64,000 bases of DNA from Desulfobacteraceae bacterium 4572_130. Its GTDB lineage: Bacteria > Desulfobacterota > Desulfobacteria > Desulfobacterales > Desulfobacteraceae. The notes under the pieces were generated by a model. It was not told the origin of the DNA. It did not search any database and was given only the letters and a program-made list of their open reading frames with translations. The DNA lies in assembly GCA_002084425.1 (NCBI GenBank), contig NBLN01000004.1, forward strand, positions 1 to 64,000, in the 5' to 3' direction. The position numbers and the translations under genes were made by a program. Below, one piece after another: positions 1 through 64,000 of this stretch; the first letter of the stretch is position 1, and every line of letters begins with the position of its first letter.

Positions 1-603
1 ATTATATTAATAAGTTTAACATGTGTATCTTTAACTATGGCAGAAAACAATTCCCCTGAAAATGTTCTTAAAAAAAATATAACAGAAATACTTACTCTTT
101 TAAATATTTCAATTTCTAATAATGAAAATAAAATTATAAATAAAGAGCAAAAAAACAATGAATTATTTAAAAAACTTCAAAAAATGTTTGATTTCAGAAC
201 ATTATCTATGGGTGTCCTTGGGAAAAACTGGAAAAAATTTTCAGATAAAGAAAAAATTACATTTATAGAACTTTTTTCACATTGTGTGGCTGATTATTAT
301 TTTGCTAAAATAAAAACACAAGGGATTAAGGAAATTTCTATAAAATATATTAAAACAAAAATACTTCCTCCTACAAAATCAGGAATAGAGCGTGCAGAAA
401 TATATACTGAAGTAAATTATAATAATATTGCAACTCCAATAGATTATAAAATGCTAAAAAAACAAAAAGGGTTCTGGAGAATCTATGATGTTAAAATAGA
501 AGGTGTAAGTCTTGTGTCAAATTATAGAGATCAATATAATAAAAAATTTATGGATATCCCAGAAAAAATAATTAAAGAACTTAAAAATAAACTTGGAAAA
601 TGA
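1..603 (+). CDS. mlaC: MlaC/Ttg2D-family periplasmic phospholipid-binding protein (5' partial)
   Basis: MlaC proteins shuttle phospholipid through the periplasm between the outer-membrane MlaA complex and the inner-membrane MlaFEDB transporter. The family signature is visible around residues 58-95 from the internal ATG at 37 (a GVLGKNWKKF-like block, then an F..LF.. helix). The frame stays open to base 1 upstream of that ATG and reads a hydrophobic stretch ending SLTMA before AENNS. This looks like the end of a signal peptide, so the true start lies left of the window and the ATG at 37 is internal. The stop overlaps the next start by 4 bp (ATGA), which indicates translational coupling to mlaA. 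Confidence 0.85.
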   Translation: MILISLTCVSLTMAENNSPENVLKKNITEILTLLNISISNNENKIINKEQKNNELFKKLQKMFDFRTLSMGVLGKNWKKFSDKEKITFIELFSHCVADYYFAKIKTQGIKEISIKYIKTKILPPTKSGIERAEIYTEVNYNNIATPIDYKMLKKQKGFWRIYDVKIEGVSLVSNYRDQYNKKFMDIPEKIIKELKNKLGK

Positions 604-1334
604 AAACTTTTTATATTTTACTTTTATCAGTTATATTATTTTCTCTATGTTTGAATACCGTAAGTTACGGTCAAGAGCAGATTATAGAAAATGATTTTTT
701 TAAAGATTATGAAACAATCCAAGAAGATACTAGTGTGCCAGATCCTCTTTTTTGGCTTAATTATGGAATATTTTTTTTTAATGATAACTTATATCACTTT
801 ATTTTAACCCCAATAACAAAAAAATATAAAGCTGTTACCCCTCTTTTTATCCGCAAATCCACAAAAAATTTTTTCTATAATATTTTTTTTCCACAAAGAT
901 TTATAAATGCTGTTTTGCAGGGAAAATTTAAAAAAGCAGGATTAGAATTTGAGATATTTATAATAAATTCAACTATAGGTGCCCTTGGTTTTGCCAGACC
1001 TGCACAAAACGCATTTAAATTAAAAACCTCACAAAAAGATCTTGGGCAAACTTTTGGAACTTATAATATAGGCCAAGGCTGTTATCTTGTTCTTCCTTTA
1101 ATTGGTCCTTCAACCTTACGTGATTCCATTGGAAATATTGGAGATTCTTTTTTAAATCCCATAAACTATCTTGACTATGGCAAAACAACAATGGGCTTAA
1201 AAATTTTTAACAGAATAAATTCCATATCCTTTAAGATAGATGATATAGAATTATTAAGAAAAACAGCTATAGACCCATATCTTGCTATGAAAAACGCATA
1301 TATTCAGCATCGAAGCTCTCAAATCAAAAAATGA
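600..1334 (+). CDS. mlaA: MlaA/VacJ-family outer-membrane lipid asymmetry protein
   Basis: MlaA removes mislocalised phospholipid from the outer leaflet of the outer membrane and passes it to MlaC. The 244-residue protein begins with a hydrophobic signal segment (about residues 4-24). The MlaA core follows: DPLFWLNYGIF-like and FFNDNLYHF-like blocks near 47-66, the LGQTFGTYNIGQGCYLVLPLIGP region near 149-172, and SFLNPINYL near 185. The signal segment has a Cys at about 17 but no clean lipobox, so lipidation is uncertain. It overlaps mlaC and nadE by 4 bp on each side, so the three genes form one translation-coupled unit. Confidence 0.88.
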   Translation: MKTFYILLLSVILFSLCLNTVSYGQEQIIENDFFKDYETIQEDTSVPDPLFWLNYGIFFFNDNLYHFILTPITKKYKAVTPLFIRKSTKNFFYNIFFPQRFINAVLQGKFKKAGLEFEIFIINSTIGALGFARPAQNAFKLKTSQKDLGQTFGTYNIGQGCYLVLPLIGPSTLRDSIGNIGDSFLNPINYLDYGKTTMGLKIFNRINSISFKIDDIELLRKTAIDPYLAMKNAYIQHRSSQIKK

Positions 1335-2110
1335 AAACTACTAAAGTAATTAATTATATTGTTAAATGGCTAAAAAATTATGCTGACAAATCAGGCTTAA
1401 AGGGCTTTGTGGTTGGGGTATCCGGGGGAATTGATTCTGCTGTTACTTCTAGTTTGTGTGCCAAAACAAACAAAAAAGTTATTGTACTTAATATGCCGAT
1501 TTATAAAATTAAAAAACAAGAATCTTTATCTTTAAAACATATAGCATGGCTTAAAAAAAAATATAAAAATGTAAAAAGTTTTAATATTGAGCTAACAAAA
1601 GTTTTTAAAGCATTAAAAACTGTACTGCCCTATGATATTCAAGATAAACTAACCATTGCAAATACACATTCAAGATTAAGAATGCTGACACTTTATGCCT
1701 TTGCTTCTCATAATAAAATGCTTGTTACAGGAACAGGAAATAAAATAGAAGATTTTGGTATAGGATTTTACACAAAATACGGTGATGGAGGAGTTGATAT
1801 TTCTCCCATTGCAGATATTATGAAACTTGAGGTTTACAAACTTGGAAAACAGCTTGGAATTATAGATGATATATTACAGGCTCCTCCAACAGATGGACTC
1901 TGGGAAGATGGGCGTAGTGATGAAACCCAAATAGGAGCGACATATAAAGAACTTGAATGGGCAATGGAATTTAATTCTGATAATGAATCTTCATTAAACA
2001 GCAGACAAAAAAAAGTTCTTTCAATTTACAGAAAATTCAATCAAGCCAACAAACACAAAATGAAACCAATACCTATTTGTACTATCCCCAGGAAGTTAAT
2101 GGTGTTGTAA
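1331..2110 (+). CDS. nadE: NH3-dependent NAD+ synthetase
   Basis: NadE amidates deamido-NAD using ATP and ammonia, the last step of NAD synthesis. The PP-loop SGGIDSA is at about residues 32-38. The family blocks GTGNKIEDFGIGFYTKYGDGG (about 135-155) and PTDGLWEDGRSDE (about 186-198) follow. At 259 residues it has the length of the ammonia-only enzyme and no N-terminal glutaminase domain. It overlaps mlaA by 4 bp (ATGA). An NAD gene behind mla genes is not functionally obvious and probably reflects shared transcription. Confidence 0.93.
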   Translation: MKTTKVINYIVKWLKNYADKSGLKGFVVGVSGGIDSAVTSSLCAKTNKKVIVLNMPIYKIKKQESLSLKHIAWLKKKYKNVKSFNIELTKVFKALKTVLPYDIQDKLTIANTHSRLRMLTLYAFASHNKMLVTGTGNKIEDFGIGFYTKYGDGGVDISPIADIMKLEVYKLGKQLGIIDDILQAPPTDGLWEDGRSDETQIGATYKELEWAMEFNSDNESSLNSRQKKVLSIYRKFNQANKHKMKPIPICTIPRKLMVL

Positions 2111-2142
2111 TAACAAAAAAATAAAAATCCAGACTATATCTT

Positions 2143-4131
2143 TTAAATTTCAATAAAACTTTTTAATTTTTTACTTCTTGTTGGATGTCTTAATTTTCGC
2201 AAAGCTTTTGCTTCAATTTGACGAATTCTTTCCCTTGTTACAGTAAAATCTTTTCCAACTTCTTCCAAAGTATGATCTGCTTTTTCTCCAATTCCAAAAC
2301 GCATCCTTAAAACTTTTTCTTCCCTTGGAGTTAATGTTGCCAAGACTTTGCGTGTTTGCTCTGCAAGATTTAAATCTATTGCTACCTCAGAAGGAAGTGA
2401 AAAACTCTTATCTTCTATAAAATCACCAAGATGACTATCTTCTTCTTCTCCTATTGGAGTTTCTAAAGAAATAGGCTCCCTTGCTATTTTAAGCACACGA
2501 CGAACCTTATCAAGGGGAATCTCCATTTTGGTTGCTATATCTTCTGGAGAAGGTTCTTTTCCCATTTCCTGAACAAGATATCGTGATGTTCTAATAAGTT
2601 TATTAATAGTTTCAATCATGTGAACAGGAATACGAATAGTTCTTGCCTGGTCTGCAATTGCCCTTGTAATTGCCTGTCTTATCCACCATGTTGCATAGGT
2701 GCTGAATTTATATCCGCGCCTATATTCAAATTTATCCACAGCTTTCATAAGTCCTATATTGCCTTCTTGAATAAGATCAAGAAGCTGAAGACCTCTGTTT
2801 GTATATTTTTTAGCAATACTTACAACTAATCTAAGATTTGCTCTAACAAGCTTACTTTTAGCAGCTTTTGCACAGGCTCTTCCATTATCAACACTTTTAA
2901 TAATTCTTTTTAGATCCATAATATCTCCTTTAATATCTTCTTTTTTTACTTCTATTTGAGACATTATAGCAAAAAGATCTTTATACAATGTTTGGGCTTT
3001 GGGTTTAGATATAGTTATGGAGGAATGGTGTCTTGCCCATTTAACAAAATCACCTATATTATTAATGTTTTTATACATATCTTCCTTTGTTGCTTTAAAT
3101 GTTGCAGCACATCTTTTAAGAAGATTATCCATTATGTCAAACCATTGAATAGTTGTTCTGATATTTTTTTCAATATTATTAATAATATTATTTTCAAGAC
3201 GCCATTTTTTTAAAGAATTAAATATTTTATCATTATTATTATTTATTTGAGTTTTAATATCCTCCAATTGTGAAGCATTAAAATCTTCTGTTAAAAGGAT
3301 ATTTCGTTGTTCCTGAGTTTCATCATGTATTTGTTTTATATGATTAAGCATTTCTAGAAATTTGTCTAGATTTATATTTTCATCAATAATATTTTCACCT
3401 TCATTAACATTTTTTAATATATTTTTAAGACGAAAACATTGCTGTTTATCTTTTTCATCCAATATTTTTTGTTTTTTCATTTGTTTATTCAAAAGCAGAA
3501 GAGTATTTACAGATAGTGGACTTTCCAGCATTGCTCTTAAAATATTACGCTCATTAGCTTCAATTCTTTTGGCAATTATTATTTCGCCTTCTCTGGAAAG
3601 AAGCGTAACCATTCCCATTTCTTTTAAATACATTTTTACTGGATCAGTTACTTTCCCAAATTCCATATCATTAATTGTTGCTTTTACTACAAGAGATTTT
3701 TTTTTAGCCTTGTCATTATCTCTAATCCTTTGAATTTTATTAATTTCTCCCTGTGTATTTTTTTTAACTTCACCAGTTTCTTTTATTTGACTACCACTAG
3801 TTATTTTAACTTTTTTATCAGCTTTAACATGTTTATTAATTTTCTCTGGTTTAGTTTTAATAGAATTTTTTACTTCAGTTTTTCGAATCTTTACAATTTT
3901 GGTTTTTATAGATTTTTTGTTTTCTTTTTCTTCTATAATATCTATCCTGTTATCTTTAAGCATGATTATTATATCATCAACCTGGTCAGTAGATTTTAAA
4001 TTATCACCAAGGGATTTGTTAATTTCAGTATATGAAATACTCCCTTTTTTTCTTCCCTTTGCAATTAACTTATTTAATAATTTTTTGGAAACAGTTTCAT
4101 TTTTTATTGATTTAATTGACTTTGCTGTCAT
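2143..4131 (-). CDS. rpoD: RNA polymerase primary sigma factor RpoD (sigma-70)
   Basis: This is the housekeeping sigma factor that recognises -35 and -10 promoter elements. The 662-residue protein has a Lys-rich, poorly conserved N-terminal region 1.1. Region 1.2 starts near VKMYLKEMG (about 163), and a long non-conserved insert follows. Region 2 comes next, with the [11 protein letters not shown] and [13 protein letters not shown] blocks (about 425-480). Region 4 ends with the helix-turn-helix [20 protein letters not shown]. An AGGAG precedes the chosen ATG. It lies downstream of dnaG, the usual dnaG-rpoD macromolecular-synthesis arrangement, but a dispersed repeat occupies the gap. Confidence 0.97.
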
Positions 4132-4161
4132 AAATAATGTCTCCTAAAAGTTTTTCACCCA

Positions 4162-4257
4162 GCAACTGCCCCAAGGCAGATCTGATTTTTAGTTCCTGGT
4201 TTGCCTCATAACAAAATATGAAAAAATATTAATTAGTTATAAGTTCTTTCATATAAA
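4162..4257 (+). repeat. F1 dispersed two-hairpin element, copy 1
   Basis: One of eight copies in the window of an about 95-bp element that I call F1. It has a short stem CTGCC-loop-GGCAG (here the loop is CCAA), then CAGATCTG, and then a longer A/T dyad (ATATGAAA... / ...TTTCATAT). It lies between dnaG and rpoD, with the CTGCC/GGCAG end nearest the rpoD start. In the transcript it would fold upstream of the rpoD ribosome binding site. Function unknown. Confidence 0.8.
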
Positions 4258-4289
4258 CTCCCTATCAAAATTAACTTTTTATAAAATTA

Positions 4290-6077
4290 TCATTCATAGC
4301 CCCTGAATTTTTGTATCTCTTTTTTTTTTTGCCTGAGCAATTCAAAGGAAAGCTCAAAATCACTGGCTTGTTGTGCTTTTTTTATTTTATTCATTAAAAT
4401 GTTTTCGCTTTCATTTTTTATTTTAATAATTCTATTCATTAAAAAAATAGATTTTTCTAAAATATTATGTGTTTCAGGTATTTCCATCATAGATAGATAT
4501 GCAATAAGTTCACGATCTTCATTAGATTGTGCCCTTGCTATAATATCTGCAATCACTATTTCATCAAAATTTTCAAATTCTTCAATAAGCTCACCTATTT
4601 TTCTAAGTCTTTTTGAATAAAAAAAAGACAAAATATTTCTTTTTTTTATCTGAGTTATAACTCCAGGATATTGAAGCATTATAGAAAGTATCTGCATTTC
4701 TCTTCTATCAGAAATATTATCTGTATTACTTTTTTTAAGTGGTTGTTTATTAAATTGAATGTTTGTTTTCTGCCCTAGATATTTTGCATGTTCTTGTCTT
4801 ACCTTTTCAAGAACTGCTTTTTCATCTATATCCAAGCGATGGGAAAGTTCTTTTATATATAAGGATCTTGCAACATTATCTTTAATTTGAGCAAGGTGAG
4901 GTTTCATTTCATTTAAAATATTAATTTTACCTTCCACTGAAAGATCATATTTTTCAATAGCAGTTTCTGTAAGAAAGGGAATAATAGCCATTGCTCTGCC
5001 TGCAATTTCTTCAAAGGATTGTTTTCCATATTTAAATATAAAGGAATCAGGATCATATCCCCTTGGAAGTATAAGAATTTTAACCTCTATTCCTTCTTTT
5101 ATAAAAGTGTTTATACTTTTTTTAGAAGCATTTATCCCAGCATCATCTGAATCAAAAACAAGAACCATTTTTGAAGCATAGCCCTTGAGAAGTCTGACAT
5201 GTTCTGTTGTTAAAGCAGTTCCAAGACTTGCCACAACATTTTTTATTTTATGCTGATAAAGGGAAAGAAAGTCAAAATATCCTTCAACAATATAAACCAA
5301 ATCTTTTTGTCTGCAATATTGTTTTGATATATGAAGCCCATAGAGAATTCTGCTTTTACTATAAACAGGTGTTTCAGGAGAATTTAGATATTTAGGCATG
5401 GAATCATCCATAACTCTGCCGCCAAAACCCGTTGCCTGCATATTTATGTCATGTATTGGAAACATTATCCTGTCTCTAAAACGATCGTAATAACTATTTC
5501 CTTTCTTTCTTGGAATAACAAGTCCTGATTTTTCAATAATATTATTATCAAATTTTATTTTTCTTAAAAAGAAGCTTAGAGCATCCCAGGATTTTTCACT
5601 ATAGCCAATATTAAAAAGAATTATTGTCTCTCTAGTAATACCGCGTTTTTTCAGGTATTTTTGTGCATTGACTGCTTTTTTGCTTTTTAAAAAATTTTGA
5701 CAATAATATTCCATTACCTTGTTATTAAGTTTAAAAAGCCCCTCTTTAAAATTTAAAACTTTTCTTACTTCTGGGCTTATTGAAGTTATTTTTATTTTTA
5801 TATTATATCTTGCAGCAACCATTTTTACTGCTTCAGGAAATGAAATTTTATGGTATTTCATTAAAAATGAAAATACATTCCCACCAGTATTACAACCAAA
5901 ACAATGGAAAATTTGTTTTTGAGAACTCACGGAAAAAGAGGGTGTTTTTTCAGAATGAAAGGGACAAAGCCCAAAATGATTTAATCCTGATTTTTTTAAA
6001 ATAACTCTTTCTGATATAATATCAACAATATCAGAAGTATTAAGAATTTCAGAAATTTTTTCCCTAGGGATAAGCAT
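4290..6077 (-). CDS. dnaG: DNA primase DnaG
   Basis: DnaG makes RNA primers for replication. The 595-residue protein has an N-terminal CHC2 zinc-binding domain: CPFHSEKTPSF near residues 38-48 and CFGC near 59-62. The RNA polymerase core follows, and then a Toprim domain with VEGYFDFLSL near 260 and VFDSDDAG near 306. The C-terminal third is the variable helicase-binding region. The length is normal. Upstream lies a 0.5-kb gap shared with the divergent ycaO gene. Confidence 0.96.
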   Translation of the reverse strand: MLIPREKISEILNTSDIVDIISERVILKKSGLNHFGLCPFHSEKTPSFSVSSQKQIFHCFGCNTGGNVFSFLMKYHKISFPEAVKMVAARYNIKIKITSISPEVRKVLNFKEGLFKLNNKVMEYYCQNFLKSKKAVNAQKYLKKRGITRETIILFNIGYSEKSWDALSFFLRKIKFDNNIIEKSGLVIPRKKGNSYYDRFRDRIMFPIHDINMQATGFGGRVMDDSMPKYLNSPETPVYSKSRILYGLHISKQYCRQKDLVYIVEGYFDFLSLYQHKIKNVVASLGTALTTEHVRLLKGYASKMVLVFDSDDAGINASKKSINTFIKEGIEVKILILPRGYDPDSFIFKYGKQSFEEIAGRAMAIIPFLTETAIEKYDLSVEGKINILNEMKPHLAQIKDNVARSLYIKELSHRLDIDEKAVLEKVRQEHAKYLGQKTNIQFNKQPLKKSNTDNISDRREMQILSIMLQYPGVITQIKKRNILSFFYSKRLRKIGELIEEFENFDEIVIADIIARAQSNEDRELIAYLSMMEIPETHNILEKSIFLMNRIIKIKNESENILMNKIKKAQQASDFELSFELLRQKKKEIQKFRGYE

Positions 6078-6604
6078 AATTTTCTAAAAAGAATATAAAA
6101 ATACTGATTTAGTAAAAAGTCAATGGTAAAGTAATTAGAATCATTCCTAAAAAACTGAAAAATTTTTACAATACCATTAAAGATAAGGGCAAATTAATTA
6201 AAACATTTTTGCTTATATGGAATTAATCTTGTAAAGCCTGCTAGGCTATTATATGTCTATAAATTACTTATATAAAACGATAATATGACACAAATAAGAA
6301 TTTTATATTATACATTTAAAAGGGGTATACTGTCAATTGATTTTGAAAATATTATAAACTTATTATCTGCCTTGCAAAGTAAATAAAAGATTAATATTAA
6401 GGAAACATTATGAAACAAGAATCAGAAAAAACAAAAGAATATATTCCTATCTGGGCTTAAAACAATGTAGCAGATATATGGTAAAATAAATAATTTTATG
6501 TGTAAGTAGTTGATTATAAATCAAAAAACTATGTAGTGGGTATGTAGTAAAAATATAAAAACAAGAAAACAATTTATAAATAAACAAAAAGAGAAAAATA
6601 CCAA
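6078..6604. other. Intergenic region between divergent dnaG and ycaO-TPR
   Basis: This 527-bp AT-rich gap must hold promoters for both divergent genes, but no strong -35/-10 pair stands out. A short hairpin (AGCCT-GCT-AGGCT, near 6235) and a TATACT hexamer near 6327 are visible. The only coding candidate is the 16-residue frame at 6410-6460. Confidence 0.4.
6410..6460 (+). CDS. Possible 16-residue peptide or gene remnant
   Basis: The frame reads MKQESEKTKEYIPIWA and then TAA. An AAGGA lies 6 nt before the ATG, which is a better ribosome binding site than most in this window. In-frame triplets after the stop still look protein-like (NNVADIW before the next stop), so this may be the start of a decayed gene rather than a functional peptide. 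I do not recognise it. Low confidence. Confidence 0.25.
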   Translation: MKQESEKTKEYIPIWA

Positions 6605-8350
6605 ATGACATTAAATTTTATTTCAGATGTTTTTAAACTTGCTAATTCAGACCATGACAAAACAGTAAGCCCTGAAAAAACCATTGAAACATTTAAAAAA
6701 AGGTGTGGTGCTGCAAATCTTGATATTTTGGAAGAAACCAAAAGAATAGATAATAACAGGCTTGGTATTCCAGTTTATTTTAGTATCTGTGGTCATGATG
6801 CAAAAAAAATAACAGGCACAAAAAAACAAATGGGAAAAGGTGTAACCCCAATGCTTGCCAAGGCAAGTGCTGTTATGGAGCTTGGTGAAAGATTCAGCCT
6901 TTACAGTTTTATTCAAAATACTGATAATTTTAAATATACCACTTATGATAATGTTAAAAATCACGCTGTTTTATTTGAACAAATTGCAAAATCAGTTCAT
7001 GAAAAATCATGTGAAGATCTTGAAATATCAAGGAAAATTTTTTCCTTGCTTAACCTTAAATGGGCAAAAGCATATAATATTACAAGGGATAAAAACATAC
7101 TTATTCCATTGGATTGGTTTTTTATGATAAATGAGTTTAATGGCTCTTCTGCTGGAAACTGCAATGAAGAAGCCATATGCCAGGGAGCAAGTGAAGTTGT
7201 GGAACGCCATGTTTCAGCAATTATAGCAGAAAAAAAGCCTGAGCTTTCCTATATTGATCATAATTCTATAACAAATCCCATAACAATAGAGCTAATAGAA
7301 AAATTTAAAAAATCTGGAATTAAACTTTATATTAATGATTTTACCCTTAATACAGGAATTCCAACTATTGGAGTACTTGCCTTTGATCCCAAAACATTTC
7401 CCCAAACAAGTGAAATAGTTTGGACAGCAGGCACATCACCTTGCCCAGACAAAGCGTTAACACGGGCATTAACAGAAGTTGCACAACTTGCTGGAGATTT
7501 TAATACAGCATCAAATTATGTTGCCAGCGGGCTTCCCAAATTTACAAATTTGCAACAGGCAGATTTTATTATAAACCCTTTTAATAATAAAAATTGTAAA
7601 ATTGTAAAACTTGATGATTTGCCTGATCTTTCAAAGATAAATATTAAAAATGAAATATATGGAATCACAAGGGCTTTAAATATAAATAATTTTGATCTTA
7701 TTACATTAAATATAACAAACAAAAAACTTCTTATACCTGCTTTTTATACTATTATTCCCGGCACAAATTTTAGAGAAAGAGCAGAAAACAGTAGCATTGC
7801 CATGTTTGCTTCCAAGCATATATTTGAAAACAATTCTCCTTTTAAAGCCCTAAAGGAACTTAAAAAAATATCTCAACTCCTTCCTTTAAAATATTATATA
7901 GAATTTTATCAAGGCCTATGCCATATTTCCCTGGAAAACTCAGATAAAGCCCTTAAACATCTTGAATCTTCTCTGGAACTTAATCCTGCTTTTCAGGATC
8001 TTGCAACCATTTATTCCTATGCAGGAGTATGCTTAAAAAATATGGGGAAATATAAAAAAGCTATTTCTATTCTTAAAAAGGGATTAAACACAGATAATGA
8101 ACGAGATGACATTTATAATCTCATGGGATTTTGTAATTTTAAATTAAAAAAACATGAGAAATCCATTAAATGTTTTGAAAAAGTACTTGAGATAAAACCC
8201 GGCTCAGGTATTGATTATGCAAATATTGCATCAAATCACAGAGAACTTGGTAATATAAAAAAAGCCATTGATTATTATGAGATAGCCCTTGCAATGGATT
8301 CAAATATTACATTTGCCAGGGAAAATCTTAAAAAACTGAAAAATATGTAA
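6605..8350 (+). CDS. YcaO-domain protein with C-terminal TPR repeats
   Basis: YcaO proteins use ATP to activate peptide amide oxygens, forming azolines, thioamides or amidines. In some members the role is unclear, as in E. coli YcaO, linked to RimO. The 581-residue protein has the ATP-binding signature SAVMELGER at about 88-96 and a second block EAICQGASEVVER at about 190-202. Residues from about 415 to 575 form TPR-type repeats (for example A.SILKKGLNTDNERDDIYNLMGFC). No TfuA, radical-SAM partner, precursor peptide or leader-binding protein lies beside it. It stands alone, divergent from dnaG and followed by a tRNA. The substrate is unknown. The YcaO fold is confident; the reaction is not. 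Confidence 0.85.
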   Translation: MTLNFISDVFKLANSDHDKTVSPEKTIETFKKRCGAANLDILEETKRIDNNRLGIPVYFSICGHDAKKITGTKKQMGKGVTPMLAKASAVMELGERFSLYSFIQNTDNFKYTTYDNVKNHAVLFEQIAKSVHEKSCEDLEISRKIFSLLNLKWAKAYNITRDKNILIPLDWFFMINEFNGSSAGNCNEEAICQGASEVVERHVSAIIAEKKPELSYIDHNSITNPITIELIEKFKKSGIKLYINDFTLNTGIPTIGVLAFDPKTFPQTSEIVWTAGTSPCPDKALTRALTEVAQLAGDFNTASNYVASGLPKFTNLQQADFIINPFNNKNCKIVKLDDLPDLSKINIKNEIYGITRALNINNFDLITLNITNKKLLIPAFYTIIPGTNFRERAENSSIAMFASKHIFENNSPFKALKELKKISQLLPLKYYIEFYQGLCHISLENSDKALKHLESSLELNPAFQDLATIYSYAGVCLKNMGKYKKAISILKKGLNTDNERDDIYNLMGFCNFKLKKHEKSIKCFEKVLEIKPGSGIDYANIASNHRELGNIKKAIDYYEIALAMDSNITFARENLKKLKNM

Positions 8351-8449
8351 ACAACTTTATCGCAGATAAAGCTATCAAACAAATCAGTAGAATTTAAGTC
8401 TTGCTTTTTTTTTAAAAAACATATATTTATAAATGTTGCTCATAGGATA

Positions 8450-8525
8450 GGGCCTATAGCTCAGCTGGCAGAGCCCCCGGCTCATAACCGGTCGGTCCCT
8501 GGTTCGAATCCAGGTGGGCCCACCA
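8450..8525 (+). tRNA. tRNA with CAU anticodon (Met elongator or Ile2)
   Basis: This 76-nt cloverleaf includes an encoded CCA. The acceptor stem is GGGCCTA/TGGGCCC, the D arm is GCTC...GAGC, the anticodon loop is CTCATAA (CAT at 8483-8485), and the T arm is CCTGG-TTCGAAT-CCAGG. The G1-C72 pair rules out the initiator. Sequence alone does not separate elongator Met from the lysidine-modified Ile2 tRNA, since both carry CAU. The outer anticodon-stem pair (27-43) is a C-T mismatch. Confidence 0.93.
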
Positions 8526-8687
8526 TATAGATATAAGAGAGTTTTGCACAATGCTCTATTTAATAGGTATTAATAAACATTTTTTATATTAAAAATTAGA
8601 AAAAAAATTTGTGCAAAGATCTTATAATTAAAATCAGGATAATATTTATATATGTCTGTGCATGGTAAACAAATTTTAATAAAAAAT

Positions 8688-8722
8688 AAAAAAAGCGTGG
8701 TTTTTAATACCACGCTTTTTTT
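8688..8722. terminator. Bidirectional intrinsic terminator
   Basis: A run of A, then stem GCGTGGT / ACCACGC around a 7-nt loop, then a run of seven T. A/T extension makes about 14 paired bases. It follows the tRNA and would also stop transcription in the other direction. Confidence 0.85.
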
Positions 8723-8757
8723 ATTTTTATCATACTAAAAAAAATTTGATAAAAGAC

Positions 8758-8816
8758 CATTACACAATGCTTAATTTTATTCAAATTTTATGGTGAAGAT
8801 GTATTGTAATACCTTT
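8758..8816 (+). repeat. F2 dispersed repeat copy
   Basis: One of about five long copies of a second intergenic repeat (F2). Its recognisable parts are GCACAATGCTTAATTTT, CAAATTTTATGGTGAAG and TGTATTGTAATACC. Other copies lie near 10585-10645, 20511-20575, 24023-24083 and 25230-25292. No coding capacity is seen. Confidence 0.7.
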
Positions 8817-8934
8817 TGGACAAAAGAAAACAAGCTCTGTTTACAGACACTCACAAATATTTTTTAGATTAAAAATTAGAAAAAGATACTTTATGTTTTT
8901 ATAAAAAATGCGTTTATACAAAGGTCTCGATACA

Positions 8935-9669
8935 ATGGCAACAACAAAAGATATATTAAATTTAATTAATAATAGCATTGCACCTTTTTCCCTTGCAGAA
9001 GAATGGGATAATTCAGGACTTCAGGTTGGAAATCCTGCATGGCAGGTAAAAAAAATATTGGTTGCACTTGATGTGTCCAAAGCCTTGCTTGATAAAGCAG
9101 AAAAATGGAATGCCAGTCTTATTTTAACGCATCACCCTCTTTTAATAAAACCAATAAAATCTATTGATTTTAATTCAATAACTGGTGATATAATTTACAA
9201 AGCCGCACAAAATAAAATTTCCATTATTTCCTCCCATACCAGTTTTGATAAGGCAGAAAATGGATTAAATGACCTTTTTGCTGAAATGATTAATCTTAAA
9301 AATATTTCTTGTCTTGAAATTAAATCTTGTAAGCCTTTAGAAAATAAAAAAAAAATAGGTCTTGGAAGAAAAGGAGAACTTGAAAAATCCATATCTCCAG
9401 TAGCAGTTTGTACTGGTAGTGGTGGTTCTCTTATGGATGATTTTTTTAAATCCAAAGCTGATGTTTTTGTTACAGGAGATATAAAATATCATGAGGCAAG
9501 AGACATTGAAAATAAAAGTCTTGGACTTATTGATGTAGGGCATTTTAAATCTGAACATATTGGAGTAAATCTTATTGTTGAAAAACTTAAAAGTGCTGTT
9601 AAAAAAGCAGGATTTAATATTAAAATTAAAGGATTTGAAAAAGAAAAAGATCCTTTTTATATATTATAA
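8935..9669 (+). CDS. Nif3/YbgI-family dinuclear metal protein (DUF34)
   Basis: This conserved family has a dinuclear metal site; it is annotated as GTP cyclohydrolase I type 2-like and its real function is unsettled. Family blocks seen: EEWDNSGLQVG near residue 20, LTHHPLL near 63, SSHTSFD near 98, and GDIKYHEARD...DVGHF...E near 182-215. The 244-residue length is the short form without the PII-like insert. I chose ATG 8935 rather than the in-frame ATG at 8908. The nine extra codons (MRLYKGLDT) lie in DNA shared with the F3 repeat near 18290, and family members start near ATTKDIL. It is followed by the zinc-ribbon gene, a common pairing. Confidence 0.88.
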   Translation: MATTKDILNLINNSIAPFSLAEEWDNSGLQVGNPAWQVKKILVALDVSKALLDKAEKWNASLILTHHPLLIKPIKSIDFNSITGDIIYKAAQNKISIISSHTSFDKAENGLNDLFAEMINLKNISCLEIKSCKPLENKKKIGLGRKGELEKSISPVAVCTGSGGSLMDDFFKSKADVFVTGDIKYHEARDIENKSLGLIDVGHFKSEHIGVNLIVEKLKSAVKKAGFNIKIKGFEKEKDPFYIL

Positions 9670-9679
9670 AACAATTGAA

Positions 9680-9774
9680 TAACTGCCATAAGGCAGATCT
9701 GGTTTTTAATTCTTAGTTTACCTTATAACGAAATATGAAAGAATATTAAATAGTTATAAGTTCTTTCATATAAA
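9680..9774 (+). repeat. F1 dispersed two-hairpin element, copy 2
   Basis: This copy has both dyads intact: CTGCC-ATAA-GGCAG at 9683-9696, and the 11-bp inverted repeat ATATGAAAGAA / TTCTTTCATAT at 9733-9743 and 9761-9771. It sits between nif3 and the zinc-ribbon gene. Here, unlike other copies, the GGCAG end is next to the upstream stop codon. Confidence 0.85.
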
Positions 9775-9818
9775 AAATAGACTGGCTATCAAGGCAGCCT
9801 TTTCCAGGAGAAAATTAT

Positions 9819-10553
9819 ATGCAAAACATAACAAGGAAAGAAATTGACATTTTAATAAAACTTCAAAAGGCTGAGACAGAAAAAGTTCGAATTGACCTTT
9901 TTTTAAAGGATGCTGAAAAAGAAAAAACTGATCTTGAGATAGGTTTAAAAAAATTTGAAACTGATTTAAATAAACATAAACAGGATTTTAAAAAGATAAA
10001 AGAAAATTGTGATGAAACTGAAAAAGCAATTAAAATCCTTGAAGAACGGGTTATTAAAAATAAAAATGATATAATGCTGGTAAAAACAAACAAGGAATAT
10101 CAAGCTGTTCAACGGGAAATTGATAATAATAAAACTCGTAAAGAACAACTGGAAACACTTATTATTGAATATCTTGAAGAAAAAGAATTAAAGGAGAAAA
10201 ATCTTAAAAAAGAAAAGCTTAACTATAAACAATTAAAACAAAAAATAAAAGATGAACAAAACGAAATTGACAAAAAAAATAAAAAAGAAATAAAACTTCT
10301 TGCAAAATATAACAAACAAAAGAAAAAAATTGGTATAGAGCTTGAACCTGAACTTTATAATAAATTTAATGAAATATCAGAACATAGTAATGGTATAGCA
10401 ATAGTTGAAGTAAATAATGAAATGTGTAAAGGGTGTTTTATGAATATTCCACCCCAGCTTTATATTGAAGTTCAGCGTTGTAATAAATTAATTTTATGTC
10501 CCCAGTGTAATAGAATTTTATATTATGTTGAAAAAGATGTTAAAGTAGAATGA
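9819..10553 (+). CDS. C4-type zinc-ribbon coiled-coil protein (DUF164 family)
   Basis: The 244-residue protein has a long charged coiled coil (about residues 10-180, very rich in Glu and Lys). A C-terminal zinc ribbon follows, with CKGC near 204-207 and CPQC near 227-230. Proteins of this type often sit next to Nif3-like genes, as here. Suggested roles are nucleic-acid or protein binding; none is firmly established. A GGAG lies just before the ATG. RNase P RNA follows. Confidence 0.88.
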   Translation: MQNITRKEIDILIKLQKAETEKVRIDLFLKDAEKEKTDLEIGLKKFETDLNKHKQDFKKIKENCDETEKAIKILEERVIKNKNDIMLVKTNKEYQAVQREIDNNKTRKEQLETLIIEYLEEKELKEKNLKKEKLNYKQLKQKIKDEQNEIDKKNKKEIKLLAKYNKQKKKIGIELEPELYNKFNEISEHSNGIAIVEVNNEMCKGCFMNIPPQLYIEVQRCNKLILCPQCNRILYYVEKDVKVE

Positions 10554-10584
10554 AATATGATGAACTTGTAGCAAGTTGAAATAG

Positions 10585-10645
10585 ATATTACAATAAGACT
10601 TCACCATAAAATTTGAACAAAATTAAGCATTGTGCAAAGCTCTTG
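10585..10645 (-). repeat. F2 dispersed repeat copy
   Basis: An F2 copy (reverse orientation) lying between the zinc-ribbon gene and rnpB. It ends with GCATTGTGCAAAGCTCT immediately upstream of the RNase P RNA and could carry or disrupt its promoter. Confidence 0.65.
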
Positions 10646-10652
10646 AAACATA

Positions 10653-11034
10653 TATGGCTGGACCAGACTAGACGATCGCGGAATTGAAAAATTTCGAGGA
10701 AAGTCCGAACACCAAAGGGCAGAACGCTCCATAACGTGGAGGCACAGCAATGTGACGGAAAGTGCAGCAGAAAACAAACCGCCTTGCAATATATGCAGGT
10801 AAGGGTGAAAAGGTGCGGTAAGAGCGCACCAGTTTTTTAGGTGACTGAAAAAGCTTTGTAAACCCGGTTCGGTGTAAGACCAAATAGAGAAGTGCTTGAG
10901 GGCTGCCCGTCCAAGCTTCTGGGTAGGTCGCATAAGGTACATGGTAACATGTATTCTAGATGAATGATCGTTGCTTTTATTTCAGGTAACTGAATAAAAG
11001 AACAGGATTCGGCTTATTGGCTGATCCAGCCATA
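10653..11034 (+). ncRNA. rnpB: RNase P RNA (bacterial type A)
   Basis: This is the catalytic RNA of RNase P, which trims tRNA 5' ends. Diagnostic parts are in order: GAGGAAAGTCCGAACACC near 10697, CAGCAGAAAACAAACCGCC near 10765, GGTAAGGGTGAAAAGGTGCG near 10798, and ACAGGATTCGGCTTAT near 11001. The ends pair as TATGGCTGGA with TCCAGCCATA (P1), which sets the limits. Antisense open frames over it are artefacts. Confidence 0.95.
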
Positions 11035-11088
11035 TTTTTATTTAAAATTTAGTATGTTTTTATAAAATTAATGCAAAAGGAAATTCAA

Positions 11089-11736
11089 ATGAAAAAATTA
11101 TTGATAATTTTGATAATTGGAACTTTGTTATTATTTCCTGCTCTGCTTATATTTGCTGATTCATTTGATGGCGTTAATTATACAGTCATTAAAAAATCAA
11201 ATATGGGAACTATTAAAAGTCTTATTATCATAAGACTTGAGAAAAAAGTATCAAAGGATTTTTTAGAAAAATTAGCATTAAAGTTAAGAAAAGCAGAACC
11301 CAGAAAGTATGACCGCATGTTTATCCATTATTATTTGCCAGGTATGAAACCAAATTTTGGTGCATGGGCAACTAGCGATTTTGATCCAAATCTTAAAGTA
11401 CAAATCCTAGGAACAACAATAGAAGAAGAAAAAGCTTTAATAAATGATAATACAAGTTTATCTGGTGAAAAAATTGGAGAATGGTTTGATGACTCTGCAG
11501 GTGCTGGAATAAAATATACATTGCTTAAAAGAAACAATAAAATCATACTCGTTCGAAAGGGAAAAAAGGGAAGTGAGTGGGAAGAAGAAATGATTCAAAA
11601 AAAACAATCAGGAAGACTAAAATTTGAAGAAAAAAGAGGCAATAATTCTGGAGATTATTTTTTAATTGAAAAAAATGGAAATTTAGGTGTTTATGATAAT
11701 GCAGGCTTTATTTTTACAATGCCTCCAATAAAATAA
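11089..11736 (+). CDS. Hypothetical secreted protein
   Basis: Not recognised. The protein starts with a clear signal segment: MKKLLIILIIGTLLLFPALL, then IFADS, with likely cleavage after FAD or nearby. A mixed alpha/beta sequence of about 190 residues follows. It contains no Cys, so no disulfides or lipidation are expected. I chose ATG 11089 over the in-frame ATG at 11071, because an AAAGGA lies about 8 nt before 11089 and nothing lies before the earlier one. It stands between rnpB and sufC, 27 bp before sufC, so it may be the first gene of that operon. Confidence 0.6.
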   Translation: MKKLLIILIIGTLLLFPALLIFADSFDGVNYTVIKKSNMGTIKSLIIIRLEKKVSKDFLEKLALKLRKAEPRKYDRMFIHYYLPGMKPNFGAWATSDFDPNLKVQILGTTIEEEKALINDNTSLSGEKIGEWFDDSAGAGIKYTLLKRNNKIILVRKGKKGSEWEEEMIQKKQSGRLKFEEKRGNNSGDYFLIEKNGNLGVYDNAGFIFTMPPIK

Positions 11737-11763
11737 CTAAATTAACTTATAAGGATAAAAATC

Positions 11764-12516
11764 ATGCTAATACTTGAAGAATTAAAAGTTGAGGTTAGTG
11801 GAAAAGAAATTCTGAAAAATGTTAATCTCCATGTGCCTTCAGGAGAAACCCATATTATGTTTGGCCCCAATGGCTCTGGTAAAACTACATTAATGATGAC
11901 TATTATGGGATTTTCAGGATATAAAGTAACAAAAGGGAAAATAATTTTTAAAGGGCAAGATATTACTAATATGTCTATTCATGAAAGGGCAAAAAATGGG
12001 ATTGGCATTTTATTTCAAAGACCCCCAACAATAAATGGTCTTTCAACCCGTCAAATGGTTGAAATATGTGCAAATGGCAAGGACATGGATGTTGATTTGA
12101 TTTCAAAAAAATTAAAATTTGGTGAATTTCTGGGAAGAGATGTTAATCATAATCTTTCAGGAGGAGAAATTAAAAGATCAGAAATTCTTCAACTTATGGC
12201 ACAACAGCCTGATTTATTACTTCTTGATGAACCTGAATCAGGTGTGGATCTTGAATCCATCGCACTTCTTGGTGAAAATATAAATTCTTTGTTAGACAGG
12301 GGAGTTAAAAAAAGTCCATCTTGTCATCATATATCTAGCGCTTCCCCTAAATCTGCATTGGTTATTACACATACAGGTAATATTCTGGATTATATTACAG
12401 CAGACAAGGGACAAGTTTTATACAATGGTGAACTTAGATGTTCAAGAAATGCCAGGGAAATTCTTCAATGGATCAGAGAATATGGATATGAGGAGTGTGT
12501 AGGATGTTCAGTATAG
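11764..12516 (+). CDS. sufC: SufC-type ABC ATPase of Fe-S cluster assembly
   Basis: SufC energises the SufB/SufD scaffold that builds Fe-S clusters. The 250-residue protein has Walker A GPNGSGKTT (about 34-42), signature LSGGE (about 131), Walker B LLLLDEPESGVDLE (about 152-165) and switch histidine in VITHTG (about 203). It has a slightly unusual insert, KKSPSCHHISSASPKSA (about 180-196), and a C-terminal CVGCSV that could bind metal. The next gene is a SufB/SufD-type scaffold whose start overlaps it. No sufD, sufS or sufE is seen, so this is the minimal SufBC arrangement. Confidence 0.9.
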   Translation: MLILEELKVEVSGKEILKNVNLHVPSGETHIMFGPNGSGKTTLMMTIMGFSGYKVTKGKIIFKGQDITNMSIHERAKNGIGILFQRPPTINGLSTRQMVEICANGKDMDVDLISKKLKFGEFLGRDVNHNLSGGEIKRSEILQLMAQQPDLLLLDEPESGVDLESIALLGENINSLLDRGVKKSPSCHHISSASPKSALVITHTGNILDYITADKGQVLYNGELRCSRNAREILQWIREYGYEECVGCSV

Positions 12517-13685
12517 AAAAAAAATTAAACAAAAAAAATATTTTACCCAATTATTCATCTAAAGCCAATGAACATCAATATGCTGATGATCTTAGTCAAA
12601 TTACTAGAGCTGATGCTGATGACTTTATAAAAGTTGGTACTGATACAGACAAAAAATCATTAAGATCTGGAACTTTTATTCAAAAGGACAATTCGATTCT
12701 TCATTGCTCACAACCTAGAAGCGGCGTGGATATTAAAGGAATAGCTGATAGTTTAAAAAAATTCCCATGGCTTGATAAATACATGTGGAAATTAATTGAT
12801 AAAGACAAAGATGAAATAACAAAACATGCCCTTACAAAACCATTAAGAGGGTTTTTCATAAGATCACAAAAAGATGCAAAAATAGAAAAACCTATTCAAA
12901 CCTGTCTTTATATTGCAAAAAATGAATTTTCCCAAAATGTTCATAATATTGTTATTTTGGAAGAAAATTCAGAAATTCATATTATTGCAGGATGCACTAC
13001 ATCACAACATATAAAATCAGGTTCCCATATAGGATTATCGGAATTTTTCATAAAAAAAGGTGCTACATTACGATATACCATGATTCATGACTGGGGAGAG
13101 GATGTTTATGTAAGACCTAAAACAGTCATTCATATAGAAGAAGGTGGTGTATTAATTTCCAATTATGTTTGTTTAAAACCTGTGAAATCACTTGTAACAA
13201 ATCCAATTACAATCCTTGAAAAAAACGCAACAGCAACATTAAACAGTATTCTTGTAGCTGGTAAAAATTCATATATGGATGTTGGGTCAATTGTTGAATT
13301 CAATGGAAAAGGAGCAAGGGCTGAAATTGTATCAAGAGCTATTGTTGCAGGAGGAACTATAATTTCAAGAGGGCATCTTAAGGGAAATGTCCCAGGAGTT
13401 AAAGGTCATTTAGAATGTAAGGGGCTTATCCTTAAAAAAGGACTTTTACATGCAATCCCTGAAATTTCTGGATATACTCCAGAAATTGAAATATCCCATG
13501 AAGCTGCTGTGGGGAAAATAGATAAACGCGAAATTGAATATCTCATGGCAAGAGGACTTAATGAGGATGATGCTATTTCAACTATAGTAAGAGGATTTTT
13601 AAATGTAAATATTGATGGGCTTCCCCCAAAGCTTATTAAAGAAATGGATCAGGCAGTTCAAGAAACTGGCAAAAATATAATGTAA
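12504..13685 (+). CDS. sufB: SufB/SufD-family Fe-S scaffold protein
   Basis: This is the partner of SufC in cluster assembly. The C-terminal two thirds form the right-handed beta-helix core of the family, from about GSHIGLSEFFIKKG to EISHEAAVGKID. The conserved Cys of GHLECKGLIL and the His of SHEAAVGKI, ligands in SufB/SufD, are both present. Only one scaffold gene exists, so it probably forms a homodimer, as in minimal SufBC systems. I chose ATG 12504 over GTG 12495, because GAGGAG lies 8 nt before the ATG. The gene overlaps the end of sufC by 13 bp. Confidence 0.9.
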   Translation: MFSIEKKLNKKNILPNYSSKANEHQYADDLSQITRADADDFIKVGTDTDKKSLRSGTFIQKDNSILHCSQPRSGVDIKGIADSLKKFPWLDKYMWKLIDKDKDEITKHALTKPLRGFFIRSQKDAKIEKPIQTCLYIAKNEFSQNVHNIVILEENSEIHIIAGCTTSQHIKSGSHIGLSEFFIKKGATLRYTMIHDWGEDVYVRPKTVIHIEEGGVLISNYVCLKPVKSLVTNPITILEKNATATLNSILVAGKNSYMDVGSIVEFNGKGARAEIVSRAIVAGGTIISRGHLKGNVPGVKGHLECKGLILKKGLLHAIPEISGYTPEIEISHEAAVGKIDKREIEYLMARGLNEDDAISTIVRGFLNVNIDGLPPKLIKEMDQAVQETGKNIM

Positions 13686-13702
13686 AACAGGAAGGAATTA
13701 AT

Positions 13703-15004
13703 ATGGCTATATCTTATCAATCCTTTAAAAAAAGAGCAGATATTTTTTCCTTTGAATATTTAAAATGCATAATATATCTTATTGATACTAATTCAGAAAA
13801 TCAAATTCTTACAAAAAAACTTTATACACACCTTATATCAGCGTCCCATCTTCTAGAAGATTTTCTTGATTTCCATGGCGCAAAAAATAATAGGGACTGG
13901 TTTTTTTACAGAGAACTTTCTGCAACTATGCGACACCTTGCTTTGTCAGCATATTCACAAAAACATATTTTAAACAGATTAGGGTTCTATGAATTTAAAA
14001 CAGATGATAAAATATTTAAAAAAGAATCCTGTGATACTTTATTAACTATTCAAAATTTTCTTCAAATTACTGCACCTGTTATTCTTAAGCAGGCAGAAAA
14101 ACTTGGAATATTTATTCCTGAAATCAAATATAAGTCCAAACATTTTCCAGACATTGCAACTGGAGAATGCCTGGAACATAATATAGATAATCTTGATAAT
14201 AAAGATCAGCAAAAAAAAAATATAATAAATATTGCAAGTGATTTTCTAGAACTAATTGAAAAATTTGAAAAATTTGCTTTTTATGAAAAATATGACAAAA
14301 AACAAATTAAAGAACTTGTTCCTTTAAATGTAAATGAAGTAGAAATCAGGCGTTTTGAAATGCTTCTTCATAATCTTCAATCAGCATTTGATTCCTATGT
14401 AATACCCAGCGGATATCAGAGTGATAAAAAATTAAAGCAACTTAGAAGTCATTTTTCCATTGTTTTTCATATTCTTCAGGTAATGGGCAGACTTCTTCAT
14501 TTTTATGAAAGACATCTTCATAATATAGAATTCAAAGATGTTTATAAAAATGTAAATGAAATTTTAAACAAACTGATTAATCCTGATATTTTATTAGATA
14601 TAGCAATAAATTATTGTCTTTTTTATGCCTGGGAATTTCTTTCTTCAGGTAAAAAACTCACCTTTGAAATACTTGATGAAAATATCAATCGTTCCTCAAT
14701 AAAAGTTGGAATCCCTCAAAAAAGAGGATTTCACACAAGACCCAGCCTCCTTATTGCAAAAATTGTTAATCATTATGGTGGCCAAGTAAAAATGCTGGCT
14801 GGTGAAGGTGAATTTGATGCTTCCAGTGTTCTTGATCTTCAATGGGCAGGGGGGAAAATAAAAAAAGAAAATATTCAACAAGTTATATTTAAGGGGGATT
14901 CCAGATCTCTTGTTGATCTTAAAATTCTCGCTAATATAAATTATGGTGAAGATTTAATTGGAAAAAGTATTCCACTTCCAAAGGAGCTCTCATATTTAAA
15001 ATAA
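13703..15004 (+). CDS. Large protein with C-terminal HPr-like domain
   Basis: The first 320 or so residues are mostly alpha-helical and I do not recognise them. The last 100 (from about IKVGIPQKRG, residue 333) match the HPr phosphocarrier fold. GFHTRPS carries the phospho-acceptor-type His at about 344 with its Arg two residues on, and DASSVLDLQ stands where HPr has its regulatory Ser segment. No PTS Enzyme I, Enzyme II or HPr kinase gene is in the window. It begins 17 bp after sufB and is followed 19 bp later by a DHH phosphoesterase. A regulatory role linking phosphorylation with Fe-S or nucleotide metabolism is inference only. Confidence 0.75.
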   Translation: MAISYQSFKKRADIFSFEYLKCIIYLIDTNSENQILTKKLYTHLISASHLLEDFLDFHGAKNNRDWFFYRELSATMRHLALSAYSQKHILNRLGFYEFKTDDKIFKKESCDTLLTIQNFLQITAPVILKQAEKLGIFIPEIKYKSKHFPDIATGECLEHNIDNLDNKDQQKKNIINIASDFLELIEKFEKFAFYEKYDKKQIKELVPLNVNEVEIRRFEMLLHNLQSAFDSYVIPSGYQSDKKLKQLRSHFSIVFHILQVMGRLLHFYERHLHNIEFKDVYKNVNEILNKLINPDILLDIAINYCLFYAWEFLSSGKKLTFEILDENINRSSIKVGIPQKRGFHTRPSLLIAKIVNHYGGQVKMLAGEGEFDASSVLDLQWAGGKIKKENIQQVIFKGDSRSLVDLKILANINYGEDLIGKSIPLPKELSYLK

Positions 15005-15023
15005 TTATGAATAAGGAATTAAT

Positions 15024-15914
15024 ATGCGAATAGTAACAAGACCAGATTTTGACGGTATTGTATGTGCAACCTTGATTTATGAATCAGAAAATATTAATGA
15101 ATCTATTTTATGGCTGGAGCCCAGTAAAATTCATAATGGAGCTTCTGAAATCAAACAAGGTGATATAATGGCAAACCTACCCTATGATAAAAGATGTTCT
15201 AAATGGTTTGACCATCATATTTCCAATCAAATAAATACAAAATTTAATGGAGCATTTAAAATTGCTCCTTCTGCTGCACAAGTGGTTTATGAATATTACA
15301 AGACTAAAAAAAAATTAAAAAAAGATTTTAATGAACTTGTAAAAGAGACCAACATAATTGATGCTGCAAATCTTACAAAAGATATGGTTTTATATCCTGA
15401 AAAATATCCGTATATACTTTTATCTATGACAATTAAAAATCGTGACAAGCAGGACCCGCCATATTGGAATAAACTTGTATCTTTTTTACGAAAAAAAAAT
15501 ATTTCCAGGATTATGAATGATTTTGAAATTAAAAAAAGATGTGAAACAGTAATTAAAGAAAACAAGGCTTTTATAGATATCCTTAAAAAAAATACTATAA
15601 TTTATGGAAATATATCTGTTACTGATCTTAGAAATATTAAAAACAAAATATCTGGAAACAGATTTCTTACATATCTTATTTTTCCAGAATCAATTGCAAG
15701 CATAAAAATTAGACATGATTATAAAAATCAAAATATTATTCTTTTAAGTATAGGCAGTAATATATTTAATAAATGTTTAAAAGTTAATATTGGAAAACTT
15801 CTTTCAAAATATGGCGGTGGAGGTCATGCAGGTGCTGGAGGATGTAGTATTAATGCAGAAACCGCTGATAAAAAACTCAATGAAATAATAAAAATTATGA
15901 ATCAAGAATTATAA
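15024..15914 (+). CDS. DHH/DHHA1-family phosphoesterase
   Basis: This family includes exopolyphosphatases, nanoRNases and cyclic-dinucleotide phosphodiesterases. The N-terminal DHH domain has RPDFDGIVCA (about 5-14) and the DHH motif in WFDHHIS (about 61-67). The DHHA1 domain has the substrate-binding GGGGHAGAGGCS near 271-282. At 296 residues it lacks CBS or GGDEF domains. It is the last gene of the sufC-sufB-HPr-DHH run. The exact substrate cannot be told from sequence. Confidence 0.88.
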   Translation: MRIVTRPDFDGIVCATLIYESENINESILWLEPSKIHNGASEIKQGDIMANLPYDKRCSKWFDHHISNQINTKFNGAFKIAPSAAQVVYEYYKTKKKLKKDFNELVKETNIIDAANLTKDMVLYPEKYPYILLSMTIKNRDKQDPPYWNKLVSFLRKKNISRIMNDFEIKKRCETVIKENKAFIDILKKNTIIYGNISVTDLRNIKNKISGNRFLTYLIFPESIASIKIRHDYKNQNIILLSIGSNIFNKCLKVNIGKLLSKYGGGGHAGAGGCSINAETADKKLNEIIKIMNQEL

Positions 15915-15973
15915 TTTTTTCATATAAAATAATTGTTTTATAAGATAAGTTATTTTATAAGCTATATAAATTT

Positions 15974-16622
15974 TTGTATTGCATAATAATTAATTTTTTC
16001 AATTTAAGTGATAAAGCAAATTTTATATTAGTATTTAAAAATAGTGGTGGGACTGTTATTACTAGCGGACTTACAGTAACAGATAATGCAGGTACCACTA
16101 TTAATCCTGATAGTAATAATGAATATGCACCAGTATATACTAGTAATGGACAATATGTTGCTAAAATAACTAGTTCAAATGCAGAAACTATAACTGTATC
16201 ATGTAAAAGTGGCGATACTGAAATATCAATATCACCTCAATTGGAGATAACATTTGAAGCAGTACTTTCTCTTGTAAAGTCAACTATTAGCTTTACTGGT
16301 GACAAATCAAATATTAACAAGACTACTGGTACTACTATTACAAGTCAATTTAATTTAATTTAATGATACTAATGATAATCCTATAGATATTAAGTCCACT
16401 GATACTTTAGAAATAGTTTATTCAAAAACAGATGGTACAAACATTACTCTAAATCCAGCTGCACCTTATCAACATGATACAGTTGGAAGTGGAACATATA
16501 CTACTCTTATGACTAGTGATACTGCACAGGACTCAGATGTTTATTTTACACTTAATAATAATAGGCATAAAGATACTGATGGTACTACTAATAAAGTAAC
16601 AACAATAACTTTTGTTGACTAG
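15974..16622 (+). pseudogene. Broken Ig-like adhesin/surface-protein fragment
   Basis: Two open segments encode Thr/Asn/Ser-rich beta-sandwich sequence of the bacterial Ig-like surface type. The first reads to 16363 (SGLTVTDNAGTT..., STISFTGDKSN...). The second continues in another frame from 16359 to the stop at 16622 (FNDTNDNPIDIKST..., ending TITFVD). The shift occurs at three tandem copies of TTTAA (near 16349-16363), and removing two of them would rejoin SQF to NDTND. No good start codon, ribosome site or signal peptide precedes it, and the first part is reached only from a TTG. I infer a remnant of a longer adhesin. Confidence 0.65.
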
Positions 16623-16715
16623 CTAACTTCTTAATAACTGTGGGGTAAAATTTATAGAAAACTTTTATTTTTTTTACTCTCCTATACTTATTAAAAAGTT
16701 AAAATTTGAATAAAA

Positions 16716-16749
16716 AAAATAGAGACGCAAAATTTTGCGTCTCTATTTT
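16716..16749. terminator. Bidirectional intrinsic terminator at ksgA 3' end
   Basis: A perfect 34-bp palindrome centred at 16732/16733 (AGAGACGCAAAA / TTTTGCGTCTCT with A/T flanks). It overlaps the ksgA stop codon, so ksgA encodes part of its own terminator. Confidence 0.85.
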
Positions 16750-17615
16750 ATTATTCTATACTTTTCAATTAACAAAAGTTCCTTTGTAAGATCTATAAAT
16801 TCTTTAATGCTAAGTGTTTCTGCCCTTCTAACAGGGTCTATACCTGCATTTTTTAAAGCAAAAAATGCTTGATCTGCATTAATTTCAAGTTCACTTCTGG
16901 ATAATGAATTTTTCAAAGTTTTTCTTCTTTTTGAAAATGCTGCTTTAATAACTTTAAAATGAAATTTCTCTTTGTCTCCCCTAAAACATGTTTTTTTTAA
17001 AAATGTAATTTTTATTACTTTTGATTCTATTTCAGGTTTTGGGAAAAAAACATTGGGACTTACATTGATAAGAGTTTCTATTTTAGAGCAGTATTGTACC
17101 ACAGCAGAAAGCCTGCCATAAGCTTTAGTGCCGGAAGCTGCCTGTATTCTCTGGGCAAGCTCTTTTTGAAGCATTAAAACAGCTTTTTTTATATATATCC
17201 GTTTTTCAATAAGTTTTAAAAGTATTTGAGAAGATATATTATAAGGAAGATTTCCAATAACAATAAGATTTTTTTCCAATCCTAATTTATCAAAATCTAA
17301 TTTAAGAATATCTTTATTTATAATTTCAACATTATCTGCACCTGTTTTTGCAAGCTCATTTTTTAAAAGCATAACAAGGTTTGTGTCTTTTTCAACAGCA
17401 TAAACTTTATGTGCTTTTTTTGAAATATGTATTGTAAGTGCTCCTAGACCTGCACCTATTTCAAGTACAATATCATTTTTTGAAATTTTAGCATGATCAA
17501 CTATTGTTTCAGCAGTATTGGAATCTAAAAGAAAATTTTGTCCAAGTTTTTTCTTTGGAAAAAGATTCCAGGCTTTTAAAAGAGTTCCAGGATAAATCAT
17601 AATTAATAAACTCAT
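16743..17615 (-). CDS. ksgA: 16S rRNA dimethyladenosine transferase KsgA (RsmA)
   Basis: KsgA dimethylates two adjacent adenines near the 3' end of 16S rRNA. The 290-residue protein has KKLGQNFLLD (about 22-31), SAM motif I EIGAGLGALT (about 51-60) and catalytic motif NLPYNISS (about 122-129), with the C-terminal RNA-binding domain after about 200. The start may be M6 rather than M1. It lies downstream of a DUF2062 gene on the same strand, with a 40-bp gap. Confidence 0.95.
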   Translation of the reverse strand: MSLLIMIYPGTLLKAWNLFPKKKLGQNFLLDSNTAETIVDHAKISKNDIVLEIGAGLGALTIHISKKAHKVYAVEKDTNLVMLLKNELAKTGADNVEIINKDILKLDFDKLGLEKNLIVIGNLPYNISSQILLKLIEKRIYIKKAVLMLQKELAQRIQAASGTKAYGRLSAVVQYCSKIETLINVSPNVFFPKPEIESKVIKITFLKKTCFRGDKEKFHFKVIKAAFSKRRKTLKNSLSRSELEINADQAFFALKNAGIDPVRRAETLSIKEFIDLTKELLLIEKYRIIK

Positions 17616-17655
17616 AAAAAATTAAAATAGGTAAATAAAAAAATTTAAAACACGA

Positions 17656-18168
17656 TCATAATTTATTTCTTTTTAAATGTATTTTTTTCATAAAAGCTTT
17701 TGTTATAAAATAAGATATAACACCTGCAGGAAAACCAAGAATTATTCCACCAATAATAATTGCAATAAAAAATTCTAATTTTGTTTTAATAAACTCAATA
17801 AAAAATATTAATTTATCATAAATATCAATATCTTGTTCAAAACCATGTAAAAATACTTTTACTGTTTCAGTATTTTCAAAAGAATACCCCAAACAAAACA
17901 TTCCTGTTTTATAGCAAGCAATATAAATAAAAACCACTGTAACTGGATTACATATCCAAACTCCTATAATAGCAGCAGGTTTACTTGCTTTAAATATATA
18001 TGCTGCAAAAATAGCAAGCACAGTATTAAAAGGAATGGTAGGAGTTACACCCATAAATACTCCAATTGCCATTCCAAAGGCAACATAATGGGGATCACCA
18101 TTAAGATTTTTTATTTTTTTAATAAATAATGAGATTTTAAAACAAGAATTGTTTTTACTAGAATTCAA
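17656..18168 (-). CDS. DUF2062 membrane protein
   Basis: This is a small integral membrane protein of 170 residues. The family signature MAIGVFMGVTPTIPFNT (about 32-48) is followed by hydrophobic segments near 46-60, 62-85 and 132-155 (GGIILGFPAGVISYF). DUF2062 proteins have no established function; they are often seen beside envelope or glycosyltransferase genes. It probably shares a transcript with ksgA. Confidence 0.8.
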   Translation of the reverse strand: MNSSKNNSCFKISLFIKKIKNLNGDPHYVAFGMAIGVFMGVTPTIPFNTVLAIFAAYIFKASKPAAIIGVWICNPVTVVFIYIACYKTGMFCLGYSFENTETVKVFLHGFEQDIDIYDKLIFFIEFIKTKLEFFIAIIIGGIILGFPAGVISYFITKAFMKKIHLKRNKL

Positions 18169-18280
18169 AATTTCTACTCCATAGGTAAAATTTCATGGTA
18201 TGAATTATTAGTATCTGATCACACCCAAAAATAAAACACTTATAAAAATTAACAAAAAATATTTTATGTTTTTAGTGTTT

Positions 18281-18312
18281 TTATAAAAAATGCGTTTGCG
18301 TAAAGGTCTCTT
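18281..18312 (+). repeat. F3 dispersed repeat fragment
   Basis: The stretch TTTATAAAAAATGCGTTTGC followed by GTAAAGGTCTC is nearly identical to 8897-8930 and resembles 62922-62952. It lies just upstream of the tol promoter. Confidence 0.6.
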
Positions 18313-18339
18313 GACATGAAATTCATGCTAATATAGCAT
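18311..18339 (+). promoter_or_regulatory. Probable sigma-70 promoter of the tol operon
   Basis: TTGACA at 18311-18316 and TAGCAT at 18334-18339 are separated by 17 bp. The -10 region overlaps a dyad, ATGCTA-ATA-TAGCAT (18325-18339), which could be an operator. It lies about 57 bp before the tolQ start. Confidence 0.45.
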
Positions 18340-18395
18340 TAATAAACTATATAATAGATATATTTTTAAAAAATTTTTATAATATGGAGTTTTTT

Positions 18396-19112
18396 ATGCC
18401 CCCTGAAACAAGTGGACTTTTTCATATACTTAGCAACGCAGGAATTATAGTTAAATTTATATTACTCCTACTTTTCTTTTTTTCAATTACATCCTGGGCA
18501 ATAATATTTATTAAATATAAATATATAAAAAAAGCATATAAAGAATCAGTTGACTTTACAGATATTTTTTGGCAGTGCCGTAATCTTTCAGATGCTTTTT
18601 CCAAGGCAAAAGCTTTAAGTTCCAGCCCTGTTGCAAGAGTTTTTATTACAGGATATACAGAATTAAAAAAATACTCAAAATTAAATAATAATAAAGAGGC
18701 AACAGATAATAAAATTTCATACAGTAATGATTTTCAGGTTATAGAAAGTGTAAAAAGAGCTCTCCGAAGAACTATAAATATAGAATTAAGAAGGCTTGCC
18801 CAACTTATTTCATTCCTTGCTACCGCAGGTAATACAGCTCCTTTTATTGGACTTTTTGGAACTGTATGGGGAATCATGGATACATTTCATAGTATAGGTA
18901 TAAGTGGTTCTGCAAGTCTTGCCATTGTTGCTCCTGGGATTTCAGAAGCTCTTGTTGCAACTGCAGCAGGGCTTGCTGTTGCGATTCCTTCTGTTATGGC
19001 ATATAACTATTTCACTGAAAAAATACGAGTGCTTGATTCTGAACTACAAAGTTTTACAGCAGATCTTTTAAATTTAATTGAACTATATATTCATAAACAA
19101 GGGAAAGTATAA
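18396..19112 (+). CDS. tolQ: TolQ-type proton-channel protein (MotA/TolQ/ExbB family)
   Basis: TolQ forms an inner-membrane proton channel with TolR and drives the Tol-Pal complex that keeps the outer membrane attached and constricts it at division. Membrane segments lie near the N-terminus (about 14-38), near 130-155 (the TAGNTAPFIGLFGTVWGIMD block) and near 165-195. I chose ATG 18396 over 18384, because GGAG (18386-18389) sits 6 nt before it and the earlier ATG has no ribosome site. Its stop overlaps the tolR start (TAATG). Confidence 0.9.
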   Translation: MPPETSGLFHILSNAGIIVKFILLLLFFFSITSWAIIFIKYKYIKKAYKESVDFTDIFWQCRNLSDAFSKAKALSSSPVARVFITGYTELKKYSKLNNNKEATDNKISYSNDFQVIESVKRALRRTINIELRRLAQLISFLATAGNTAPFIGLFGTVWGIMDTFHSIGISGSASLAIVAPGISEALVATAAGLAVAIPSVMAYNYFTEKIRVLDSELQSFTADLLNLIELYIHKQGKV

Positions 19113-19525
19113 TGCAATCTAATTTTAGTAATAACCAACTTATGTCTGAAATTAATGTAACTCCCTTTGTGGATGTAATGCTTGTACTTCTTATTATATT
19201 TATGGTTACAGCACCAATGATGGTACAAAGCGTAGATGTAAATCTTCCAACTGCATCATTTTCGCCCCTTAAAGGAAAAGATGAGCATCTTATTATTTCA
19301 ATTAAACAAAATGAAAGTATATATATTAATGATCAAATTATAAATATTCTTTTTTTATCTCAAAAACTTGAAAAAATTTTTGAAAACAGTAAATCTCATA
19401 ATATCTATTTAAGAGCTGATAAAGATGTTCCCTATGGTATTGTTATAAATGTCATGTCCAGTATAAAAAATGCCGGGGTAAAAAATATAGGGCTAATGAC
19501 TCTTCCTAATGAAAAAGGAACTTAA
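19112..19525 (+). CDS. tolR: TolR/ExbD-family protein
   Basis: TolR is the single-pass partner of TolQ that plugs the proton channel and binds peptidoglycan. The 137-residue protein has the family N-terminus INVTPFVDVMLVLLIIFMV (about 14-32), including the channel Asp in FVDVML. A periplasmic domain follows, with LRADKDVPYG near 104. It is translation-coupled to tolQ. A 35-bp gap leads to the tolA/tonB-like gene. Confidence 0.92.
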   Translation: MQSNFSNNQLMSEINVTPFVDVMLVLLIIFMVTAPMMVQSVDVNLPTASFSPLKGKDEHLIISIKQNESIYINDQIINILFLSQKLEKIFENSKSHNIYLRADKDVPYGIVINVMSSIKNAGVKNIGLMTLPNEKGT

Positions 19526-19560
19526 AACTTAAGGTGTGCCAAATCCTGAGTTAATCTAAA

Positions 19561-20415
19561 ATGAATAGCTTATATTCTTTAATTAGTAGGGGATTTCTTG
19601 CTATAAATAATGGATATAAAAACAAACATAATTTATTCTTATATGTTATTTCTCTTTTTTTACATATATTTTTTTTCTTGGGATTGTTTTTTATTCAAAA
19701 TTTTAATTCTGCAAAAATATTCCCTCAAGCAATTTCAGTAAATTTAGGCTCTTTAGTTTCTAACTTTAAAGAAGAAATTAATATCTCTCAACCTAATTCA
19801 GTAAAAAAATCTATAAATTCACCAAAACTTTCAAAAACAAACAAAATAAAAACAAAAGCTAATTTACAAAAAAAACAAAAACAACTTAAAAAGTTAAAAT
19901 CTATAAAAAAAAAGAGCTATAAATCTTCAAATGTTGCGATAAATGCAAAAAAAAAACAAGTTAAAAAAAACAAAACAGATGCCCTAAATAATGTCCTTGC
20001 CAGATTAAAAAAACAAGTTGAGAAAAATAAATCTAAAAAAAGTTCTATTGCTAAAACATCTTCTAATGCTTCACCATCTGCTAATACTACATATGGATAT
20101 GGATCAAATAAAACAGGAAAAATATCCCACAAAATAAATCTTTATAATTTAAAAATTATTAGTCAAATCAATCAAAATTGGGCTTTTAATGAAAGGGTTG
20201 CTGGAACCAATAAAAATCTTGAGGCAATAATTGGAATTAAAATACTTAAAAACGGACAAATTAGAAACATACAGTTTGAAAAAAATTCTGGTAATAAATA
20301 TTTTGATAATTCAGTTTTTAAAGCTGTAAAAAAATCAAATCCCTTACCAGAACTTCCTAAAGGTTATCCATTTTATAAAGTAGCGCTTAGGTTTACTCCT
20401 TATGGGTTGAAATAA
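19561..20415 (+). CDS. tolA: TolA/TonB-like envelope-spanning protein
   Basis: This protein would transmit force from TolQR to the outer membrane. It has a single membrane segment (about residues 26-47), then a very Lys-rich extended region (about 80-175) and a C-terminal TonB/TolA-type domain (about 190-284; NLEAIIGIKILKNGQIRN...). By position in the tol cluster it acts as TolA, although the C-terminal domain resembles TonB_C. No strong ribosome site is seen. Repeats F2 and F1 separate it from tolB. Confidence 0.82.
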   Translation: MNSLYSLISRGFLAINNGYKNKHNLFLYVISLFLHIFFFLGLFFIQNFNSAKIFPQAISVNLGSLVSNFKEEINISQPNSVKKSINSPKLSKTNKIKTKANLQKKQKQLKKLKSIKKKSYKSSNVAINAKKKQVKKNKTDALNNVLARLKKQVEKNKSKKSSIAKTSSNASPSANTTYGYGSNKTGKISHKINLYNLKIISQINQNWAFNERVAGTNKNLEAIIGIKILKNGQIRNIQFEKNSGNKYFDNSVFKAVKKSNPLPELPKGYPFYKVALRFTPYGLK

Positions 20416-20510
20416 TTTTAGTATTATTATAAACAGCCTTTATTTTTTAACAAAAAATTAGTCTTTTATAAAACTATTAATTTTTTAACAAATAAATTTT
20501 ATATAAAAAG

Positions 20511-20575
20511 AGAAGTTTGCACAATTATTCTATTTTGTTTAAATTTTATAAATATATTGTAATACCCTCAAACCT
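20511..20575 (+). repeat. F2 dispersed repeat copy
   Basis: A diverged F2 copy (TTTGCACAATT..., ATATTGTAATACC) in the tolA-tolB gap. Confidence 0.6.
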
Positions 20576-20614
20576 GAAATTTGGACAATCAAGACTGCCT
20601 TTATTCATGGGCGT

Positions 20615-20701
20615 TTATATGAAAAAACTTATAAATACTTAATATTATTTCATGTTTCGTTGACATGCAAACCAAAATCAGATCTGCCTTATGGCAGTTG
20701 C
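20615..20701 (-). repeat. F1 dispersed two-hairpin element, copy 3
   Basis: An F1 copy whose CTGCC-TTAT-GGCAG stem ends only about 12 nt before the tolB start codon. No normal Shine-Dalgarno is visible before tolB, so the element occupies its translation-initiation region. Confidence 0.8.
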
Positions 20702-20710
20702 TTATAAAAA

Positions 20711-22045
20711 ATGATTATATTCTTTAAAAAAAAATATTATATTATAATTATTATAAATTTGTTCATCTTACTAAGCTTTTCAAATGCCTTTTGTAAAGAT
20801 TACACATATATTAATATTAATAATCCATTTATTAAAAAAATTCCTGTTGCAATACCTGATTTTAAAAATAGAACAAGTAAAGAATATAAAATAGATTATG
20901 GGGAAAAAGCCAGACAAATACTTGTTAATGGACTTTCTTTTACAGGATATATTAAAACTATAAATAAAGGGGCATATATATATATGCCTAGTAAAACAGG
21001 CATAACAAAACAAGAAATTAATTTTAAAAACTGGACAATTATAGGTGCTGAATTTCTTATAACAGGAGTAATTACTGAGATAAAAGATAATATAAAGATA
21101 GAGCTCAGACTTTTTGATACTTTTAAAGAAAATTTTATTCTTGGTAAAATATATACAGGTGCTAAATCTGATATTAGAATTATGGTACACCGTTTTTGCA
21201 GTGAAATTTCCTATTATCTTACTGGGGAAAAAGGTATTTTTAATAGCAAGCTTGTTTTTATTTCAACTGTAAAAAAAAACAAAGAAATTTTTATCTCTGA
21301 TTTTGATGGTTATAATCCAAAACAGATAACACACCATAAAAGTATTACTCTTTCACCTTCATGGTCTTCAGATGGTCAATTTGTTGCTTATACCTCATAT
21401 GTAAAGGGAAACCCTGATATATATATACAAAATTTAAAAAAACAGAAAATAAGCAGGATAGGATTCAAAGGAGTAAATATAACTCCTGACTGGGTTCCAA
21501 ATAAACTTGTTCTTGCTGCTTGTTTAAGTTATTCAGGAGATCATGAAATTTATTTATTGACCATAAAAGGAAAAATTATTAAAAGAATAACAAATAATTG
21601 GGGGATTGATATTTCTCCTGAATTTTCGCCAGATGGAAAAAAAATAGCCTTTGTCTCAAAAAGATCAGGAACCCCACAAATTTATATTAAAGATTTAGAC
21701 ACAAACCAAGTAAAACGCATTACATTTAACGGGAACTATAATACATCTCCTGCATGGTCTTTAGATGGTAATAGATTAGCTTATATTGGTGTTGGAAAAG
21801 CTCATAATAATATATATGTTATTGGAACAGATGGCAGCCAGTGTATTCAGCTTACAAATAATGCAGGAAATAATGAAGACCCAGCATGGTCATCTGACAG
21901 CAATTTAATTACTTTTACATCAACCCGTGAAGGTGTATCAAGAATTTATGTAATGACAGCTTCAGGTGATGAGCAAAGATGCCTTTTAAAATTAGAAGGA
22001 TCGCAAACAGATCCTGAATGGTCTTTAGTAAATGCTAATAATTGA
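20711..22045 (+). CDS. tolB: TolB periplasmic beta-propeller protein
   Basis: TolB binds Pal and links it to TolA. The 444-residue protein has a signal segment (about 8-28, ending SNAFCKD) and an N-terminal alpha/beta domain to about 165. A WD40-like propeller follows, with repeated blocks of the type ITLSPSWSSDGQFVAYTS, ISPEFSPDGKKIAFVS and TSPAWSLDGNRLAYIG. The length matches the family. It is separated from tolA by about 300 bp of repeats, which is unusual for this cluster. Confidence 0.92.
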   Translation: MIIFFKKKYYIIIIINLFILLSFSNAFCKDYTYININNPFIKKIPVAIPDFKNRTSKEYKIDYGEKARQILVNGLSFTGYIKTINKGAYIYMPSKTGITKQEINFKNWTIIGAEFLITGVITEIKDNIKIELRLFDTFKENFILGKIYTGAKSDIRIMVHRFCSEISYYLTGEKGIFNSKLVFISTVKKNKEIFISDFDGYNPKQITHHKSITLSPSWSSDGQFVAYTSYVKGNPDIYIQNLKKQKISRIGFKGVNITPDWVPNKLVLAACLSYSGDHEIYLLTIKGKIIKRITNNWGIDISPEFSPDGKKIAFVSKRSGTPQIYIKDLDTNQVKRITFNGNYNTSPAWSLDGNRLAYIGVGKAHNNIYVIGTDGSQCIQLTNNAGNNEDPAWSSDSNLITFTSTREGVSRIYVMTASGDEQRCLLKLEGSQTDPEWSLVNANN

Positions 22046-22066
22046 TAATAAATTAAAGGAGAAAAA

Positions 22067-22624
22067 ATGACAAAAAGAATTCTGATAAACTTAGGGCTGC
22101 TTTTTATGGTATCAGGACTTATTTTAATTACCTCATGTGCAAAAAAGAGTATTATATCAGAATCAGCTAATGCTCAAATTGTAACACCTGAAGAAAAATT
22201 ATTAACTGCTGAAGAAATTGCAAAACAAAAAGCTCTTAAAAATAAACAACGCATTAGAGAAGAAGAATTAAAACAATCAACATCAAAAAAAAGATTTCAA
22301 AATCAAGACATTTATTTTGCATATGACAGTTCAGAACTAATGCCCATATCTCAAATACTTCTAAGAGAAAAATCAGCATGGCTTGGAAAAAATAGTTCTA
22401 TAAATGTTATTATTGAAGGACATTGTGATGAGCGTGGTACAACTGAATATAACCTTGCTCTTGGGGAAAGGCGTGCATTAGCTGCTAAAAATTTTCTTAT
22501 TGATTTAGGCATTTCCTCTTCCAGACTAGATACAATAAGTTATGGTGAAGAACGTCCCATAAATACAGGAAAAAATTCAGCGGGATGGGCTAAAAATAGA
22601 CGTGCTCATTTTGTAATTAAATAA
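22067..22624 (+). CDS. pal: Pal peptidoglycan-associated lipoprotein
   Basis: Pal is an outer-membrane lipoprotein that binds diaminopimelate-type peptidoglycan and TolB. The signal ends in lipobox ITSC, with the lipidated Cys at about 24. The OmpA-like domain (about 84-185) contains [23 protein letters not shown] and the GERRA motif, followed by YGEERP. It starts 21 bp after tolB with GGAG before the ATG. Confidence 0.95.
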
Positions 22625-22702
22625 AAGATCAAAAAATTATAATTATACTGAACACAGCCATAAAGAGAAAAACTTTGACAAACTCTAGTGTATCATAAAA
22701 CA

Positions 22703-22757
22703 AGAGACCTTTTGTAAAGGTTACATATTTCAATGATAGAATTAGTTGACCTTTATA
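22703..22757 (-). repeat. F3 dispersed repeat copy
   Basis: AGAGACCTTTTGTAAAGG followed by TTACATATTTCAATGATAG and AATTAGTTGACC. It is nearly identical to 23855-23910 and related to 62891-62952. It lies in the pal-cpoB gap. Confidence 0.7.
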
Positions 22758-22890
22758 CTAATAGTTGTTTTGTAAAAAACATATTATAATCCATCATCTA
22801 ATTTTGATTATTCTTTTTATGAATAATTTTACAGTTTTAATGTTGGATTTTAATATAAAGTCTGTAAATTATAAAAAATAGGACAATATT

Positions 22891-23748
22891 ATGAAAAAAA
22901 ATATTTTAGGATTTTTCTGCATTTTCAGCCTATTTTTATTTTCAGGCTGTATTATGAAGCAAGACATTATTAATTGTCAAAATAGAATTACCACTCTTGA
23001 AATAAATAATGCAAAATATATTACAAAAGAAAAAGAATATGACAGAAAAATAAATTCATTATTAAATCAATTTGAAAACGATTTTAAAGTAATTAGTAAA
23101 TCTTATAGAGATAAATATGCTAGAATTAAAACTGAAATAAATACTCTTAAAAATAAAACACGTGTTTTAACTGGAAAATTTCAAGAATTAGAATACAAAT
23201 TTCCACAATATGGACAAAATACACCTGAAACACAAAAAGAAAAAATTCAAATAATAGACAATGCTATATCAAAAAATTATCAACGCTTGCTAGCCTTAGA
23301 AAAATATATAGGTTTTGAAAAAACAAAACAAAATCTTAATCAAAAAACAAAAGAAGAAAAGAAAAATACAAATCAATCTGAACAAGAATTATATAAACAT
23401 GCAAAAGAAAACCTGGATTCTGGAGATAATGATAAAGCTCGTACAATTTTTGAACAGTTTTTAACCCTTTATCCTGAATCAGACAATGTTGACAATGCTA
23501 TGTTTTGGATAGCTGACAGCTATTATAAGGATGAGTGGTATGAAAAATCAATTTTAGAATACCAAAAAGTGATTGAAAAATATCCAAATGGGAATAAAGT
23601 AGCAGCCGCACTTTTAAAACAAGGATGTGCTTTTGCAAAACTTGGTGAAAAAGCTAATGCAAAATTAATTCTAAAAGAACTTATAAAAAAATATCCTGAC
23701 TCCAATGAAATTAAAATTGCAAAAGAAAAACTTAAAAATCTTCAATAA
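22891..23748 (+). CDS. cpoB: CpoB/YbgF-like lipoprotein with coiled coil and TPRs
   Basis: CpoB coordinates peptidoglycan synthesis with Tol-driven outer-membrane constriction. The 285-residue protein has a lipoprotein signal ending FSGC (Cys about 20), a coiled coil (about 25-155) and C-terminal TPRs (about 165-285: ELYKHAKENLDSGD..., YPESDNVDNAMFWIADSYY). E. coli CpoB is soluble, so the lipobox is a difference, though lipobox forms occur in related bacteria. It is the last gene of the tol cluster and is separated from pal by a 266-bp gap holding F3. Confidence 0.88.
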   Translation: MKKNILGFFCIFSLFLFSGCIMKQDIINCQNRITTLEINNAKYITKEKEYDRKINSLLNQFENDFKVISKSYRDKYARIKTEINTLKNKTRVLTGKFQELEYKFPQYGQNTPETQKEKIQIIDNAISKNYQRLLALEKYIGFEKTKQNLNQKTKEEKKNTNQSEQELYKHAKENLDSGDNDKARTIFEQFLTLYPESDNVDNAMFWIADSYYKDEWYEKSILEYQKVIEKYPNGNKVAAALLKQGCAFAKLGEKANAKLILKELIKKYPDSNEIKIAKEKLKNLQ

Positions 23749-23756
23749 ACAGATTA

Positions 23757-23842
23757 TATATGTAAAGAACTTATAACTACTTAATATTCTTTCATGTTTT
23801 GTTGTGAAGCAAACTAAAATCAGCTCTGGCTCATGGCAGTTG
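23757..23842 (-). repeat. F1 dispersed two-hairpin element, copy 4
   Basis: A diverged F1 copy (GGCTCATGGCAG replaces the usual stem) directly after cpoB. An F3 copy follows it. Confidence 0.7.
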
Positions 23843-23854
23843 CTAAAGAATAAC

Positions 23855-23910
23855 AGAGACCTTTTGTAAAAATTACATATTTCAATGATAGAATTAGCTG
23901 ATCTTTGCAC
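23855..23910 (-). repeat. F3 dispersed repeat copy
   Basis: Starts AGAGACCTTTTGTAAAA and contains ATTTCAATGATAGAATTAGC. About 90 per cent identical by eye to the copy at 22703-22757. Confidence 0.7.
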
Positions 23911-24022
23911 AATTAAATTTTTATAAAAAAACAAATTTTTGATTAAAAATAGTGTTAGTTTTAATATCTTTTTATCAATAATACCTATAAATAAAAGGCG
24001 GTATCAATTGTCTAAATTTTAC

Positions 24023-24083
24023 AAGGTATTACAATACATCTTCACCATGAAATTTGAACAAATAGAACGATTGTGAAAAGCTA
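24023..24083 (-). repeat. F2 dispersed repeat copy
   Basis: Contains GGTATTACAATACATCTTC and ACCATGAAATTTGAACAAA. It shares an upstream block (CCTATAAATA...GGCG) with the copy at 25230-25292. Confidence 0.65.
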
Positions 24084-24482
24084 TTAGTCATATGCAAAAT
24101 AAACACCTAATTTGATATTTTTTCATTATTACTCATCAGCTTTTTTATGATAAAAGTGTTAACTGGGCTGTGTACTAGTAGGCTGAAACCTTTATCTTTA
24201 CAGATGTAAGTTAGAACATGCCAACCTATCTTTTTAAAAAAATAAAAAACTGCTTATTTTCATTTTGCCAATAAAAATTACATCTATTCATCCCAAATCA
24301 AGAAATTTTCTAGTCTGTTTTTAATGACGCAATTTTCAAAATAGGAACTGGCGGACTTTAAATTTTATTCAATCAAACTAATTCTAATCTAAATATAAGC
24401 TATATAAACTTAAGTATTTATTCTTTAGTAAACCCTAAGTGAGCTAGGAATTCACAATGAACAAATTGTATTTTTTAATAAT

Positions 24483-24959
24483 ATGTTAAAAGTTGTTGGA
24501 ATAGATCCAGGTCTTGCAAACACTGGAATAGGTTTAATTCAAGGAAACGGATTAACTATTACTAAATATTCTTTTGGTAATATAAAAACAGATAAAAAAG
24601 ATCCTATATGTTTAAGACTTAATATTATTTATACAAAAATCAAAGGATTTCTTTATGAGCAAAAGCCTGATATTGTAGTTATTGAAGATATTTTTTCTCT
24701 TGGGAAATATCCCATTACAAGTATTACTCTTGGCAAAGTTTCAGGTGTTCTAATTCTTGCTGCATTTAAGGCAGGAGCAAAAGTTAATGAAATTCCAGTA
24801 CGTCAGGCAAAAAAAATAGTTTCAGGCTCTGGAACCGCTGATAAATATCAAGTAGAAAAAACTATTAGAAATATTCTTAATCATCCAGAAAAAATAAAAC
24901 CCTTTCATGCATCTGATGCTCTAGCCCTAGCATTGTGTGAATATTATCGTTCCTCATAA
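24483..24959 (+). CDS. ruvC: Holliday-junction resolvase RuvC
   Basis: RuvC is the endonuclease that cuts Holliday junctions after RuvAB branch migration. The 158-residue protein has GIDPGLANTG with catalytic Asp8, VVIED with Glu68, and FHASDALALA with His142 and Asp145. All acidic catalytic residues are present. No strong ribosome site is seen. It is separated from ruvA by 457 bp of repeats, whereas the ruv genes are normally adjacent. Confidence 0.94.
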   Translation: MLKVVGIDPGLANTGIGLIQGNGLTITKYSFGNIKTDKKDPICLRLNIIYTKIKGFLYEQKPDIVVIEDIFSLGKYPITSITLGKVSGVLILAAFKAGAKVNEIPVRQAKKIVSGSGTADKYQVEKTIRNILNHPEKIKPFHASDALALALCEYYRSS

Positions 24960-24983
24960 TAGAGATCGAATCTTTAATAAGTT

Positions 24984-25074
24984 TTATATGAAAGAACATA
25001 ACTACTTAATATTCTTTTATATTTTGTTGTGAGGCAAACCAGGAACTAAAACAAGATCTGCTTGATGGCACTTG
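24984..25074 (-). repeat. F1 dispersed two-hairpin element, copy 5
   Basis: A diverged F1 copy after ruvC. Its short stem is broken (CTTGATGGCAC), but the A/T dyad TATATGAAAGAA...TTCTTTTATAT is still visible. Confidence 0.7.
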
Positions 25075-25229
25075 CTGATACTGAGAACAATAAATAATTT
25101 TAATACGATTGAAAAATAATACTTAGTATTTCTATAATTTGTCTATACTTTATAAGCCCTTTTTAAAAAATAAAATATTTTTAAATACCTATAAATAGGG
25201 CGTAAGCTTTTTTATCAAATATTAGGTTC

Positions 25230-25292
25230 AAGGTATTACAATACATCTCCACTATAAAATTTGCACAAAATTAAGCATTGTGCAAAGATCTC
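25230..25292 (-). repeat. F2 dispersed repeat copy
   Basis: A complete F2 copy: AAGGTATTACAATACATC, then AAATTTGCACAAAATTAAGC, then ATTGTGCAAAGATCT. Confidence 0.7.
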
Positions 25293-25416
25293 TTTATATT
25301 AAAAAATACACGGAATACAAGGATAGGTCTCCTAGTCCCTCCAAAAAATCTTATTTTATAACAGCTATTAGTATTACTAAACATTTTTTAGATTCATTAT
25401 ATAGAAGAAAATTAAT

Positions 25417-26046
25417 ATGATAAGTTATCTTAAAGGAATAGTGTTAAAAACTGAAAAAGATGGTGTTATTCTTAATGTAAATGATGTGGGCTATCAAATT
25501 TTACTTCCTATAATTGTTCTTGAAAAAATAATGGCTAAAAAACTAGAAAAACCTATTTCTCTATATATTTATTTTTACCAGACTGAAAGACAGCCAAAAC
25601 CTGTTTTGATTGGATTTAATTCAGAAGATGAAAAAGAATTTTTTCAACTTTTTATATCTGTAGATGCAATTGGTCCTTTAAAAGCTGTAAAAGCTATGGA
25701 AAAACCAGTTGCTGAAATTACTATGGCAATTGAGAGTAAAGATATTTCTTTTCTTTCAACTCTTAAAGGTATTGGTAAAAGAACTGCCCAAAAAATTGTT
25801 GCATCTCTTCATGGAAAGACAGATGGATTTTCCAGGTTAAATAAAAATATTTTAAGAGAACAATATAAACAAGCAAATCCTTCAACAAAAACAATTGCAA
25901 CTAAAGTTATTAAAGTGCTTGTAGAAAAGCTTGGTCATAATTTAACCAGCGCAAAAAAAATGGTTGATGAGGCTCTGGAGCGAAATATTTCTATATCAAC
26001 ACCTGAACAACTCTTTGATGAAGTTTATCAAAAAGGCGGTAACTAA
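25417..26046 (+). CDS. ruvA: Holliday-junction branch-migration protein RuvA
   Basis: RuvA binds the four-way junction and loads RuvB. The 209-residue protein has the N-terminal OB domain ([13 protein letters not shown]...GVGYQI-type block) and tandem helix-hairpin-helix motifs ([11 protein letters not shown] near 121). The C-terminal RuvB-contact domain ends the protein. Its last base is the first base of the ruvB ATG (TAATG), so the two are coupled. Confidence 0.94.
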
Positions 26047-27077
26047 TGGAAAATAGCATCATCTCATTTTCTTCTGAAAAAACAGATATGGTTTCTTCAA
26101 AAAATCATCCAATTGATCACGAAACTGAAATAATATCTTTAAGACCTGAAAAATTTGATAATTATATTGGACAAAAAGATACTGTTAAAACATTAAAAAT
26201 TGCAATTCAAGCAGCAAAAATAAGAGGAGAATCTCTAGATCATATTTTGCTTCATGGTCCTCCGGGTCTTGGCAAAACCACGATATCCCATATTATAGCT
26301 AGAGAAATGGGAGGCATGCTTATAGTAACATCAGGTCCTGCAATTGAAAAACCTGGTGATCTTATAGGTATGTTAACCAATCTTAATAAAGGCAGTATTC
26401 TTTTTATTGATGAAATACACAGGCTTCCAAAAACTGTTGAAGAATTTCTTTATCCTGCTATGGAGGACTTTGCAATAGATTTTGTTTTTGACAAAGGTCT
26501 TCATGCAAGAACTCACAGGTACAGACTTAAACAATTTTCTCTTATTGGTGCAACAACAAGAGTTGGACTTTTATCTTCTCCATTGCGTGATCGATTTGGT
26601 ATTTTCAGAAACCTTGATTTTTATAACATTGATGAACTTGTAAACATTATTAAAAGATCAGCTATATTGCTTAATGTTAAAATGGATAATAATGGACTAA
26701 TAGAGCTTGCAAAAAGATCAAGAGGGACCCCAAGAATTGCAAATAGAATTTTAAAGCGTGTCCGTGACTATGCCATGGTACATAGTCATGGGGAAATCAC
26801 AAAACAAACTGTTAATCAAGCTCTTGCCCTTGAAGGAATTGACACTAGGGGACTTACTGTTCTTGATAGAAATTATTTAAATACAATAATTAAATTTTAT
26901 AATGGAGGACCTGTAGGAATTGAGGCTATAGCTGCAACTTTGCAAGAAGAAACAGATACACTTGTGGATGTTATTGAACCTTATTTATTAAAAATTGGTT
27001 TAGTAATGCGTACTTCTTCTGGTCGTAAGGCATCTTACAATGCATATCAACATCTTGGGATTAATCATCAAAATTAA
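26046..27077 (+). CDS. ruvB: Holliday-junction helicase RuvB
   Basis: RuvB is the AAA+ motor of branch migration. The 343-residue protein has Walker [11 protein letters not shown] (about 73-82), Walker [10 protein letters not shown] (about 118-126), sensor [18 protein letters not shown] (about 166-183) and the C-terminal winged helix ([15 protein letters not shown]...). The length and order of motifs are normal. Confidence 0.96.
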
Positions 27078-27106
27078 CTTTTTACTCCTTGATTTATTAA
27101 ATATTA

Positions 27107-28156
27107 ATGAAAAATATTATAAAAATTAAAACTTGCTCACTTAAAATCATATTATTTTTATTTATTATAACTATTTTTTCAGAAACATTAATTTCTGCTT
27201 CTGAAAAAATACCAGAATCACTTGTAATGTTACCCAAAGGCATTAATGCTGTTATAGTTGAAAAAAATAAACAAAGAATTTATTTATATTCATCTAATAA
27301 TAATTTGATTTATAAAAAATTTGATTTTCCATGTTCAACAGGTGAAGTTTCTGGCATTAAATTACGACAAGGAGATAAAAAAACTCCTGAAGGTGTTTAT
27401 TTTTTTACAGATAAATATGAAGATAAAGATCTTACACCTGTTTATGGTAAAAAAGCTTTTCCAATTAACTATCCTAATTTTATAGATAAAATAGAAAAAA
27501 GAAAAGGAAGCGCCATATGGCTTCATGGCACAAATAAAAGATTAAAACCTATGGATTCTAATGGATGCATAGTAATGCAGAATAATGAGATACTTCAAAT
27601 ATCACCATTCATTGCCCTGGGTAAGACACCAATAATTCTTACTAATAAAATTTTTTATCAAAAAAAGGAAAATCTTAATAAACAAAAATATGAAATTCTC
27701 AAAATCCTTATCAAATGGATTAAGACAATTAATGAAGAAAGTTATGATGATTATATACAATTTTATGATTCTAATTATTTGCCTGAAACTAAATGGTGGA
27801 CAACATGGCAGAAAATTAAAAAAAAATTCAAAAAACAAGGACTTAAATTTTTAATTTTAACAGACAACATAGGAATATATAAAGAAAATCATATTTTTGT
27901 TCTTTTCTTTGATATGAATGTTAAACTTTTAGAAAATAGCATGAAAATTGGAAAAACAAAGTTATTTCTTAAAAAAGAGAATAATATATACAAAATAACA
28001 GGAGATTTTTTTGAAAATTTTTATAGACAAAAAGTTTCAAAAAAAAATTGCCTTATAAATGCAGTTGAAAAACTTGTCAATAACCTAAAAACAAATAAAG
28101 AATATATTAAAAAAATAAAGACTAGTAATTATATTTCTTTAAAAGAACAAAACTAA
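27107..28156 (+). CDS. L,D-transpeptidase (YkuD domain) with NTF2-like C-terminal domain
   Basis: L,D-transpeptidases crosslink peptidoglycan or attach proteins to it. The protein has an N-terminal signal segment (about 10-26), then a YkuD domain with IWLHGTN near 141 and the catalytic SNGCIV (Cys at about 154). The C-terminal part (about 200-330, WIKTINEESYDDYIQFY...) looks like the NTF2/SnoaL-like domain found in Cds6-type L,D-transpeptidases. The protein is likely periplasmic. It starts 29 bp after ruvB. Confidence 0.85.
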   Translation: MKNIIKIKTCSLKIILFLFIITIFSETLISASEKIPESLVMLPKGINAVIVEKNKQRIYLYSSNNNLIYKKFDFPCSTGEVSGIKLRQGDKKTPEGVYFFTDKYEDKDLTPVYGKKAFPINYPNFIDKIEKRKGSAIWLHGTNKRLKPMDSNGCIVMQNNEILQISPFIALGKTPIILTNKIFYQKKENLNKQKYEILKILIKWIKTINEESYDDYIQFYDSNYLPETKWWTTWQKIKKKFKKQGLKFLILTDNIGIYKENHIFVLFFDMNVKLLENSMKIGKTKLFLKKENNIYKITGDFFENFYRQKVSKKNCLINAVEKLVNNLKTNKEYIKKIKTSNYISLKEQN

Positions 28157-28193
28157 TAAATTTAATAGTATAAGGATAAAAAAACTTGTTCTT

Positions 28194-28288
28194 TATATAA
28201 AAGAACTTATAACTACTTAATATATTCTTTCATGTTTTATTGTAAGGCAAATCAAGAATTAAAAACCAGATCTGCTTTAGGGCAGTTA
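28194..28288 (-). repeat. F1 dispersed two-hairpin element, copy 6
   Basis: An F1 copy ending GGCAGTTATTC 17 nt before the start of the next gene, upstream of its GAGGG ribosome site. One pair in the short stem is lost. Confidence 0.75.
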
Positions 28289-28304
28289 TTCAAAAAGAGG
28301 GCTT

Positions 28305-28697
28305 ATGGAAGATTTACCAAAAGAGTTGGAAAAAGAAATAAAAAAATTATGTCAACCTGTTAAAATGGCAAAAAAAGGAGGGGCTGGGCTTTTCTTAATT
28401 AATGACTTTGGAAAAGTAAAGCCTGTGGGCTGGATTAAAACATTTATTGCTTTAATTAGTCTCACAACTTTTTTTATAACTTTACTTACTTTTTTATTAT
28501 ATTACCTTTACTCAGATCTTAAAATAGAGAAAATAAAACAAACCCAAAAACTTGTTGCAGCTGAAAAAAAAATTAATACTCTTATTAATGAAAAAGAAAT
28601 TCTTATGGCGCGCCTTGTGATTTCAGGAAATAATGTAGATTTAACTAACAATAAAAGTAATACAAAAATAACTACTAATAAAAATTCAAAAAAGTAA
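28305..28697 (+). CDS. Small single-pass membrane protein, hypothetical
   Basis: Not recognised. It has 130 residues: a charged N-terminus with a glycine patch (KKGGAGLFLINDFG, about 24-37), one strong membrane segment (about 46-69, IALISLTTFFITLLTFLLYY) and a coiled-coil-like tail (about 70-110), ending in an Asn/Thr/Lys-rich stretch. GAGGG precedes the ATG. It lies between an F1 repeat and the convergent tsaB gene. It is probably a real gene, because the codon pattern and ribosome site are good. Confidence 0.65.
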   Translation: MEDLPKELEKEIKKLCQPVKMAKKGGAGLFLINDFGKVKPVGWIKTFIALISLTTFFITLLTFLLYYLYSDLKIEKIKQTQKLVAAEKKINTLINEKEILMARLVISGNNVDLTNNKSNTKITTNKNSKK

Positions 28698-28748
28698 AAT
28701 AAAGATAAAAATTAATGGTATTGTATACTAAACTTACTATAAAAGGTT

Positions 28749-29450
28749 TCAATAACCAGATTGTTTTTTATTATAATTAACTTCAGCATCGGATTTGCGG
28801 ATATAGACCGGCACAATTGAGGAAAGACTCTGGGATAAAAGGTTAGGATTTTTAAAAACTATTTCTGCAAGAATATAAGCTTTAATATTATTTTGAAATC
28901 CAGAAGCAAAAACTGCTTTTTCACCATTTGTTTTTTTTATAATATCTTTAAAGGCAAGGGCTCCGGAACCTGCAAATAAAGTTTTTTCCCCTCCAGTCAA
29001 ATTAACAATTTTTTCAGGAGACAATGCCACTTCATTACTTTTTTCTAGAAGCATGCCATCTTTAAAATGATATAAAGCACAATAAACTTCATTTCTTTTT
29101 GCATCCATCATTGCACAAACAGGCAAAGAAGAAAAAGCCATTTGCCATGCAATGCCATCTAAACTTGATATACCTGCCACAGGTTTTGATGTAGCAAAGG
29201 CAAGTCCTTTTATAGTACTTATACCAATGCGAAGACCTGTAAAACTACCAGGACCCTTTGTAACAACAAATCCATCAATTTCTTCCACAGCTGTTCCAGC
29301 TCTTGTATCAAGCATATATTTAATCATATCCATAACAACTAGTGAATGAGTTGCTTTGTTTAAATAAAACTCTTCACAAACAAGTATTCCATCTTTAACA
29401 AGAGCTAAACTGCAGCTTTGTTCAGCTGTATCCAGGGCAAGTATTTTCAT
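28749..29450 (-). CDS. tsaB: tRNA threonylcarbamoyladenosine protein TsaB
   Basis: TsaB is the inactive TsaD paralogue required to form t6A on ANN-decoding tRNAs. The 233-residue protein has ILALDTAEQSCSLAL at the N-terminus, the VTKGPGSFTGLRIGISTIKGLA block (about 63-84) and VCAMMDAKRNEVY (about 112-124). The stop is convergent with the small membrane-protein gene. It lies downstream of lon on the same strand with a 151-bp gap. Confidence 0.93.
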   Translation of the reverse strand: MKILALDTAEQSCSLALVKDGILVCEEFYLNKATHSLVVMDMIKYMLDTRAGTAVEEIDGFVVTKGPGSFTGLRIGISTIKGLAFATSKPVAGISSLDGIAWQMAFSSLPVCAMMDAKRNEVYCALYHFKDGMLLEKSNEVALSPEKIVNLTGGEKTLFAGSGALAFKDIIKKTNGEKAVFASGFQNNIKAYILAEIVFKNPNLLSQSLSSIVPVYIRKSDAEVNYNKKQSGY

Positions 29451-29601
29451 AATTTAATAGTATGAGAATTTTTATTTTATTATTTTTTAAATAAATCTGT
29501 TTTTAAAATTATTTTAGTTCTTAATCACAAAAAATACAAAATTGCACAAACAAGACTTTATATTTCTTTCATGTATTTTAGTGCTTTTCCTATATTCTAG
29601 T

Positions 29602-31980
29602 TTATAATTCAAATGCTATGTTAAGTGCTTGGTCAACTTCTTTTATAGGGATAAATTTTATTTTATTTTTAACACTTGTAGGTATTTCATAAAGTTCTTT
29701 TTTATTTTTTTCAGGAATAATAATTGTTTTTATACCACCCCTTATAGCAGCAAGAGACTTTTCCTTTAGCCCGCCAATAGGAAGAACTCTTCCACGCAAA
29801 GATATTTCTCCCGTCATGGCAACCTTATTATTAACAGGCTTACCTGTTAGTGCAGAAACCAAAGCTGTTACCATAGCAATGCCTGCTGAAGGTCCATCCT
29901 TTGGTATAGCTCCTGCTGGAACATGAATATGAATATCTTTATTGTCAAATTGTTTCTTTTTTATATTATATTTTTCCATATTTGCCTTTGTATATGTAAG
30001 AGCAGCCTTTGCAGATTCCTGCATAACATCACCTATTTGTCCTGTAATAACAAGCTCGCCCTTACCATGGCATAATGATACTTCTATATATAAAATTTCA
30101 CCACCTACTTCTGTCCAGGCAAGACCTGTTACAAGCCCTGACTGACTTTCATCCTGATCAAGTTCATCAAGAAATTTTGGAGGACCAAGATATTTTGTAA
30201 GACTTTTTTTTGTAACCAGAAATTTACCTTTTTCACCTTCTGCTATTTTTCTTGCTATTTTTCTGCATATAGCACCAAGATTTCTTTCAAGATTTCTAAC
30301 ACCTGCTTCCAAAGTATATTCTGAAATAATAGATTTCATTGCACCAGGACTAATTTTAACAGATCTTCTAATAAGCCCATTATCCTTAATCTGCCTTGCA
30401 AAAAGATGTTTTGTTGCAATTTTTTCCTTTTCCTCCCTTGTATATCCGGGAATTCTAATTACCTCCATTCTATCAAGAAGAGGGGCTGGAATTGTATCTG
30501 TTATATTTGCTGTAAGAATAAATAAAACCTTGGAAAGATCAAAAGTCATATTAAGATAATGATCACTAAATTGAGAGTTTTGCTCTGGATCTAAAGCCTC
30601 AAGAAGGGCAGATGAAGGATCACCTCTAAAATCACTTCCAATTTTATCTATTTCATCCAGCATAAATACTGGATTTTTTATTCCACATTGCCTTAAATTT
30701 TGAAGAATTCTACCGGGCATTGCACCTATATAAGTTCTTCTATGACCACGAATTTCAGCCTCATCACGAATACCACCAAGAGAAATTCTTAAAAATTTGC
30801 GGCGCATAGCCTTGGAAATTGCCTGCCCAAGGGAAGTTTTTCCAACTCCAGGAGGACCAACAAAGCAAAGTATCTGCCCTTTTGTTTCAGGATTTAGCTT
30901 GCGAACACTTAGATATTCCAGAATGCGATCTTTTACTTTGTCTAGTCCATAATGATTTTTTTCAAGTATTTTACCTGCTTTTTCAATATCAAGAAAATCC
31001 TTTGTTGTTTTATTCCATGGCATTTCAACAATACAATCAAGATATGTTCGTATAACTGAAGCTTCTGAAGAATCAAAGTGCATTTGCTCTAAACGCTTAA
31101 GTTGTTTTAAAGATTCTTTTTCATGTTTTTCAGGCATTTTCGCCTTTTTAATCTTTTTTTTATAATCTTCTATTTCAGCAATTTTATCATCATTATCTCC
31201 TAATTCTTTATAAATAGCTCTAACCTGCTCACGAAGATAATAATCCCGCTGATTTTTTGAAATTTCATCTCTTACATCAGTTTGTATTTTTGCCTGAACA
31301 GTGGAAAGCTCAACTTCCCGTCCAAGAAAATCATTAACCAGCATTAATCGTTTTGTAGGATTTATTGTTTCAAAAATAAGTTGAGCTTCTTTTACCTTAA
31401 GTCTGAGATTAGATGCTACAAGATCTGCTAATTTCCCGGGAGATTCAATATCTTCAAGAAGAAGCCTTATATCGCTTGACATCTCTCCTCTGAGAGCTAA
31501 AATTTTTTCACTGCTTTCCCTGATATTTCTCATTAATGCTTGAATTTTAACACTAACATCAGATTCTTTAAGTTCTTTTTCCTTAATTAATTCAATCTCT
31601 ACCTGAAACCAGGAACGCTTTTTTTTGTATTCTTTTATTTTTGCCTTGGCAACTCCCTGAACAAGGGCTTTTATTCTTCCATCAGGCAATTTTAATATTT
31701 TCTGAATTCTTACAACACTGCCAATTTTATACAAATCTTCTGGTTTAGGATTTTCAACTTCTAATTTTTTCTGTGTTAAAACAAAAAGATATCGGTCGTC
31801 TTTTATGGCATGCTCAACTGCTTTTATGGATTTTTTTCTACCCACAAACAAAGGCAAAAGCATATCTGTAAAAATTACTACATCTCTTGCAGGCATCATT
31901 GGAAGTGTTGTGGGGATTTTATCAGGATCACTTTCCTTTCCTATTATTTGAATAAGTTCGTCCATATCTATTTCTGACAT
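29602..31980 (-). CDS. lon: ATP-dependent protease Lon
   Basis: Lon degrades misfolded and regulatory proteins in the cytoplasm. The 792-residue protein has a LON N domain (LPMMPARDVVIF..., about 24-210) and an AAA+ module with Walker A GPPGVGKTS (about 369-377) and Walker B FMLDEIDKI (about 433). The C-terminal Ser-Lys protease domain has the catalytic Ser in PKDGPSAG and Lys in GGLKEKSLAA. An AGGAG lies before the start. Length and motifs are normal. Confidence 0.97.
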   Translation of the reverse strand: MSEIDMDELIQIIGKESDPDKIPTTLPMMPARDVVIFTDMLLPLFVGRKKSIKAVEHAIKDDRYLFVLTQKKLEVENPKPEDLYKIGSVVRIQKILKLPDGRIKALVQGVAKAKIKEYKKKRSWFQVEIELIKEKELKESDVSVKIQALMRNIRESSEKILALRGEMSSDIRLLLEDIESPGKLADLVASNLRLKVKEAQLIFETINPTKRLMLVNDFLGREVELSTVQAKIQTDVRDEISKNQRDYYLREQVRAIYKELGDNDDKIAEIEDYKKKIKKAKMPEKHEKESLKQLKRLEQMHFDSSEASVIRTYLDCIVEMPWNKTTKDFLDIEKAGKILEKNHYGLDKVKDRILEYLSVRKLNPETKGQILCFVGPPGVGKTSLGQAISKAMRRKFLRISLGGIRDEAEIRGHRRTYIGAMPGRILQNLRQCGIKNPVFMLDEIDKIGSDFRGDPSSALLEALDPEQNSQFSDHYLNMTFDLSKVLFILTANITDTIPAPLLDRMEVIRIPGYTREEKEKIATKHLFARQIKDNGLIRRSVKISPGAMKSIISEYTLEAGVRNLERNLGAICRKIARKIAEGEKGKFLVTKKSLTKYLGPPKFLDELDQDESQSGLVTGLAWTEVGGEILYIEVSLCHGKGELVITGQIGDVMQESAKAALTYTKANMEKYNIKKKQFDNKDIHIHVPAGAIPKDGPSAGIAMVTALVSALTGKPVNNKVAMTGEISLRGRVLPIGGLKEKSLAAIRGGIKTIIIPEKNKKELYEIPTSVKNKIKFIPIKEVDQALNIAFEL

Positions 31981-32376
31981 TTAAACTCCTTTTATGATGG
32001 CAAAAATAAAAGCTCTAAAAAATACTATATATAGATTTTTGTTTTCAATAAAGTACTATAATTTGTATTATACAAGCTTGAAATAATACCATTTTTTTAT
32101 ATATTACCAAATTATGATTTTTTATTATTAATTAACTTTTAAAAATAAAACATTTTTTATTATTTACAACATTAAAACAAAGATTTTATGAAAAAATTTA
32201 TAACATTTATTTATTATTTTAATTTTGTTCAAAAAAAGAACTATAAAAAATGGTTTTTTTTAAAAAAAATAAAACTATGAAAAACATAAAAGGATAGAAA
32301 AAAATATAAAACCCTTTTTATATGGTTTTGTGCTTTTTGTGGTTAAAGAATAAATATAAAGAATTTATAAAAGGCA
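31981..32376. other. AT-rich intergenic region upstream of lon
   Basis: The 396 bp hold no gene. They must contain the lon promoter, but no clear heat-shock or sigma-70 pair stands out. A degraded copy of a CACGAAA-type dispersed repeat lies near 32275-32345. Confidence 0.4.
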
Positions 32377-32990
32377 TTAATTCTTATTTTCTTTTCCAAG
32401 AAGAATTGGTGGTATGGTTGGCAGGGTAAAATATGGTGCAAATTTATTATATACTTGTCCTAATTTTTGAACTTTTTCTGTTCCTTTTAAAACAAATTTA
32501 AGGACTTTATTTATTCTGGAATTTTTATCTAAAAGATTATCAAAAAATTCCTTTAATCTGTTTTTTGTTCCCTCATTAATTTCTTTTTTGTCTTGTAAAA
32601 CAGCTTTTTCCAGCTCATTAAAACATATAAACAATCAGAAGTTAAAAAAAACTGATGAAGCATATATTGAATTTGCTGTCCCCCAAAATCCCAAATATGA
32701 GCTTTAAAATTAGTTTTATCATTAATTTTAAATTTCCAATTAGAAATGTTGTTAATTTTGTTAATTTTTATAGGGGAGAAATATCTTTGAGTTGTTAAAT
32801 TAGTTAAATCTTGTAACAAAGAAATAATAGAATTCAGATTTTTTATTTTGCATTGATATAAACTTAATTTTGTAACTTTATTGTTCTGATCCAATATATA
32901 GCCTTGCTCAAAAAATCTAATTCCCTTTAATTTCTTTAACTTTATATTTAATATTTTTTGTATTTTTTTAATAATATCAAGATCTGACAT
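32377..32990 (-). pseudogene. Remnant of an LRR-Roc/COR GTPase gene
   Basis: Two overlapping frames appear to be pieces of one gene. The first (32990 to 32553) has leucine-rich-repeat-like sequence (LSLYQCKIKNLNSI...). A Roc G3-type block follows (AHIWDFGGQQIQYMLHQFFL), then the frame becomes random. The second (32634 to 32377) carries a typical C-terminal end (LEKAVLQDKKEINEG..., FTLPTIPPILLGKE). The NKxD motif and the whole COR domain are missing, so both an internal deletion and a frameshift are needed. Not functional as a GTPase. Confidence 0.65.
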
Positions 32991-33055
32991 GATTTTATTC
33001 CTATTTGGTTAATTGCAAATAATAAAATATTGAAAAAATGAATATTAAATCATTA

Positions 33056-34111
33056 TCATATCTCAGGAAAATTTTTTGAAACAAAATTTTTTAAATTTTT
33101 ATTTTTTGTTTTTATAATTATTAAACATTCTGTATTTTTAAGCTTATTTATCAGTTTAAGACCTTTTTTATATTTCATAACCATTAAAGCAGTTGCAAGA
33201 CCATCTGCAAAAGTGCATGTATCTGCAATTACAGAAGCACTTATAACTTTGCTTGTTGATGGATATCCTGTTTTAGGATTAATAATATGGGAAAACTCTT
33301 TTTCCTTAATTTTGATAAAATTTCTGTAATTACCACTTGTTGCCATTGCCTTGTTATTAAGTTTTATTTTTTTGTAAATTGATTGAGATTGAAAATTTTT
33401 TAAAGGCATGGTTATTCCAACTTTCCAGAATTTTTTATTTCTTTTTTTTCCAAAAGCAAAAACTTCTCCTCCTATTTCCACAAAAAAATTTTTAAAACCA
33501 TGATTTTTTAAAAGTTTTGAAACAGCATCAACTCCATAGCCTTTTGCAATAGAACCAAGATCAAGTGATAATAAAGAATTTTGTTTTAAAATTTTATTTT
33601 TTGAAATATGAATTTTATTAAACCCTGTATTTTTTAAAATATTATTAATTAATTTTTTTTCAGGAATTTTTAAAATTTCTTTTTTTGTTTTAAAACCCCA
33701 AAGTTTTACAAGAGGTTTAACTGTGCCATCCCAGGAACCATTTGTGATTTTAAATAAATTTTCAGCTTTTTTTAATATAAAAAAAAAATCTATAGACGGT
33801 TTAAAAAAAATATTTGCTCTAGTTTTATTAAAAACAGAAAGTTCACTATTTTCTAAGAAACAAGACATGGTATTATTTATCATTTTTAAACGCATATCTA
33901 TTTTTTGCTTTAAAATAAAAGTGTTTAAATTATTTTTTCCAAACACCTGTATATTATAAAATGTTCCCATGGTTTTGCCGGAAATCAAATATTTTTTTTC
34001 AAGTAAAGTTTTTGATAAACATATGGATGGAAATACAGCTAGGAAAAATACTAAGAAAGGTAAGATAAAATACTTATAATTATTAATCTTAAAACACAAT
34101 TTTAATAGCAT
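33056..34111 (-). CDS. apbE: FAD:protein FMN transferase ApbE
   Basis: ApbE attaches FMN to Thr residues of extracytoplasmic flavoproteins such as Nqr/Rnf subunits. The 351-residue protein has a signal segment (about 12-34), then KTMGTFYNIQV (about 46-56), LDLGSIAKGYGVD (about 182-194), the EIGGEVFAFG block (about 211-220), HIINPKTGYP and the metal-site region TCTFADGLATALM. No flavoprotein target gene is in the window. The CRISPR array begins 125 bp upstream of its start. Confidence 0.92.
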   Translation of the reverse strand: MLLKLCFKINNYKYFILPFLVFFLAVFPSICLSKTLLEKKYLISGKTMGTFYNIQVFGKNNLNTFILKQKIDMRLKMINNTMSCFLENSELSVFNKTRANIFFKPSIDFFFILKKAENLFKITNGSWDGTVKPLVKLWGFKTKKEILKIPEKKLINNILKNTGFNKIHISKNKILKQNSLLSLDLGSIAKGYGVDAVSKLLKNHGFKNFFVEIGGEVFAFGKKRNKKFWKVGITMPLKNFQSQSIYKKIKLNNKAMATSGNYRNFIKIKEKEFSHIINPKTGYPSTSKVISASVIADTCTFADGLATALMVMKYKKGLKLINKLKNTECLIIIKTKNKNLKNFVSKNFPEI

Positions 34112-34132
34112 CCTTAATTTAAATTAAAAACT

Positions 34133-34190
34133 ATAAAACTTATAACCACGAAATACACGAAAAGGCACGAAAAGGCACGAAAATATAAAG
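34133..34190 (+). repeat. CACGAAA-type dispersed repeat, left of CRISPR array
   Basis: Contains AACTATAAAACTTATAACCA followed by several CACGAAA units (CACGAAAAGG twice). An inverted, diverged copy lies at about 46742-46822 on the far side of the CRISPR-Cas island. A degraded one lies near 32275-32345. Confidence 0.6.
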
Positions 34191-34236
34191 CTCTTTGAGG
34201 TCGTGATAGTTACAGACCAACCTTTTAATATAGGTT

Positions 34237-37103
34237 GTTTCAATCCTTTATTTAGTGGAAGTGTCTCTGAAATAGGACTATGTGAATCCACAACATCCTG
34301 AATAGTCTTGGGTTTCAATCCTTTGTTTAATGGAAGTGTCTCTGAAATAGAATACTAACTAAAATAGTACAAGAATTACATCGAGGTTTCAATCCTTTGT
34401 TTAATGGAAGTGTCTCTGAAATACAATTATATAGGCACTGGAGAAATGTTTATACTCAGTTTCAATCCTTTGTTTAATGGAAGTGTCTCTGAAATAATTT
34501 ACCCTAAATTCTAACATTTAAACTTTTTTGTGTTTCAATCCTTTGTTTAATGGAAGTGTCTCTGAAATCTGTGCTTACAGCTTTACTTGAACATCTATAT
34601 TGTGGTTTCAATCCTTTGTTTAATGGAAGTGTCTCTGAAATATAACCTAAATATAATTCTATTAGGTTAAGATTGTTGTTTCAATCCTTTGTTTAATGGA
34701 AGTGTCTCTGAAATTTTTATTTTAATGGTTTAGTTAGTAAACAAACTATGTTTCAATCCTTTGTTTAATGGAAGTGTCTCTGAAATTCTTATACTTATAT
34801 TTTTGCTTACAATTTCAGCATGTTTCAATCCTTTGTTTAATGGAAGTGTCTCTGAAATCCGAGGATTTAACACAGTTAGCCCGTGCTATGATGATGTTTC
34901 AATCCTTTGTTTAATGGAAGTGTCTCTGAAATAACTTTCAAGATTGTGTTCTTTTATTTTAGCCTTAAGAGTTTCAATCCTTTGTTTAATGGAAGTGTCT
35001 CTGAAATAAGCTGTAAGCACAGGTTCGTATATTTCTACATGGGTTTCAATCCTTTGTTTAATGGAAGTGTCTCTGAAATCTTAAACAAGGGTATATAAAA
35101 AGTTTGGATTATTGTTTCAATCCTTTGTTTAATGGAAGTGTCTCTGAAATTGGCAATTTCAAAAGAATATCCGCTCTTGTCCCATCTGGTTTCAATCCTT
35201 TGTTTAATGGAAGTGTCTCTGAAATAATATGATAAGCCTTGTGAAAATACAAACCTATTGGTTTCAATCCTTTGTTTAATGGAAGTGTCTCTGAAATATA
35301 ATAGAACAATCCTTTTTGTTCATTATGTGTGGCTTGTTTCAATCCTTTGTTTAATGGAAGTGTCTCTGAAATAGATTGAAAAAAAGCACTTTATTATCTG
35401 ATTATGAAAGTTTCAATCCTTTGTTTAATGGAAGTGTCTCTGAAATCAAATTCGTAGCAAGACGCATTGTTTTTCTTTTCAGTTTCAATCCTTTGTTTAA
35501 TGGAAGTGTCTCTGAAATTGTATCAATAGCAGCAGTAACATCTGATTGACTTGCGTTTCAATCCTTTGTTTAATGGAAGTGTCTCTGAAATTTGTGCCTG
35601 CAAAATAGAACTGGGGAGATCAATTAAAGGTTTCAATCCTTTGTTTAATGGAAGTGTCTCTGAAATAGCAAGATGTAATAATAGTATATGAGGGGCTTAC
35701 AGTTTCAATCCTTTGTTTAATGGAAGTGTCTCTGAAATAAGTGTCTCTGAAATCATTAGAAAATACAAATTCAACAACACCATGGTCATAGTTTCAATCC
35801 TTTGTTTAATGGAAGTGTCTCTGAAATAATTCTTGAAACTCAACTTTAACTTGCCCCTCAACTTCGTTTCAATCCTTTGTTTAATGGAAGTGTCTCTGAA
35901 ATTTTAAACAGATTTGTCTGTAAGTGAAGACCCCTGATTGTTTCAATCCTTTGTTTAATGGAAGTGTCTCTGAAATAAGACATGAAGATCATGATCATTA
36001 GGAGTCTCTGAATGTTTCAATCCTTTGTTTAATGGAAGTGTCTTTCAATCCTTTGTTTAATGGAAGTGTCTCTGAAATCTTCATAGACTGCAATTGATCA
36101 TTTACAAGATCAGAGTTTCAATCCTTTGTTTAATGGAAGTGTCTCTGAAATTACCGTCCATTAAATTAATTACAGCATTTTCCTCAATGTTTCAATCCTT
36201 TGTTTAATGGAAGTGTCTCTGAAATGGCTGTATTTAATGCTTGTTCCCCACCTTCTTGTTTGTTTCAATCCTTTGTTTAATGGAAGTGTCTCTGAAATCT
36301 TTTTTCTTATTTTTTTAAAAAAAAACAATTATTGTTTCAATCCTTTGTTTAATGGAAGTGTCTCTGAAATCGTAGTTAATGGAAAATCATCTGAATAATC
36401 ATTCTTTTTGTTTCAATCCTTTGTTTAATGGAAGTGTCTCTGAAATAATTAATTATTTCTGCTGTTTTGGAGGGAGTTGAAAGTTTCAATCCTTTGTTTA
36501 ATGGAAGTGTCTCTGAAATTTTTTTATCCATTTTATATCCACTCCAGTATTTTATCGTTTCAATCCTTTGTTTAATGGAAGTGTCTCTGAAATTGTTTCT
36601 TTTATTTTTTAGCATTTAACCCCCTTAATGTTTCAATCCTTTGTTTAATGGAAGTGTCTCTGAAATTGGTGATGCAAGAAAACAAGTTTTTCAGGAAATG
36701 AGTTTCAATCCTTTGTTTAATGGAAGTGTCTCTGAAATAAAATAAAATTTCCTACCATTAATAAATTCACTAATTGTTTCAATCCTTTGTTTAATGGAAG
36801 TGTCTCTGAAATTTACAGGCTATAAATGTTTCCAATTCAAAAAATATAGTTTCAATCCTTTGTTTAATGGAAGTGTCTCTGAAATATCAATCAGACTTGT
36901 TGAAACAACAGGCAGATTTTGGTTTCAATCCTTTGTTTAATGGAAGTGTCTCTGAAATAATTCACGTCTTTTTTGTCAATTATTCGGTATTTCTCGTTTC
37001 AATCCTTTGTTTAATGGAAGTGTCTCTGAAATAATTTTAAGGATATCACCAATAATAAAAGGATATGTTTCAATCCTTTGTTTAATGGAAGTGTCTCTGA
37101 AAT
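34237..37103 (-). CRISPR. CRISPR array, 40 repeats, type I-B
   Basis: The 37-bp repeat reads GTTTCAATCC...GTGTCTCTGAAAT on the plus strand, so the crRNA-sense strand ends in ATTGAAAC, the usual I-B 5' handle. I count 40 repeats and 38 real spacers, mostly 34-38 bp. The repeat at 34237-34273 has two mismatches (TTTATTTAGT), which marks the leader-distal end. The array is therefore transcribed on the minus strand from near 37.1 kb, in line with the cas genes. Irregularities are a 15-bp partial repeat inside the gap at 35739-35790, and a truncated repeat fused to the next without a spacer at 36014-36078. Confidence 0.98.
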
Positions 37104-37285
37104 ACGCTTTATATTGAAATCTTAAATATAACAGGTACTTACCTTTAGTTCCCAAAATGTTTTTTTTTGAAATTTTCATTGTTTTTTAATAAATTCTCAT
37201 GTTTTTTTTATCCCCAGAATTTCCGAAATTCCTTTGTTCGCAATGTCAAAGAACAATAATTTATTTTTTAATTAATAAATTTGTC
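37104..37285 (-). promoter_or_regulatory. CRISPR leader region
   Basis: This 182-bp AT-rich sequence lies between the newest repeat (37067-37103) and cas4. It has runs of T, which are A-runs on the transcribed strand. Position, polarity and composition identify it as the leader with the array promoter; no exact promoter hexamers are assigned. Confidence 0.7.
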
Positions 37286-37867
37286 CTAGAATTCACATAA
37301 ATTTTTATAGGTGCAATCAAAACATTTATTTTTATACTTTGTAGGATTTGGAAAATAATTTTTTTCAAGGATTTCAAATATTTCCTCTACTGTTTTTTTT
37401 GCCTTGTCCTTTTGTTGTTTCCCTATTTTTATTTCTATTAATTTATTTTTTGTCCGCACATAAACTAAATATGCCCTTTCCACTTTTTTCTTATAATTTT
37501 CTTCTATTAATAATGAATAAAGTGCTTGTTGCATTTTATATGTCGTAAAAATTTTATTCTGCCAAAATGAATATTTATAATCAAGAGGTGCTGCCAAATT
37601 ATTTTCAAAAAATAAAACTTCATCAATCCTTCCCTTTAATCTTAATTTTTCAGATATTAAATATTCATCTATTTTTTTATCAACACATCCTATTTTTTTT
37701 CTTATGTAGTCTTTGTTTTGGACCATTTTTGCATTATGAATATTTCTTCCTTTTATTACAAGATGCCTGTCTTCTTCGTTTTGCTCTATTTTTAAAACAT
37801 TCATATAATAAATGAATCTTGGACAAAACATATATTCAATCACTTCTGATGGCGTTATATAAATCAT
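37286..37867 (-). CDS. cas4: Cas4 exonuclease of the adaptation module
   Basis: Cas4 trims prespacers and helps choose the PAM. The 193-residue protein has one N-terminal cluster Cys (YMFCPRF, about 15) and three C-terminal Cys (CFDCTYKNLC, about 182-191) for the 4Fe-4S cluster. The RecB-type nuclease residues are in GRIDEV (about 79) and PLDYK (about 94). Its start overlaps the cas2 stop by 4 bp. It is the gene nearest the leader. Confidence 0.92.
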   Translation of the reverse strand: MIYITPSEVIEYMFCPRFIYYMNVLKIEQNEEDRHLVIKGRNIHNAKMVQNKDYIRKKIGCVDKKIDEYLISEKLRLKGRIDEVLFFENNLAAPLDYKYSFWQNKIFTTYKMQQALYSLLIEENYKKKVERAYLVYVRTKNKLIEIKIGKQQKDKAKKTVEEIFEILEKNYFPNPTKYKNKCFDCTYKNLCEF

Positions 37868-38154
37868 ACAAAAAATGCTTTAATTTCATCTGTTATGAGT
37901 TTTTTATCAAAGGCTTGTCCAAGCAAAATACAATTTTTAAAATCATCTCTGCACATGGGAAAAATATAAACAGAATCTGTTTTTTTATTTATAACATCTT
38001 CAATTTGTGCGTTAATTTCTTTTCTCTGGGCAGGATTTAACTCTCCAAGAAAAACAGATTTTTGAACTCTGTAAATTCCTGCTTGTTTGCAAAACTTTAC
38101 GACTTTATTTCGCGATTTTGTAATTGAAATATCATACATCACCCAGGTTAACAT
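37864..38154 (-). CDS. cas2: Cas2 spacer-integration protein
   Basis: Cas2 is the central dimer of the Cas1-Cas2 integrase. The 96-residue protein starts MLTWVMYDIS, the ferredoxin-like first strand with Asp8, and continues with RVQKSVFLGEL (about 29-39), typical of the family. It is translation-coupled to cas4 and begins 35 bp after cas1. Confidence 0.94.
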   Translation of the reverse strand: MLTWVMYDISITKSRNKVVKFCKQAGIYRVQKSVFLGELNPAQRKEINAQIEDVINKKTDSVYIFPMCRDDFKNCILLGQAFDKKLITDEIKAFFV

Positions 38155-38189
38155 ATTTTTGCCACTTTATTTAAGAAAACTTTGAATTA

Positions 38190-39173
38190 TTAATAGTCCC
38201 TTTTTTTACCTATAAGATAATTTGCAAAGGAATGTGCATCTGCCTTTATCATATTAATCTGTTTCATTCGTTTGTTTTTATATTGAACTATTTTATCAAA
38301 ATTTTCATATAAATTTTCAATTAATAGTCTCTTTCCATCTTCATTTAAAAGAAAACCATTTTTTACTTTTACACAATGTTTGTCTTCCTTTATTTTCTTC
38401 CTTGAAAAAAGATAAAACACAGGCTCATCAACAAAAATTCTATACTGCTCTATAAAATCAAAAACCAGAGATTTTTTATTATAATTATCAGAATGTAAAA
38501 ATCCAATATAAGGATCAAGACCTGCTATAATAAGGGCAATTTCCACCTTTGAATAAAGCACACCATAACCATAATTTAAAAAAGCATTAAACAAATCTCT
38601 GGCAGGTCTGGTACTTCTGCCTTTAAAGGCATATTGTTCGGGAATGACTTTTGCCAAAATCTTTAAATAATTTTTCGAGGCATTACCTTCATAAGCCATA
38701 ATAGAATTTGTATTTTCCAAAAGACTTCCATCAATATTTTGTATTTTTTCTATATTTTCATTAATTTTTAAAAGCTCATTAGAATAGTCATCAGATTTTG
38801 GTCGTTTAAGGAGCAATTTTTCCAAAAAATTTATTTGATTTTGTATTTTTCTGGACACCCATTTTTTTATAATTTCAAGGGCATTATCCTCTGTATATAA
38901 TTCTAATAATTTTCTTCTTATTGCTGTAGTGCTTCCAAAACCAGGTGCCCAAACTCTTCCATATGGCTTTCCATATTTATCTAAGAAAACAATGTCTATA
39001 TTGTTCTTTACTGCAAGATTTATGGCATCAGTAGAAATTGTTGCAGCATTTGAAATAACAAGGGATGATATTTTTTTAGGAGAAAAATTTTTCTTAATAT
39101 CACCAATTTTAATTTCAAAAATTCCTTCTTTGATATGAATATATGAACCAAATTTATCTATAAAAAGTTGCAT
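38190..39173 (-). CDS. cas1: Cas1 spacer-integrase
   Basis: Cas1 is the metal-dependent integrase that inserts new spacers. The 327-residue protein has the N-terminal beta domain and LVISNAATIS...AVKNNIDIVFLD (about 38-66), then MAYEGNASKNYLK (catalytic Glu about 164), then the LHSDNYNKKSLVFDFIEQYR block (catalytic His and Asp, about 227-246). The first 84 bp, including the start codon, are duplicated at about 39686-39769, upstream of a toxin-antitoxin remnant. Confidence 0.95.
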   Translation of the reverse strand: MQLFIDKFGSYIHIKEGIFEIKIGDIKKNFSPKKISSLVISNAATISTDAINLAVKNNIDIVFLDKYGKPYGRVWAPGFGSTTAIRRKLLELYTEDNALEIIKKWVSRKIQNQINFLEKLLLKRPKSDDYSNELLKINENIEKIQNIDGSLLENTNSIMAYEGNASKNYLKILAKVIPEQYAFKGRSTRPARDLFNAFLNYGYGVLYSKVEIALIIAGLDPYIGFLHSDNYNKKSLVFDFIEQYRIFVDEPVFYLFSRKKIKEDKHCVKVKNGFLLNEDGKRLLIENLYENFDKIVQYKNKRMKQINMIKADAHSFANYLIGKKRDY

Positions 39174-39251
39174 AGTGTTTATTTTATCACCAAATTATTT
39201 AACTATATTAATGAGCAAATCTGCCCATATTCAAAAATGATATATTTATTC

Positions 39252-39374
39252 TCAAGTTAGCTCCTTTAAAAATTCACTCGGAGTCAAAATGATTAATTTT
39301 GAATTTTTATAAAATTTTGGTCGTTTTAAAATAACATCAAGAAAGATATTCGTATCTATCAAGCATTTTTTCAT
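39252..39374 (-). pseudogene. Internally deleted PIN-domain toxin (VapC-like), 40 residues
   Basis: The short frame starts at an ATG that overlaps the antitoxin stop (ATGA). It reads MKKCLIDTNIFLDVILKRP, a PIN-domain N-terminus with the first catalytic Asp, and after about 26 residues goes straight into LIILTPSEFLKELT, a typical PIN C-terminus. Full PIN toxins are about 130-145 residues, so about 100 residues are missing, with the other acidic catalytic residues. The toxin must be inactive. A clean in-frame internal deletion is the simplest explanation. Confidence 0.75.
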
Positions 39375-39640
39375 TCATATTTCTCCTGCAAATATTTCAG
39401 CTTTTCTTCCTTCCAGTTAGACATCTCAATGCCCTCAAGCAATCCATCCAAAGGATCAAAAACAGATTTTCTTTTTATTATTTCCTTTATATTAACTTTT
39501 GGAAATTCTTCTTTATTTGATATTGTTTTATCAACATTATCTTCTTCAAGAAAAGTAACTAATACTTTGCTTCGAGAAACTTTTGGCGGATTTAAAAAAT
39601 TTATTTTTCCATTATCATATATTGCTTCTAATGTTTCCAT
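39371..39640 (-). CDS. Antitoxin of a PIN-type toxin-antitoxin pair
   Basis: The protein reads METLEAIYDNGKINFLNPP..., the N-terminal form of small antitoxins that pair with PIN toxins, and ends in a charged helix (MSNWKEEKLKYLQEKYE). I chose the ATG at 39640 over the in-frame one at 39652 because family members start METxEAIYxNG. It lies between cas3 and cas1, where no such gene belongs. The toxin partner is truncated, so the antitoxin is probably a leftover. Confidence 0.7.
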   Translation of the reverse strand: METLEAIYDNGKINFLNPPKVSRSKVLVTFLEEDNVDKTISNKEEFPKVNIKEIIKRKSVFDPLDGLLEGIEMSNWKEEKLKYLQEKYE

Positions 39641-39661
39641 AGCAGCCCCCATTTAATCTGT

Positions 39662-39763
39662 TTATATGTTAATCCAATTTAATAGAATATCATCAATTTT
39701 GATTTCAAAAATTCCTTCTTTGATATGAATATATGAACCAAATTTATCTATCAAAAGTTGCAT
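39662..39763 (-). pseudogene. Duplicated 5' fragment of cas1
   Basis: The frame of 33 codons begins MQLLIDKFGSYIHIKEGIFE, almost identical to the Cas1 N-terminus (MQLFIDKF...). It diverges after about residue 26 and stops. About 84 bp around the start (39686-39769) match cas1 (39096-39180) with about four differences by eye. It directly precedes the antitoxin gene, so the toxin-antitoxin remnant lies between two copies of the cas1 5' end. Confidence 0.8.
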
Positions 39764-39806
39764 AGTGTTCTAAAATTAAATATTTTTTATTTTTTAAAAA
39801 AATCTT

Positions 39807-42191
39807 TTAAACAAAATCAACGCTTTTTTCTAAGGGAAGTTGTGAATCAATATTAAACCCAGTTATATTATCATAAAATTCTGCAACACGATTATTTCGA
39901 AGATAATAAATATTTGTATCATGTTCAGCAGGTAAGCATTTTTTAGGGATATTAATAATATATTCAAAAAGTTTTCTTCTTACTTGTTTTAAAAGAGCAT
40001 TTTTATTAAACCCATTCTCCATTTCAAGTGTATTTTGATATTTTAGCCAATAATCTTTAGCTTTTTCATCAAGTTCAACAAAAATGGAATCTGAATAATC
40101 GTTATCAATAATATCTAATTCTATTTTCCCCTCCTCTTCTTGATATTTTAAACACTCAATTCTCTTAAGAAGTATATTAGAAGATTCTTGAGAACCTCCA
40201 ACTTTTATTTCTTTAAAATATTGATATGCTAAATCATAAAATTCTGATTCATAAATAATTTCTTTGTTTTTTAAAACTTTTTTAGTTTTCTGTTTTAAAA
40301 AATCTTTATAAATTCCATCTGTTGTCCAATTATTTGAATCTTTAAGAGAGTATAAAATCACTTTCCCTTTCACGCCATTTCTATTCTCACGATTACAACG
40401 ACCGCATGCCTGAAAAATACTATCTAATGGAGCAAAATCTCTAACAACAATATCTAAATCAATATCAACACCCGCTTCAACAAGTTGAGTAGATACAACA
40501 AGAATTGGTTTCCCTTTTTCTTTGTTCTTAATATATTCAATTCTTCTTAATCTTTCTTTTGGAATGATATGAGATGATAAAAAGAAAACTTTATGAACGA
40601 TATTATTTTTTGATAATACATCAAACAATTGTTTTGCCGAACGAATTGTATTCATTATAAAGAGAATATTTTTTTCTGAGTTATCCATTGCTAATGTTAT
40701 AGCTGAATCACAAAATTCGTCCCAATTCATTCTTCCTTTATTTAAGTTTAATACATCTAATTCAATACGGCTGAGTTTTTGGAACATCTCTTTTTTACCT
40801 TTAATCAATTCAATAATTTCATTATTTTCTTCTGAAAAAATCAATGGCATTGTTGCTGTAACTAATATTATTTTTGAATTTAACCATTTCGCTGTTTTTG
40901 ATAAAATTGTTTTAATCAAACTCCAATATTTATGAGGTATTGATTGAATCTCATCAAGAATAATAACAGCATTGCTAAAACGATTAAATTTTCTTAAACT
41001 TGAATTTTTGTATGAAATAAGAGAATAGATCAATTGAACAAAGGTAGTAACTGTTATTTTACTTTCCCAACCTTCAATTAAATGTAAAGCTTCATTTGGT
41101 AAATATTCCTTAATTATATTTTCCTCTTTAACTATTTTATACGAAATATCTGCTAAATGATGATGTTTTAATAAAACACCTGTACTATCAGGTAGTTTTG
41201 CAATCTCACAAATCTTATCAAACACTTCAAAATTTTGATCAATTACTGATGTAAATGGCAGGCAATAAATAATATGGTCATGGTTAAACTTTTCACACAA
41301 TTTTAATGCCGCATTAAGTGACGTAATAGTTTTACCTGATCCTGTTGGAATATTAATCGATAAAATTCTATTATCTGATTTTAAATTATTAATTGTTTCA
41401 ATTGCAGAGTAAAAAGCATTTTCGCGAATAACATCAATGGGTTTTTCAAGATTATTATTAAAGCTGTTTTTAAATGATTCCACATTTTTACTTTTTAACA
41501 ATTCAAATTGAGGAACTTTATCATCTTTTAAAATAGCATCTGTTTTATCAGCTTGGAGCAGTATTGAATATAATAAATTTACTACAAAATAATGCTCAAT
41601 TGTAAAATTTCGGCTTAATCGCTTTATTTTCAAGGGTGTTCTTGGTTGAAAACATTTAACTGATTGTTTTATAAAATCTTTATTTATAAAATCTTTATTT
41701 ATAAAACTTGTATAATCACTATTTGAAACAATATTTTGAAATTCATTAAAATTAAGATTCTCTATCTGTAACAGGACATTGCTTAAATCTTTATCTTTAA
41801 ATGTTAGTAAAATTTTATAATCATTTAAATTTCCATGGTGTTGCCTAACAATTATTAATCCAATTAATTGTAAAATCAGATTGTTAGGTATCTTTTCTTG
41901 TAAAATACCAAAAGCCATTAATGCAGAAATTAAGCCGTGCCTGCGTTTTTTTCTATCCTCCTCAGTAGAACTAACATCAGGATTTAAAAGATATTCTTGA
42001 AAAAAAGAAGTCGCTTTCCCAAAATCATGAAAAAGAGAGGTTATAGAAACAACCCTTCTTAATTCTTCACGCTTAAAATTAGAAAAATCAAATTTTAGTT
42101 TATCAAATAATAAAAGAGCTTTATTTTGAACTCCTAAAATATGATCTTTCAACAATCTGTCTGGATGTGATTTTAGTTTATAATTGTACAA
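39807..42191 (-). CDS. cas3: Cas3 HD nuclease-helicase
   Basis: Cas3 unwinds and degrades DNA marked by Cascade. The 794-residue protein has an N-terminal HD domain (HDFGKATSFF, about 54-63, and HGLISALMAFG, about 85). The DEAD-like helicase has TGSGKTITSLNAALK (about 285) and DEIQSIP (about 417), and the C-terminal RecA domain has STQLVEAGVDIDLDIVVRD (about 568) and a QACGRCNR-type motif. A small in-frame tandem duplication gives FINKDFINKDF near 165. Its start overlaps the cas5 stop by 14 bp. Confidence 0.94.
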   Translation of the reverse strand: MYNYKLKSHPDRLLKDHILGVQNKALLLFDKLKFDFSNFKREELRRVVSITSLFHDFGKATSFFQEYLLNPDVSSTEEDRKKRRHGLISALMAFGILQEKIPNNLILQLIGLIIVRQHHGNLNDYKILLTFKDKDLSNVLLQIENLNFNEFQNIVSNSDYTSFINKDFINKDFIKQSVKCFQPRTPLKIKRLSRNFTIEHYFVVNLLYSILLQADKTDAILKDDKVPQFELLKSKNVESFKNSFNNNLEKPIDVIRENAFYSAIETINNLKSDNRILSINIPTGSGKTITSLNAALKLCEKFNHDHIIYCLPFTSVIDQNFEVFDKICEIAKLPDSTGVLLKHHHLADISYKIVKEENIIKEYLPNEALHLIEGWESKITVTTFVQLIYSLISYKNSSLRKFNRFSNAVIILDEIQSIPHKYWSLIKTILSKTAKWLNSKIILVTATMPLIFSEENNEIIELIKGKKEMFQKLSRIELDVLNLNKGRMNWDEFCDSAITLAMDNSEKNILFIMNTIRSAKQLFDVLSKNNIVHKVFFLSSHIIPKERLRRIEYIKNKEKGKPILVVSTQLVEAGVDIDLDIVVRDFAPLDSIFQACGRCNRENRNGVKGKVILYSLKDSNNWTTDGIYKDFLKQKTKKVLKNKEIIYESEFYDLAYQYFKEIKVGGSQESSNILLKRIECLKYQEEEGKIELDIIDNDYSDSIFVELDEKAKDYWLKYQNTLEMENGFNKNALLKQVRRKLFEYIINIPKKCLPAEHDTNIYYLRNNRVAEFYDNITGFNIDSQLPLEKSVDFV

Positions 42192-42891
42192 TATAATCTT
42201 TTCCTACTTTTGTAACATTTCCAACAATTGCTTTAATTGATTTGCCATCACTATCAAAAAGATATTCACCATATTTTTCAACAATTCTACTATTATTCGA
42301 TTTCATTCTAACTGGAATATTATTAATAAATATTTTACGATTTTCAAAATCAATTTCTTCATTTTTACCAATTGAACGCTTGGAAATTATGGAATTTATT
42401 TCATAGAATTTATTATTTGATTTTACTTTTTCTTCTTCAAAAAAACCAATATATTTAAAATCTGCAAGATTCCATGCTAAACCTAATGATGCAGTATAAA
42501 AAGATTCATGATTTTGAAGATTTGCAACTAATTTTGAAAATAATTCTGCATTTTCCCAGGAAAACCACACTCTAAATTTTCCATCTTTAATAAATTCCAT
42601 TGTAGTTTGTTTGTGTGCTTTAAAACGATAAAAATGTTTTACACTTGTAGTTTTTAAAGTATTAAAAGGAATAACTACTTTTTTTATTACATCCCGTACT
42701 CCAATTGCTAATGAATATGATTCTTTTTGAAAATACTCCCAATATTTATTTTTATCTAATCCAATAATTGCAGAAATTAATCCAACAATTGCAGTTCCAG
42801 TTGGGATGCTAAATGTTTGCGGAGACATTGTTGTAAAGGGCTTCTTAAATTGTGCATAATCTGCCCAAATATCAAAAACAACATATTTCAT
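42178..42891 (-). CDS. cas5: Cas5 (type I-B, Cas5h/b)
   Basis: Cas5 holds the 5' handle of the crRNA in Cascade. The 237-residue protein starts with a RAMP-type strand (VVFDIWADYAQFKKP) and has the family segment IPTGTAIVGLISAIIGL (about 29-45). It lies between cas7 and cas3, the usual I-B order, with a 9-bp gap after cas7. Confidence 0.92.
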   Translation of the reverse strand: MKYVVFDIWADYAQFKKPFTTMSPQTFSIPTGTAIVGLISAIIGLDKNKYWEYFQKESYSLAIGVRDVIKKVVIPFNTLKTTSVKHFYRFKAHKQTTMEFIKDGKFRVWFSWENAELFSKLVANLQNHESFYTASLGLAWNLADFKYIGFFEEEKVKSNNKFYEINSIISKRSIGKNEEIDFENRKIFINNIPVRMKSNNSRIVEKYGEYLFDSDGKSIKAIVGNVTKVGKDYIVQL

Positions 42892-42900
42892 AATTTTCTC

Positions 42901-43923
42901 CTACAATGTTAATTTTATCCAATCTGATGGAATATCAACTCTCAACCCGCTGTCCATAAAATATTCAATTGATTCAATTTTATCATTATTTTCTTTAAGC
43001 GCATCATTTAATTCACTCATATCTAATTTAAAATCTTTAATACTACGAATTTTAAATTCATTATCAAAATTTGTCAGTTTGATTTTTTTATCCAAATCTC
43101 CAATAAAAAAATTTGAGTATCTATAATTTACTTTAACTAAGAAGCGTGGCATTTGTCCAAATTTACTTCTACTTATCAAATTTTTTGTTCCAAGCCACAT
43201 TCCTTCAAGAAGTAATTTAACATCAGCATCTGTCATCTTTGTATGTTGTGCTGCATTTTGATTTATAATTCCATGGAAAGCTATAAATGAATATGGAAGA
43301 ATATATTCAGGTGCAAGAGAACCTTGCTTTTTTTTTTCTCCAGATGACATTGTAAAGGAATGTCCATTAGGCTTTATCCTTACCTCGTGTAACGATCTTC
43401 CTATTTTAAATTGCACAGGTCCTGTATAAGTTATTGAGCTTGTAAATTTCCCCCCCCCCATTTTTGTTTTTGGAAATTCAACAGCGTAAGTTGCACCAAA
43501 TAAACGGGTATCAATATTTTCATTTAAAATTGTTTTTCCTATAATTTTTTTAAGGTTTTGAGCATCTTTTATTGTAATTTTATCTTTAAGATATTTTTTA
43601 ACCAATTCAATTTCATTTTTATCAGCTAATCCATCTGTTTTGATAAAATCCATTACTCGTTGTTTAATATCCTTAACATATTCATCTTCATCTTTGATTT
43701 CACGAATAAAAATATCTTTTCCATTTTTACCATTAAATCCTTTGTGTTCAAAAAAATAATCACGAATAGTTCGTTTTAACCGAACATCTGTTACAAAATT
43801 AATATTTGTTTCCTCATCAATTCTTGGTTTATTTTCATCAAGTGGATCTCCGTTTGGATTTGCATCTGTAATATCATAACAAAAAAGTAATTCACTGCGG
43901 TTTTTAATTGTTTCACTCATCAT
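42901..43923 (-). CDS. cas7: Cas7 (Csh2-type) Cascade backbone protein
   Basis: Cas7 forms the crRNA-coating backbone. The 340-residue protein starts with the Csh2 signature (LLFCYDITDANPNGDPLDEN, about 13-32), then VTDVRLKRTIRDYF (about 44-57), then the central loop with GGGKFTSSITYTG. A run of ten G on the coding strand (43450-43459) encodes MGGG at about residues 155-158. Its length variation would shift the frame. It overlaps cas8b by 11 bp. Confidence 0.93.
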   Translation of the reverse strand: MMSETIKNRSELLFCYDITDANPNGDPLDENKPRIDEETNINFVTDVRLKRTIRDYFFEHKGFNGKNGKDIFIREIKDEDEYVKDIKQRVMDFIKTDGLADKNEIELVKKYLKDKITIKDAQNLKKIIGKTILNENIDTRLFGATYAVEFPKTKMGGGKFTSSITYTGPVQFKIGRSLHEVRIKPNGHSFTMSSGEKKKQGSLAPEYILPYSFIAFHGIINQNAAQHTKMTDADVKLLLEGMWLGTKNLISRSKFGQMPRFLVKVNYRYSNFFIGDLDKKIKLTNFDNEFKIRSIKDFKLDMSELNDALKENNDKIESIEYFMDSGLRVDIPSDWIKLTL

Positions 43924-45646
43924 TTTCTCCTTTTTCTTTTTCTTTATTTTTAAATTTTTTGTTTAGAGACATTCCCATTGCAAAGTAAAAACTAATTTCA
44001 TCTACACTTTGTAATTTAAGTTTTTGCTCACTTATTTCTATTAATTGAAAAATATTTTTTTCTAAATCATAATAATAATTTGACTTGTATTGTTCCAATT
44101 TTTCAATTGCCTCAGGCAATAAACGCTTAATTGCGCTAACATCTAATTTTAATCCATTTAAACGACTTCTAAAGGGTCTTGATTTAAGATTTATATATTG
44201 TATATCCATTACATTTTGAGCTAAAACTCCTGTTAGAAATACTGCTTTTTTCCAATTTGCATCATAAAAATCTGGATGCAATTGGAAATACTCTTCATAT
44301 TTATTTTGCATTATTACCTCCATTTTATTTTTTGTTGTTTCAATCAAACTCATTTCATATAAAAATTTAAGAAATATCATTGCTTTCAAACAATCAAACT
44401 GCCTTTTTTCTTTCAGATATTTTTGAATATCTGATTTTTCAATACGATGATTTTCAGCTAATCGTTCAGAAATTTGATAATAAATAAATGATTTACTTAT
44501 TTTCTGGCCCTTTAAAATTTTTGTTGTAATATCTAAAAAATCATTATTAATCTCCACGTTTTTCTTTGCTTTAATTATTTTTTGAAATCGTGAGGGCAAA
44601 ATATCTTCAGCTTCTTGTAAAATTTTAAACTCACTATTTTTTACTTTATAGAAAAAAAAGGTAAAAGTAATTTGATCCTTTTGTTTTGATAATGTTTCAA
44701 AAATATCATCTTCCAAATCACCTCTTATTTTTTGTTTTTCTTCATTTTTTTTGCTTAATGATAAATCCTTAAAATCTTCCTCAATATCTAATAAATTTTC
44801 ATAAAAATCACCTTTGTCTAATGTTGGACTTGGAATTAAAAAATATTTATTTCCATAAAAATACCTATCAAAATTTTTATTTAATTTTTCTTTTGCAAGG
44901 CGAAGATGATTGGAACAAATAGGACAAACAGGATAATTTTTCCATGTTTTATCTTGCTGAAATCCTCCAGCAATATAGGCAAATTCATTTGCCGAATAAA
45001 ATGCAAAAGTACTACAAAAACCGTATAATTTTTTTGAAGTTTTACCACAAATATAGCAAGGAATATTTTCTCCAATAGAAGTTTTATTATGTTTTGAAAA
45101 ATATTCTTTATCTCTATCATTTGAGTTTTTATAAAAATCAAGAATTGGATAAAATAATGGAGAATCTCCAATAAATAGATTGTTAATTTTTATAGTAAAT
45201 AAATTATTTTTTTCTGCTGATAAAAATTCAAAAATCTCTTCTTCTAATAAATCTCTATTTTTATCAATTTTTAAAAAATTTAAAACAGGTTTTAAATCAG
45301 AATTCATTTCAGTATTATTTTCTATAGTTCCTATAAATTTATTAAAGGATTTTCTAATATTTTCTTTACATTCCATTTCCTTCTTATTGAAAAATACGCT
45401 ATATGTTGCAAATGGTGATCTTGAATTACTACCTGCTTTTTTATATAATATTTTATTATTTTTCTTTTGCTCAAATTCAATCGTATCAGATTCTATAAAA
45501 TTACAAATGCCATCTTTTAAATCAAATTCTAAAACAATAATATTTGCTTCCTTTAAAGACAGATTTAATCCCAATAAATTTTCCTTTTCTTCCTCTTTTT
45601 CCTTTTTTGATACATATTTTCCTAATATTTTTAATTTATTTATCAT
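43913..45646 (-). CDS. cas8b: Cas8b (Csh1/TM1802-type) Cascade large subunit
   Basis: Cas8b recognises the PAM and nucleates R-loop formation. The 577-residue protein has an N-terminal Lys/Glu-rich part and a four-Cys zinc site (CYICG, about 197-201, and CPIC, about 240-243) diagnostic of the TM1802 family. A helical C-terminal small-subunit-like region (about 400-577) follows. Position between cas6 and cas7 supports the call. Confidence 0.88.
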   Translation of the reverse strand: MINKLKILGKYVSKKEKEEEKENLLGLNLSLKEANIIVLEFDLKDGICNFIESDTIEFEQKKNNKILYKKAGSNSRSPFATYSVFFNKKEMECKENIRKSFNKFIGTIENNTEMNSDLKPVLNFLKIDKNRDLLEEEIFEFLSAEKNNLFTIKINNLFIGDSPLFYPILDFYKNSNDRDKEYFSKHNKTSIGENIPCYICGKTSKKLYGFCSTFAFYSANEFAYIAGGFQQDKTWKNYPVCPICSNHLRLAKEKLNKNFDRYFYGNKYFLIPSPTLDKGDFYENLLDIEEDFKDLSLSKKNEEKQKIRGDLEDDIFETLSKQKDQITFTFFFYKVKNSEFKILQEAEDILPSRFQKIIKAKKNVEINNDFLDITTKILKGQKISKSFIYYQISERLAENHRIEKSDIQKYLKEKRQFDCLKAMIFLKFLYEMSLIETTKNKMEVIMQNKYEEYFQLHPDFYDANWKKAVFLTGVLAQNVMDIQYINLKSRPFRSRLNGLKLDVSAIKRLLPEAIEKLEQYKSNYYYDLEKNIFQLIEISEQKLKLQSVDEISFYFAMGMSLNKKFKNKEKEKGENDE

Positions 45647-45685
45647 ATTTCAAACTCCTTTTTTTTCATTTCCAATCCTTATGTT

Positions 45686-46342
45686 TCACACCACCCCAAA
45701 CCCCCTTGCAACAGATTTGCCAAGTCCGAGCAGAGTTGGGATATGGAAACTCACTTTAAAATTACACTCAAAGCATTGCATTTTTTGGTTCTTGAAATTT
45801 ACTTTTATTGGTTTTAAATTGTTGATTTTGCAGGAAAGTTTGGTTGTGTCTGGGATTGTATAATTGAAATTTTTGCTGAGGGATAAAAGATTGCCAACCA
45901 GGATATTTTCAAGAAGCATCTGCTTTTGGGCAAAAATTTTGGAATTGATATATTTTTTGTGGTTTTCTTGATTTAGAGCCATCCAGGGAGAAATGAATTT
46001 ATATTTTATGTGATTTTTGGAAATGCCAAAGTCATATTCTTTTAAGGATATTTGTTTTTCATTACATGGATAAATTTTGGAGCCTATTTTAATTTCTTCC
46101 ACCTCAAAAAATATCTTTTTAAGAAGATTTAATCCATCACCAAAGCCGATGAGAGCGGCTTTGCCATTGATATTCCGATATTGTATATTGGGAAGTTTGT
46201 AAATAAATTTATCGCCATTATGATTATGCAAATTTACATATTCGGGATATTTGTTGGCAAAAAATCCCCTAAGCTTTGGAATATCCCTTGGATAAATTGC
46301 AATGTCTTGAAATATTATTTTTAAAATTTTTACTTTCATCAT
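45686..46342 (-). CDS. cas6: Cas6 crRNA-processing endoribonuclease
   Basis: Cas6 cuts pre-crRNA within the repeats. The 218-residue protein ends in the Gly-rich loop typical of Cas6 (PTLLGLGKSVARGFGVV). The middle contains a RAMP-type segment (IQYRNINGKAALIGFGDG, about 53-70). It is the first gene of the cas operon on the minus strand; 39 bp separate it from cas8b. Upstream lies a transposase remnant. Confidence 0.88.
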   Translation of the reverse strand: MMKVKILKIIFQDIAIYPRDIPKLRGFFANKYPEYVNLHNHNGDKFIYKLPNIQYRNINGKAALIGFGDGLNLLKKIFFEVEEIKIGSKIYPCNEKQISLKEYDFGISKNHIKYKFISPWMALNQENHKKYINSKIFAQKQMLLENILVGNLLSLSKNFNYTIPDTTKLSCKINNLKPIKVNFKNQKMQCFECNFKVSFHIPTLLGLGKSVARGFGVV

Positions 46343-46377
46343 CTTAATTTTAGCTCCCTAATTTTATTTCCATCATC

Positions 46378-46702
46378 ATTTAAGGTCGGTCGTCAATAAT
46401 GGACACCAAACTCCTCATGCTGCAAGTTGATTTTTATAATATTCTCTCTTAAATTCTAATGGCGACATATACCCAAGTCTCTTTTGTATGCGTTGCCGAT
46501 TGTAAAAAATCTCGACAAATTCTGTTATCTCTTTTATCGCCTGTTGCCTGTTTTTATTTCATATCTTCGATGATGAACAAGCTCATTTTTTAAAGTTCCC
46601 TCAAAGCTTTCCATAGGAGCATTATCATAACAATTACCTTTTTTGCTTATGGAATATCTCATTCCAAACTGTTTCAGTAGTTTTCTATACTTGTGAGGAG
46701 CA
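46378..46702 (-). mobile_element. IS3-family transposase remnant
   Basis: On the minus strand the sequence encodes the end of an IS3/IS150-type DDE transposase: YRKLLKQFGMRYSISKKGN, CYDNAPMESFEGTLKNELVH, then after a frameshift RQQAIKEITEFVEIFYNRQR and IQKRLGYMSPLEFKREYY, with stop at 46415-46417. The first part of the transposase is missing. The short segment GGTCGGTCGTCAATAATGGA after the stop may be the terminal inverted repeat. It is dead, but it marks a mobile-element scar at the cas6 side of the CRISPR-Cas island. Confidence 0.85.
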
Positions 46703-46704
46703 AA

Positions 46705-46822
46705 TAAGGATTAAAACACTTATAAAAATCAAAAAAAAGCCTAGTGTTTCATATAAAGCCCTTTTCGTGTTATTTCGTGCTTTTCGTGATTCAAATGTAT
46801 TAGTTTTTCATAGTTTAAATTT
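46705..46822 (-). repeat. CACGAAA-type dispersed repeat, right of cas operon
   Basis: Contains AACACTTATAAAAATCAAAA (also near 18226, 54107 and 62752) and then CCCTTTTCGTGTTATTTCGT, the inverse of the CACGAAA repeat at 34133-34190. It separates the transposase remnant from tonB. Confidence 0.55.
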
Positions 46823-46848
46823 TTTCATAGTTTGAATTTATTATATGA

Positions 46849-47487
46849 TTAATTATTTTTAAGCTCAAATTTTATTGGAAATATAACATTCATTCCAATA
46901 TTTTTATTGTTCACCATGCCCGGAAAAAAAATCCATTTTTTAACCTGTTTTATAGCGGCATTATCAAGAATTAAATACCCGCTGCTTTTAAAAATTGTTA
47001 TAGTTTCAGGCATTCCATTTTTATTTACAAAAACTTTAAGAAAAACTGTACCTTGATATCCTCTTTTTTTTGCAAAAACAGGATACTTAGGCGGAGCATT
47101 TTCCTTATATTTTGGTATGGCTTTTATTATTTTAGGTTTTATTTTTTTTATGGGTTTTAAAACAGGTGCTATATCAGATGTTAAAGCAGGTTCTATTATA
47201 GGCTCTTGCTTTATTTCATTTATAGGCTTGGATTTAACGCTTGAGTCCAATTTAGGCTCTATTTTTTTGATTTTAAATTTTTTCTTTGGTTTGATTTTTT
47301 GTTTTACTCTAGGTTTTTTTTGATTTTTTTTAGGCGGGATAATTCTAGTTATATATGAAAGTTCTATTTCAATTTTTTTATTTTCTTTTATTTCAGTATT
47401 TTTTTGTGGAATCAATGGAATATCAGCATATAAAAGCAGGCAATGCATAAAAAAAGAAAATATAAAAGCAAATATCAAAGATCTCAA
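46849..47487 (-). CDS. tonB: TonB-family energy transducer
   Basis: TonB transmits proton-motive force from ExbB/ExbD to outer-membrane receptors. The 212-residue protein has one N-terminal membrane segment (about 4-22), a Pro/Lys-rich linker (about 50-125) and a TonB C-terminal domain (about 128-212: PPKYPVFAKKRGYQGTVFLKV, GYLILDNAAIKQVKKWIFFP). Its start overlaps the exbD stop by 4 bp. It is the second set of this kind in the window besides tolQRA. Confidence 0.88.
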   Translation of the reverse strand: MRSLIFAFIFSFFMHCLLLYADIPLIPQKNTEIKENKKIEIELSYITRIIPPKKNQKKPRVKQKIKPKKKFKIKKIEPKLDSSVKSKPINEIKQEPIIEPALTSDIAPVLKPIKKIKPKIIKAIPKYKENAPPKYPVFAKKRGYQGTVFLKVFVNKNGMPETITIFKSSGYLILDNAAIKQVKKWIFFPGMVNNKNIGMNVIFPIKFELKNN

Positions 47488-47909
47488 TCTAAACCTGCCT
47501 CAGCTTGAAAAGATATTTTTGTTATTCCTGCTTGTCTAATTTTTTCCATAACCATAAACAATTTTTCATACGATACTTTTTTATCTCCAAATAAAAGAGT
47601 ATTTGAAAAAGGATATTCTTTTTTTAATTTCTTAAGTTTTTCTGTGAGATTCTCAGTACTTACCAAATTTTTATTTATATAAATATTTTCCAGTTTATCA
47701 ATTGTAATACTAATTTTTTCATATTTACTAGTTTTAACTTTTAATGATTCTGAATCGGGCAGATTAACAGGCAGACTATTGTGTACAGCCATAGAAAGCA
47801 TGGCATAAATAAAAAAAATAAGAAGAAGAAAAATCACATCAATTAATGCCAGCATTTCTATGCGGGGACCAGGTGATTTATAATTATTTAGTTTCATTTT
47901 CTTTTCCAT
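47484..47909 (-). CDS. exbD: ExbD biopolymer transport protein
   Basis: ExbD is the single-pass partner of ExbB. The 141-residue frame has IEMLALIDVIFLLLIFFIYA (about 17-36) with the channel Asp, and a periplasmic domain ending in GITKISFQAE. Two starts are possible: ATG 47909, directly abutting the F1 repeat, and ATG 47897 (MKLNNYKSPG), which has GGAAAAG before it and matches the family length better. An F1 element fills the space before it. Confidence 0.88.
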   Translation of the reverse strand: MEKKMKLNNYKSPGPRIEMLALIDVIFLLLIFFIYAMLSMAVHNSLPVNLPDSESLKVKTSKYEKISITIDKLENIYINKNLVSTENLTEKLKKLKKEYPFSNTLLFGDKKVSYEKLFMVMEKIRQAGITKISFQAEAGLD

Positions 47910-47910
47910 T

Positions 47911-48090
47911 AACTGCCATAAGGCAGATTTATTTTTTACTTCCTAGTTTATCTCACAACAAAATATGAAAAAATATTAACTAAGGTATAAGTTCTTTCAT
48001 ATTAACTGCCATAAGGCAGATTTATTTTTTACTTCCTGGTTTGTCTCACAATAAAACATAAAAAAAATATTAACTAGATATAAGTTCTTT
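47911..48090 (+). repeat. F1 dispersed two-hairpin element, tandem copies 7 and 8
   Basis: Two head-to-tail F1 copies (47911-48002 and 48003-48090) fill the exbB-exbD gap, both with intact CTGCC-ATAA-GGCAG stems. The second runs past the exbB stop, so the last codons of exbB (ELISS, then stop) are F1 sequence. The first ends next to the exbD start. Confidence 0.85.
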
Positions 48091-48708
48091 TTCTTTTAGA
48101 TAAATCCTAGCAAAAACAACTTCAAGACTAGTTGTATATTTTTCCATATTCATAATTGCGTTTTCAATTTTTGTATTAAAATAATTGTATGGAAAAAGAG
48201 TAAAAATGGCAATTGCAAGACCTGTAGCAGTTGTAATAAGAGCCTGAGCAATACCTGCTGTAACACTTGCAGGCTCCTGTATGCCCTGGGTTCCAAGTAT
48301 TTCAAAAGACATTATTATTCCTAGAACTGTTCCAAGTATGCCCAAAAGAGGAGCTGCTGTAATTATTGTATCAAGAATTCCCATATATTTTTTCATTTTT
48401 TTTATTTCATCATGAGCTGCTGCTTCCATTGCTTTTTCCATGGAATATTCCCTATGAAGAATTCCTGAAACAAGAATACGAAGAATATAATTTTTTGTTC
48501 CTTGTGTTTTGTTTTTAATTTTGTCCCATTTACTGTCTCTTGCAAGATCAAGCACTTCAAATATAATGTCCTGATGGGAATTGATTTTTATAAATATCCA
48601 AAATAAAAATCTTTCTATAATTATTGCAAGGGAAATTAATGAACATATAATTAAGGGCAACATTGCAAGCCCCCCATTTTTAACAATTTCTATCATGTTT
48701 TTCTCCAA
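48070..48708 (-). CDS. exbB: ExbB/MotA/TolQ-family proton channel
   Basis: ExbB forms the proton channel that powers TonB. The 212-residue protein has membrane segments near 13-35, 112-135 (ITAAPLLGILGTVLGIIMSF) and 152-175, the family pattern. The last five residues and stop come from an F1 repeat, so the original C-terminus may have been altered. It is the first gene of exbB-exbD-tonB. Confidence 0.9.
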   Translation of the reverse strand: MEKNMIEIVKNGGLAMLPLIICSLISLAIIIERFLFWIFIKINSHQDIIFEVLDLARDSKWDKIKNKTQGTKNYILRILVSGILHREYSMEKAMEAAAHDEIKKMKKYMGILDTIITAAPLLGILGTVLGIIMSFEILGTQGIQEPASVTAGIAQALITTATGLAIAIFTLFPYNYFNTKIENAIMNMEKYTTSLEVVFARIYLKEKELISS

Positions 48709-48914
48709 CTGATTTTTATCTTAAAACAAGATTAATTCTTTTAAATAGTATTAATTTTAAGTATAGATAATAATCTTATGAACAAACAAAATCAAATCAT
48801 AAAATGATAAAATAAAACCTAATAAAAATACTAAAAACCATAAAAAAATATAAAGACTTTTTTCTTAAATTTTATATTTTTTATAGTTTAAAGAATAAAA
48901 AGGATAAAATTACT

Positions 48915-49994
48915 ATGGCTGATTTTAAAGCAGGGAGCCTTCCTCTTTTAATAGGAAGCTTTCCTATAAATGATCACAAAAAAGCAATAAAGTTGGTTTT
49001 TGAATATACGCCTGAAATTCCTCTTTGGGTACAACTTCCCTTTTATAAAGAAGAAGGAATGCTAGATCAGTTTTCTAAAGGAATGCCAGGTCTTACAAAA
49101 TCAATAGATGGAAAAATTTTCATTGATACTTCAAAAAAAAATTTTAATGAACAATGTTTAAATTTTTACAATGATTATCTTGGTGTTATTGAAAAAACAA
49201 TGGAAATTAAAACTTCAAGATTTAAACTTACTGGTAAAAGAGCCACAGGATTTAATCAATTTTTAACTTATATTGATGATCAAATTAATAATCAAACAAG
49301 GACTTTTACAGCCCTTAAAGGACAAGTTACTGGTCCTGTTACCTTTGCTGTTGGAATAACTGATCAAAATAATAAAGCTATTTTTTATAATGATGAGTTA
49401 CGGGATATAGCAGTAAAACATATTGCTATGCATGGAAAATATCAGGCAAAAAAATTCATAGAAAAAGGTATAAAGCCTATTATATTTTTTGATGAACCTG
49501 TTCTAGCAGGATTTGGAACATCTGCTTTTATTACAATTACAAAACAAGATGTTACAAACGCATTAAATGAAGTAATAAAGGCTGTGCATAAACAAAATGG
49601 GCTTGTTGGAGTTCATGTATGTGCTAATACAGAATGGTCTATTCTGTTTGATTTAAATATTGATATTATCAGCTTTGATTCCTACTCATATTTTAACAAA
49701 TTTATATTATATCCTGAAATGATTAAAAAATATATAAATCGCGGCGGTATTCTTGCATGGGGAATTGTGCCAACTTTGAATGTTAATGATATTGCAAAGG
49801 AAACAACAAATAGTTTAACTAAAAAATTAAAATTTCAAATAAAAGAAATTGAAAAACTTGGTATTTCAAAAAAAACAATTATAGAGCAATCTTTTATTAC
49901 TCCAAGCTGTGGAACAGGTTCAATAGATATTAATTCTGCAATAAAAGTACTTGAGCTTACAAGGGATGTGTCAAAAGAAATACAATCATGGTGA
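48915..49994 (+). CDS. UROD/MetE-like TIM-barrel protein
   Basis: The 359-residue protein belongs to the superfamily of uroporphyrinogen decarboxylase and cobalamin-independent methionine synthase-like enzymes. Relevant blocks are IIFFDEPVLAGFG (about 188-200) and GVHVCANTEW (about 235-244). The latter has a His-x-Cys pair that fits a zinc-bound thiol-activating site. No corrinoid protein or methyltransferase partner lies next to it. A methyl-transfer role is plausible but unproven. GGAT-type ribosome site; single gene. Confidence 0.7.
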   Translation: MADFKAGSLPLLIGSFPINDHKKAIKLVFEYTPEIPLWVQLPFYKEEGMLDQFSKGMPGLTKSIDGKIFIDTSKKNFNEQCLNFYNDYLGVIEKTMEIKTSRFKLTGKRATGFNQFLTYIDDQINNQTRTFTALKGQVTGPVTFAVGITDQNNKAIFYNDELRDIAVKHIAMHGKYQAKKFIEKGIKPIIFFDEPVLAGFGTSAFITITKQDVTNALNEVIKAVHKQNGLVGVHVCANTEWSILFDLNIDIISFDSYSYFNKFILYPEMIKKYINRGGILAWGIVPTLNVNDIAKETTNSLTKKLKFQIKEIEKLGISKKTIIEQSFITPSCGTGSIDINSAIKVLELTRDVSKEIQSW

Positions 49995-50028
49995 TTAAGG
50001 TTCAAGGGGCAAGTCTTAAAAGGAGATA

Positions 50029-50691
50029 TTATTGATTTTCCTTTAAAGCTTCTTTTGAGAAATTTTTAGAATGTTTTCCAAGCTCTTTTAAATATATTGG
50101 ATAACTTTTTATTAATTTAGTGCGTATTCTATTCCAAGGAAGATCTGCAAAGCTTCCATATTCCTTTATATACTCCATATGCTTATTTCCCAGTTTATCT
50201 AAGGCATGAAATATAGAATCTTTTGTTCCATCAAATTCCAAAGGTTTTACATTAAAATTATTACAAAGTTCTATATTAAATGCAGGGGTTGCTTTTATCC
50301 ATTTATTATTTAAAAATAATTCAGTATATCCGTGGTAAAAAAAAATATCTGTTCCCATTAATCTCATTAATTGTTTTGTGGTTAAATGATTTTTAACATC
50401 AGCAAATCCAAGTCTTGAAGGAATTTTCTGGCTTCTTGCCAGAGCTGCCAAAAGCACTGCCTTTGCCACACAATATCCATATCCTTTATTTAAAACAAAG
50501 CTTGCCCTCATAGATTCTTTTTCAGGCTCTATGCTATATGGATTATATCTGATTTTATCTCTAACTGCATAATACAATTGAACAGCCTTTTTAATTTTTG
50601 AATCGCGAGTTTTACAATTTTTTCTGGCAAACTCAATAATTTTTGGATGATTACTTTCAATATAATATGTGGATAAAAGATATTTTTTCAT
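50029..50691 (-). CDS. Transglutaminase-like cysteine protein
   Basis: The 220-residue protein has the transglutaminase-core signature: GYGYCVAKAVLLAALARSQKIPSR (Cys at about 74), then FFYHGYTELFLNNKWIKATPAFN (His at about 120). The third residue, usually Asp in a D-P-T context, is Thr here (KATPAFN), as in some bacterial relatives. Such proteins act as proteases, peptidases or amidases. No signal peptide, so it is probably cytoplasmic. Convergent with the gene before it. Confidence 0.75.
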   Translation of the reverse strand: MKKYLLSTYYIESNHPKIIEFARKNCKTRDSKIKKAVQLYYAVRDKIRYNPYSIEPEKESMRASFVLNKGYGYCVAKAVLLAALARSQKIPSRLGFADVKNHLTTKQLMRLMGTDIFFYHGYTELFLNNKWIKATPAFNIELCNNFNVKPLEFDGTKDSIFHALDKLGNKHMEYIKEYGSFADLPWNRIRTKLIKSYPIYLKELGKHSKNFSKEALKENQ

Positions 50692-50878
50692 AATGTCCTT
50701 GTTTAAAGTTTGTTGAAATCCTAGAAAATGTTCTAGAAAAGATAAAGAGTTTTTACTCTAAAATAAAAAGCCCTGCCCTTTGGACAAGGATTTTTACTTT
50801 TATTATTGTCCTTGACAGGTATTTATCATATTATCATTACTATGTTAATAAAGCCAATATATGATGAGGAGTAAATAA

Positions 50879-51997
50879 ATGACTAGTAAAGTATATTTTA
50901 TAGATTTTAGAGCAAATCCTAAGGAAAACACTCTTGATAAGCTTGTAAGGCTTATAAAAACTGGTGGGATAAATAATATATTAACAAAAAAAGATATAGC
51001 TGGAATAAAACTGCATTTTGGTGAAAAAGGCAATACTGCATTTATTCGTCCTCCCTATATTAGAAAAATAATAAAATCTATTAAAAAAACTGGAGCAACA
51101 CCTTTTTTAACAGATACAAATACACTTTATGCAGGAACAAGAAGCAATACTCCAGAACATATAAAAACTGCCGTAGAAAATGGATTTTCATATTCCAGTA
51201 TGGATAATACACCAATTGTTATTGCAGACGGGTTAAGAGGACAAAATGAAATTAAAGTTAATATAAATCAAAAAAACTGCAAAAATGTGTATATTGGTTC
51301 AGAAATAATTGCCTGTGATGCTCTTATATCAATAGCTCATTTTAAGGGACATGAACTTAGTGGATTTGGTGGAACTTTAAAAAATCTTGGAATGGGATGT
51401 GCCTCCAGAAAAGGAAAGCTTGACCAGCATTCCACAGTAAGCCCCAAAATAAAAACAAAAAACTGTGAAGCTTGCTTAGATTGTGCAAAACACTGCCCTG
51501 GTGACGCTATAATTCTTAAAGATAAAAAAGCTTTTATATTATCTGAAAAATGTATTGGATGTGGAGAATGTATTATTAGATGTCCTGTTAATGCTGTTAA
51601 CATAAGATGGAATCAGGCAATACCTGTTTTTCTTGAAAAAATGATGGAATATACCTTAGGAGTACTTAAAAATAAAAAAGAAAAAGCTTTTTTTATTAAT
51701 TTTATTACAGATATTTCTCCTGCCTGTGATTGTCTTTCCTATAATGATTCTCCCATTATAAGAGATATAGGAATCCTTGCATCAATGGACCCTGTTGCTA
51801 TTGATCAGGCTTCAGCAGACCTTGTTAATGCTGAAAAAGCTTTGCCTGAAACCTGCCTTAAAACAAATACAGATGCTGGAGAAGATAAATTTAAGGGACT
51901 TTATCCCTATGTGGATTGGGAAATACAGCTTGAATATGCTCAAAAAATAGGTCTGGGAAATCGAAAATATGATCTTGAAACTATTGAAGCATTGTAA
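50879..51997 (+). CDS. DUF362 protein with 2x[4Fe-4S] ferredoxin domain
   Basis: The 372-residue protein has a DUF362 domain and an inserted ferredoxin pair: CEACLDCAKHCPGD (about 196-209) and CIGCGECIIRCPVN (about 225-238). DUF362 proteins are common in anaerobes and are thought to be electron-transfer or Fe-S-dependent enzymes; no reaction is firm. The ribosome site GAGGAG is good. The next gene starts 44 bp later on the same strand. Confidence 0.85.
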   Translation: MTSKVYFIDFRANPKENTLDKLVRLIKTGGINNILTKKDIAGIKLHFGEKGNTAFIRPPYIRKIIKSIKKTGATPFLTDTNTLYAGTRSNTPEHIKTAVENGFSYSSMDNTPIVIADGLRGQNEIKVNINQKNCKNVYIGSEIIACDALISIAHFKGHELSGFGGTLKNLGMGCASRKGKLDQHSTVSPKIKTKNCEACLDCAKHCPGDAIILKDKKAFILSEKCIGCGECIIRCPVNAVNIRWNQAIPVFLEKMMEYTLGVLKNKKEKAFFINFITDISPACDCLSYNDSPIIRDIGILASMDPVAIDQASADLVNAEKALPETCLKTNTDAGEDKFKGLYPYVDWEIQLEYAQKIGLGNRKYDLETIEAL

Positions 51998-52041
51998 AAA
52001 CACTTTATATATTTTATCAAAATTCTTTAAAAGGATAAAAT

Positions 52042-52818
52042 ATGCCGAGAAAAATTATTGATATTTCTATTTGTATAGAAAATGATGTTATTTCTGATCC
52101 TAAAGGATTTGGTCCTAAAATAACTTATTTAAATCATCAAGAGACTTTTGGGCAAATGCAGCCATTTTTTCCCGGCTTAAAAAAAGAAGATTTACCAGAT
52201 AGTGAAGCATGGGCAATTGAAAAGCTAGAATTAATTACGCATAATGGTACACATCTGGATGCACCTTATCATTTTCATTCAACAATGAATAAAGGAGAAA
52301 AGGCTATTACCATTGATGAAGTTCCTCTGGAATGGTGCTTTCAAAATGCAGTCAAACTAGACTATCGTCATTTTAAAGATGGCTATGTTGTAACAGTAAA
52401 AGATGTAAAAAAAGAGTTGCGTCGAATTAATCATAAATTACTTCCCCTTGATATTGTACTTATTAATACACGGGCAGGCATCCGTTATGGATTTGATGAT
52501 TATATTTCCGCAGGTTGTGGTATGGGATATGAGGCAACAATGTATTTACTGGAAAAAGGAGTCAGACTAACTGGCACAGATGCCTGGAGTTGGGATGCAC
52601 CCTTTTTTTATACAGCAGAAAAATACCAGAAAACAAAAGATCCATCTTTAATATGGGAAGGGCATAAAGCAGGAAAAAATATTGGTTATTGTCATTTGGA
52701 AAAACTACATAATCTTGAAATATTGCCATCAAGTGGTTTTATGGTTGCCTGTTTTCCAGTAAAAATAAAAAAGGCATCTGCTGCCTGGACTAGAGCTGTT
52801 GCTATTATTAATGAATAA
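52042..52818 (+). CDS. Cyclase-family metal hydrolase (kynurenine formamidase-like)
   Basis: The 258-residue protein carries the family metal site HNGTHLDAPYHF (about 69-80), as in bacterial kynurenine formamidases and polyketide-type cyclases, plus TDAWSWDAPF (about 180-189). These are Zn or Mn amidohydrolases. The physiological substrate is unknown, and no tryptophan-catabolism genes are near. The 3' end overlaps the convergent mqnD gene by 11 bp. Confidence 0.82.
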   Translation: MPRKIIDISICIENDVISDPKGFGPKITYLNHQETFGQMQPFFPGLKKEDLPDSEAWAIEKLELITHNGTHLDAPYHFHSTMNKGEKAITIDEVPLEWCFQNAVKLDYRHFKDGYVVTVKDVKKELRRINHKLLPLDIVLINTRAGIRYGFDDYISAGCGMGYEATMYLLEKGVRLTGTDAWSWDAPFFYTAEKYQKTKDPSLIWEGHKAGKNIGYCHLEKLHNLEILPSSGFMVACFPVKIKKASAAWTRAVAIINE

Positions 52819-53686
52819 AAAGAGATTTATTTATTTTTGGAATTAATCCTGCGTTTTCAGCTTTTTCAAAAAAAAGTTTTATGGCTTTTTTACCTTGATT
52901 ACCAATATTTTTTGAAAAATCATTAACATAAAGATTAATATGTTGTTTTATTACATCATTATTAAGCTCCTTGGCATGTTTCTTAATATAATCAACTCCA
53001 GCATCTGGATTTTTAAAAGCATAATCAATGCTTTGAGAAATTAAAGATTCTATTTTTAATGCAATTAAAGGATCAATTTCTCTTTTTACTGCAATACAGC
53101 CAAGGGGTATTGGAAGAGTTGTTTTGTCCTCCCACCATTTCCCAAGATCAACTAGACACTTAAGTCCTATTTTATCAAAAACAAATCTTGCTTCATGAAT
53201 TATTACGCCAAAATCTGCATCTTCTTTAATCACACAAGGCATTACATTTTCAAAAGGCATTGGAATAAATTCAGGATTTACATCAGGATAAAGATTTTTA
53301 AGATAAAGCCTTAAAAGAAAATATGCTGTTGTTCCTAGACCTGGTACAGCAATCTTGGGTACAGCAATTCTGGGATTTGTTTTTTTTATTTTTTCTTTTA
53401 AAGATTTAAATATTATAAGGGGACCACATCCTCTTCCCAAAGCTGCTCCTGTTTTTAAAATAGCATATTTTTGTCTAAGATGTCCCAAGGCTCCAAAGGA
53501 AAGTTTTGTAATATCAAAACATTTTTTTTCAGCATTTTTATTAAGGGTTTCAACATCTGCTAAGGTTATTTTAAAATCAAATTCTTTTGTATCTATAAGT
53601 TTATGAGCTATAGCATGGAAAATATATGTGTCATTGGGACAAGGAGAATAAGCTAAAGATAAAGATATTTTTTTGTTTGCACTCAT
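52808..53686 (-). CDS. mqnD: MqnD, 1,4-dihydroxy-6-naphthoate synthase (futalosine pathway)
   Basis: MqnD performs a late step of menaquinone synthesis by the futalosine route. The 292-residue protein starts with the signature LAYSPCPNDTYIFHA (about 11-25) and has the conserved DVETLN and DITKLSFGALGH blocks, typical of the periplasmic-binding-like MqnA/MqnD fold. The other mqn genes are not in this window. Menaquinone is the likely electron partner of the Qmo complex encoded 1.5 kb away. A small internal duplication gives IAVPKIAVPG. Confidence 0.9.
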   Translation of the reverse strand: MSANKKISLSLAYSPCPNDTYIFHAIAHKLIDTKEFDFKITLADVETLNKNAEKKCFDITKLSFGALGHLRQKYAILKTGAALGRGCGPLIIFKSLKEKIKKTNPRIAVPKIAVPGLGTTAYFLLRLYLKNLYPDVNPEFIPMPFENVMPCVIKEDADFGVIIHEARFVFDKIGLKCLVDLGKWWEDKTTLPIPLGCIAVKREIDPLIALKIESLISQSIDYAFKNPDAGVDYIKKHAKELNNDVIKQHINLYVNDFSKNIGNQGKKAIKLFFEKAENAGLIPKINKSLFIH

Positions 53687-53813
53687 TGTGTTTTCATTTT
53701 TTTTAATTATATTAGTTTGTTAGGCACTTTGACAAGCTGTTACGTAATGACCACCGTTTCCTGAGCTTATCCAAGAATGTAAAAACAAATAATTTAAGTA
53801 AAAAGGTAATTTT

Positions 53814-54086
53814 ATGGATATTACAATAAACATTCCAATAACCCATAGAGCCTATACAAATGGAGAAAAAACAGTAAGATTAAGCGGCAAAACAGTAAAT
53901 GAAGTTCTTGAAAAACTTGTTCAAATTTATCCTGACATAAATAATAAGCTTTTTAATAATAAAAACGAACTTCACAAAACCATTGAAATATATGTAAATA
54001 TGAAAAGTGCCTATCCCAATGAACTAGAAAAAGAAATAAAAAATGGAGATGAAATACAGATTTTAACAGTTCTTGCCGGAGGATAA
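53814..54086 (+). CDS. MoaD/ThiS-family sulfur-carrier protein
   Basis: The 90-residue protein has the beta-grasp fold pattern (VNEVLEKLVQIYP, GDEIQILTVLAGG) and ends in the double Gly that is adenylated and then thiocarboxylated. It could serve molybdopterin or thiazole synthesis, or another sulfur transfer; the sequence does not decide. No moaE, moeB or thi gene is next to it. AAAAGG precedes the ATG. Confidence 0.82.
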   Translation: MDITINIPITHRAYTNGEKTVRLSGKTVNEVLEKLVQIYPDINNKLFNNKNELHKTIEIYVNMKSAYPNELEKEIKNGDEIQILTVLAGG

Positions 54087-54152
54087 ATTCATTAGTATTT
54101 GGAAAAACAAAATACTTATAAAGACTAAAAAAAGTATAGTTTTTCATACAAA

Positions 54153-54192
54153 AAAAAGGGATTACAAAAAATTGCAACCCCTTTTTAAAATT
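54153..54192. terminator. Bidirectional intrinsic terminator
   Basis: AAAAAGGG-type stem with one mismatch and G-U pairs (AAAAAAAGGGATTAC / GCAACCCCTTTTTAAA), lying between the convergent MoaD-like gene and qmoC. Confidence 0.7.
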
Positions 54193-54227
54193 CATCTCAA
54201 AATTTAATGTTTAAGATTATAACGGCA

Positions 54228-55403
54228 TTATTTTCTATTGCCATACTCAGCATAGGCCATTGCAGCAATTCTATAAACAATATGTGCCATTTTTGAAAAT
54301 GGTAAAAAAGCAAATAGATTAAAAACTGCAATAAGATGCAGATAATATAAAAAGTATGAAAAAGTAGCAGCCCCTGCAAGTCTTGTCATTTCTGCAAGAA
54401 GACCTGTAACTCCCAGAGAAAGTACTATACAAAGAATATACCAATCCTTATATAAAGTAACTTGATCTTCCTTTGCCATACGATTTTTTATCATAAGACA
54501 ACTTCCAATAACCAGAGCAACGCCACTAATGTTAGCAATCCATTTTACAGGATTAAACTGTGAGTAGGGACCTGGAATATGAAATATATATAAAACAACA
54601 AAGAAAATTCCTGTTACAATGGCAAGACCAATAAATGAATAAAGAATCATCATATGGGCAGTTGACCTATCTTTATTTGCCTCACATTCATTAAACTTGT
54701 CATGCTTTAAAATAACTGGAATTATACGCACAAAAGCACTTGCAAGTCCGCCCCAGTTTAAATCTTTTCTATTAGTTTTGTTTTCAGCAACTGCATTTTC
54801 ATGGATATCAACTACAAAGCGTTTAAGGCCTATGGCAAATGCTATAGTAACAAAAATTGAAAGTGGGATAAATGTAAGATCAACAAACCATGTTGAAAAA
54901 AAGTCAGAATGAGCAATTGCACCATGGGTATCATGGGACCATGCTATACCGATTTTATTAAATAGTCTAGTCATTGTTTCACCAGCTGCCATGGTAATAT
55001 ATGCAAATATTGCAAACCATATTGCTGGAATCCCAAGAAGAAAAGGAAGTTTTGATGGATCATTCACAGCTCTGGCAAGGGATTTTGGTTGTGCATATTC
55101 AACTATTGCTGTGGATCTTATTGCAGAAAGAACATCTCCAGGTCGTGCACCTCTTGGGCAGAGTTCAGAACAGTCTCCACATTCATGGCAAAGCCAGATA
55201 TCTCCACTAGAGATGAGTTTATCTTTAAGTCCCCAGGACGCTGCAATCATCTCTTTCCTTGGGAAAGGACTATTATCAGGTGCAATGGGACAAGCAACTG
55301 AACATGTTGCACACTGAAAACATTTTTTAAGTGTGTCTCCTCCAAGGTTCACAATCTCATCAATAAAACCAAGATCAGGTTGTGCAAGATATTTTTCAGC
55401 CAT
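54228..55403 (-). CDS. qmoC: QmoC, membrane subunit of the Qmo complex
   Basis: QmoC is the membrane subunit of the quinone-interacting oxidoreductase that donates electrons to APS reductase. The 391-residue protein has two N-terminal 4Fe-4S motifs (CFQCATCSVACPI, about 38-50; CHECGDCSELCPRG, about 82-95) and then a multi-pass cytochrome-b-like region from about 125, with segments near 130-150, 170-200, 245-275 and 320-345. It is the last gene of the qmo unit, with a 174-bp gap after qmoB. Confidence 0.95.
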   Translation of the reverse strand: MAEKYLAQPDLGFIDEIVNLGGDTLKKCFQCATCSVACPIAPDNSPFPRKEMIAASWGLKDKLISSGDIWLCHECGDCSELCPRGARPGDVLSAIRSTAIVEYAQPKSLARAVNDPSKLPFLLGIPAIWFAIFAYITMAAGETMTRLFNKIGIAWSHDTHGAIAHSDFFSTWFVDLTFIPLSIFVTIAFAIGLKRFVVDIHENAVAENKTNRKDLNWGGLASAFVRIIPVILKHDKFNECEANKDRSTAHMMILYSFIGLAIVTGIFFVVLYIFHIPGPYSQFNPVKWIANISGVALVIGSCLMIKNRMAKEDQVTLYKDWYILCIVLSLGVTGLLAEMTRLAGAATFSYFLYYLHLIAVFNLFAFLPFSKMAHIVYRIAAMAYAEYGNRK

Positions 55404-55577
55404 GTGATACCTCCAAATTCTAGAAAATTTTTATCCTAGAAATTTCTATATTAGAGTTTATCAAAGAATAAGTATTTAAATATTCATGTTTAAATTAGAT
55501 TTAAAAACTGTACTATTAAAAACAAATTATTTTTAAAAAAAATGTAATACTTATTCTTTGACTCACTCTTATTTATA

Positions 55578-57914
55578 TTAGAATCCTTTAAAAGGATTTG
55601 GGCCAAGAGCTTCTACTTCTTCAACAAATGAGGTGAGAAGTAAAGGAAGTTTGTCATATTCATCAATGGCAATCTCTTCAAATCTAACACGCTCCTCTTC
55701 AAGGGCAAGACTTGAAAGTGCATCACCAATTTTTTGAACTCTTATTTCCGCAAGCTCACTGCCCTTTACAAAATGACATTGATAATCATCACCTTTTTTA
55801 CAACCAATAACAATAACACCATCCATTCCCTGGGCAAGTGCATCTTTAATCCAGATTGTATTAAGAGAACCAAGACAGCGAATAGGTATTACACGTACAT
55901 CTGGTGAATAATCAACCCTGTTCATACCAACCATATCAAGGGCAGGATATGCATCATTCTCACATACAAGGGCAAGAATTCTATAGGGAGGTTCATCATA
56001 ATCATCTTCTGAAGGAACACCTACAGCCTTTATCTGGGAACCAATACTATCTATGCTGTAATCTGCAAAACTTATAATTCTTTCAGGGCATGCACCAAGG
56101 CATGTTCCACATCTTCTGCATCTAGCAGGATTAACTTTTGGTGTTCCCTTTTCATCATCATCAAGAGCTCCAAAAGGACATTCTACGGTACATCTCTTAC
56201 ACTGAGTGCATCTTTGAAAAAAGAAATCAGGAAATGTCATATCCCCGGATCTTGGATGAACTGCCACACCTCTATTAACAGATTCAATACACTGAATAGC
56301 TTTAAGAGCAGCACCTGTTGCATCTTCTATTGATTCTTCAATAGTCATACTACGTCGTATGGCACCTGCTGCATAAAGACCTGTTCTTTGTGTTTCATAG
56401 GGAAAACAAATATAATTTGAGTCAGCATATCCACCAAATATATCATTATCACGGAAACCAGGTCCCTGTCTGTAGGCAAGGTTAATAACAGGATCATCAA
56501 CTGTTACAGGAACCATTCCATTAGCAAGAACTACCATATCTGCTTTAATATTAAGATTATCACCTAGAAGAGTATTGTTTGCATCAACAATAAGAGAATC
56601 ACCCTGTTGAGTTACACTAGTTACAGCACCTTTAGTAAGAAATATTCCATTATCCTGCTGTATGGATTTATAAAAATTTTCCTGGAGCCCTGGAGTTCTC
56701 ATATGTTGATAAATTATATAAGCTTTACCATCTTTATAATCTTCTCTAACATATTTAGCATGTTTTAAGGCAACTCCGCTTGTTACAGCACCACAGTAAT
56801 CAAAGTCTGCATCATCTTCATCTTTTCCCGGAGATTGGACAAATACAACATTCTTTGCCTCTTTACCATCTGAAGGTCTTATAATTTTACCATTACCTGC
56901 AATTTTTTCAAATTCATCATTAGTAATAACATCAGGAAGATCAATGCCAAGATGAGCAAATTCTTCACCTTCAAGTTTAGAAAGACGCCAGCCTGCAGCA
57001 AGAATAACAGCACCATAAAGTTCACCATCTGGATCCAGGGAAAGAATATCATTTTTCCCTTTATTATATTCAAGGTATTTTGCATGTTGATCTTCTGCAT
57101 TAAGTTCATTACCTTTTTCATCAACAAGCATTTCTTCGGGAAGTGGGAATGGAACATCCCAAGGTATTCTTTCACCGGGTTTTTTAAATGTAACTGTAAA
57201 TTCTCCGGGCTGTCCTGCAATACGGGCAACTTCTGTATTTGTTTTTATAGTAATATTGGAATAGTTTTCAAGCTCTTGAATTTTTTCATCAATTATTGTG
57301 GGAATAATATCTTCAAAAGGCTCAGAAACAGGCATTTGCGAACGCATATTAGTTAAATATCCACCAAGTTTATCCTGTTTTTCAACAATAGTTACTTCAA
57401 AACCTGCCTTTGAAGCATCAATAGCTGCTGAAATTCCTGTAATACCACCTCCAAGAACAAGAATTTTTTTGGAAAAAGATTCTGTTTTATATGGCTCTGG
57501 AATATTAATTTTTTCAACTTTAATCATACCCATTTTAATATAATCTTCAGCTTTCATCTGAATTGGATCAAAATGTTCTTCATCATCTTTTTGATCTTCT
57601 TCAAGTTTTGGATATGTTTCCCTTGAATGAGGCCATACAACTCCTTCTCTCAAATTAACCCTTTCAATAACGCAACCTTTAAAATCAAACACATCAAAAT
57701 TTACGCGCCTTGAGCAGGCACCAATAACTATAGCATTGACTTTATCGTCATCAACATCTTTTTGAATGAGTTTAACACCTTCTTCCCCACAAAGAAATGG
57801 ATGAGTAGTACAGTTTATACCCTCTTCATCCGGAACTTCGACAAGGTCCTCCATATCAAGGACATCTCCGATTCCACAGCCTGTACATATATACACACCA
57901 TATTTTTTATCCAT
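55578..57914 (-). CDS. qmoB: QmoB, flavin/Fe-S subunit of the Qmo complex
   Basis: The 778-residue protein is a HdrA-type flavoprotein: FAD-binding GGGITGISAAIDASKAG (about 154-170), then two 4Fe-4S motifs (CTQCKRCTVECPFG, about 569-582; CRRCGTCLGACPE, about 602-614). A C-terminal MvhD/HdrD-like domain (about 640-740: ALVCENDAYPA, IPIRCLGSL, GCKKGDDYQC) carries more Cys. It starts 4 bp after qmoA. Confidence 0.95.
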   Translation of the reverse strand: MDKKYGVYICTGCGIGDVLDMEDLVEVPDEEGINCTTHPFLCGEEGVKLIQKDVDDDKVNAIVIGACSRRVNFDVFDFKGCVIERVNLREGVVWPHSRETYPKLEEDQKDDEEHFDPIQMKAEDYIKMGMIKVEKINIPEPYKTESFSKKILVLGGGITGISAAIDASKAGFEVTIVEKQDKLGGYLTNMRSQMPVSEPFEDIIPTIIDEKIQELENYSNITIKTNTEVARIAGQPGEFTVTFKKPGERIPWDVPFPLPEEMLVDEKGNELNAEDQHAKYLEYNKGKNDILSLDPDGELYGAVILAAGWRLSKLEGEEFAHLGIDLPDVITNDEFEKIAGNGKIIRPSDGKEAKNVVFVQSPGKDEDDADFDYCGAVTSGVALKHAKYVREDYKDGKAYIIYQHMRTPGLQENFYKSIQQDNGIFLTKGAVTSVTQQGDSLIVDANNTLLGDNLNIKADMVVLANGMVPVTVDDPVINLAYRQGPGFRDNDIFGGYADSNYICFPYETQRTGLYAAGAIRRSMTIEESIEDATGAALKAIQCIESVNRGVAVHPRSGDMTFPDFFFQRCTQCKRCTVECPFGALDDDEKGTPKVNPARCRRCGTCLGACPERIISFADYSIDSIGSQIKAVGVPSEDDYDEPPYRILALVCENDAYPALDMVGMNRVDYSPDVRVIPIRCLGSLNTIWIKDALAQGMDGVIVIGCKKGDDYQCHFVKGSELAEIRVQKIGDALSSLALEEERVRFEEIAIDEYDKLPLLLTSFVEEVEALGPNPFKGF

Positions 57915-57918
57915 GATA

Positions 57919-59193
57919 TTACCTCCCTACCAAAGTTTGAATAGCTTTTAATGCCATTCCAGTTGCATTTTGATTAGATGTTATAACATCTGCTGGCTTA
58001 TTAGCACATCCTGCTGCAAACATACCGCCTTCTTTAAAATCATTAACAATAAAACCATCTGAATTAAATTGAAGGTCTGCATTAGGTTTATCCAAAGAAG
58101 CATTTGGCTGCATTCCAGTTGCAAGAACAAGCATATCTACATTTTGCCGTACTTTTTCACCTGAAATTGTATCTTCAGCAACAAGATTAATATTTCCTGT
58201 GCTTTCTTCTTCTGAAACTTCAGCAACTTTTCCCTTTATAAAAAAGATGTTTTCATCTTGTTTCAATTTTTTATAAAAATTTTCATATTTTCTTCCAGAA
58301 GCTCTAATATCAATATAATAAATATAAATCTTTGCATTAGGATACTGTCCTCTCAAATATGTTGCATGTTTAAGAGAAGCCATACAGCAGATATACGAAC
58401 AATAAGAAAGATGATTTTCATCCCTTGAGCCTGCACATTGAGCAAAAGCTATTGTATCAGGAGCCTTGCTGTCTGAGGGTCTTAGTATTTCGCCTTTTGT
58501 TGGTCCATTAGGTGCTGCAAGTCTTTCAAGCATCATATTAGTAATAATATTTTGATACATCCCAAAACCAAGATTACTTATTTTTCTAGCATCATAAGGT
58601 GTCCAGCCTGTTGCCCAAACAATAGCGCCAACTTTAAATTCCAAACTTTTTTCCTGCATATCAAAATCAATGGCATCAAATTTACATGCCTCTTTTACCT
58701 TGTTTTTATCATCTTCTAACATTGATGAAGACATTACATAGCGTGAAGGGAATGCTATGTTATTTGGAAGATATGCAGCTTTTCTTTTATCCATCCCTAG
58801 ATTATAATCATTGGAAATTTCAGATTCACAAACTTTTTCGCATTCTCCACATGCAGTGCATTTTTCATTTACATATCTTGGGGTTATTTTTATTTTAACT
58901 GTATAATCCCCTGGAGAACCATCAACTTCTTCAACCTCTGCCATAGTAAAAACTTTAATTTTTGGATTATCTTTTATTCTTCTGTAATTTATCTCAAGTC
59001 CGCATGTAGGCGGGCAAAGTTTGGGAAAGTATTGTTTAAGTTGAGATACTCTTCCCCCAAGAGAAGGTTCTTTCTCAACAAGCAATACTTCATACCCTAC
59101 CTCGGCAGATTCTATGGCAGTAGTCAAGCCACTAATACCGCCGCCAACCACCATAATAATTCCACCAGTTGAGGCTGATTTATCTGTTGTCAT
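57919..59193 (-). CDS. qmoA: QmoA, flavoprotein subunit of the Qmo complex
   Basis: QmoA is the small HdrA-like FAD protein. The FAD motif GGGISGLTTAIESAEVGYE is near the N-terminus, and a single Fe-S motif CTACGECEKVCE lies near 130. I chose the ATG at 59193 over the in-frame start at 59229, because GGAGGG lies 7 nt upstream of it and the 12 extra residues do not resemble the family. A terminator separates it from aprA. Confidence 0.95.
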   Translation of the reverse strand: MTTDKSASTGGIIMVVGGGISGLTTAIESAEVGYEVLLVEKEPSLGGRVSQLKQYFPKLCPPTCGLEINYRRIKDNPKIKVFTMAEVEEVDGSPGDYTVKIKITPRYVNEKCTACGECEKVCESEISNDYNLGMDKRKAAYLPNNIAFPSRYVMSSSMLEDDKNKVKEACKFDAIDFDMQEKSLEFKVGAIVWATGWTPYDARKISNLGFGMYQNIITNMMLERLAAPNGPTKGEILRPSDSKAPDTIAFAQCAGSRDENHLSYCSYICCMASLKHATYLRGQYPNAKIYIYYIDIRASGRKYENFYKKLKQDENIFFIKGKVAEVSEEESTGNINLVAEDTISGEKVRQNVDMLVLATGMQPNASLDKPNADLQFNSDGFIVNDFKEGGMFAAGCANKPADVITSNQNATGMALKAIQTLVGR

Positions 59194-59447
59194 GCTGTTC
59201 CCTCCGTGCGTAAAAAGTATTTTTTTCATTTAAGATGCCTAATTTGTTATTTTCAGGCACCCTCCCCTTTCTCCTTTTTTATAAATCTGTAAAAAATAAT
59301 ATTTTACAACCTTATAAAAAAGGAGATAGGACAAATTTAACAGCATTATAAAAATTCTCAGTACTTTGTCCCAGTATTTTTTTAAATTTTTAAATACTAG
59401 ATTTTATATATGAAATTTTTTAATTAGCTATCTATATTTCAAATTTG

Positions 59448-59492
59448 AAAAAACCTCCAGACACATTTTTTTGCATCTGGAGGTTTTTTTTC
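59448..59492 (-). terminator. Strong intrinsic terminator after aprA
   Basis: Stem CCTCCAGA / TCTGGAGG extended by six A-T pairs, loop of about 14 nt including a T run, and a run of eight T or A on each side. It lies 37 bp past the aprA stop and 255 bp before qmoA, so apr and qmo are probably separate transcripts, or qmo receives only read-through. Confidence 0.92.
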
Positions 59493-59528
59493 TTAAAAAT
59501 ATATACCTAGAATATTCTCTTATTAAAA

Positions 59529-61502
59529 TTAATCAGAGATAATTTTTTGGTATGGAACTTTTTTAAGAGTCCATTCATTTGTTTCTTTATTATATAATGA
59601 ATTAACAAAACAGAACCATTCTTCATCATTTTGACCCATGAAGTCACCTCTGTAGTAGAATCCAGGATATCTTGATTCTTCGCGGTATTGAATATGACGA
59701 GTATGAGCTTGAACTGTGTAAAGACGATGATTAATTTCCCAAGCTCTAAGAAGCTCATGAAGATCACCAGCAGCTATTTTTTCAAGATCCTCACGGAAAT
59801 ATTCAAAATTTTCCATAAGTATCTCAAGAGCTTTACCACCAGTCATGTAGTATGTTGCAGTTCCGCCACCATACTCATTAGTCATCTTCATAAGACGCAT
59901 TGCCATACCAGCAGGTTTGCAATAATTGGGGTTAATGTCTTCAGCAGTTGTATATTCACAATGATCAAGATAATTTCTAACTGGTTTGTAAACAAAATCA
60001 ACAATTTCATCATCTGTTTCTTTAAAACTTACTTCTTCAGGATTGTCTCTGATATATCTGACCATCTCTTTTGCACAGATACGACCTTCAGCATGGGAAC
60101 CAGATGAGAATTTATGACCAGAGCAGCCAACGCCGTCACCAGAGGTAAACAGACCTTTAATAGTGGTCATACGGTTGTAAACTTTGTCTCCAACACCCCA
60201 TTTGTAGTCAGCAGGAACCCAGTCTTCGTCAGGACCTGAACACCAAATACCGCAACAACCAGAATGTGAACCAAGGAGATAAGGTTCAGTAGGCATAATT
60301 TCTGAATCTTTTTTCTCAGGCTCAGTATTTGTTGCACACCAGAGGTTTGCCTGACCACATGTCATATCAAGAAAATCTTCCCAAGCTTCAGATTCAAGGT
60401 GTTTAAGCTCTTTTTTGCTCATAGTTGCACCAAGTTTTGCCAAAGCATCAGAAGTTTTCATGATAATTGGACCACGACCTTCTTTGTATTCTTTCATCAT
60501 AAGATGATTTCTCAGACAAGTTGGAGTAACAGCTGCGGTTCCATATGGAGCATATTTTTCAAGCTCTGCCTTTGCTTCATCACTTGCAGCATAATTTTCA
60601 CCAAGTCCATTAACAGTCTGTGCTTTAAAAAGAAGGAACCATGCACCAACAGGTCCATAACCATCTTTAAAACGTGCTGGGGTGAAACGATTTTCCATCA
60701 TGGAAAGTTCAGCACCAGCTCTTAATGCCATTGTATAGGTAGAACCAGCATTCCATACAGGATACCATGCACGACCTTTACCTTCACCAACTGAACGGGG
60801 TTGATAAATATTAACAGCACCACCGCATGCAACCATAATAACTTTGGCTTTAATTATATATACTTTATTTTCACGAACTGAGAAACCTACTGCTCCAGCA
60901 ATTTTACTTGGATCATCTTTATCATTAAGAAGTTCAACTATAAAACATCTTTCAAGAATATTTTCATCACCAAGAGCAAGTTTTCCTGCTTCAGCAACGA
61001 TTCTCTTGTAGGATTCACCATTAATCATAATCTGCCATTTTCCAGTACGAACTGGAGTAGCACCAGATTTAAGAGTACCAGCTTTTTTACCTTTTTTACC
61101 ATCAAGATTTTTTCCATCATCTGTTTTTTTCCAAATAGGAAGTCCCCATTCTTCAAAAAGATGAACAGAATCATCAACATGACGACCAAGATCAAAAATA
61201 AGGTCTTCACGCACAATACCCATAAGATCATTTCTTACCATGCGAACATAATCTTCAGGTTTGTTTTCTCCAATATATGTATTAATAGCTGAAAGACCCT
61301 GAGCTACTGCACCTGATCTTTCAAGGGCAGCTTTATCACAAAGAAGAATCTTTGTATCATCGCTTGCCCATTTTTTTATTTCAAAAGCTGTTCCGCAGGC
61401 AGCCATACCGCCACCAATGATCAGAACATCAACATCTCTTTTGTCAACCTCTGGATCTCTTACAGCTTTAAGTTCTCCAATAGGCTTATTAGGTAATGCC
61501 AT
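59529..61502 (-). CDS. aprA: Adenylylsulfate (APS) reductase alpha subunit AprA
   Basis: AprA reduces APS to sulfite and AMP in the cytoplasm. The 657-residue flavoprotein has the FAD site VDVLIIGGGMAACGTAFEIKKWA near the N-terminus, AQGLSAINTYIG (about 68-79), and conserved blocks such as ENRFTPARFKDGYGPVGAWF (about 270-289) and SHSGCCGIWCSGP (about 405-417). The length is normal. It lies 56 bp downstream of aprB. Confidence 0.98.
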   Translation of the reverse strand: MALPNKPIGELKAVRDPEVDKRDVDVLIIGGGMAACGTAFEIKKWASDDTKILLCDKAALERSGAVAQGLSAINTYIGENKPEDYVRMVRNDLMGIVREDLIFDLGRHVDDSVHLFEEWGLPIWKKTDDGKNLDGKKGKKAGTLKSGATPVRTGKWQIMINGESYKRIVAEAGKLALGDENILERCFIVELLNDKDDPSKIAGAVGFSVRENKVYIIKAKVIMVACGGAVNIYQPRSVGEGKGRAWYPVWNAGSTYTMALRAGAELSMMENRFTPARFKDGYGPVGAWFLLFKAQTVNGLGENYAASDEAKAELEKYAPYGTAAVTPTCLRNHLMMKEYKEGRGPIIMKTSDALAKLGATMSKKELKHLESEAWEDFLDMTCGQANLWCATNTEPEKKDSEIMPTEPYLLGSHSGCCGIWCSGPDEDWVPADYKWGVGDKVYNRMTTIKGLFTSGDGVGCSGHKFSSGSHAEGRICAKEMVRYIRDNPEEVSFKETDDEIVDFVYKPVRNYLDHCEYTTAEDINPNYCKPAGMAMRLMKMTNEYGGGTATYYMTGGKALEILMENFEYFREDLEKIAAGDLHELLRAWEINHRLYTVQAHTRHIQYREESRYPGFYYRGDFMGQNDEEWFCFVNSLYNKETNEWTLKKVPYQKIISD

Positions 61503-61558
61503 TATATTCCTCCAAAATTATAAATTAAAATATTAATTAAATGGATGACAGTAAAAAT

Positions 61559-61996
61559 TTAAGCAAGCTCTGTTGGAGCTTTGAGTTCATAACCATCTGC
61601 TTCCTGTGTAGAAAGAAGTCCACTGTCAAGGTCTTTACCTTTAAGGTCAAGATAAGCATTTGCTTCGCCTTCAGGAGTAGTTCTGATAGGGAACTTAAAA
61701 CGTTTTATAACTCCATTTCTAAACTTACATGTCCACATAATGTCTTCTGTGCCCATCATTGGAACAACACTGCTTCCCATTGGAACAAAATCAGAGTAAC
61801 CTCTGCATTCAATTGCTTGAGAAGGACAAATTTTCACACATGAGTAACATTCCCAGCATTGATCTGGTTCTTGATTGTATGCCTTCATCTCATTAGGTTC
61901 AAGTACCATAAGGTCATTAGGACAAATATACATACATGCTGTTTTGTCCCCACCCTTGCAGCCGTCACATTTTTCAGCTATTACAAAAGATGGCAT
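61559..61996 (-). CDS. aprB: APS reductase beta subunit AprB
   Basis: AprB is the ferredoxin-type subunit that carries two 4Fe-4S clusters. Motifs are CDGCKGGDKTACMYICPND (about 10-28) and CWECYSCVKICPSQA (about 47-61), followed by the long C-terminal tail that wraps AprA. GGAGG precedes the ATG. The sat gene, often upstream, is absent; 1.1 kb without genes lies there instead. Confidence 0.98.
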   Translation of the reverse strand: MPSFVIAEKCDGCKGGDKTACMYICPNDLMVLEPNEMKAYNQEPDQCWECYSCVKICPSQAIECRGYSDFVPMGSSVVPMMGTEDIMWTCKFRNGVIKRFKFPIRTTPEGEANAYLDLKGKDLDSGLLSTQEADGYELKAPTELA

Positions 61997-62019
61997 TTAT
62001 ATTACCTCCCTCAATTGTG

Positions 62020-62043
62020 TGTTGAAACTAAGATGTTTCAACA
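62020..62043. promoter_or_regulatory. Inverted repeat upstream of aprB (possible operator)
   Basis: Perfect 9-bp arms TGTTGAAAC / GTTTCAACA around 6 bp, ending 24 bp before the aprB start. It would be in the 5' leader if the promoter at 62180-62209 is used. A redox or sulfur regulator site (Rex- or HcpR-like) is possible, but no exact consensus match is claimed. Confidence 0.5.
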
Positions 62044-62179
62044 ACATTAATTAACATAATACGACATAAAAAACTATATGCCGCGTTATTATACAAAAAT
62101 AGATCAATATTTGACCTGTTTATCCTAATCTATAATTTTAAAATCACTAATTAATAATTCAAAAATTATAAAAATTATA

Positions 62180-62209
62180 AAAATATCACCCGCTAAAATA
62201 CTTTGTCAA
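62180..62209 (-). promoter_or_regulatory. Possible sigma-70 promoter for aprBA
   Basis: On the minus strand TTGACA (62204-62209) is followed after 18 bp by TATTTT (62180-62185). The -35 box is perfect and the -10 box moderate. It implies a leader of about 175 nt that contains the 62020-62043 dyad. Confidence 0.45.
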
Positions 62210-62890
62210 GAATTATTCTATACCTAGGTCTAGCACCTATTTATTTTAAAATTTATGCAAAGCATGGTATAGATATTTCTCTTTAAATTTAAATTATTTT
62301 TTTAGTTAAATCCAGTTTTATCCAGCTCCAAATCCTCCCCCCTGAAATTGGACAAACTCATAAAAAGTTGGTGATGTACCAATATGTTATTTAAGAATAT
62401 CAACGCTTATTATTTTACCAAATTTTATAACATCTTGTTGAAAACATTTTATAAGGAATAAAAAAATAATATTTTTATATTATTTCAAATGTTTAGATTT
62501 GAATCTTTAAATAAATTTAATTGTTTATTTGATTTTTTTCAATATTTAATTCCTTGTTTTTTTATTATTTGTATAACTAGAATTCATAAAACTTGTATTC
62601 AAATCCAAAAAAAGTTAAAAAAATATGGTTAAAATTTGAAAATAATCACTCCCTGGGCATATATAGATACAAATATAATCAAAATATGGAACCCTTTAAA
62701 TAACTGGCATAATAATGCCCCAATTATTAATATCTGACCGCAACAAATTATTTATAAAGATTAAAAAAGAATCTAGTGTTTCATATAAATATTAAGGAAA
62801 AAGCTTTTAAATGAAATGGTACAAAAAAATGGGTTAATTTTTAATTGTTTGCCCGAGCAGCATCAATAACTTTTTACTAAATCACTAAGC

Positions 62891-62952
62891 TTGTAAAAGT
62901 CAACTAATTCAATGATGAAATTTATAAAAAAAATGCCCGAGTAAAAAGCTCT
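62891..62952 (+). repeat. F3 dispersed repeat copy (diverged)
   Basis: GTCAACTAATTCAATGATGA and then TTTATAAAAAAAATGCCCGA match the reverse of the F3 copies at 22703 and 23855 at one end, and the copies at 8897 and 18281 at the other. This copy links both variants into one family. Confidence 0.55.
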
Positions 62953-62960
62953 ATATACAA

Positions 62961-63028
62961 AATGTAGTATTTTTTCAAGGATTAAATGATACATATAGTA
63001 TTTTGAAGTCTTGAAAAAATACTACATT
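62961..63028. promoter_or_regulatory. 19-bp perfect inverted repeat upstream of ilvE
   Basis: Arms AATGTAGTATTTTTTCAAG (62961-62979) and its exact complement (63010-63028) enclose 30 bp. The right arm ends 84 bp before the ilvE ATG. It could be an operator, an RNA hairpin or the ends of a small lost insertion element. Confidence 0.6.
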
Positions 63029-63112
63029 AAAGTAAATGAAGAGTTTTTGCAACATCATCAATATTCGTAAAATAGCTATCAAATTATATAAAAAATATTT
63101 ATGGAGGATTTA

Positions 63113-64000
63113 ATGCAATTATCTATTACAAAAAAAAATAAACAAGGGACAAGACCTGATGATTCAGAATTGAGTTTTGGCAAAAAATTTACAGATCATA
63201 TGTTTAATATGGATTATTCCCCCAGCAAGGGATGGCATAATCCACGCATAGAGCCATTTGCTAATATTTCTCTTTCACCTGCAACTATGGTGCTTCATTA
63301 TGGACAGGAAATTTTTGAAGGTTTAAAAGCATATAAAACTTCCAGAAAAGACATTCAGCTTTTTAGAGCAAGAGATAGTTTTAAACGCATGAATAGGTCT
63401 GCAAAAGGTTTATGCGTTCCTGAAATTGATATTGATTTTATTATGGATTGCCTTAAAGAGCTTTTAAAAATTGAAAGAAATTGGATTCCAGAAACATTTG
63501 GAACTTCACTATATATAAGACCTACAATTATTGCAACCGATGCTTTCCTTGGAGTAAAAGCCTCTGATACCTATAGATTTTTTATTATTTTATCTCCTGT
63601 TGGAGCCTATTATGCTGCAGGATTTAATCCAGTAAAAATATTAGTTTCAGATGAACATGTTAGAGCTGTAAAAGGTGGGGTTGGAGAATATAAAACTTCA
63701 GGAAATTATGCTGCAAGCCTTTTAGCATCCGAAAAAGCAACAAAACAAGGTTATGCACAAGTTCTTTGGCTGGATGGTGTTGAAAGAAAATATATAGAAG
63801 AAGTTGGATCTATGAATATTTTCTTTTATATTGGAGATGAACTTGTTACGCCAGAACTTAATGGAAGTATTTTACCTGGAATAACCAGATATTCTGTTCT
63901 CCAACTTGCTAGAAAATGGGGCATGAAAGTTTCTGAGAGGAAAATTAGTATTAATGAAGTTATGAATGCCCATAAACAAAAAACGTTAAAAGAAGTTTTT
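63113..64000 (+). CDS. ilvE: Branched-chain-amino-acid aminotransferase (3' partial)
   Basis: This PLP enzyme transaminates Leu, Ile and Val. 296 residues are present and the window ends inside the gene. Family blocks: HYGQEIFEGLKAYK (about 63-76), the Arg-rich LFRARDSFKRMNRSA, and the PLP-lysine region KGGVGEYKTSGNYAASLLA (about 186-204), with EEVGSMNIFF after it. GGAGGA lies just before the ATG. The C-terminal residues (about 60) are missing because of the window edge. Confidence 0.95.
   Translation, partial: MQLSITKKNKQGTRPDDSELSFGKKFTDHMFNMDYSPSKGWHNPRIEPFANISLSPATMVLHYGQEIFEGLKAYKTSRKDIQLFRARDSFKRMNRSAKGLCVPEIDIDFIMDCLKELLKIERNWIPETFGTSLYIRPTIIATDAFLGVKASDTYRFFIILSPVGAYYAAGFNPVKILVSDEHVRAVKGGVGEYKTSGNYAASLLASEKATKQGYAQVLWLDGVERKYIEEVGSMNIFFYIGDELVTPELNGSILPGITRYSVLQLARKWGMKVSERKISINEVMNAHKQKTLKEVF

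Follow-up and report, generated by a model that had tools for sequence, protein, structure and literature searches.

Type I-B CRISPR-Cas systems carry Cas8b (Csh1-TM1802), Csh2, Cas5b, and Cas6b, and their genes are arranged in the order cas6-8-7-5-3-1-2-4. Priming in Haloarcula hispanica (type I-B) and Pectobacterium (type I-F) yields neighboring protospacers on both strands with the interference genes present, and it is defined by its dependence on a pre-existing match. In Haloferax volcanii, low-level naive type I-B acquisition occurs, and overexpressed Cas1-2-4 gave no clear strand preference or consensus PAM, as described in part of PMC7521656. In Sulfolobus solfataricus, overlapping spacers were derived from one element, the plasmid pMGB1, which is a known element for which many spacers were sequenced (the relevant portion of PMC4390879). 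On the Runella rosea plasmid NZ_CP030854.1, a match resembling the array studied here is followed by cas4, cas2, cas1, and a cas6. A literature search for overlapping spacers from opposite strands in CRISPR retrieved no matching paper.

We analyzed a stretch of 64,000 nucleotides from Desulfobacteraceae bacterium 4572_130 (positions 1 to 64,000 of contig NBLN01000004.1; the window). Its CRISPR-Cas locus resembled type I-B in its eight genes, its ATTGAAAC repeat end, and the array adjoining the genes, and the gene order was the same. Unlike in type I-B, a toxin-antitoxin-like remnant and a partial second cas1 start were located between cas3 and cas1. A search of 97 further genomes of the family and the order, allowing up to three mismatches, found the repeat of the array in none of them. 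The order of the adaptation genes was shared with the Runella plasmid, which differs in being a Bacteroidota plasmid, and no spacer was shown to be common to it and the array. The repeat was not found in the 97 relatives, and a similar array match lies on this plasmid; horizontal transfer is possible. As in Haloarcula and Pectobacterium priming, interference genes were present and the pair would represent neighboring protospacers on both strands, and as in the pMGB1 case, spacers overlapped; here, however, there is one pair in one assembly.

Type I-B genes and array structure

All eight cas genes on the minus strand (37286-46342) were open and scored with I-B or general Cas models (Table 1). 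The type I-B effector set (cas8b, cas7b, and cas5b) was present together with cas3, as were the adaptation genes cas1, cas2, and cas4. The array is part of a type I-B system that looks complete and shows no obvious break.

Table 1. Features of the CRISPR-Cas locus, with positions in the window.
Feature	Position	Strand	Remarks
CRISPR array	34237..37103	(-), putative transcription strand	39 full 37-nt repeats, one truncated repeat, 38 spacers
Degenerate terminal repeat	34237..34273	(-)	two mismatches; marks the leader-distal, oldest end
Spacer 5 (putative older of pair)	34569..34604	(-)	36 nt; PAM-distal 15 nt overlap spacer 11
Spacer 11 (putative newer of pair)	35008..35042	(-)	35 nt; PAM-distal 15 nt reverse-complementary to the corresponding 15 nt of spacer 5
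Spacer 38, leader-proximal (newest)	37033..37066	(-)	perfect match to host bioY
Presumed leader	37104..37285	(-)	AT-rich stretch between cas4 and array; putative assignment from sequence
cas4	37286..37867	(-)	model match Cas4b
cas2	37864..38154	(-)	model match Cas2b
cas1	38190..39173	(-)	model match Cas1b
cas3 (HD + helicase)	39807..42191	(-)	model match Cas3b
cas5b	42178..42891	(-)	Cas model match
cas7b (csh2)	42901..43923	(-)	Cas model match
cas8b (TM1802/csh1)	43913..45646	(-)	Cas model match
cas6b	45686..46342	(-)	Cas model match

The interval between cas3 and cas1 (39174-39806) contained a 93-aa ORF at 39371-39652 with no Pfam match, together with a short fragment resembling PIN_3 (E = 0.0045, below the Pfam cut-off). 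An 84-bp segment at the cas1 start (39096-39179) recurred at 39686-39769 as a second copy with 96% identity. A toxin-antitoxin insertion appears to have decayed in this interval, and the cas1 start to have been duplicated.

The full repeats were identical in 37 of 39 cases, and the remaining two carried one and two mismatches. A truncated 29-nt repeat (36014-36042) abutted a full repeat without an intervening spacer, probably through slippage or faulty integration. At 35739-35753, the final 15 nt of the repeat (in window orientation) were tandemly duplicated ahead of spacer 21.

Transcription of the array most likely proceeds on the minus strand, because the minus-strand cas operon adjoins its high end and the degenerate repeat lies at its low end. 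The minus-strand repeat also ends in ATTGAAAC, and this points the same way, since many type I and III repeats have this motif at their 3' end, where it gives rise to the 5' handle of the crRNA (PMC8482600). With this direction, spacer 38 would be the newest, and spacer 11 would be younger than spacer 5.

Spacers 5 and 11 and the joined 56-bp contig

Spacer 5 starts with CTGTGCTTACAGCTT and spacer 11 with AAGCTGTAAGCACAG, and both the positions and the starting sequences agreed exactly with the original prediction. A direct sequence check confirmed that the two share an exact 15-nt reverse-complement overlap, as had been claimed, and this overlap ends at both spacer edges. The 15-mer occurred at these two places only in the whole 1.94-Mb assembly, once per strand. 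The joined length (36 + 35 - 15 = 56 bp) supported the further claim that a stretch of about 56 bp, captured from opposite strands, can be rebuilt. In the 38-spacer array, five spacers (6-10) separate spacer 5 from spacer 11. Very probably, both spacers derive from a single 56-bp stretch, presumably continuous, or from near-identical copies; a 15-nt identity does not distinguish a single locus from duplicates or relatives of it.

In type I systems, the PAM is located 5' of the protospacer (PMC8482600). Spacers 5 and 11 both terminate, in the crRNA sense, in the shared 15 nt, which would therefore be PAM-distal, and both PAMs would fall outside the 56-bp contig, one past either end, so that the contig gives no basis for a common-PAM comparison. 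The overlap-side flanks supplied by the contig (AAC and GTA) were unlike, as would be expected of PAM-distal flanks.

A small inverted repeat (CTGT-GCTT-ACAG) was read from the sequence inside the shared 15-mer, and hairpins were also obtained in folding. The two crRNAs were predicted to pair through the shared 15 nt (cofold of -25.8 kcal/mol). The idea that this pairing is a regulatory device was dropped, as it follows automatically from the overlap.

Probable double capture at one place and competing readings

Our main reading, with a probability of about 0.88, is that the same place was captured twice from opposite strands by the type I-B system, spacer 5 first. Spacer 5 would have been inserted, five further spacers (6-10) would have been inserted next, and spacer 11 would then have been captured from the opposite strand at the place of spacer 5. 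In each capture, Cas4-Cas1-Cas2 would trim the prespacer beside its own PAM; the PAMs would face outward, with 15 bp at the PAM-distal ends common to the two protospacers. This account presumes the reading direction (hence the age order and the PAM side), a foreign source, and standard PAM use. The evidence for it includes the only long overlap among the 38 spacers, which indicates that the array very probably sampled one site at least twice. The overlapping pair is an expected trace of normal immune sampling, of an ordinary kind and without a new mechanism, and the joined 56 bp can serve as a probe for the presumed invader of this low-GC host, a stronger one than either of the two spacers. 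A single capture event cut into two spacers was also considered and dropped, as the shared 15 bp would need to be used twice.

In favor of a chance match between two unrelated spacers, 3 of 150 letter-shuffled spacer sets contained shared exact words of at least 15 nt at any position. This is the weaker and looser test, and it was performed, like the any-position comparison of the real spacers, with a preliminary list of 35 spacers; in that comparison across all spacer pairs in both orientations, the longest shared word was that of spacers 5 and 11, and the next was 12 nt. Two spacers cut from one DNA must overlap at their edges, and this pair does. With the full list of 38 spacers, the best edge-to-edge overlap (dovetail) was 15 nt and that of the next real pair was 9 nt, while dovetails of at least 15 nt were obtained in 0 of 1500 first-order Markov spacer sets (maximum of 13). 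Analytically, dovetails of 15 nt were expected 3.5e-5 times overall and 1.1e-6 times with this 15-mer, which is GC-balanced; the shared word is not A/T-rich. As the any-position shuffles do reach 15 nt, the significance is carried by the edge-to-edge geometry and the base composition, not by bare length. Chance is very improbable as an explanation, in line with the original prediction, which had held such an end match to be very unlikely by chance. The spacers could also come from different places sharing a longer inverted or duplicated segment (e.g., terminal inverted repeats or related viruses), in which case the 56-bp contig would be a false join. Any shared segment longer than 15 would look identical, and the 15-mer does contain a small inverted repeat, but the extra assumption that is required and the failure to find such an element make this reading unlikely.

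Primed and unprimed sampling are both sub-cases of the two-capture account. For unclustered sampling, the expected number of opposite-strand overlaps ranged from <=0.001 to 3.7, depending on the spacer number and the element size. For overlaps of at least 10 nt and a 40-kb element, it was approximately 0.001 with two spacers from that element and 0.47 with all 38; with 20 spacers from a 5-kb element, it was 1.0. The value of approximately 0.001 implies that either many spacers share a source or sampling was locally clustered; no other array spacers could be tied to the target of the pair. If much of the array was sampled without priming from one small element or a capture hotspot, the overlap would be a coincidence of the kind expected (0.47 and 1.0 in the two larger cases), although a second overlap was not seen and only spacer 38 could be mapped; we give this close to an even chance. 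In primed adaptation, the crRNA of spacer 5 would have met an escape variant or a re-infecting element and recruited Cas3, which would have driven the capture of spacer 11 from the other strand at this site. The open cas3 and cas8b are consistent with priming, as is the younger age of spacer 11 if the leader is at 37104-37285, and the clustering that priming brings is favored because a pair of this kind would be rare if only a few spacers had a common source. Passages of PMC4117759 report that type I-B priming in H. hispanica yields spacers to either strand and that new type I-F protospacers cluster near the primed one. The pair is, however, a single one with five visibly unrelated spacers intervening; no PAM, escape mutation, or further same-target spacers could be demonstrated; and naive type I-B sampling has also been reported (PMC7521656). 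The opposite strands seen in the pair do not discriminate priming for type I-B, and priming is a tentative explanation that falls somewhat short of even odds. The repeated sampling of one region proposed in the original prediction was supported, whereas the qualification 'as in primed adaptation' was not supported as stated, since primed and naive sampling both fit.

Searches for the source and the self-matching spacer 38

The joined contig, whose target the original prediction had called unknown, was found in none of the collections searched. Among phages, the 56-bp contig gave one partial match (24 nt, E = 1), and among plasmids, 29 Escherichia records (E up to 10) included no credible target, with a 19-nt word (E = 4) common to the matches listed. 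In IMG/VR, no loci were retrieved with an exact 21-mer of the contig or with the degenerate patterns EIYEPVLT and PVLTALLE, and the three loci retrieved with degenerate KAVSTGSYI had flanks that did not continue the contig. The 24 loci with an exact 17-mer (25-32 of 56 bases matching) were taken as chance. One locus with an exact 18-mer, matching over 24 nt with one mismatch, was rejected for its 53% GC and lack of continuation, and one with an exact 19-mer, because its 21-nt match did not continue and the frame there is closed in the 56-bp contig; the ORFs on the contig of the latter locus look like what we take to be phage rIIA/rIIB. Those IMG/VR matches that were aligned to the whole contig agreed with it in at most 32 of 56 bases.

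An exact 23-mer of the contig was found in 0 genome contigs, and the contig pattern with up to three mismatches was matched once in 389 order-sampled genomes (host included), by the host array itself. Outside the array, the host assembly gave no credible contig match; two matches there, of 17 and 19 nt (E = 0.8 and 1.5), were at chance level. The source therefore does not belong to the known portion of the host genome; as the assembly is only 80% complete, the source may lie in an unassembled part of the host. Two of the six frames of the contig were open (HVEIYEPVLTALLEHLYC and QYRCSSKAVSTGSYISTW), which is no evidence of coding because approximately 49% of shuffled contigs had at least two open frames. 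Degenerate EIYEPVLT, taken from the frame HVEIYEPVLTALLEHLYC, was found in genome contigs at 25 loci with 7-11 of 18 residues identical, although the pattern itself fixes eight of the 18 positions and its Leu codons also admit Phe. By eye, 16 of these 25 loci resembled saccharopine dehydrogenases; of three tested with Pfam, two were saccharopine dehydrogenases and one was a PucR-type regulator. The best agreement (11 of 18 residues) was with a protein other than saccharopine dehydrogenase, and the saccharopine-dehydrogenase-like gene of the host itself was without EIYEPVLT.

When the whole array stretch was searched, no credible protospacer was found among phages, where two records for a single staphylococcal phage matched over 28 nt (E = 0.8), or among plasmids, where the match was the Runella CRISPR array. 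A degenerate IMG/VR scan with spacer 9 gave two chance loci only. Spacer 8 (34795-34825) agreed with host contig C23 (58421-58451) in 27 of 31 bases, a few of which belong to the repeat (E = 0.0086); in an AT-rich genome, this is probably a chance resemblance.

Spacer 38 was identical over 34 nt (37 nt including three repeat-shared bases) to positions 49898-49934 of contig C8 of the same assembly. It was the only array spacer with a perfect host-genome match, the next best being weak or straddling repeats, and this self match was the sole protospacer found for the array. The match lies inside a 177-aa ORF scoring as BioY, which adjoins genes for biotin protein ligase and for ABC and CbiQ transporters. 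A spacer equal to a host gene indicates that the system can capture chromosomal DNA, which makes a chromosomal origin of the overlapping pair slightly likelier. The array may record chromosomal-type genes and not viruses alone, and the pair could be derived from a kin strain's or a plasmid's metabolic gene; the bioY copy and the occurrence of EIYEPVLT near the end of saccharopine dehydrogenase would support this, but the residues past EIYEPVLT depart from the enzyme pattern and the search pattern itself set eight positions, and we consider it very unlikely.

The 5' flank of the bioY protospacer was GGGAGT (AGT adjacent), and Table 1 of PMC8482600 has no type I-B PAM that fits this flank. Such a non-PAM flank would explain the tolerance of spacer 38; alternatively, the capture may have been very recent, the system may be silenced, or an anti-CRISPR protein may act. 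Spacer 38 is an ordinary finding; as a self-matching, probably newest spacer beside type I-B genes that look intact, it adds a small extra case to the known question of how cells tolerate self-matching spacers.

Follow-up and report, generated by a model that had tools for sequence, protein, structure and literature searches.

A decayed toxin-antitoxin pair lies between two copies of the cas1 start in a type I-B cas operon of a Desulfobacteraceae bacterium

CreTA is an RNA toxin-antitoxin system that guards CRISPR-Cas and whose crRNA-like antitoxin carries a degenerate repeat. Pairs of vapBC genes are also interspersed in the cas cassettes of Sulfolobales, for which a guarding role has been suggested (PMC4390879). 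Elsewhere, an AF2212-like (COG2880) antitoxin gene beside a PIN gene is a well-established combination (PMC2701414). Restriction-modification genes are described (PMC3874152 and PMC3031569, with Nobusato 2000 cited therein) as inserting with long and variable target duplications on the order of 100 bp. Toxin-antitoxin pairs are devoid of a transposase or integrase, which raises the question of how they reach new genomic sites. A literature search combining long target duplication with toxin-antitoxin systems returned restriction-modification work and reviews only, a result that is not proof of absence.

The stretch analysed (referred to as the window) comprises 64,000 nucleotides of contig NBLN01000004.1 from Desulfobacteraceae bacterium 4572_130. 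Its minus strand carries, in this order, cas6b, cas8b (TM1802), cas7, cas5, cas3, an insert, cas1, cas2, cas4 and a CRISPR array (Table 1). The type I-B gene set is complete (cas8b/Csh1-TM1802, cas7 Csh2, cas5b, cas3, cas6b, cas1, cas2 and cas4). A sequence-only reading of the window had proposed that this operon contains a toxin-antitoxin module with a copy of the cas1 5′ end on either side, one functional cas1 being left. This layout was borne out: the downstream cas1 is intact and full-length, and it is the only close cas1 in the assembly. Breakage of cas1 by a self-targeting spacer was rejected, as none of the 38 spacers matched the window and none convincingly matched the 462 kb sampled of the same genome. 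Inside the array, a CRISPR repeat is partly duplicated (28 nt) with no spacer between (36012-36082). Upstream of the operon, an integrase-core transposase has left a remnant (rve_3, E 5e-4) just ahead of cas6 (46534-46662), and the start of a small ORF holds a tandem 93-nt duplication at 82% (47880-48065).

Table 1. Positions of the features of the window, and small genes bracketed by repeats or copied gene ends in other loci.
Locus	Feature	Coordinates	Strand	Remark
Window	CRISPR array, about 39 repeats of GTTTCAATCCTTTGTTTAATGGAAGTGTCTCTGAAAT	34238..37103		
Window	cas4	37286-37867	(-)	Profile search
Window	cas2	37864-38154	(-)	Profile search
Window	cas1, intact, 327 aa	38190..39173	(-)	TIGR00287 match, 1.8e-83
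Window	Copy A, 84 bp at the real cas1 start	39096..39179	(-)	Repeat search
Window	Insert between copies A and B, 506 bp, 26% G+C	39180..39685	(-)	
Window	PIN_3 toxin remnant, 40 aa	39252..39374	(-)	Profile matches of both ends
Window	Antitoxin-like frame, 93 aa	39371..39652	(-)	AF2212-like through a weak link
Window	Copy B, duplicated cas1 5′ end	39686..39769	(-)	Adjoins cas3; 81/84 identical to copy A
Window	cas3 (HD + helicase)	39807..42191	(-)	Ends 37 nt ahead of copy B; profile search
Window	cas5, cas7, cas8b (TM1802), cas6b	42178..46342	(-)	Profile search
L081	BrnT-BrnA between cas5 and cas3			Preceded by the cas3 RBS and first codons in a 33-nt copy, 82%; whole cas3 follows
L074	ORF6N behind cas2			Whole cas2 on one side, its final 101 nt repeated on the other, 79%
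L134, L135, L132	ORF6N between whole cas6 and copied cas6 3′ end (148-172 nt)			87%, 89% and 73%, respectively
L143	HigBA just upstream of cas1			Within a 64-nt, 97% repeat, terminator-like in look
L141	Intact MazE-PIN just upstream of cas1			Within a 44-nt, 82% repeat
L064	PIN-RHH			116-nt, 88% repeat: RBS and codons 1-32 of the following gene
L153	BrnT locus			94-nt, 96% repeat
L166	BrnT locus			70-nt, 91% repeat
L172	BrnT locus			114-nt, 99% repeat

A repeat search recovered the two copies as one direct family, 96% identical and with a spacing of 590. The next direct pair by length in the 5 kb, CRISPR repeats aside, was 35 nt at 71%, thereby excluding chance as the source of the 84-bp pair. 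Each copy starts 6 nt 5′ of the ATG and consists of this 6-nt leader and cas1 codons 1-26, and similarity is lost immediately past either end. Alignment confirmed that near-identical 84-bp copies flank the module, as had been claimed, with two corrections: the copies differ at three positions (one synonymous and two amino-acid-changing) rather than about four, and the first copy ends at 39179 rather than 39180. The upstream copy does open a Cas1-like frame that soon stops, since it runs for 33 codons (26 of Cas1 and 7 foreign, from 39763 to about 39662) before a stop codon and is dead. A tandem duplication of cas1, followed by landing of the module between the two genes and deletion of the upstream copy down to 78 nt, would also leave direct repeats of the gene start. 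However, such a history requires three events, the copies have just 6 nt in common upstream of the ATG, and an adjacent cas1 pair occurs in no relative examined, making this origin highly improbable.

The 84-bp sequence was found at this single locus in the whole 1.94-Mb assembly (80% complete) and nowhere else as an unrelated repeat, and the possibility of a dispersed repeat was rejected on this ground. A weak second match at C5, apparently within ligA, was taken as chance. Among the 462 kb sampled of the same genome, no other copied gene end was seen at 95% identity or above, and the closest other direct repeat in form was a 97-bp, 96% intergenic one (C3). AT-rich intergenic repeats of 40-97 nt do recur in this genome (window 20622-28284 and L095:3243-3749).

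Between cas3 and cas1, the antitoxin frame announced by the earlier reading is present and intact. An alternative start at the ATG at 39640, with GGGGG just upstream, would give a protein of 89 aa. The antitoxin has no Pfam or NCBIfam match of its own and does not reach the curated cut-off of PF01954. Its only homologue found (in G231) is AF2212-like at E 0.004, below the cut-off, and precedes a PIN gene. Relatives were detected in none of 86 family genomes, in one of 395 phylum genomes (a weak match) and in no plasmid or viral contig. The tail of the antitoxin, LKYLQEKYE, is similar to the tails of antitoxins adjoining PIN_3 genes, and its single-sequence structure model was poor (pLDDT 49). 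Compared with the AF2212-like (COG2880) and PIN pairing, the window shares the antitoxin N-terminus, the gene order and the overlap, but its antitoxin falls below the profile thresholds and its partner is a PIN_3 gene that has suffered a deletion.

The codon-position G+C of the antitoxin frame (0.42/0.21/0.20) is like that of the cas genes. Together with its intactness, this is consistent with an antitoxin kept as a regulator or anti-addiction factor, the insert serving as a functional leader of cas1-cas2-cas4 however it arrived. A search found no terminator within the insert, and solo antitoxins, which are frequent, may become exapted (PMC2701414). Promoter-like sites in the insert were nevertheless not commoner than in shuffled sequence, and we consider such a regulatory role rather improbable.

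The toxin start overlaps the antitoxin stop (ATGA, 39371-39374), and a small antitoxin gene overlapping a PIN gene is the layout of type II VapBC-like pairs. In the remnant, the 25 N-terminal residues of a PIN_3 nuclease are fused in frame to its 15 C-terminal ones, and the roughly 90 residues in between are gone. At its N-terminus, residues 4-29 match PIN_3 (E 0.0045), and against a profile built on PIN_3 toxins of its own bacterial family the remnant scored E 1.7e-8 in a one-sequence search. The last 15 residues, KLIILTPSEFLKELT, align to the PIN_3 tail GFKxSxLPIYSPxEML of same-family toxins, and their tail score is the best among 1679 frames of the window (E 0.02). The toxin thus proved to be a PIN remnant as had been stated, but not one simply truncated at its 3′ end, for both ends are kept and the middle is lost. 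The catalytic acidic set is incomplete, the first motif (IDTN) alone being left. The codon-position G+C of the remnant is flat, though the frame is short. In PIN_3 toxins, both the GFKxS stretch and the residues that close the N-terminal segment look like the junction FYKNSK, so that the toxin may plausibly have been shortened by a deletion between short similar sequences.

The origin that we consider probable is that the toxin-antitoxin module entered cas1 with a long target duplication and that its toxin was gutted later. A small type II module, made of an AF2212-like antitoxin and a PIN_3 VapC-like toxin, would have entered the type I-B cas operon at cas1 codon 26 and left the surrounding 84 bp on either side. 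The copies would then stem from the insertion event itself, which would permit landing inside a gene while one whole cas1 is kept downstream. The module was presumably once complete; after insertion, the toxin would have lost about 90 codons in frame, leaving the antitoxin and a probably harmless stub. The duplication itself could have arisen from a staggered break that was filled in, or from recombination with a donor allele in which the module was already present. Arrival of the module together with a duplicated cas1 5′ end stands as the simplest interpretation, and relatives show this pattern again with unrelated genes; its mechanism is unproven.

Restriction-modification insertions have in common with these loci a small addiction-type module, long direct target copies on the order of 100 bp and a target gene left whole. 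In the window, such copies bracket the module as 84 bp at 96% around the 506-bp insert. In contrast, the genes inserted here are type II toxin-antitoxin or ORF6N genes, the copies span 33-172 nt, and several lie in cas operons. Our comparison set comprised 38 related cas loci with no same-genus genome, the Cas1 relatives being at best about 49% identical, and no pre-insertion allele was seen among the genomes searched. Comparison of the three differences between the window copies with the relatives gave no clear ancestral state. By tblastn, the window antitoxin was found in none of the 38 loci; no relative has it beside cas1, and none has it between cas3 and an unduplicated cas1.

The same architecture is nonetheless observed in other cas operons, around genes unrelated to the window module (Table 1). 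The whole gene is found downstream of a copied 5′ end and upstream of a copied 3′ end. By our count, the copied cas ends in the window, L081, L074 and the group L134/L135/L132 amount to four independent events in cas genes, the ORF6N insertions of that group probably being one ancestral event.

The differences between copies bear on another origin, namely homology-anchored illegitimate recombination. DNA of a relative whose cas1 was preceded by the module would have recombined within cas1 and been joined illegitimately to the resident gene at codon 26. The upstream fragment would then be the resident start, and the intact cas1 would begin with the donor start, yielding the same layout. Copies in L074, L135 and L064 differ mostly at synonymous sites (pS 0.55/0.26/0.25 and pN 0.13/0.06/0.06, respectively; P about 0.06, 0.11 and 0.14), a tendency that points in these three loci towards recombination with a diverged donor rather than decay after duplication. 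However, this excess is significant in no single locus and does not appear in the copies of L132, the three differences in the window do not discriminate, some of the repeats, at 96-99% identity, are non-coding (L143, L153 and L172), and no donor was found among the genomes searched. On balance, we regard this origin of the window locus as unlikely.

Several other small genes occupy related cas loci. ORF6N genes lie behind cas2 or cas6 in L074, L132, L134, L135 and L146, and an AbiEii-like nucleotidyltransferase gene lies upstream of cas1 in L150. Within the same taxonomic order, an intact pair of MazE-type antitoxin and PIN toxin lies between cas2 and cas6 in L133 and L146, and a MazE-type antitoxin occupies the same place in L132 and L135. 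With L141, such antitoxins, mostly with a PIN gene, recur in five type I-B cas operons of that order and make a candidate conserved association. Genes for 23S rRNA intervening-sequence proteins (PF05635) occur between cas1 and cas2 in L131:9269-9649, L144:8081-8464 and L147:7796-8176, those of L144 and L147 adjoining short imperfect repeats.

The sequence-only reading had also mentioned toxin-antitoxin pairs that guard CRISPR loci and had suggested a recent or failed version of these. The pair has indeed decayed, its toxin being gutted, and judging from the lost active site the window pair should be unable to protect the operon through addiction. That this copy acts as a guard is unsupported, given that the middle of the toxin is missing and that the search for a CreTA-like repeat was negative: the best partial repeat match near the cas genes was no better than in shuffled sequence, and identity with CreTA was rejected for that reason. 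The locus resembles CreTA in having toxin-antitoxin genes inside a type I-B cas locus, but the CreTA toxin is an RNA, whereas the window holds protein genes with a dead toxin and no repeat-like sequence above chance. With Sulfolobales (PMC4390879) it shares VapBC-type genes inside cas operons, but it belongs to a bacterium and a type I-B system, and it has another antitoxin family, a gutted toxin and a duplicated cas end. By analogy with the suggestion made for the vapBC genes of Sulfolobales, the intact pairs of related cas operons could guard by addiction.

The footprint also occurs outside cas operons. Applying one filter to all loci (repeat of 30-300 nt, gap of 300-1300, E up to 1e-10), we found 4 of 58 toxin-antitoxin loci bracketed by repeats compared to 4 of 840 control centres (odds ratio 15, Fisher p 9e-4), in a test that was devised after the pattern had been noticed, that rests on small numbers (4 loci) and in which control centres lying close together are not independent. 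Among the control hits are a repeat within an hsdS-like gene and a pair that was counted twice. A broader reading, which we put forward tentatively as possible rather than probable, is that transposase-free type II toxin-antitoxin pairs and ORF6N genes are autonomous units that insert at gene ends and duplicate 30-170 nt of the target, a general route of spread that they share with restriction-modification genes. Type I-B cas operons would be a favoured landing place, because every cas gene stays whole after landing. The event leaves a readable footprint, namely direct repeats built from the end of the neighbouring gene, and the recurring layout hints at how selfish pairs enter operons without breaking them. 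If general, this footprint would show for each module where it inserted and how long the duplicated target was, would serve as its clock, and would explain how small selfish genes build up in useful operons, cas among them, and yet leave these working.

Elsewhere in the same genome, L091:7440-11580 (C2 27440-31580) contains four related repeats of roughly 120 nt parted by single small genes or pairs. These genes code for a nucleoside-deoxyribosyltransferase-like protein, ParE with a small antitoxin-like frame, TrmO, and an intact BrnA with a broken BrnT, and the whole resembles an integron-like or serially inserted cassette array.
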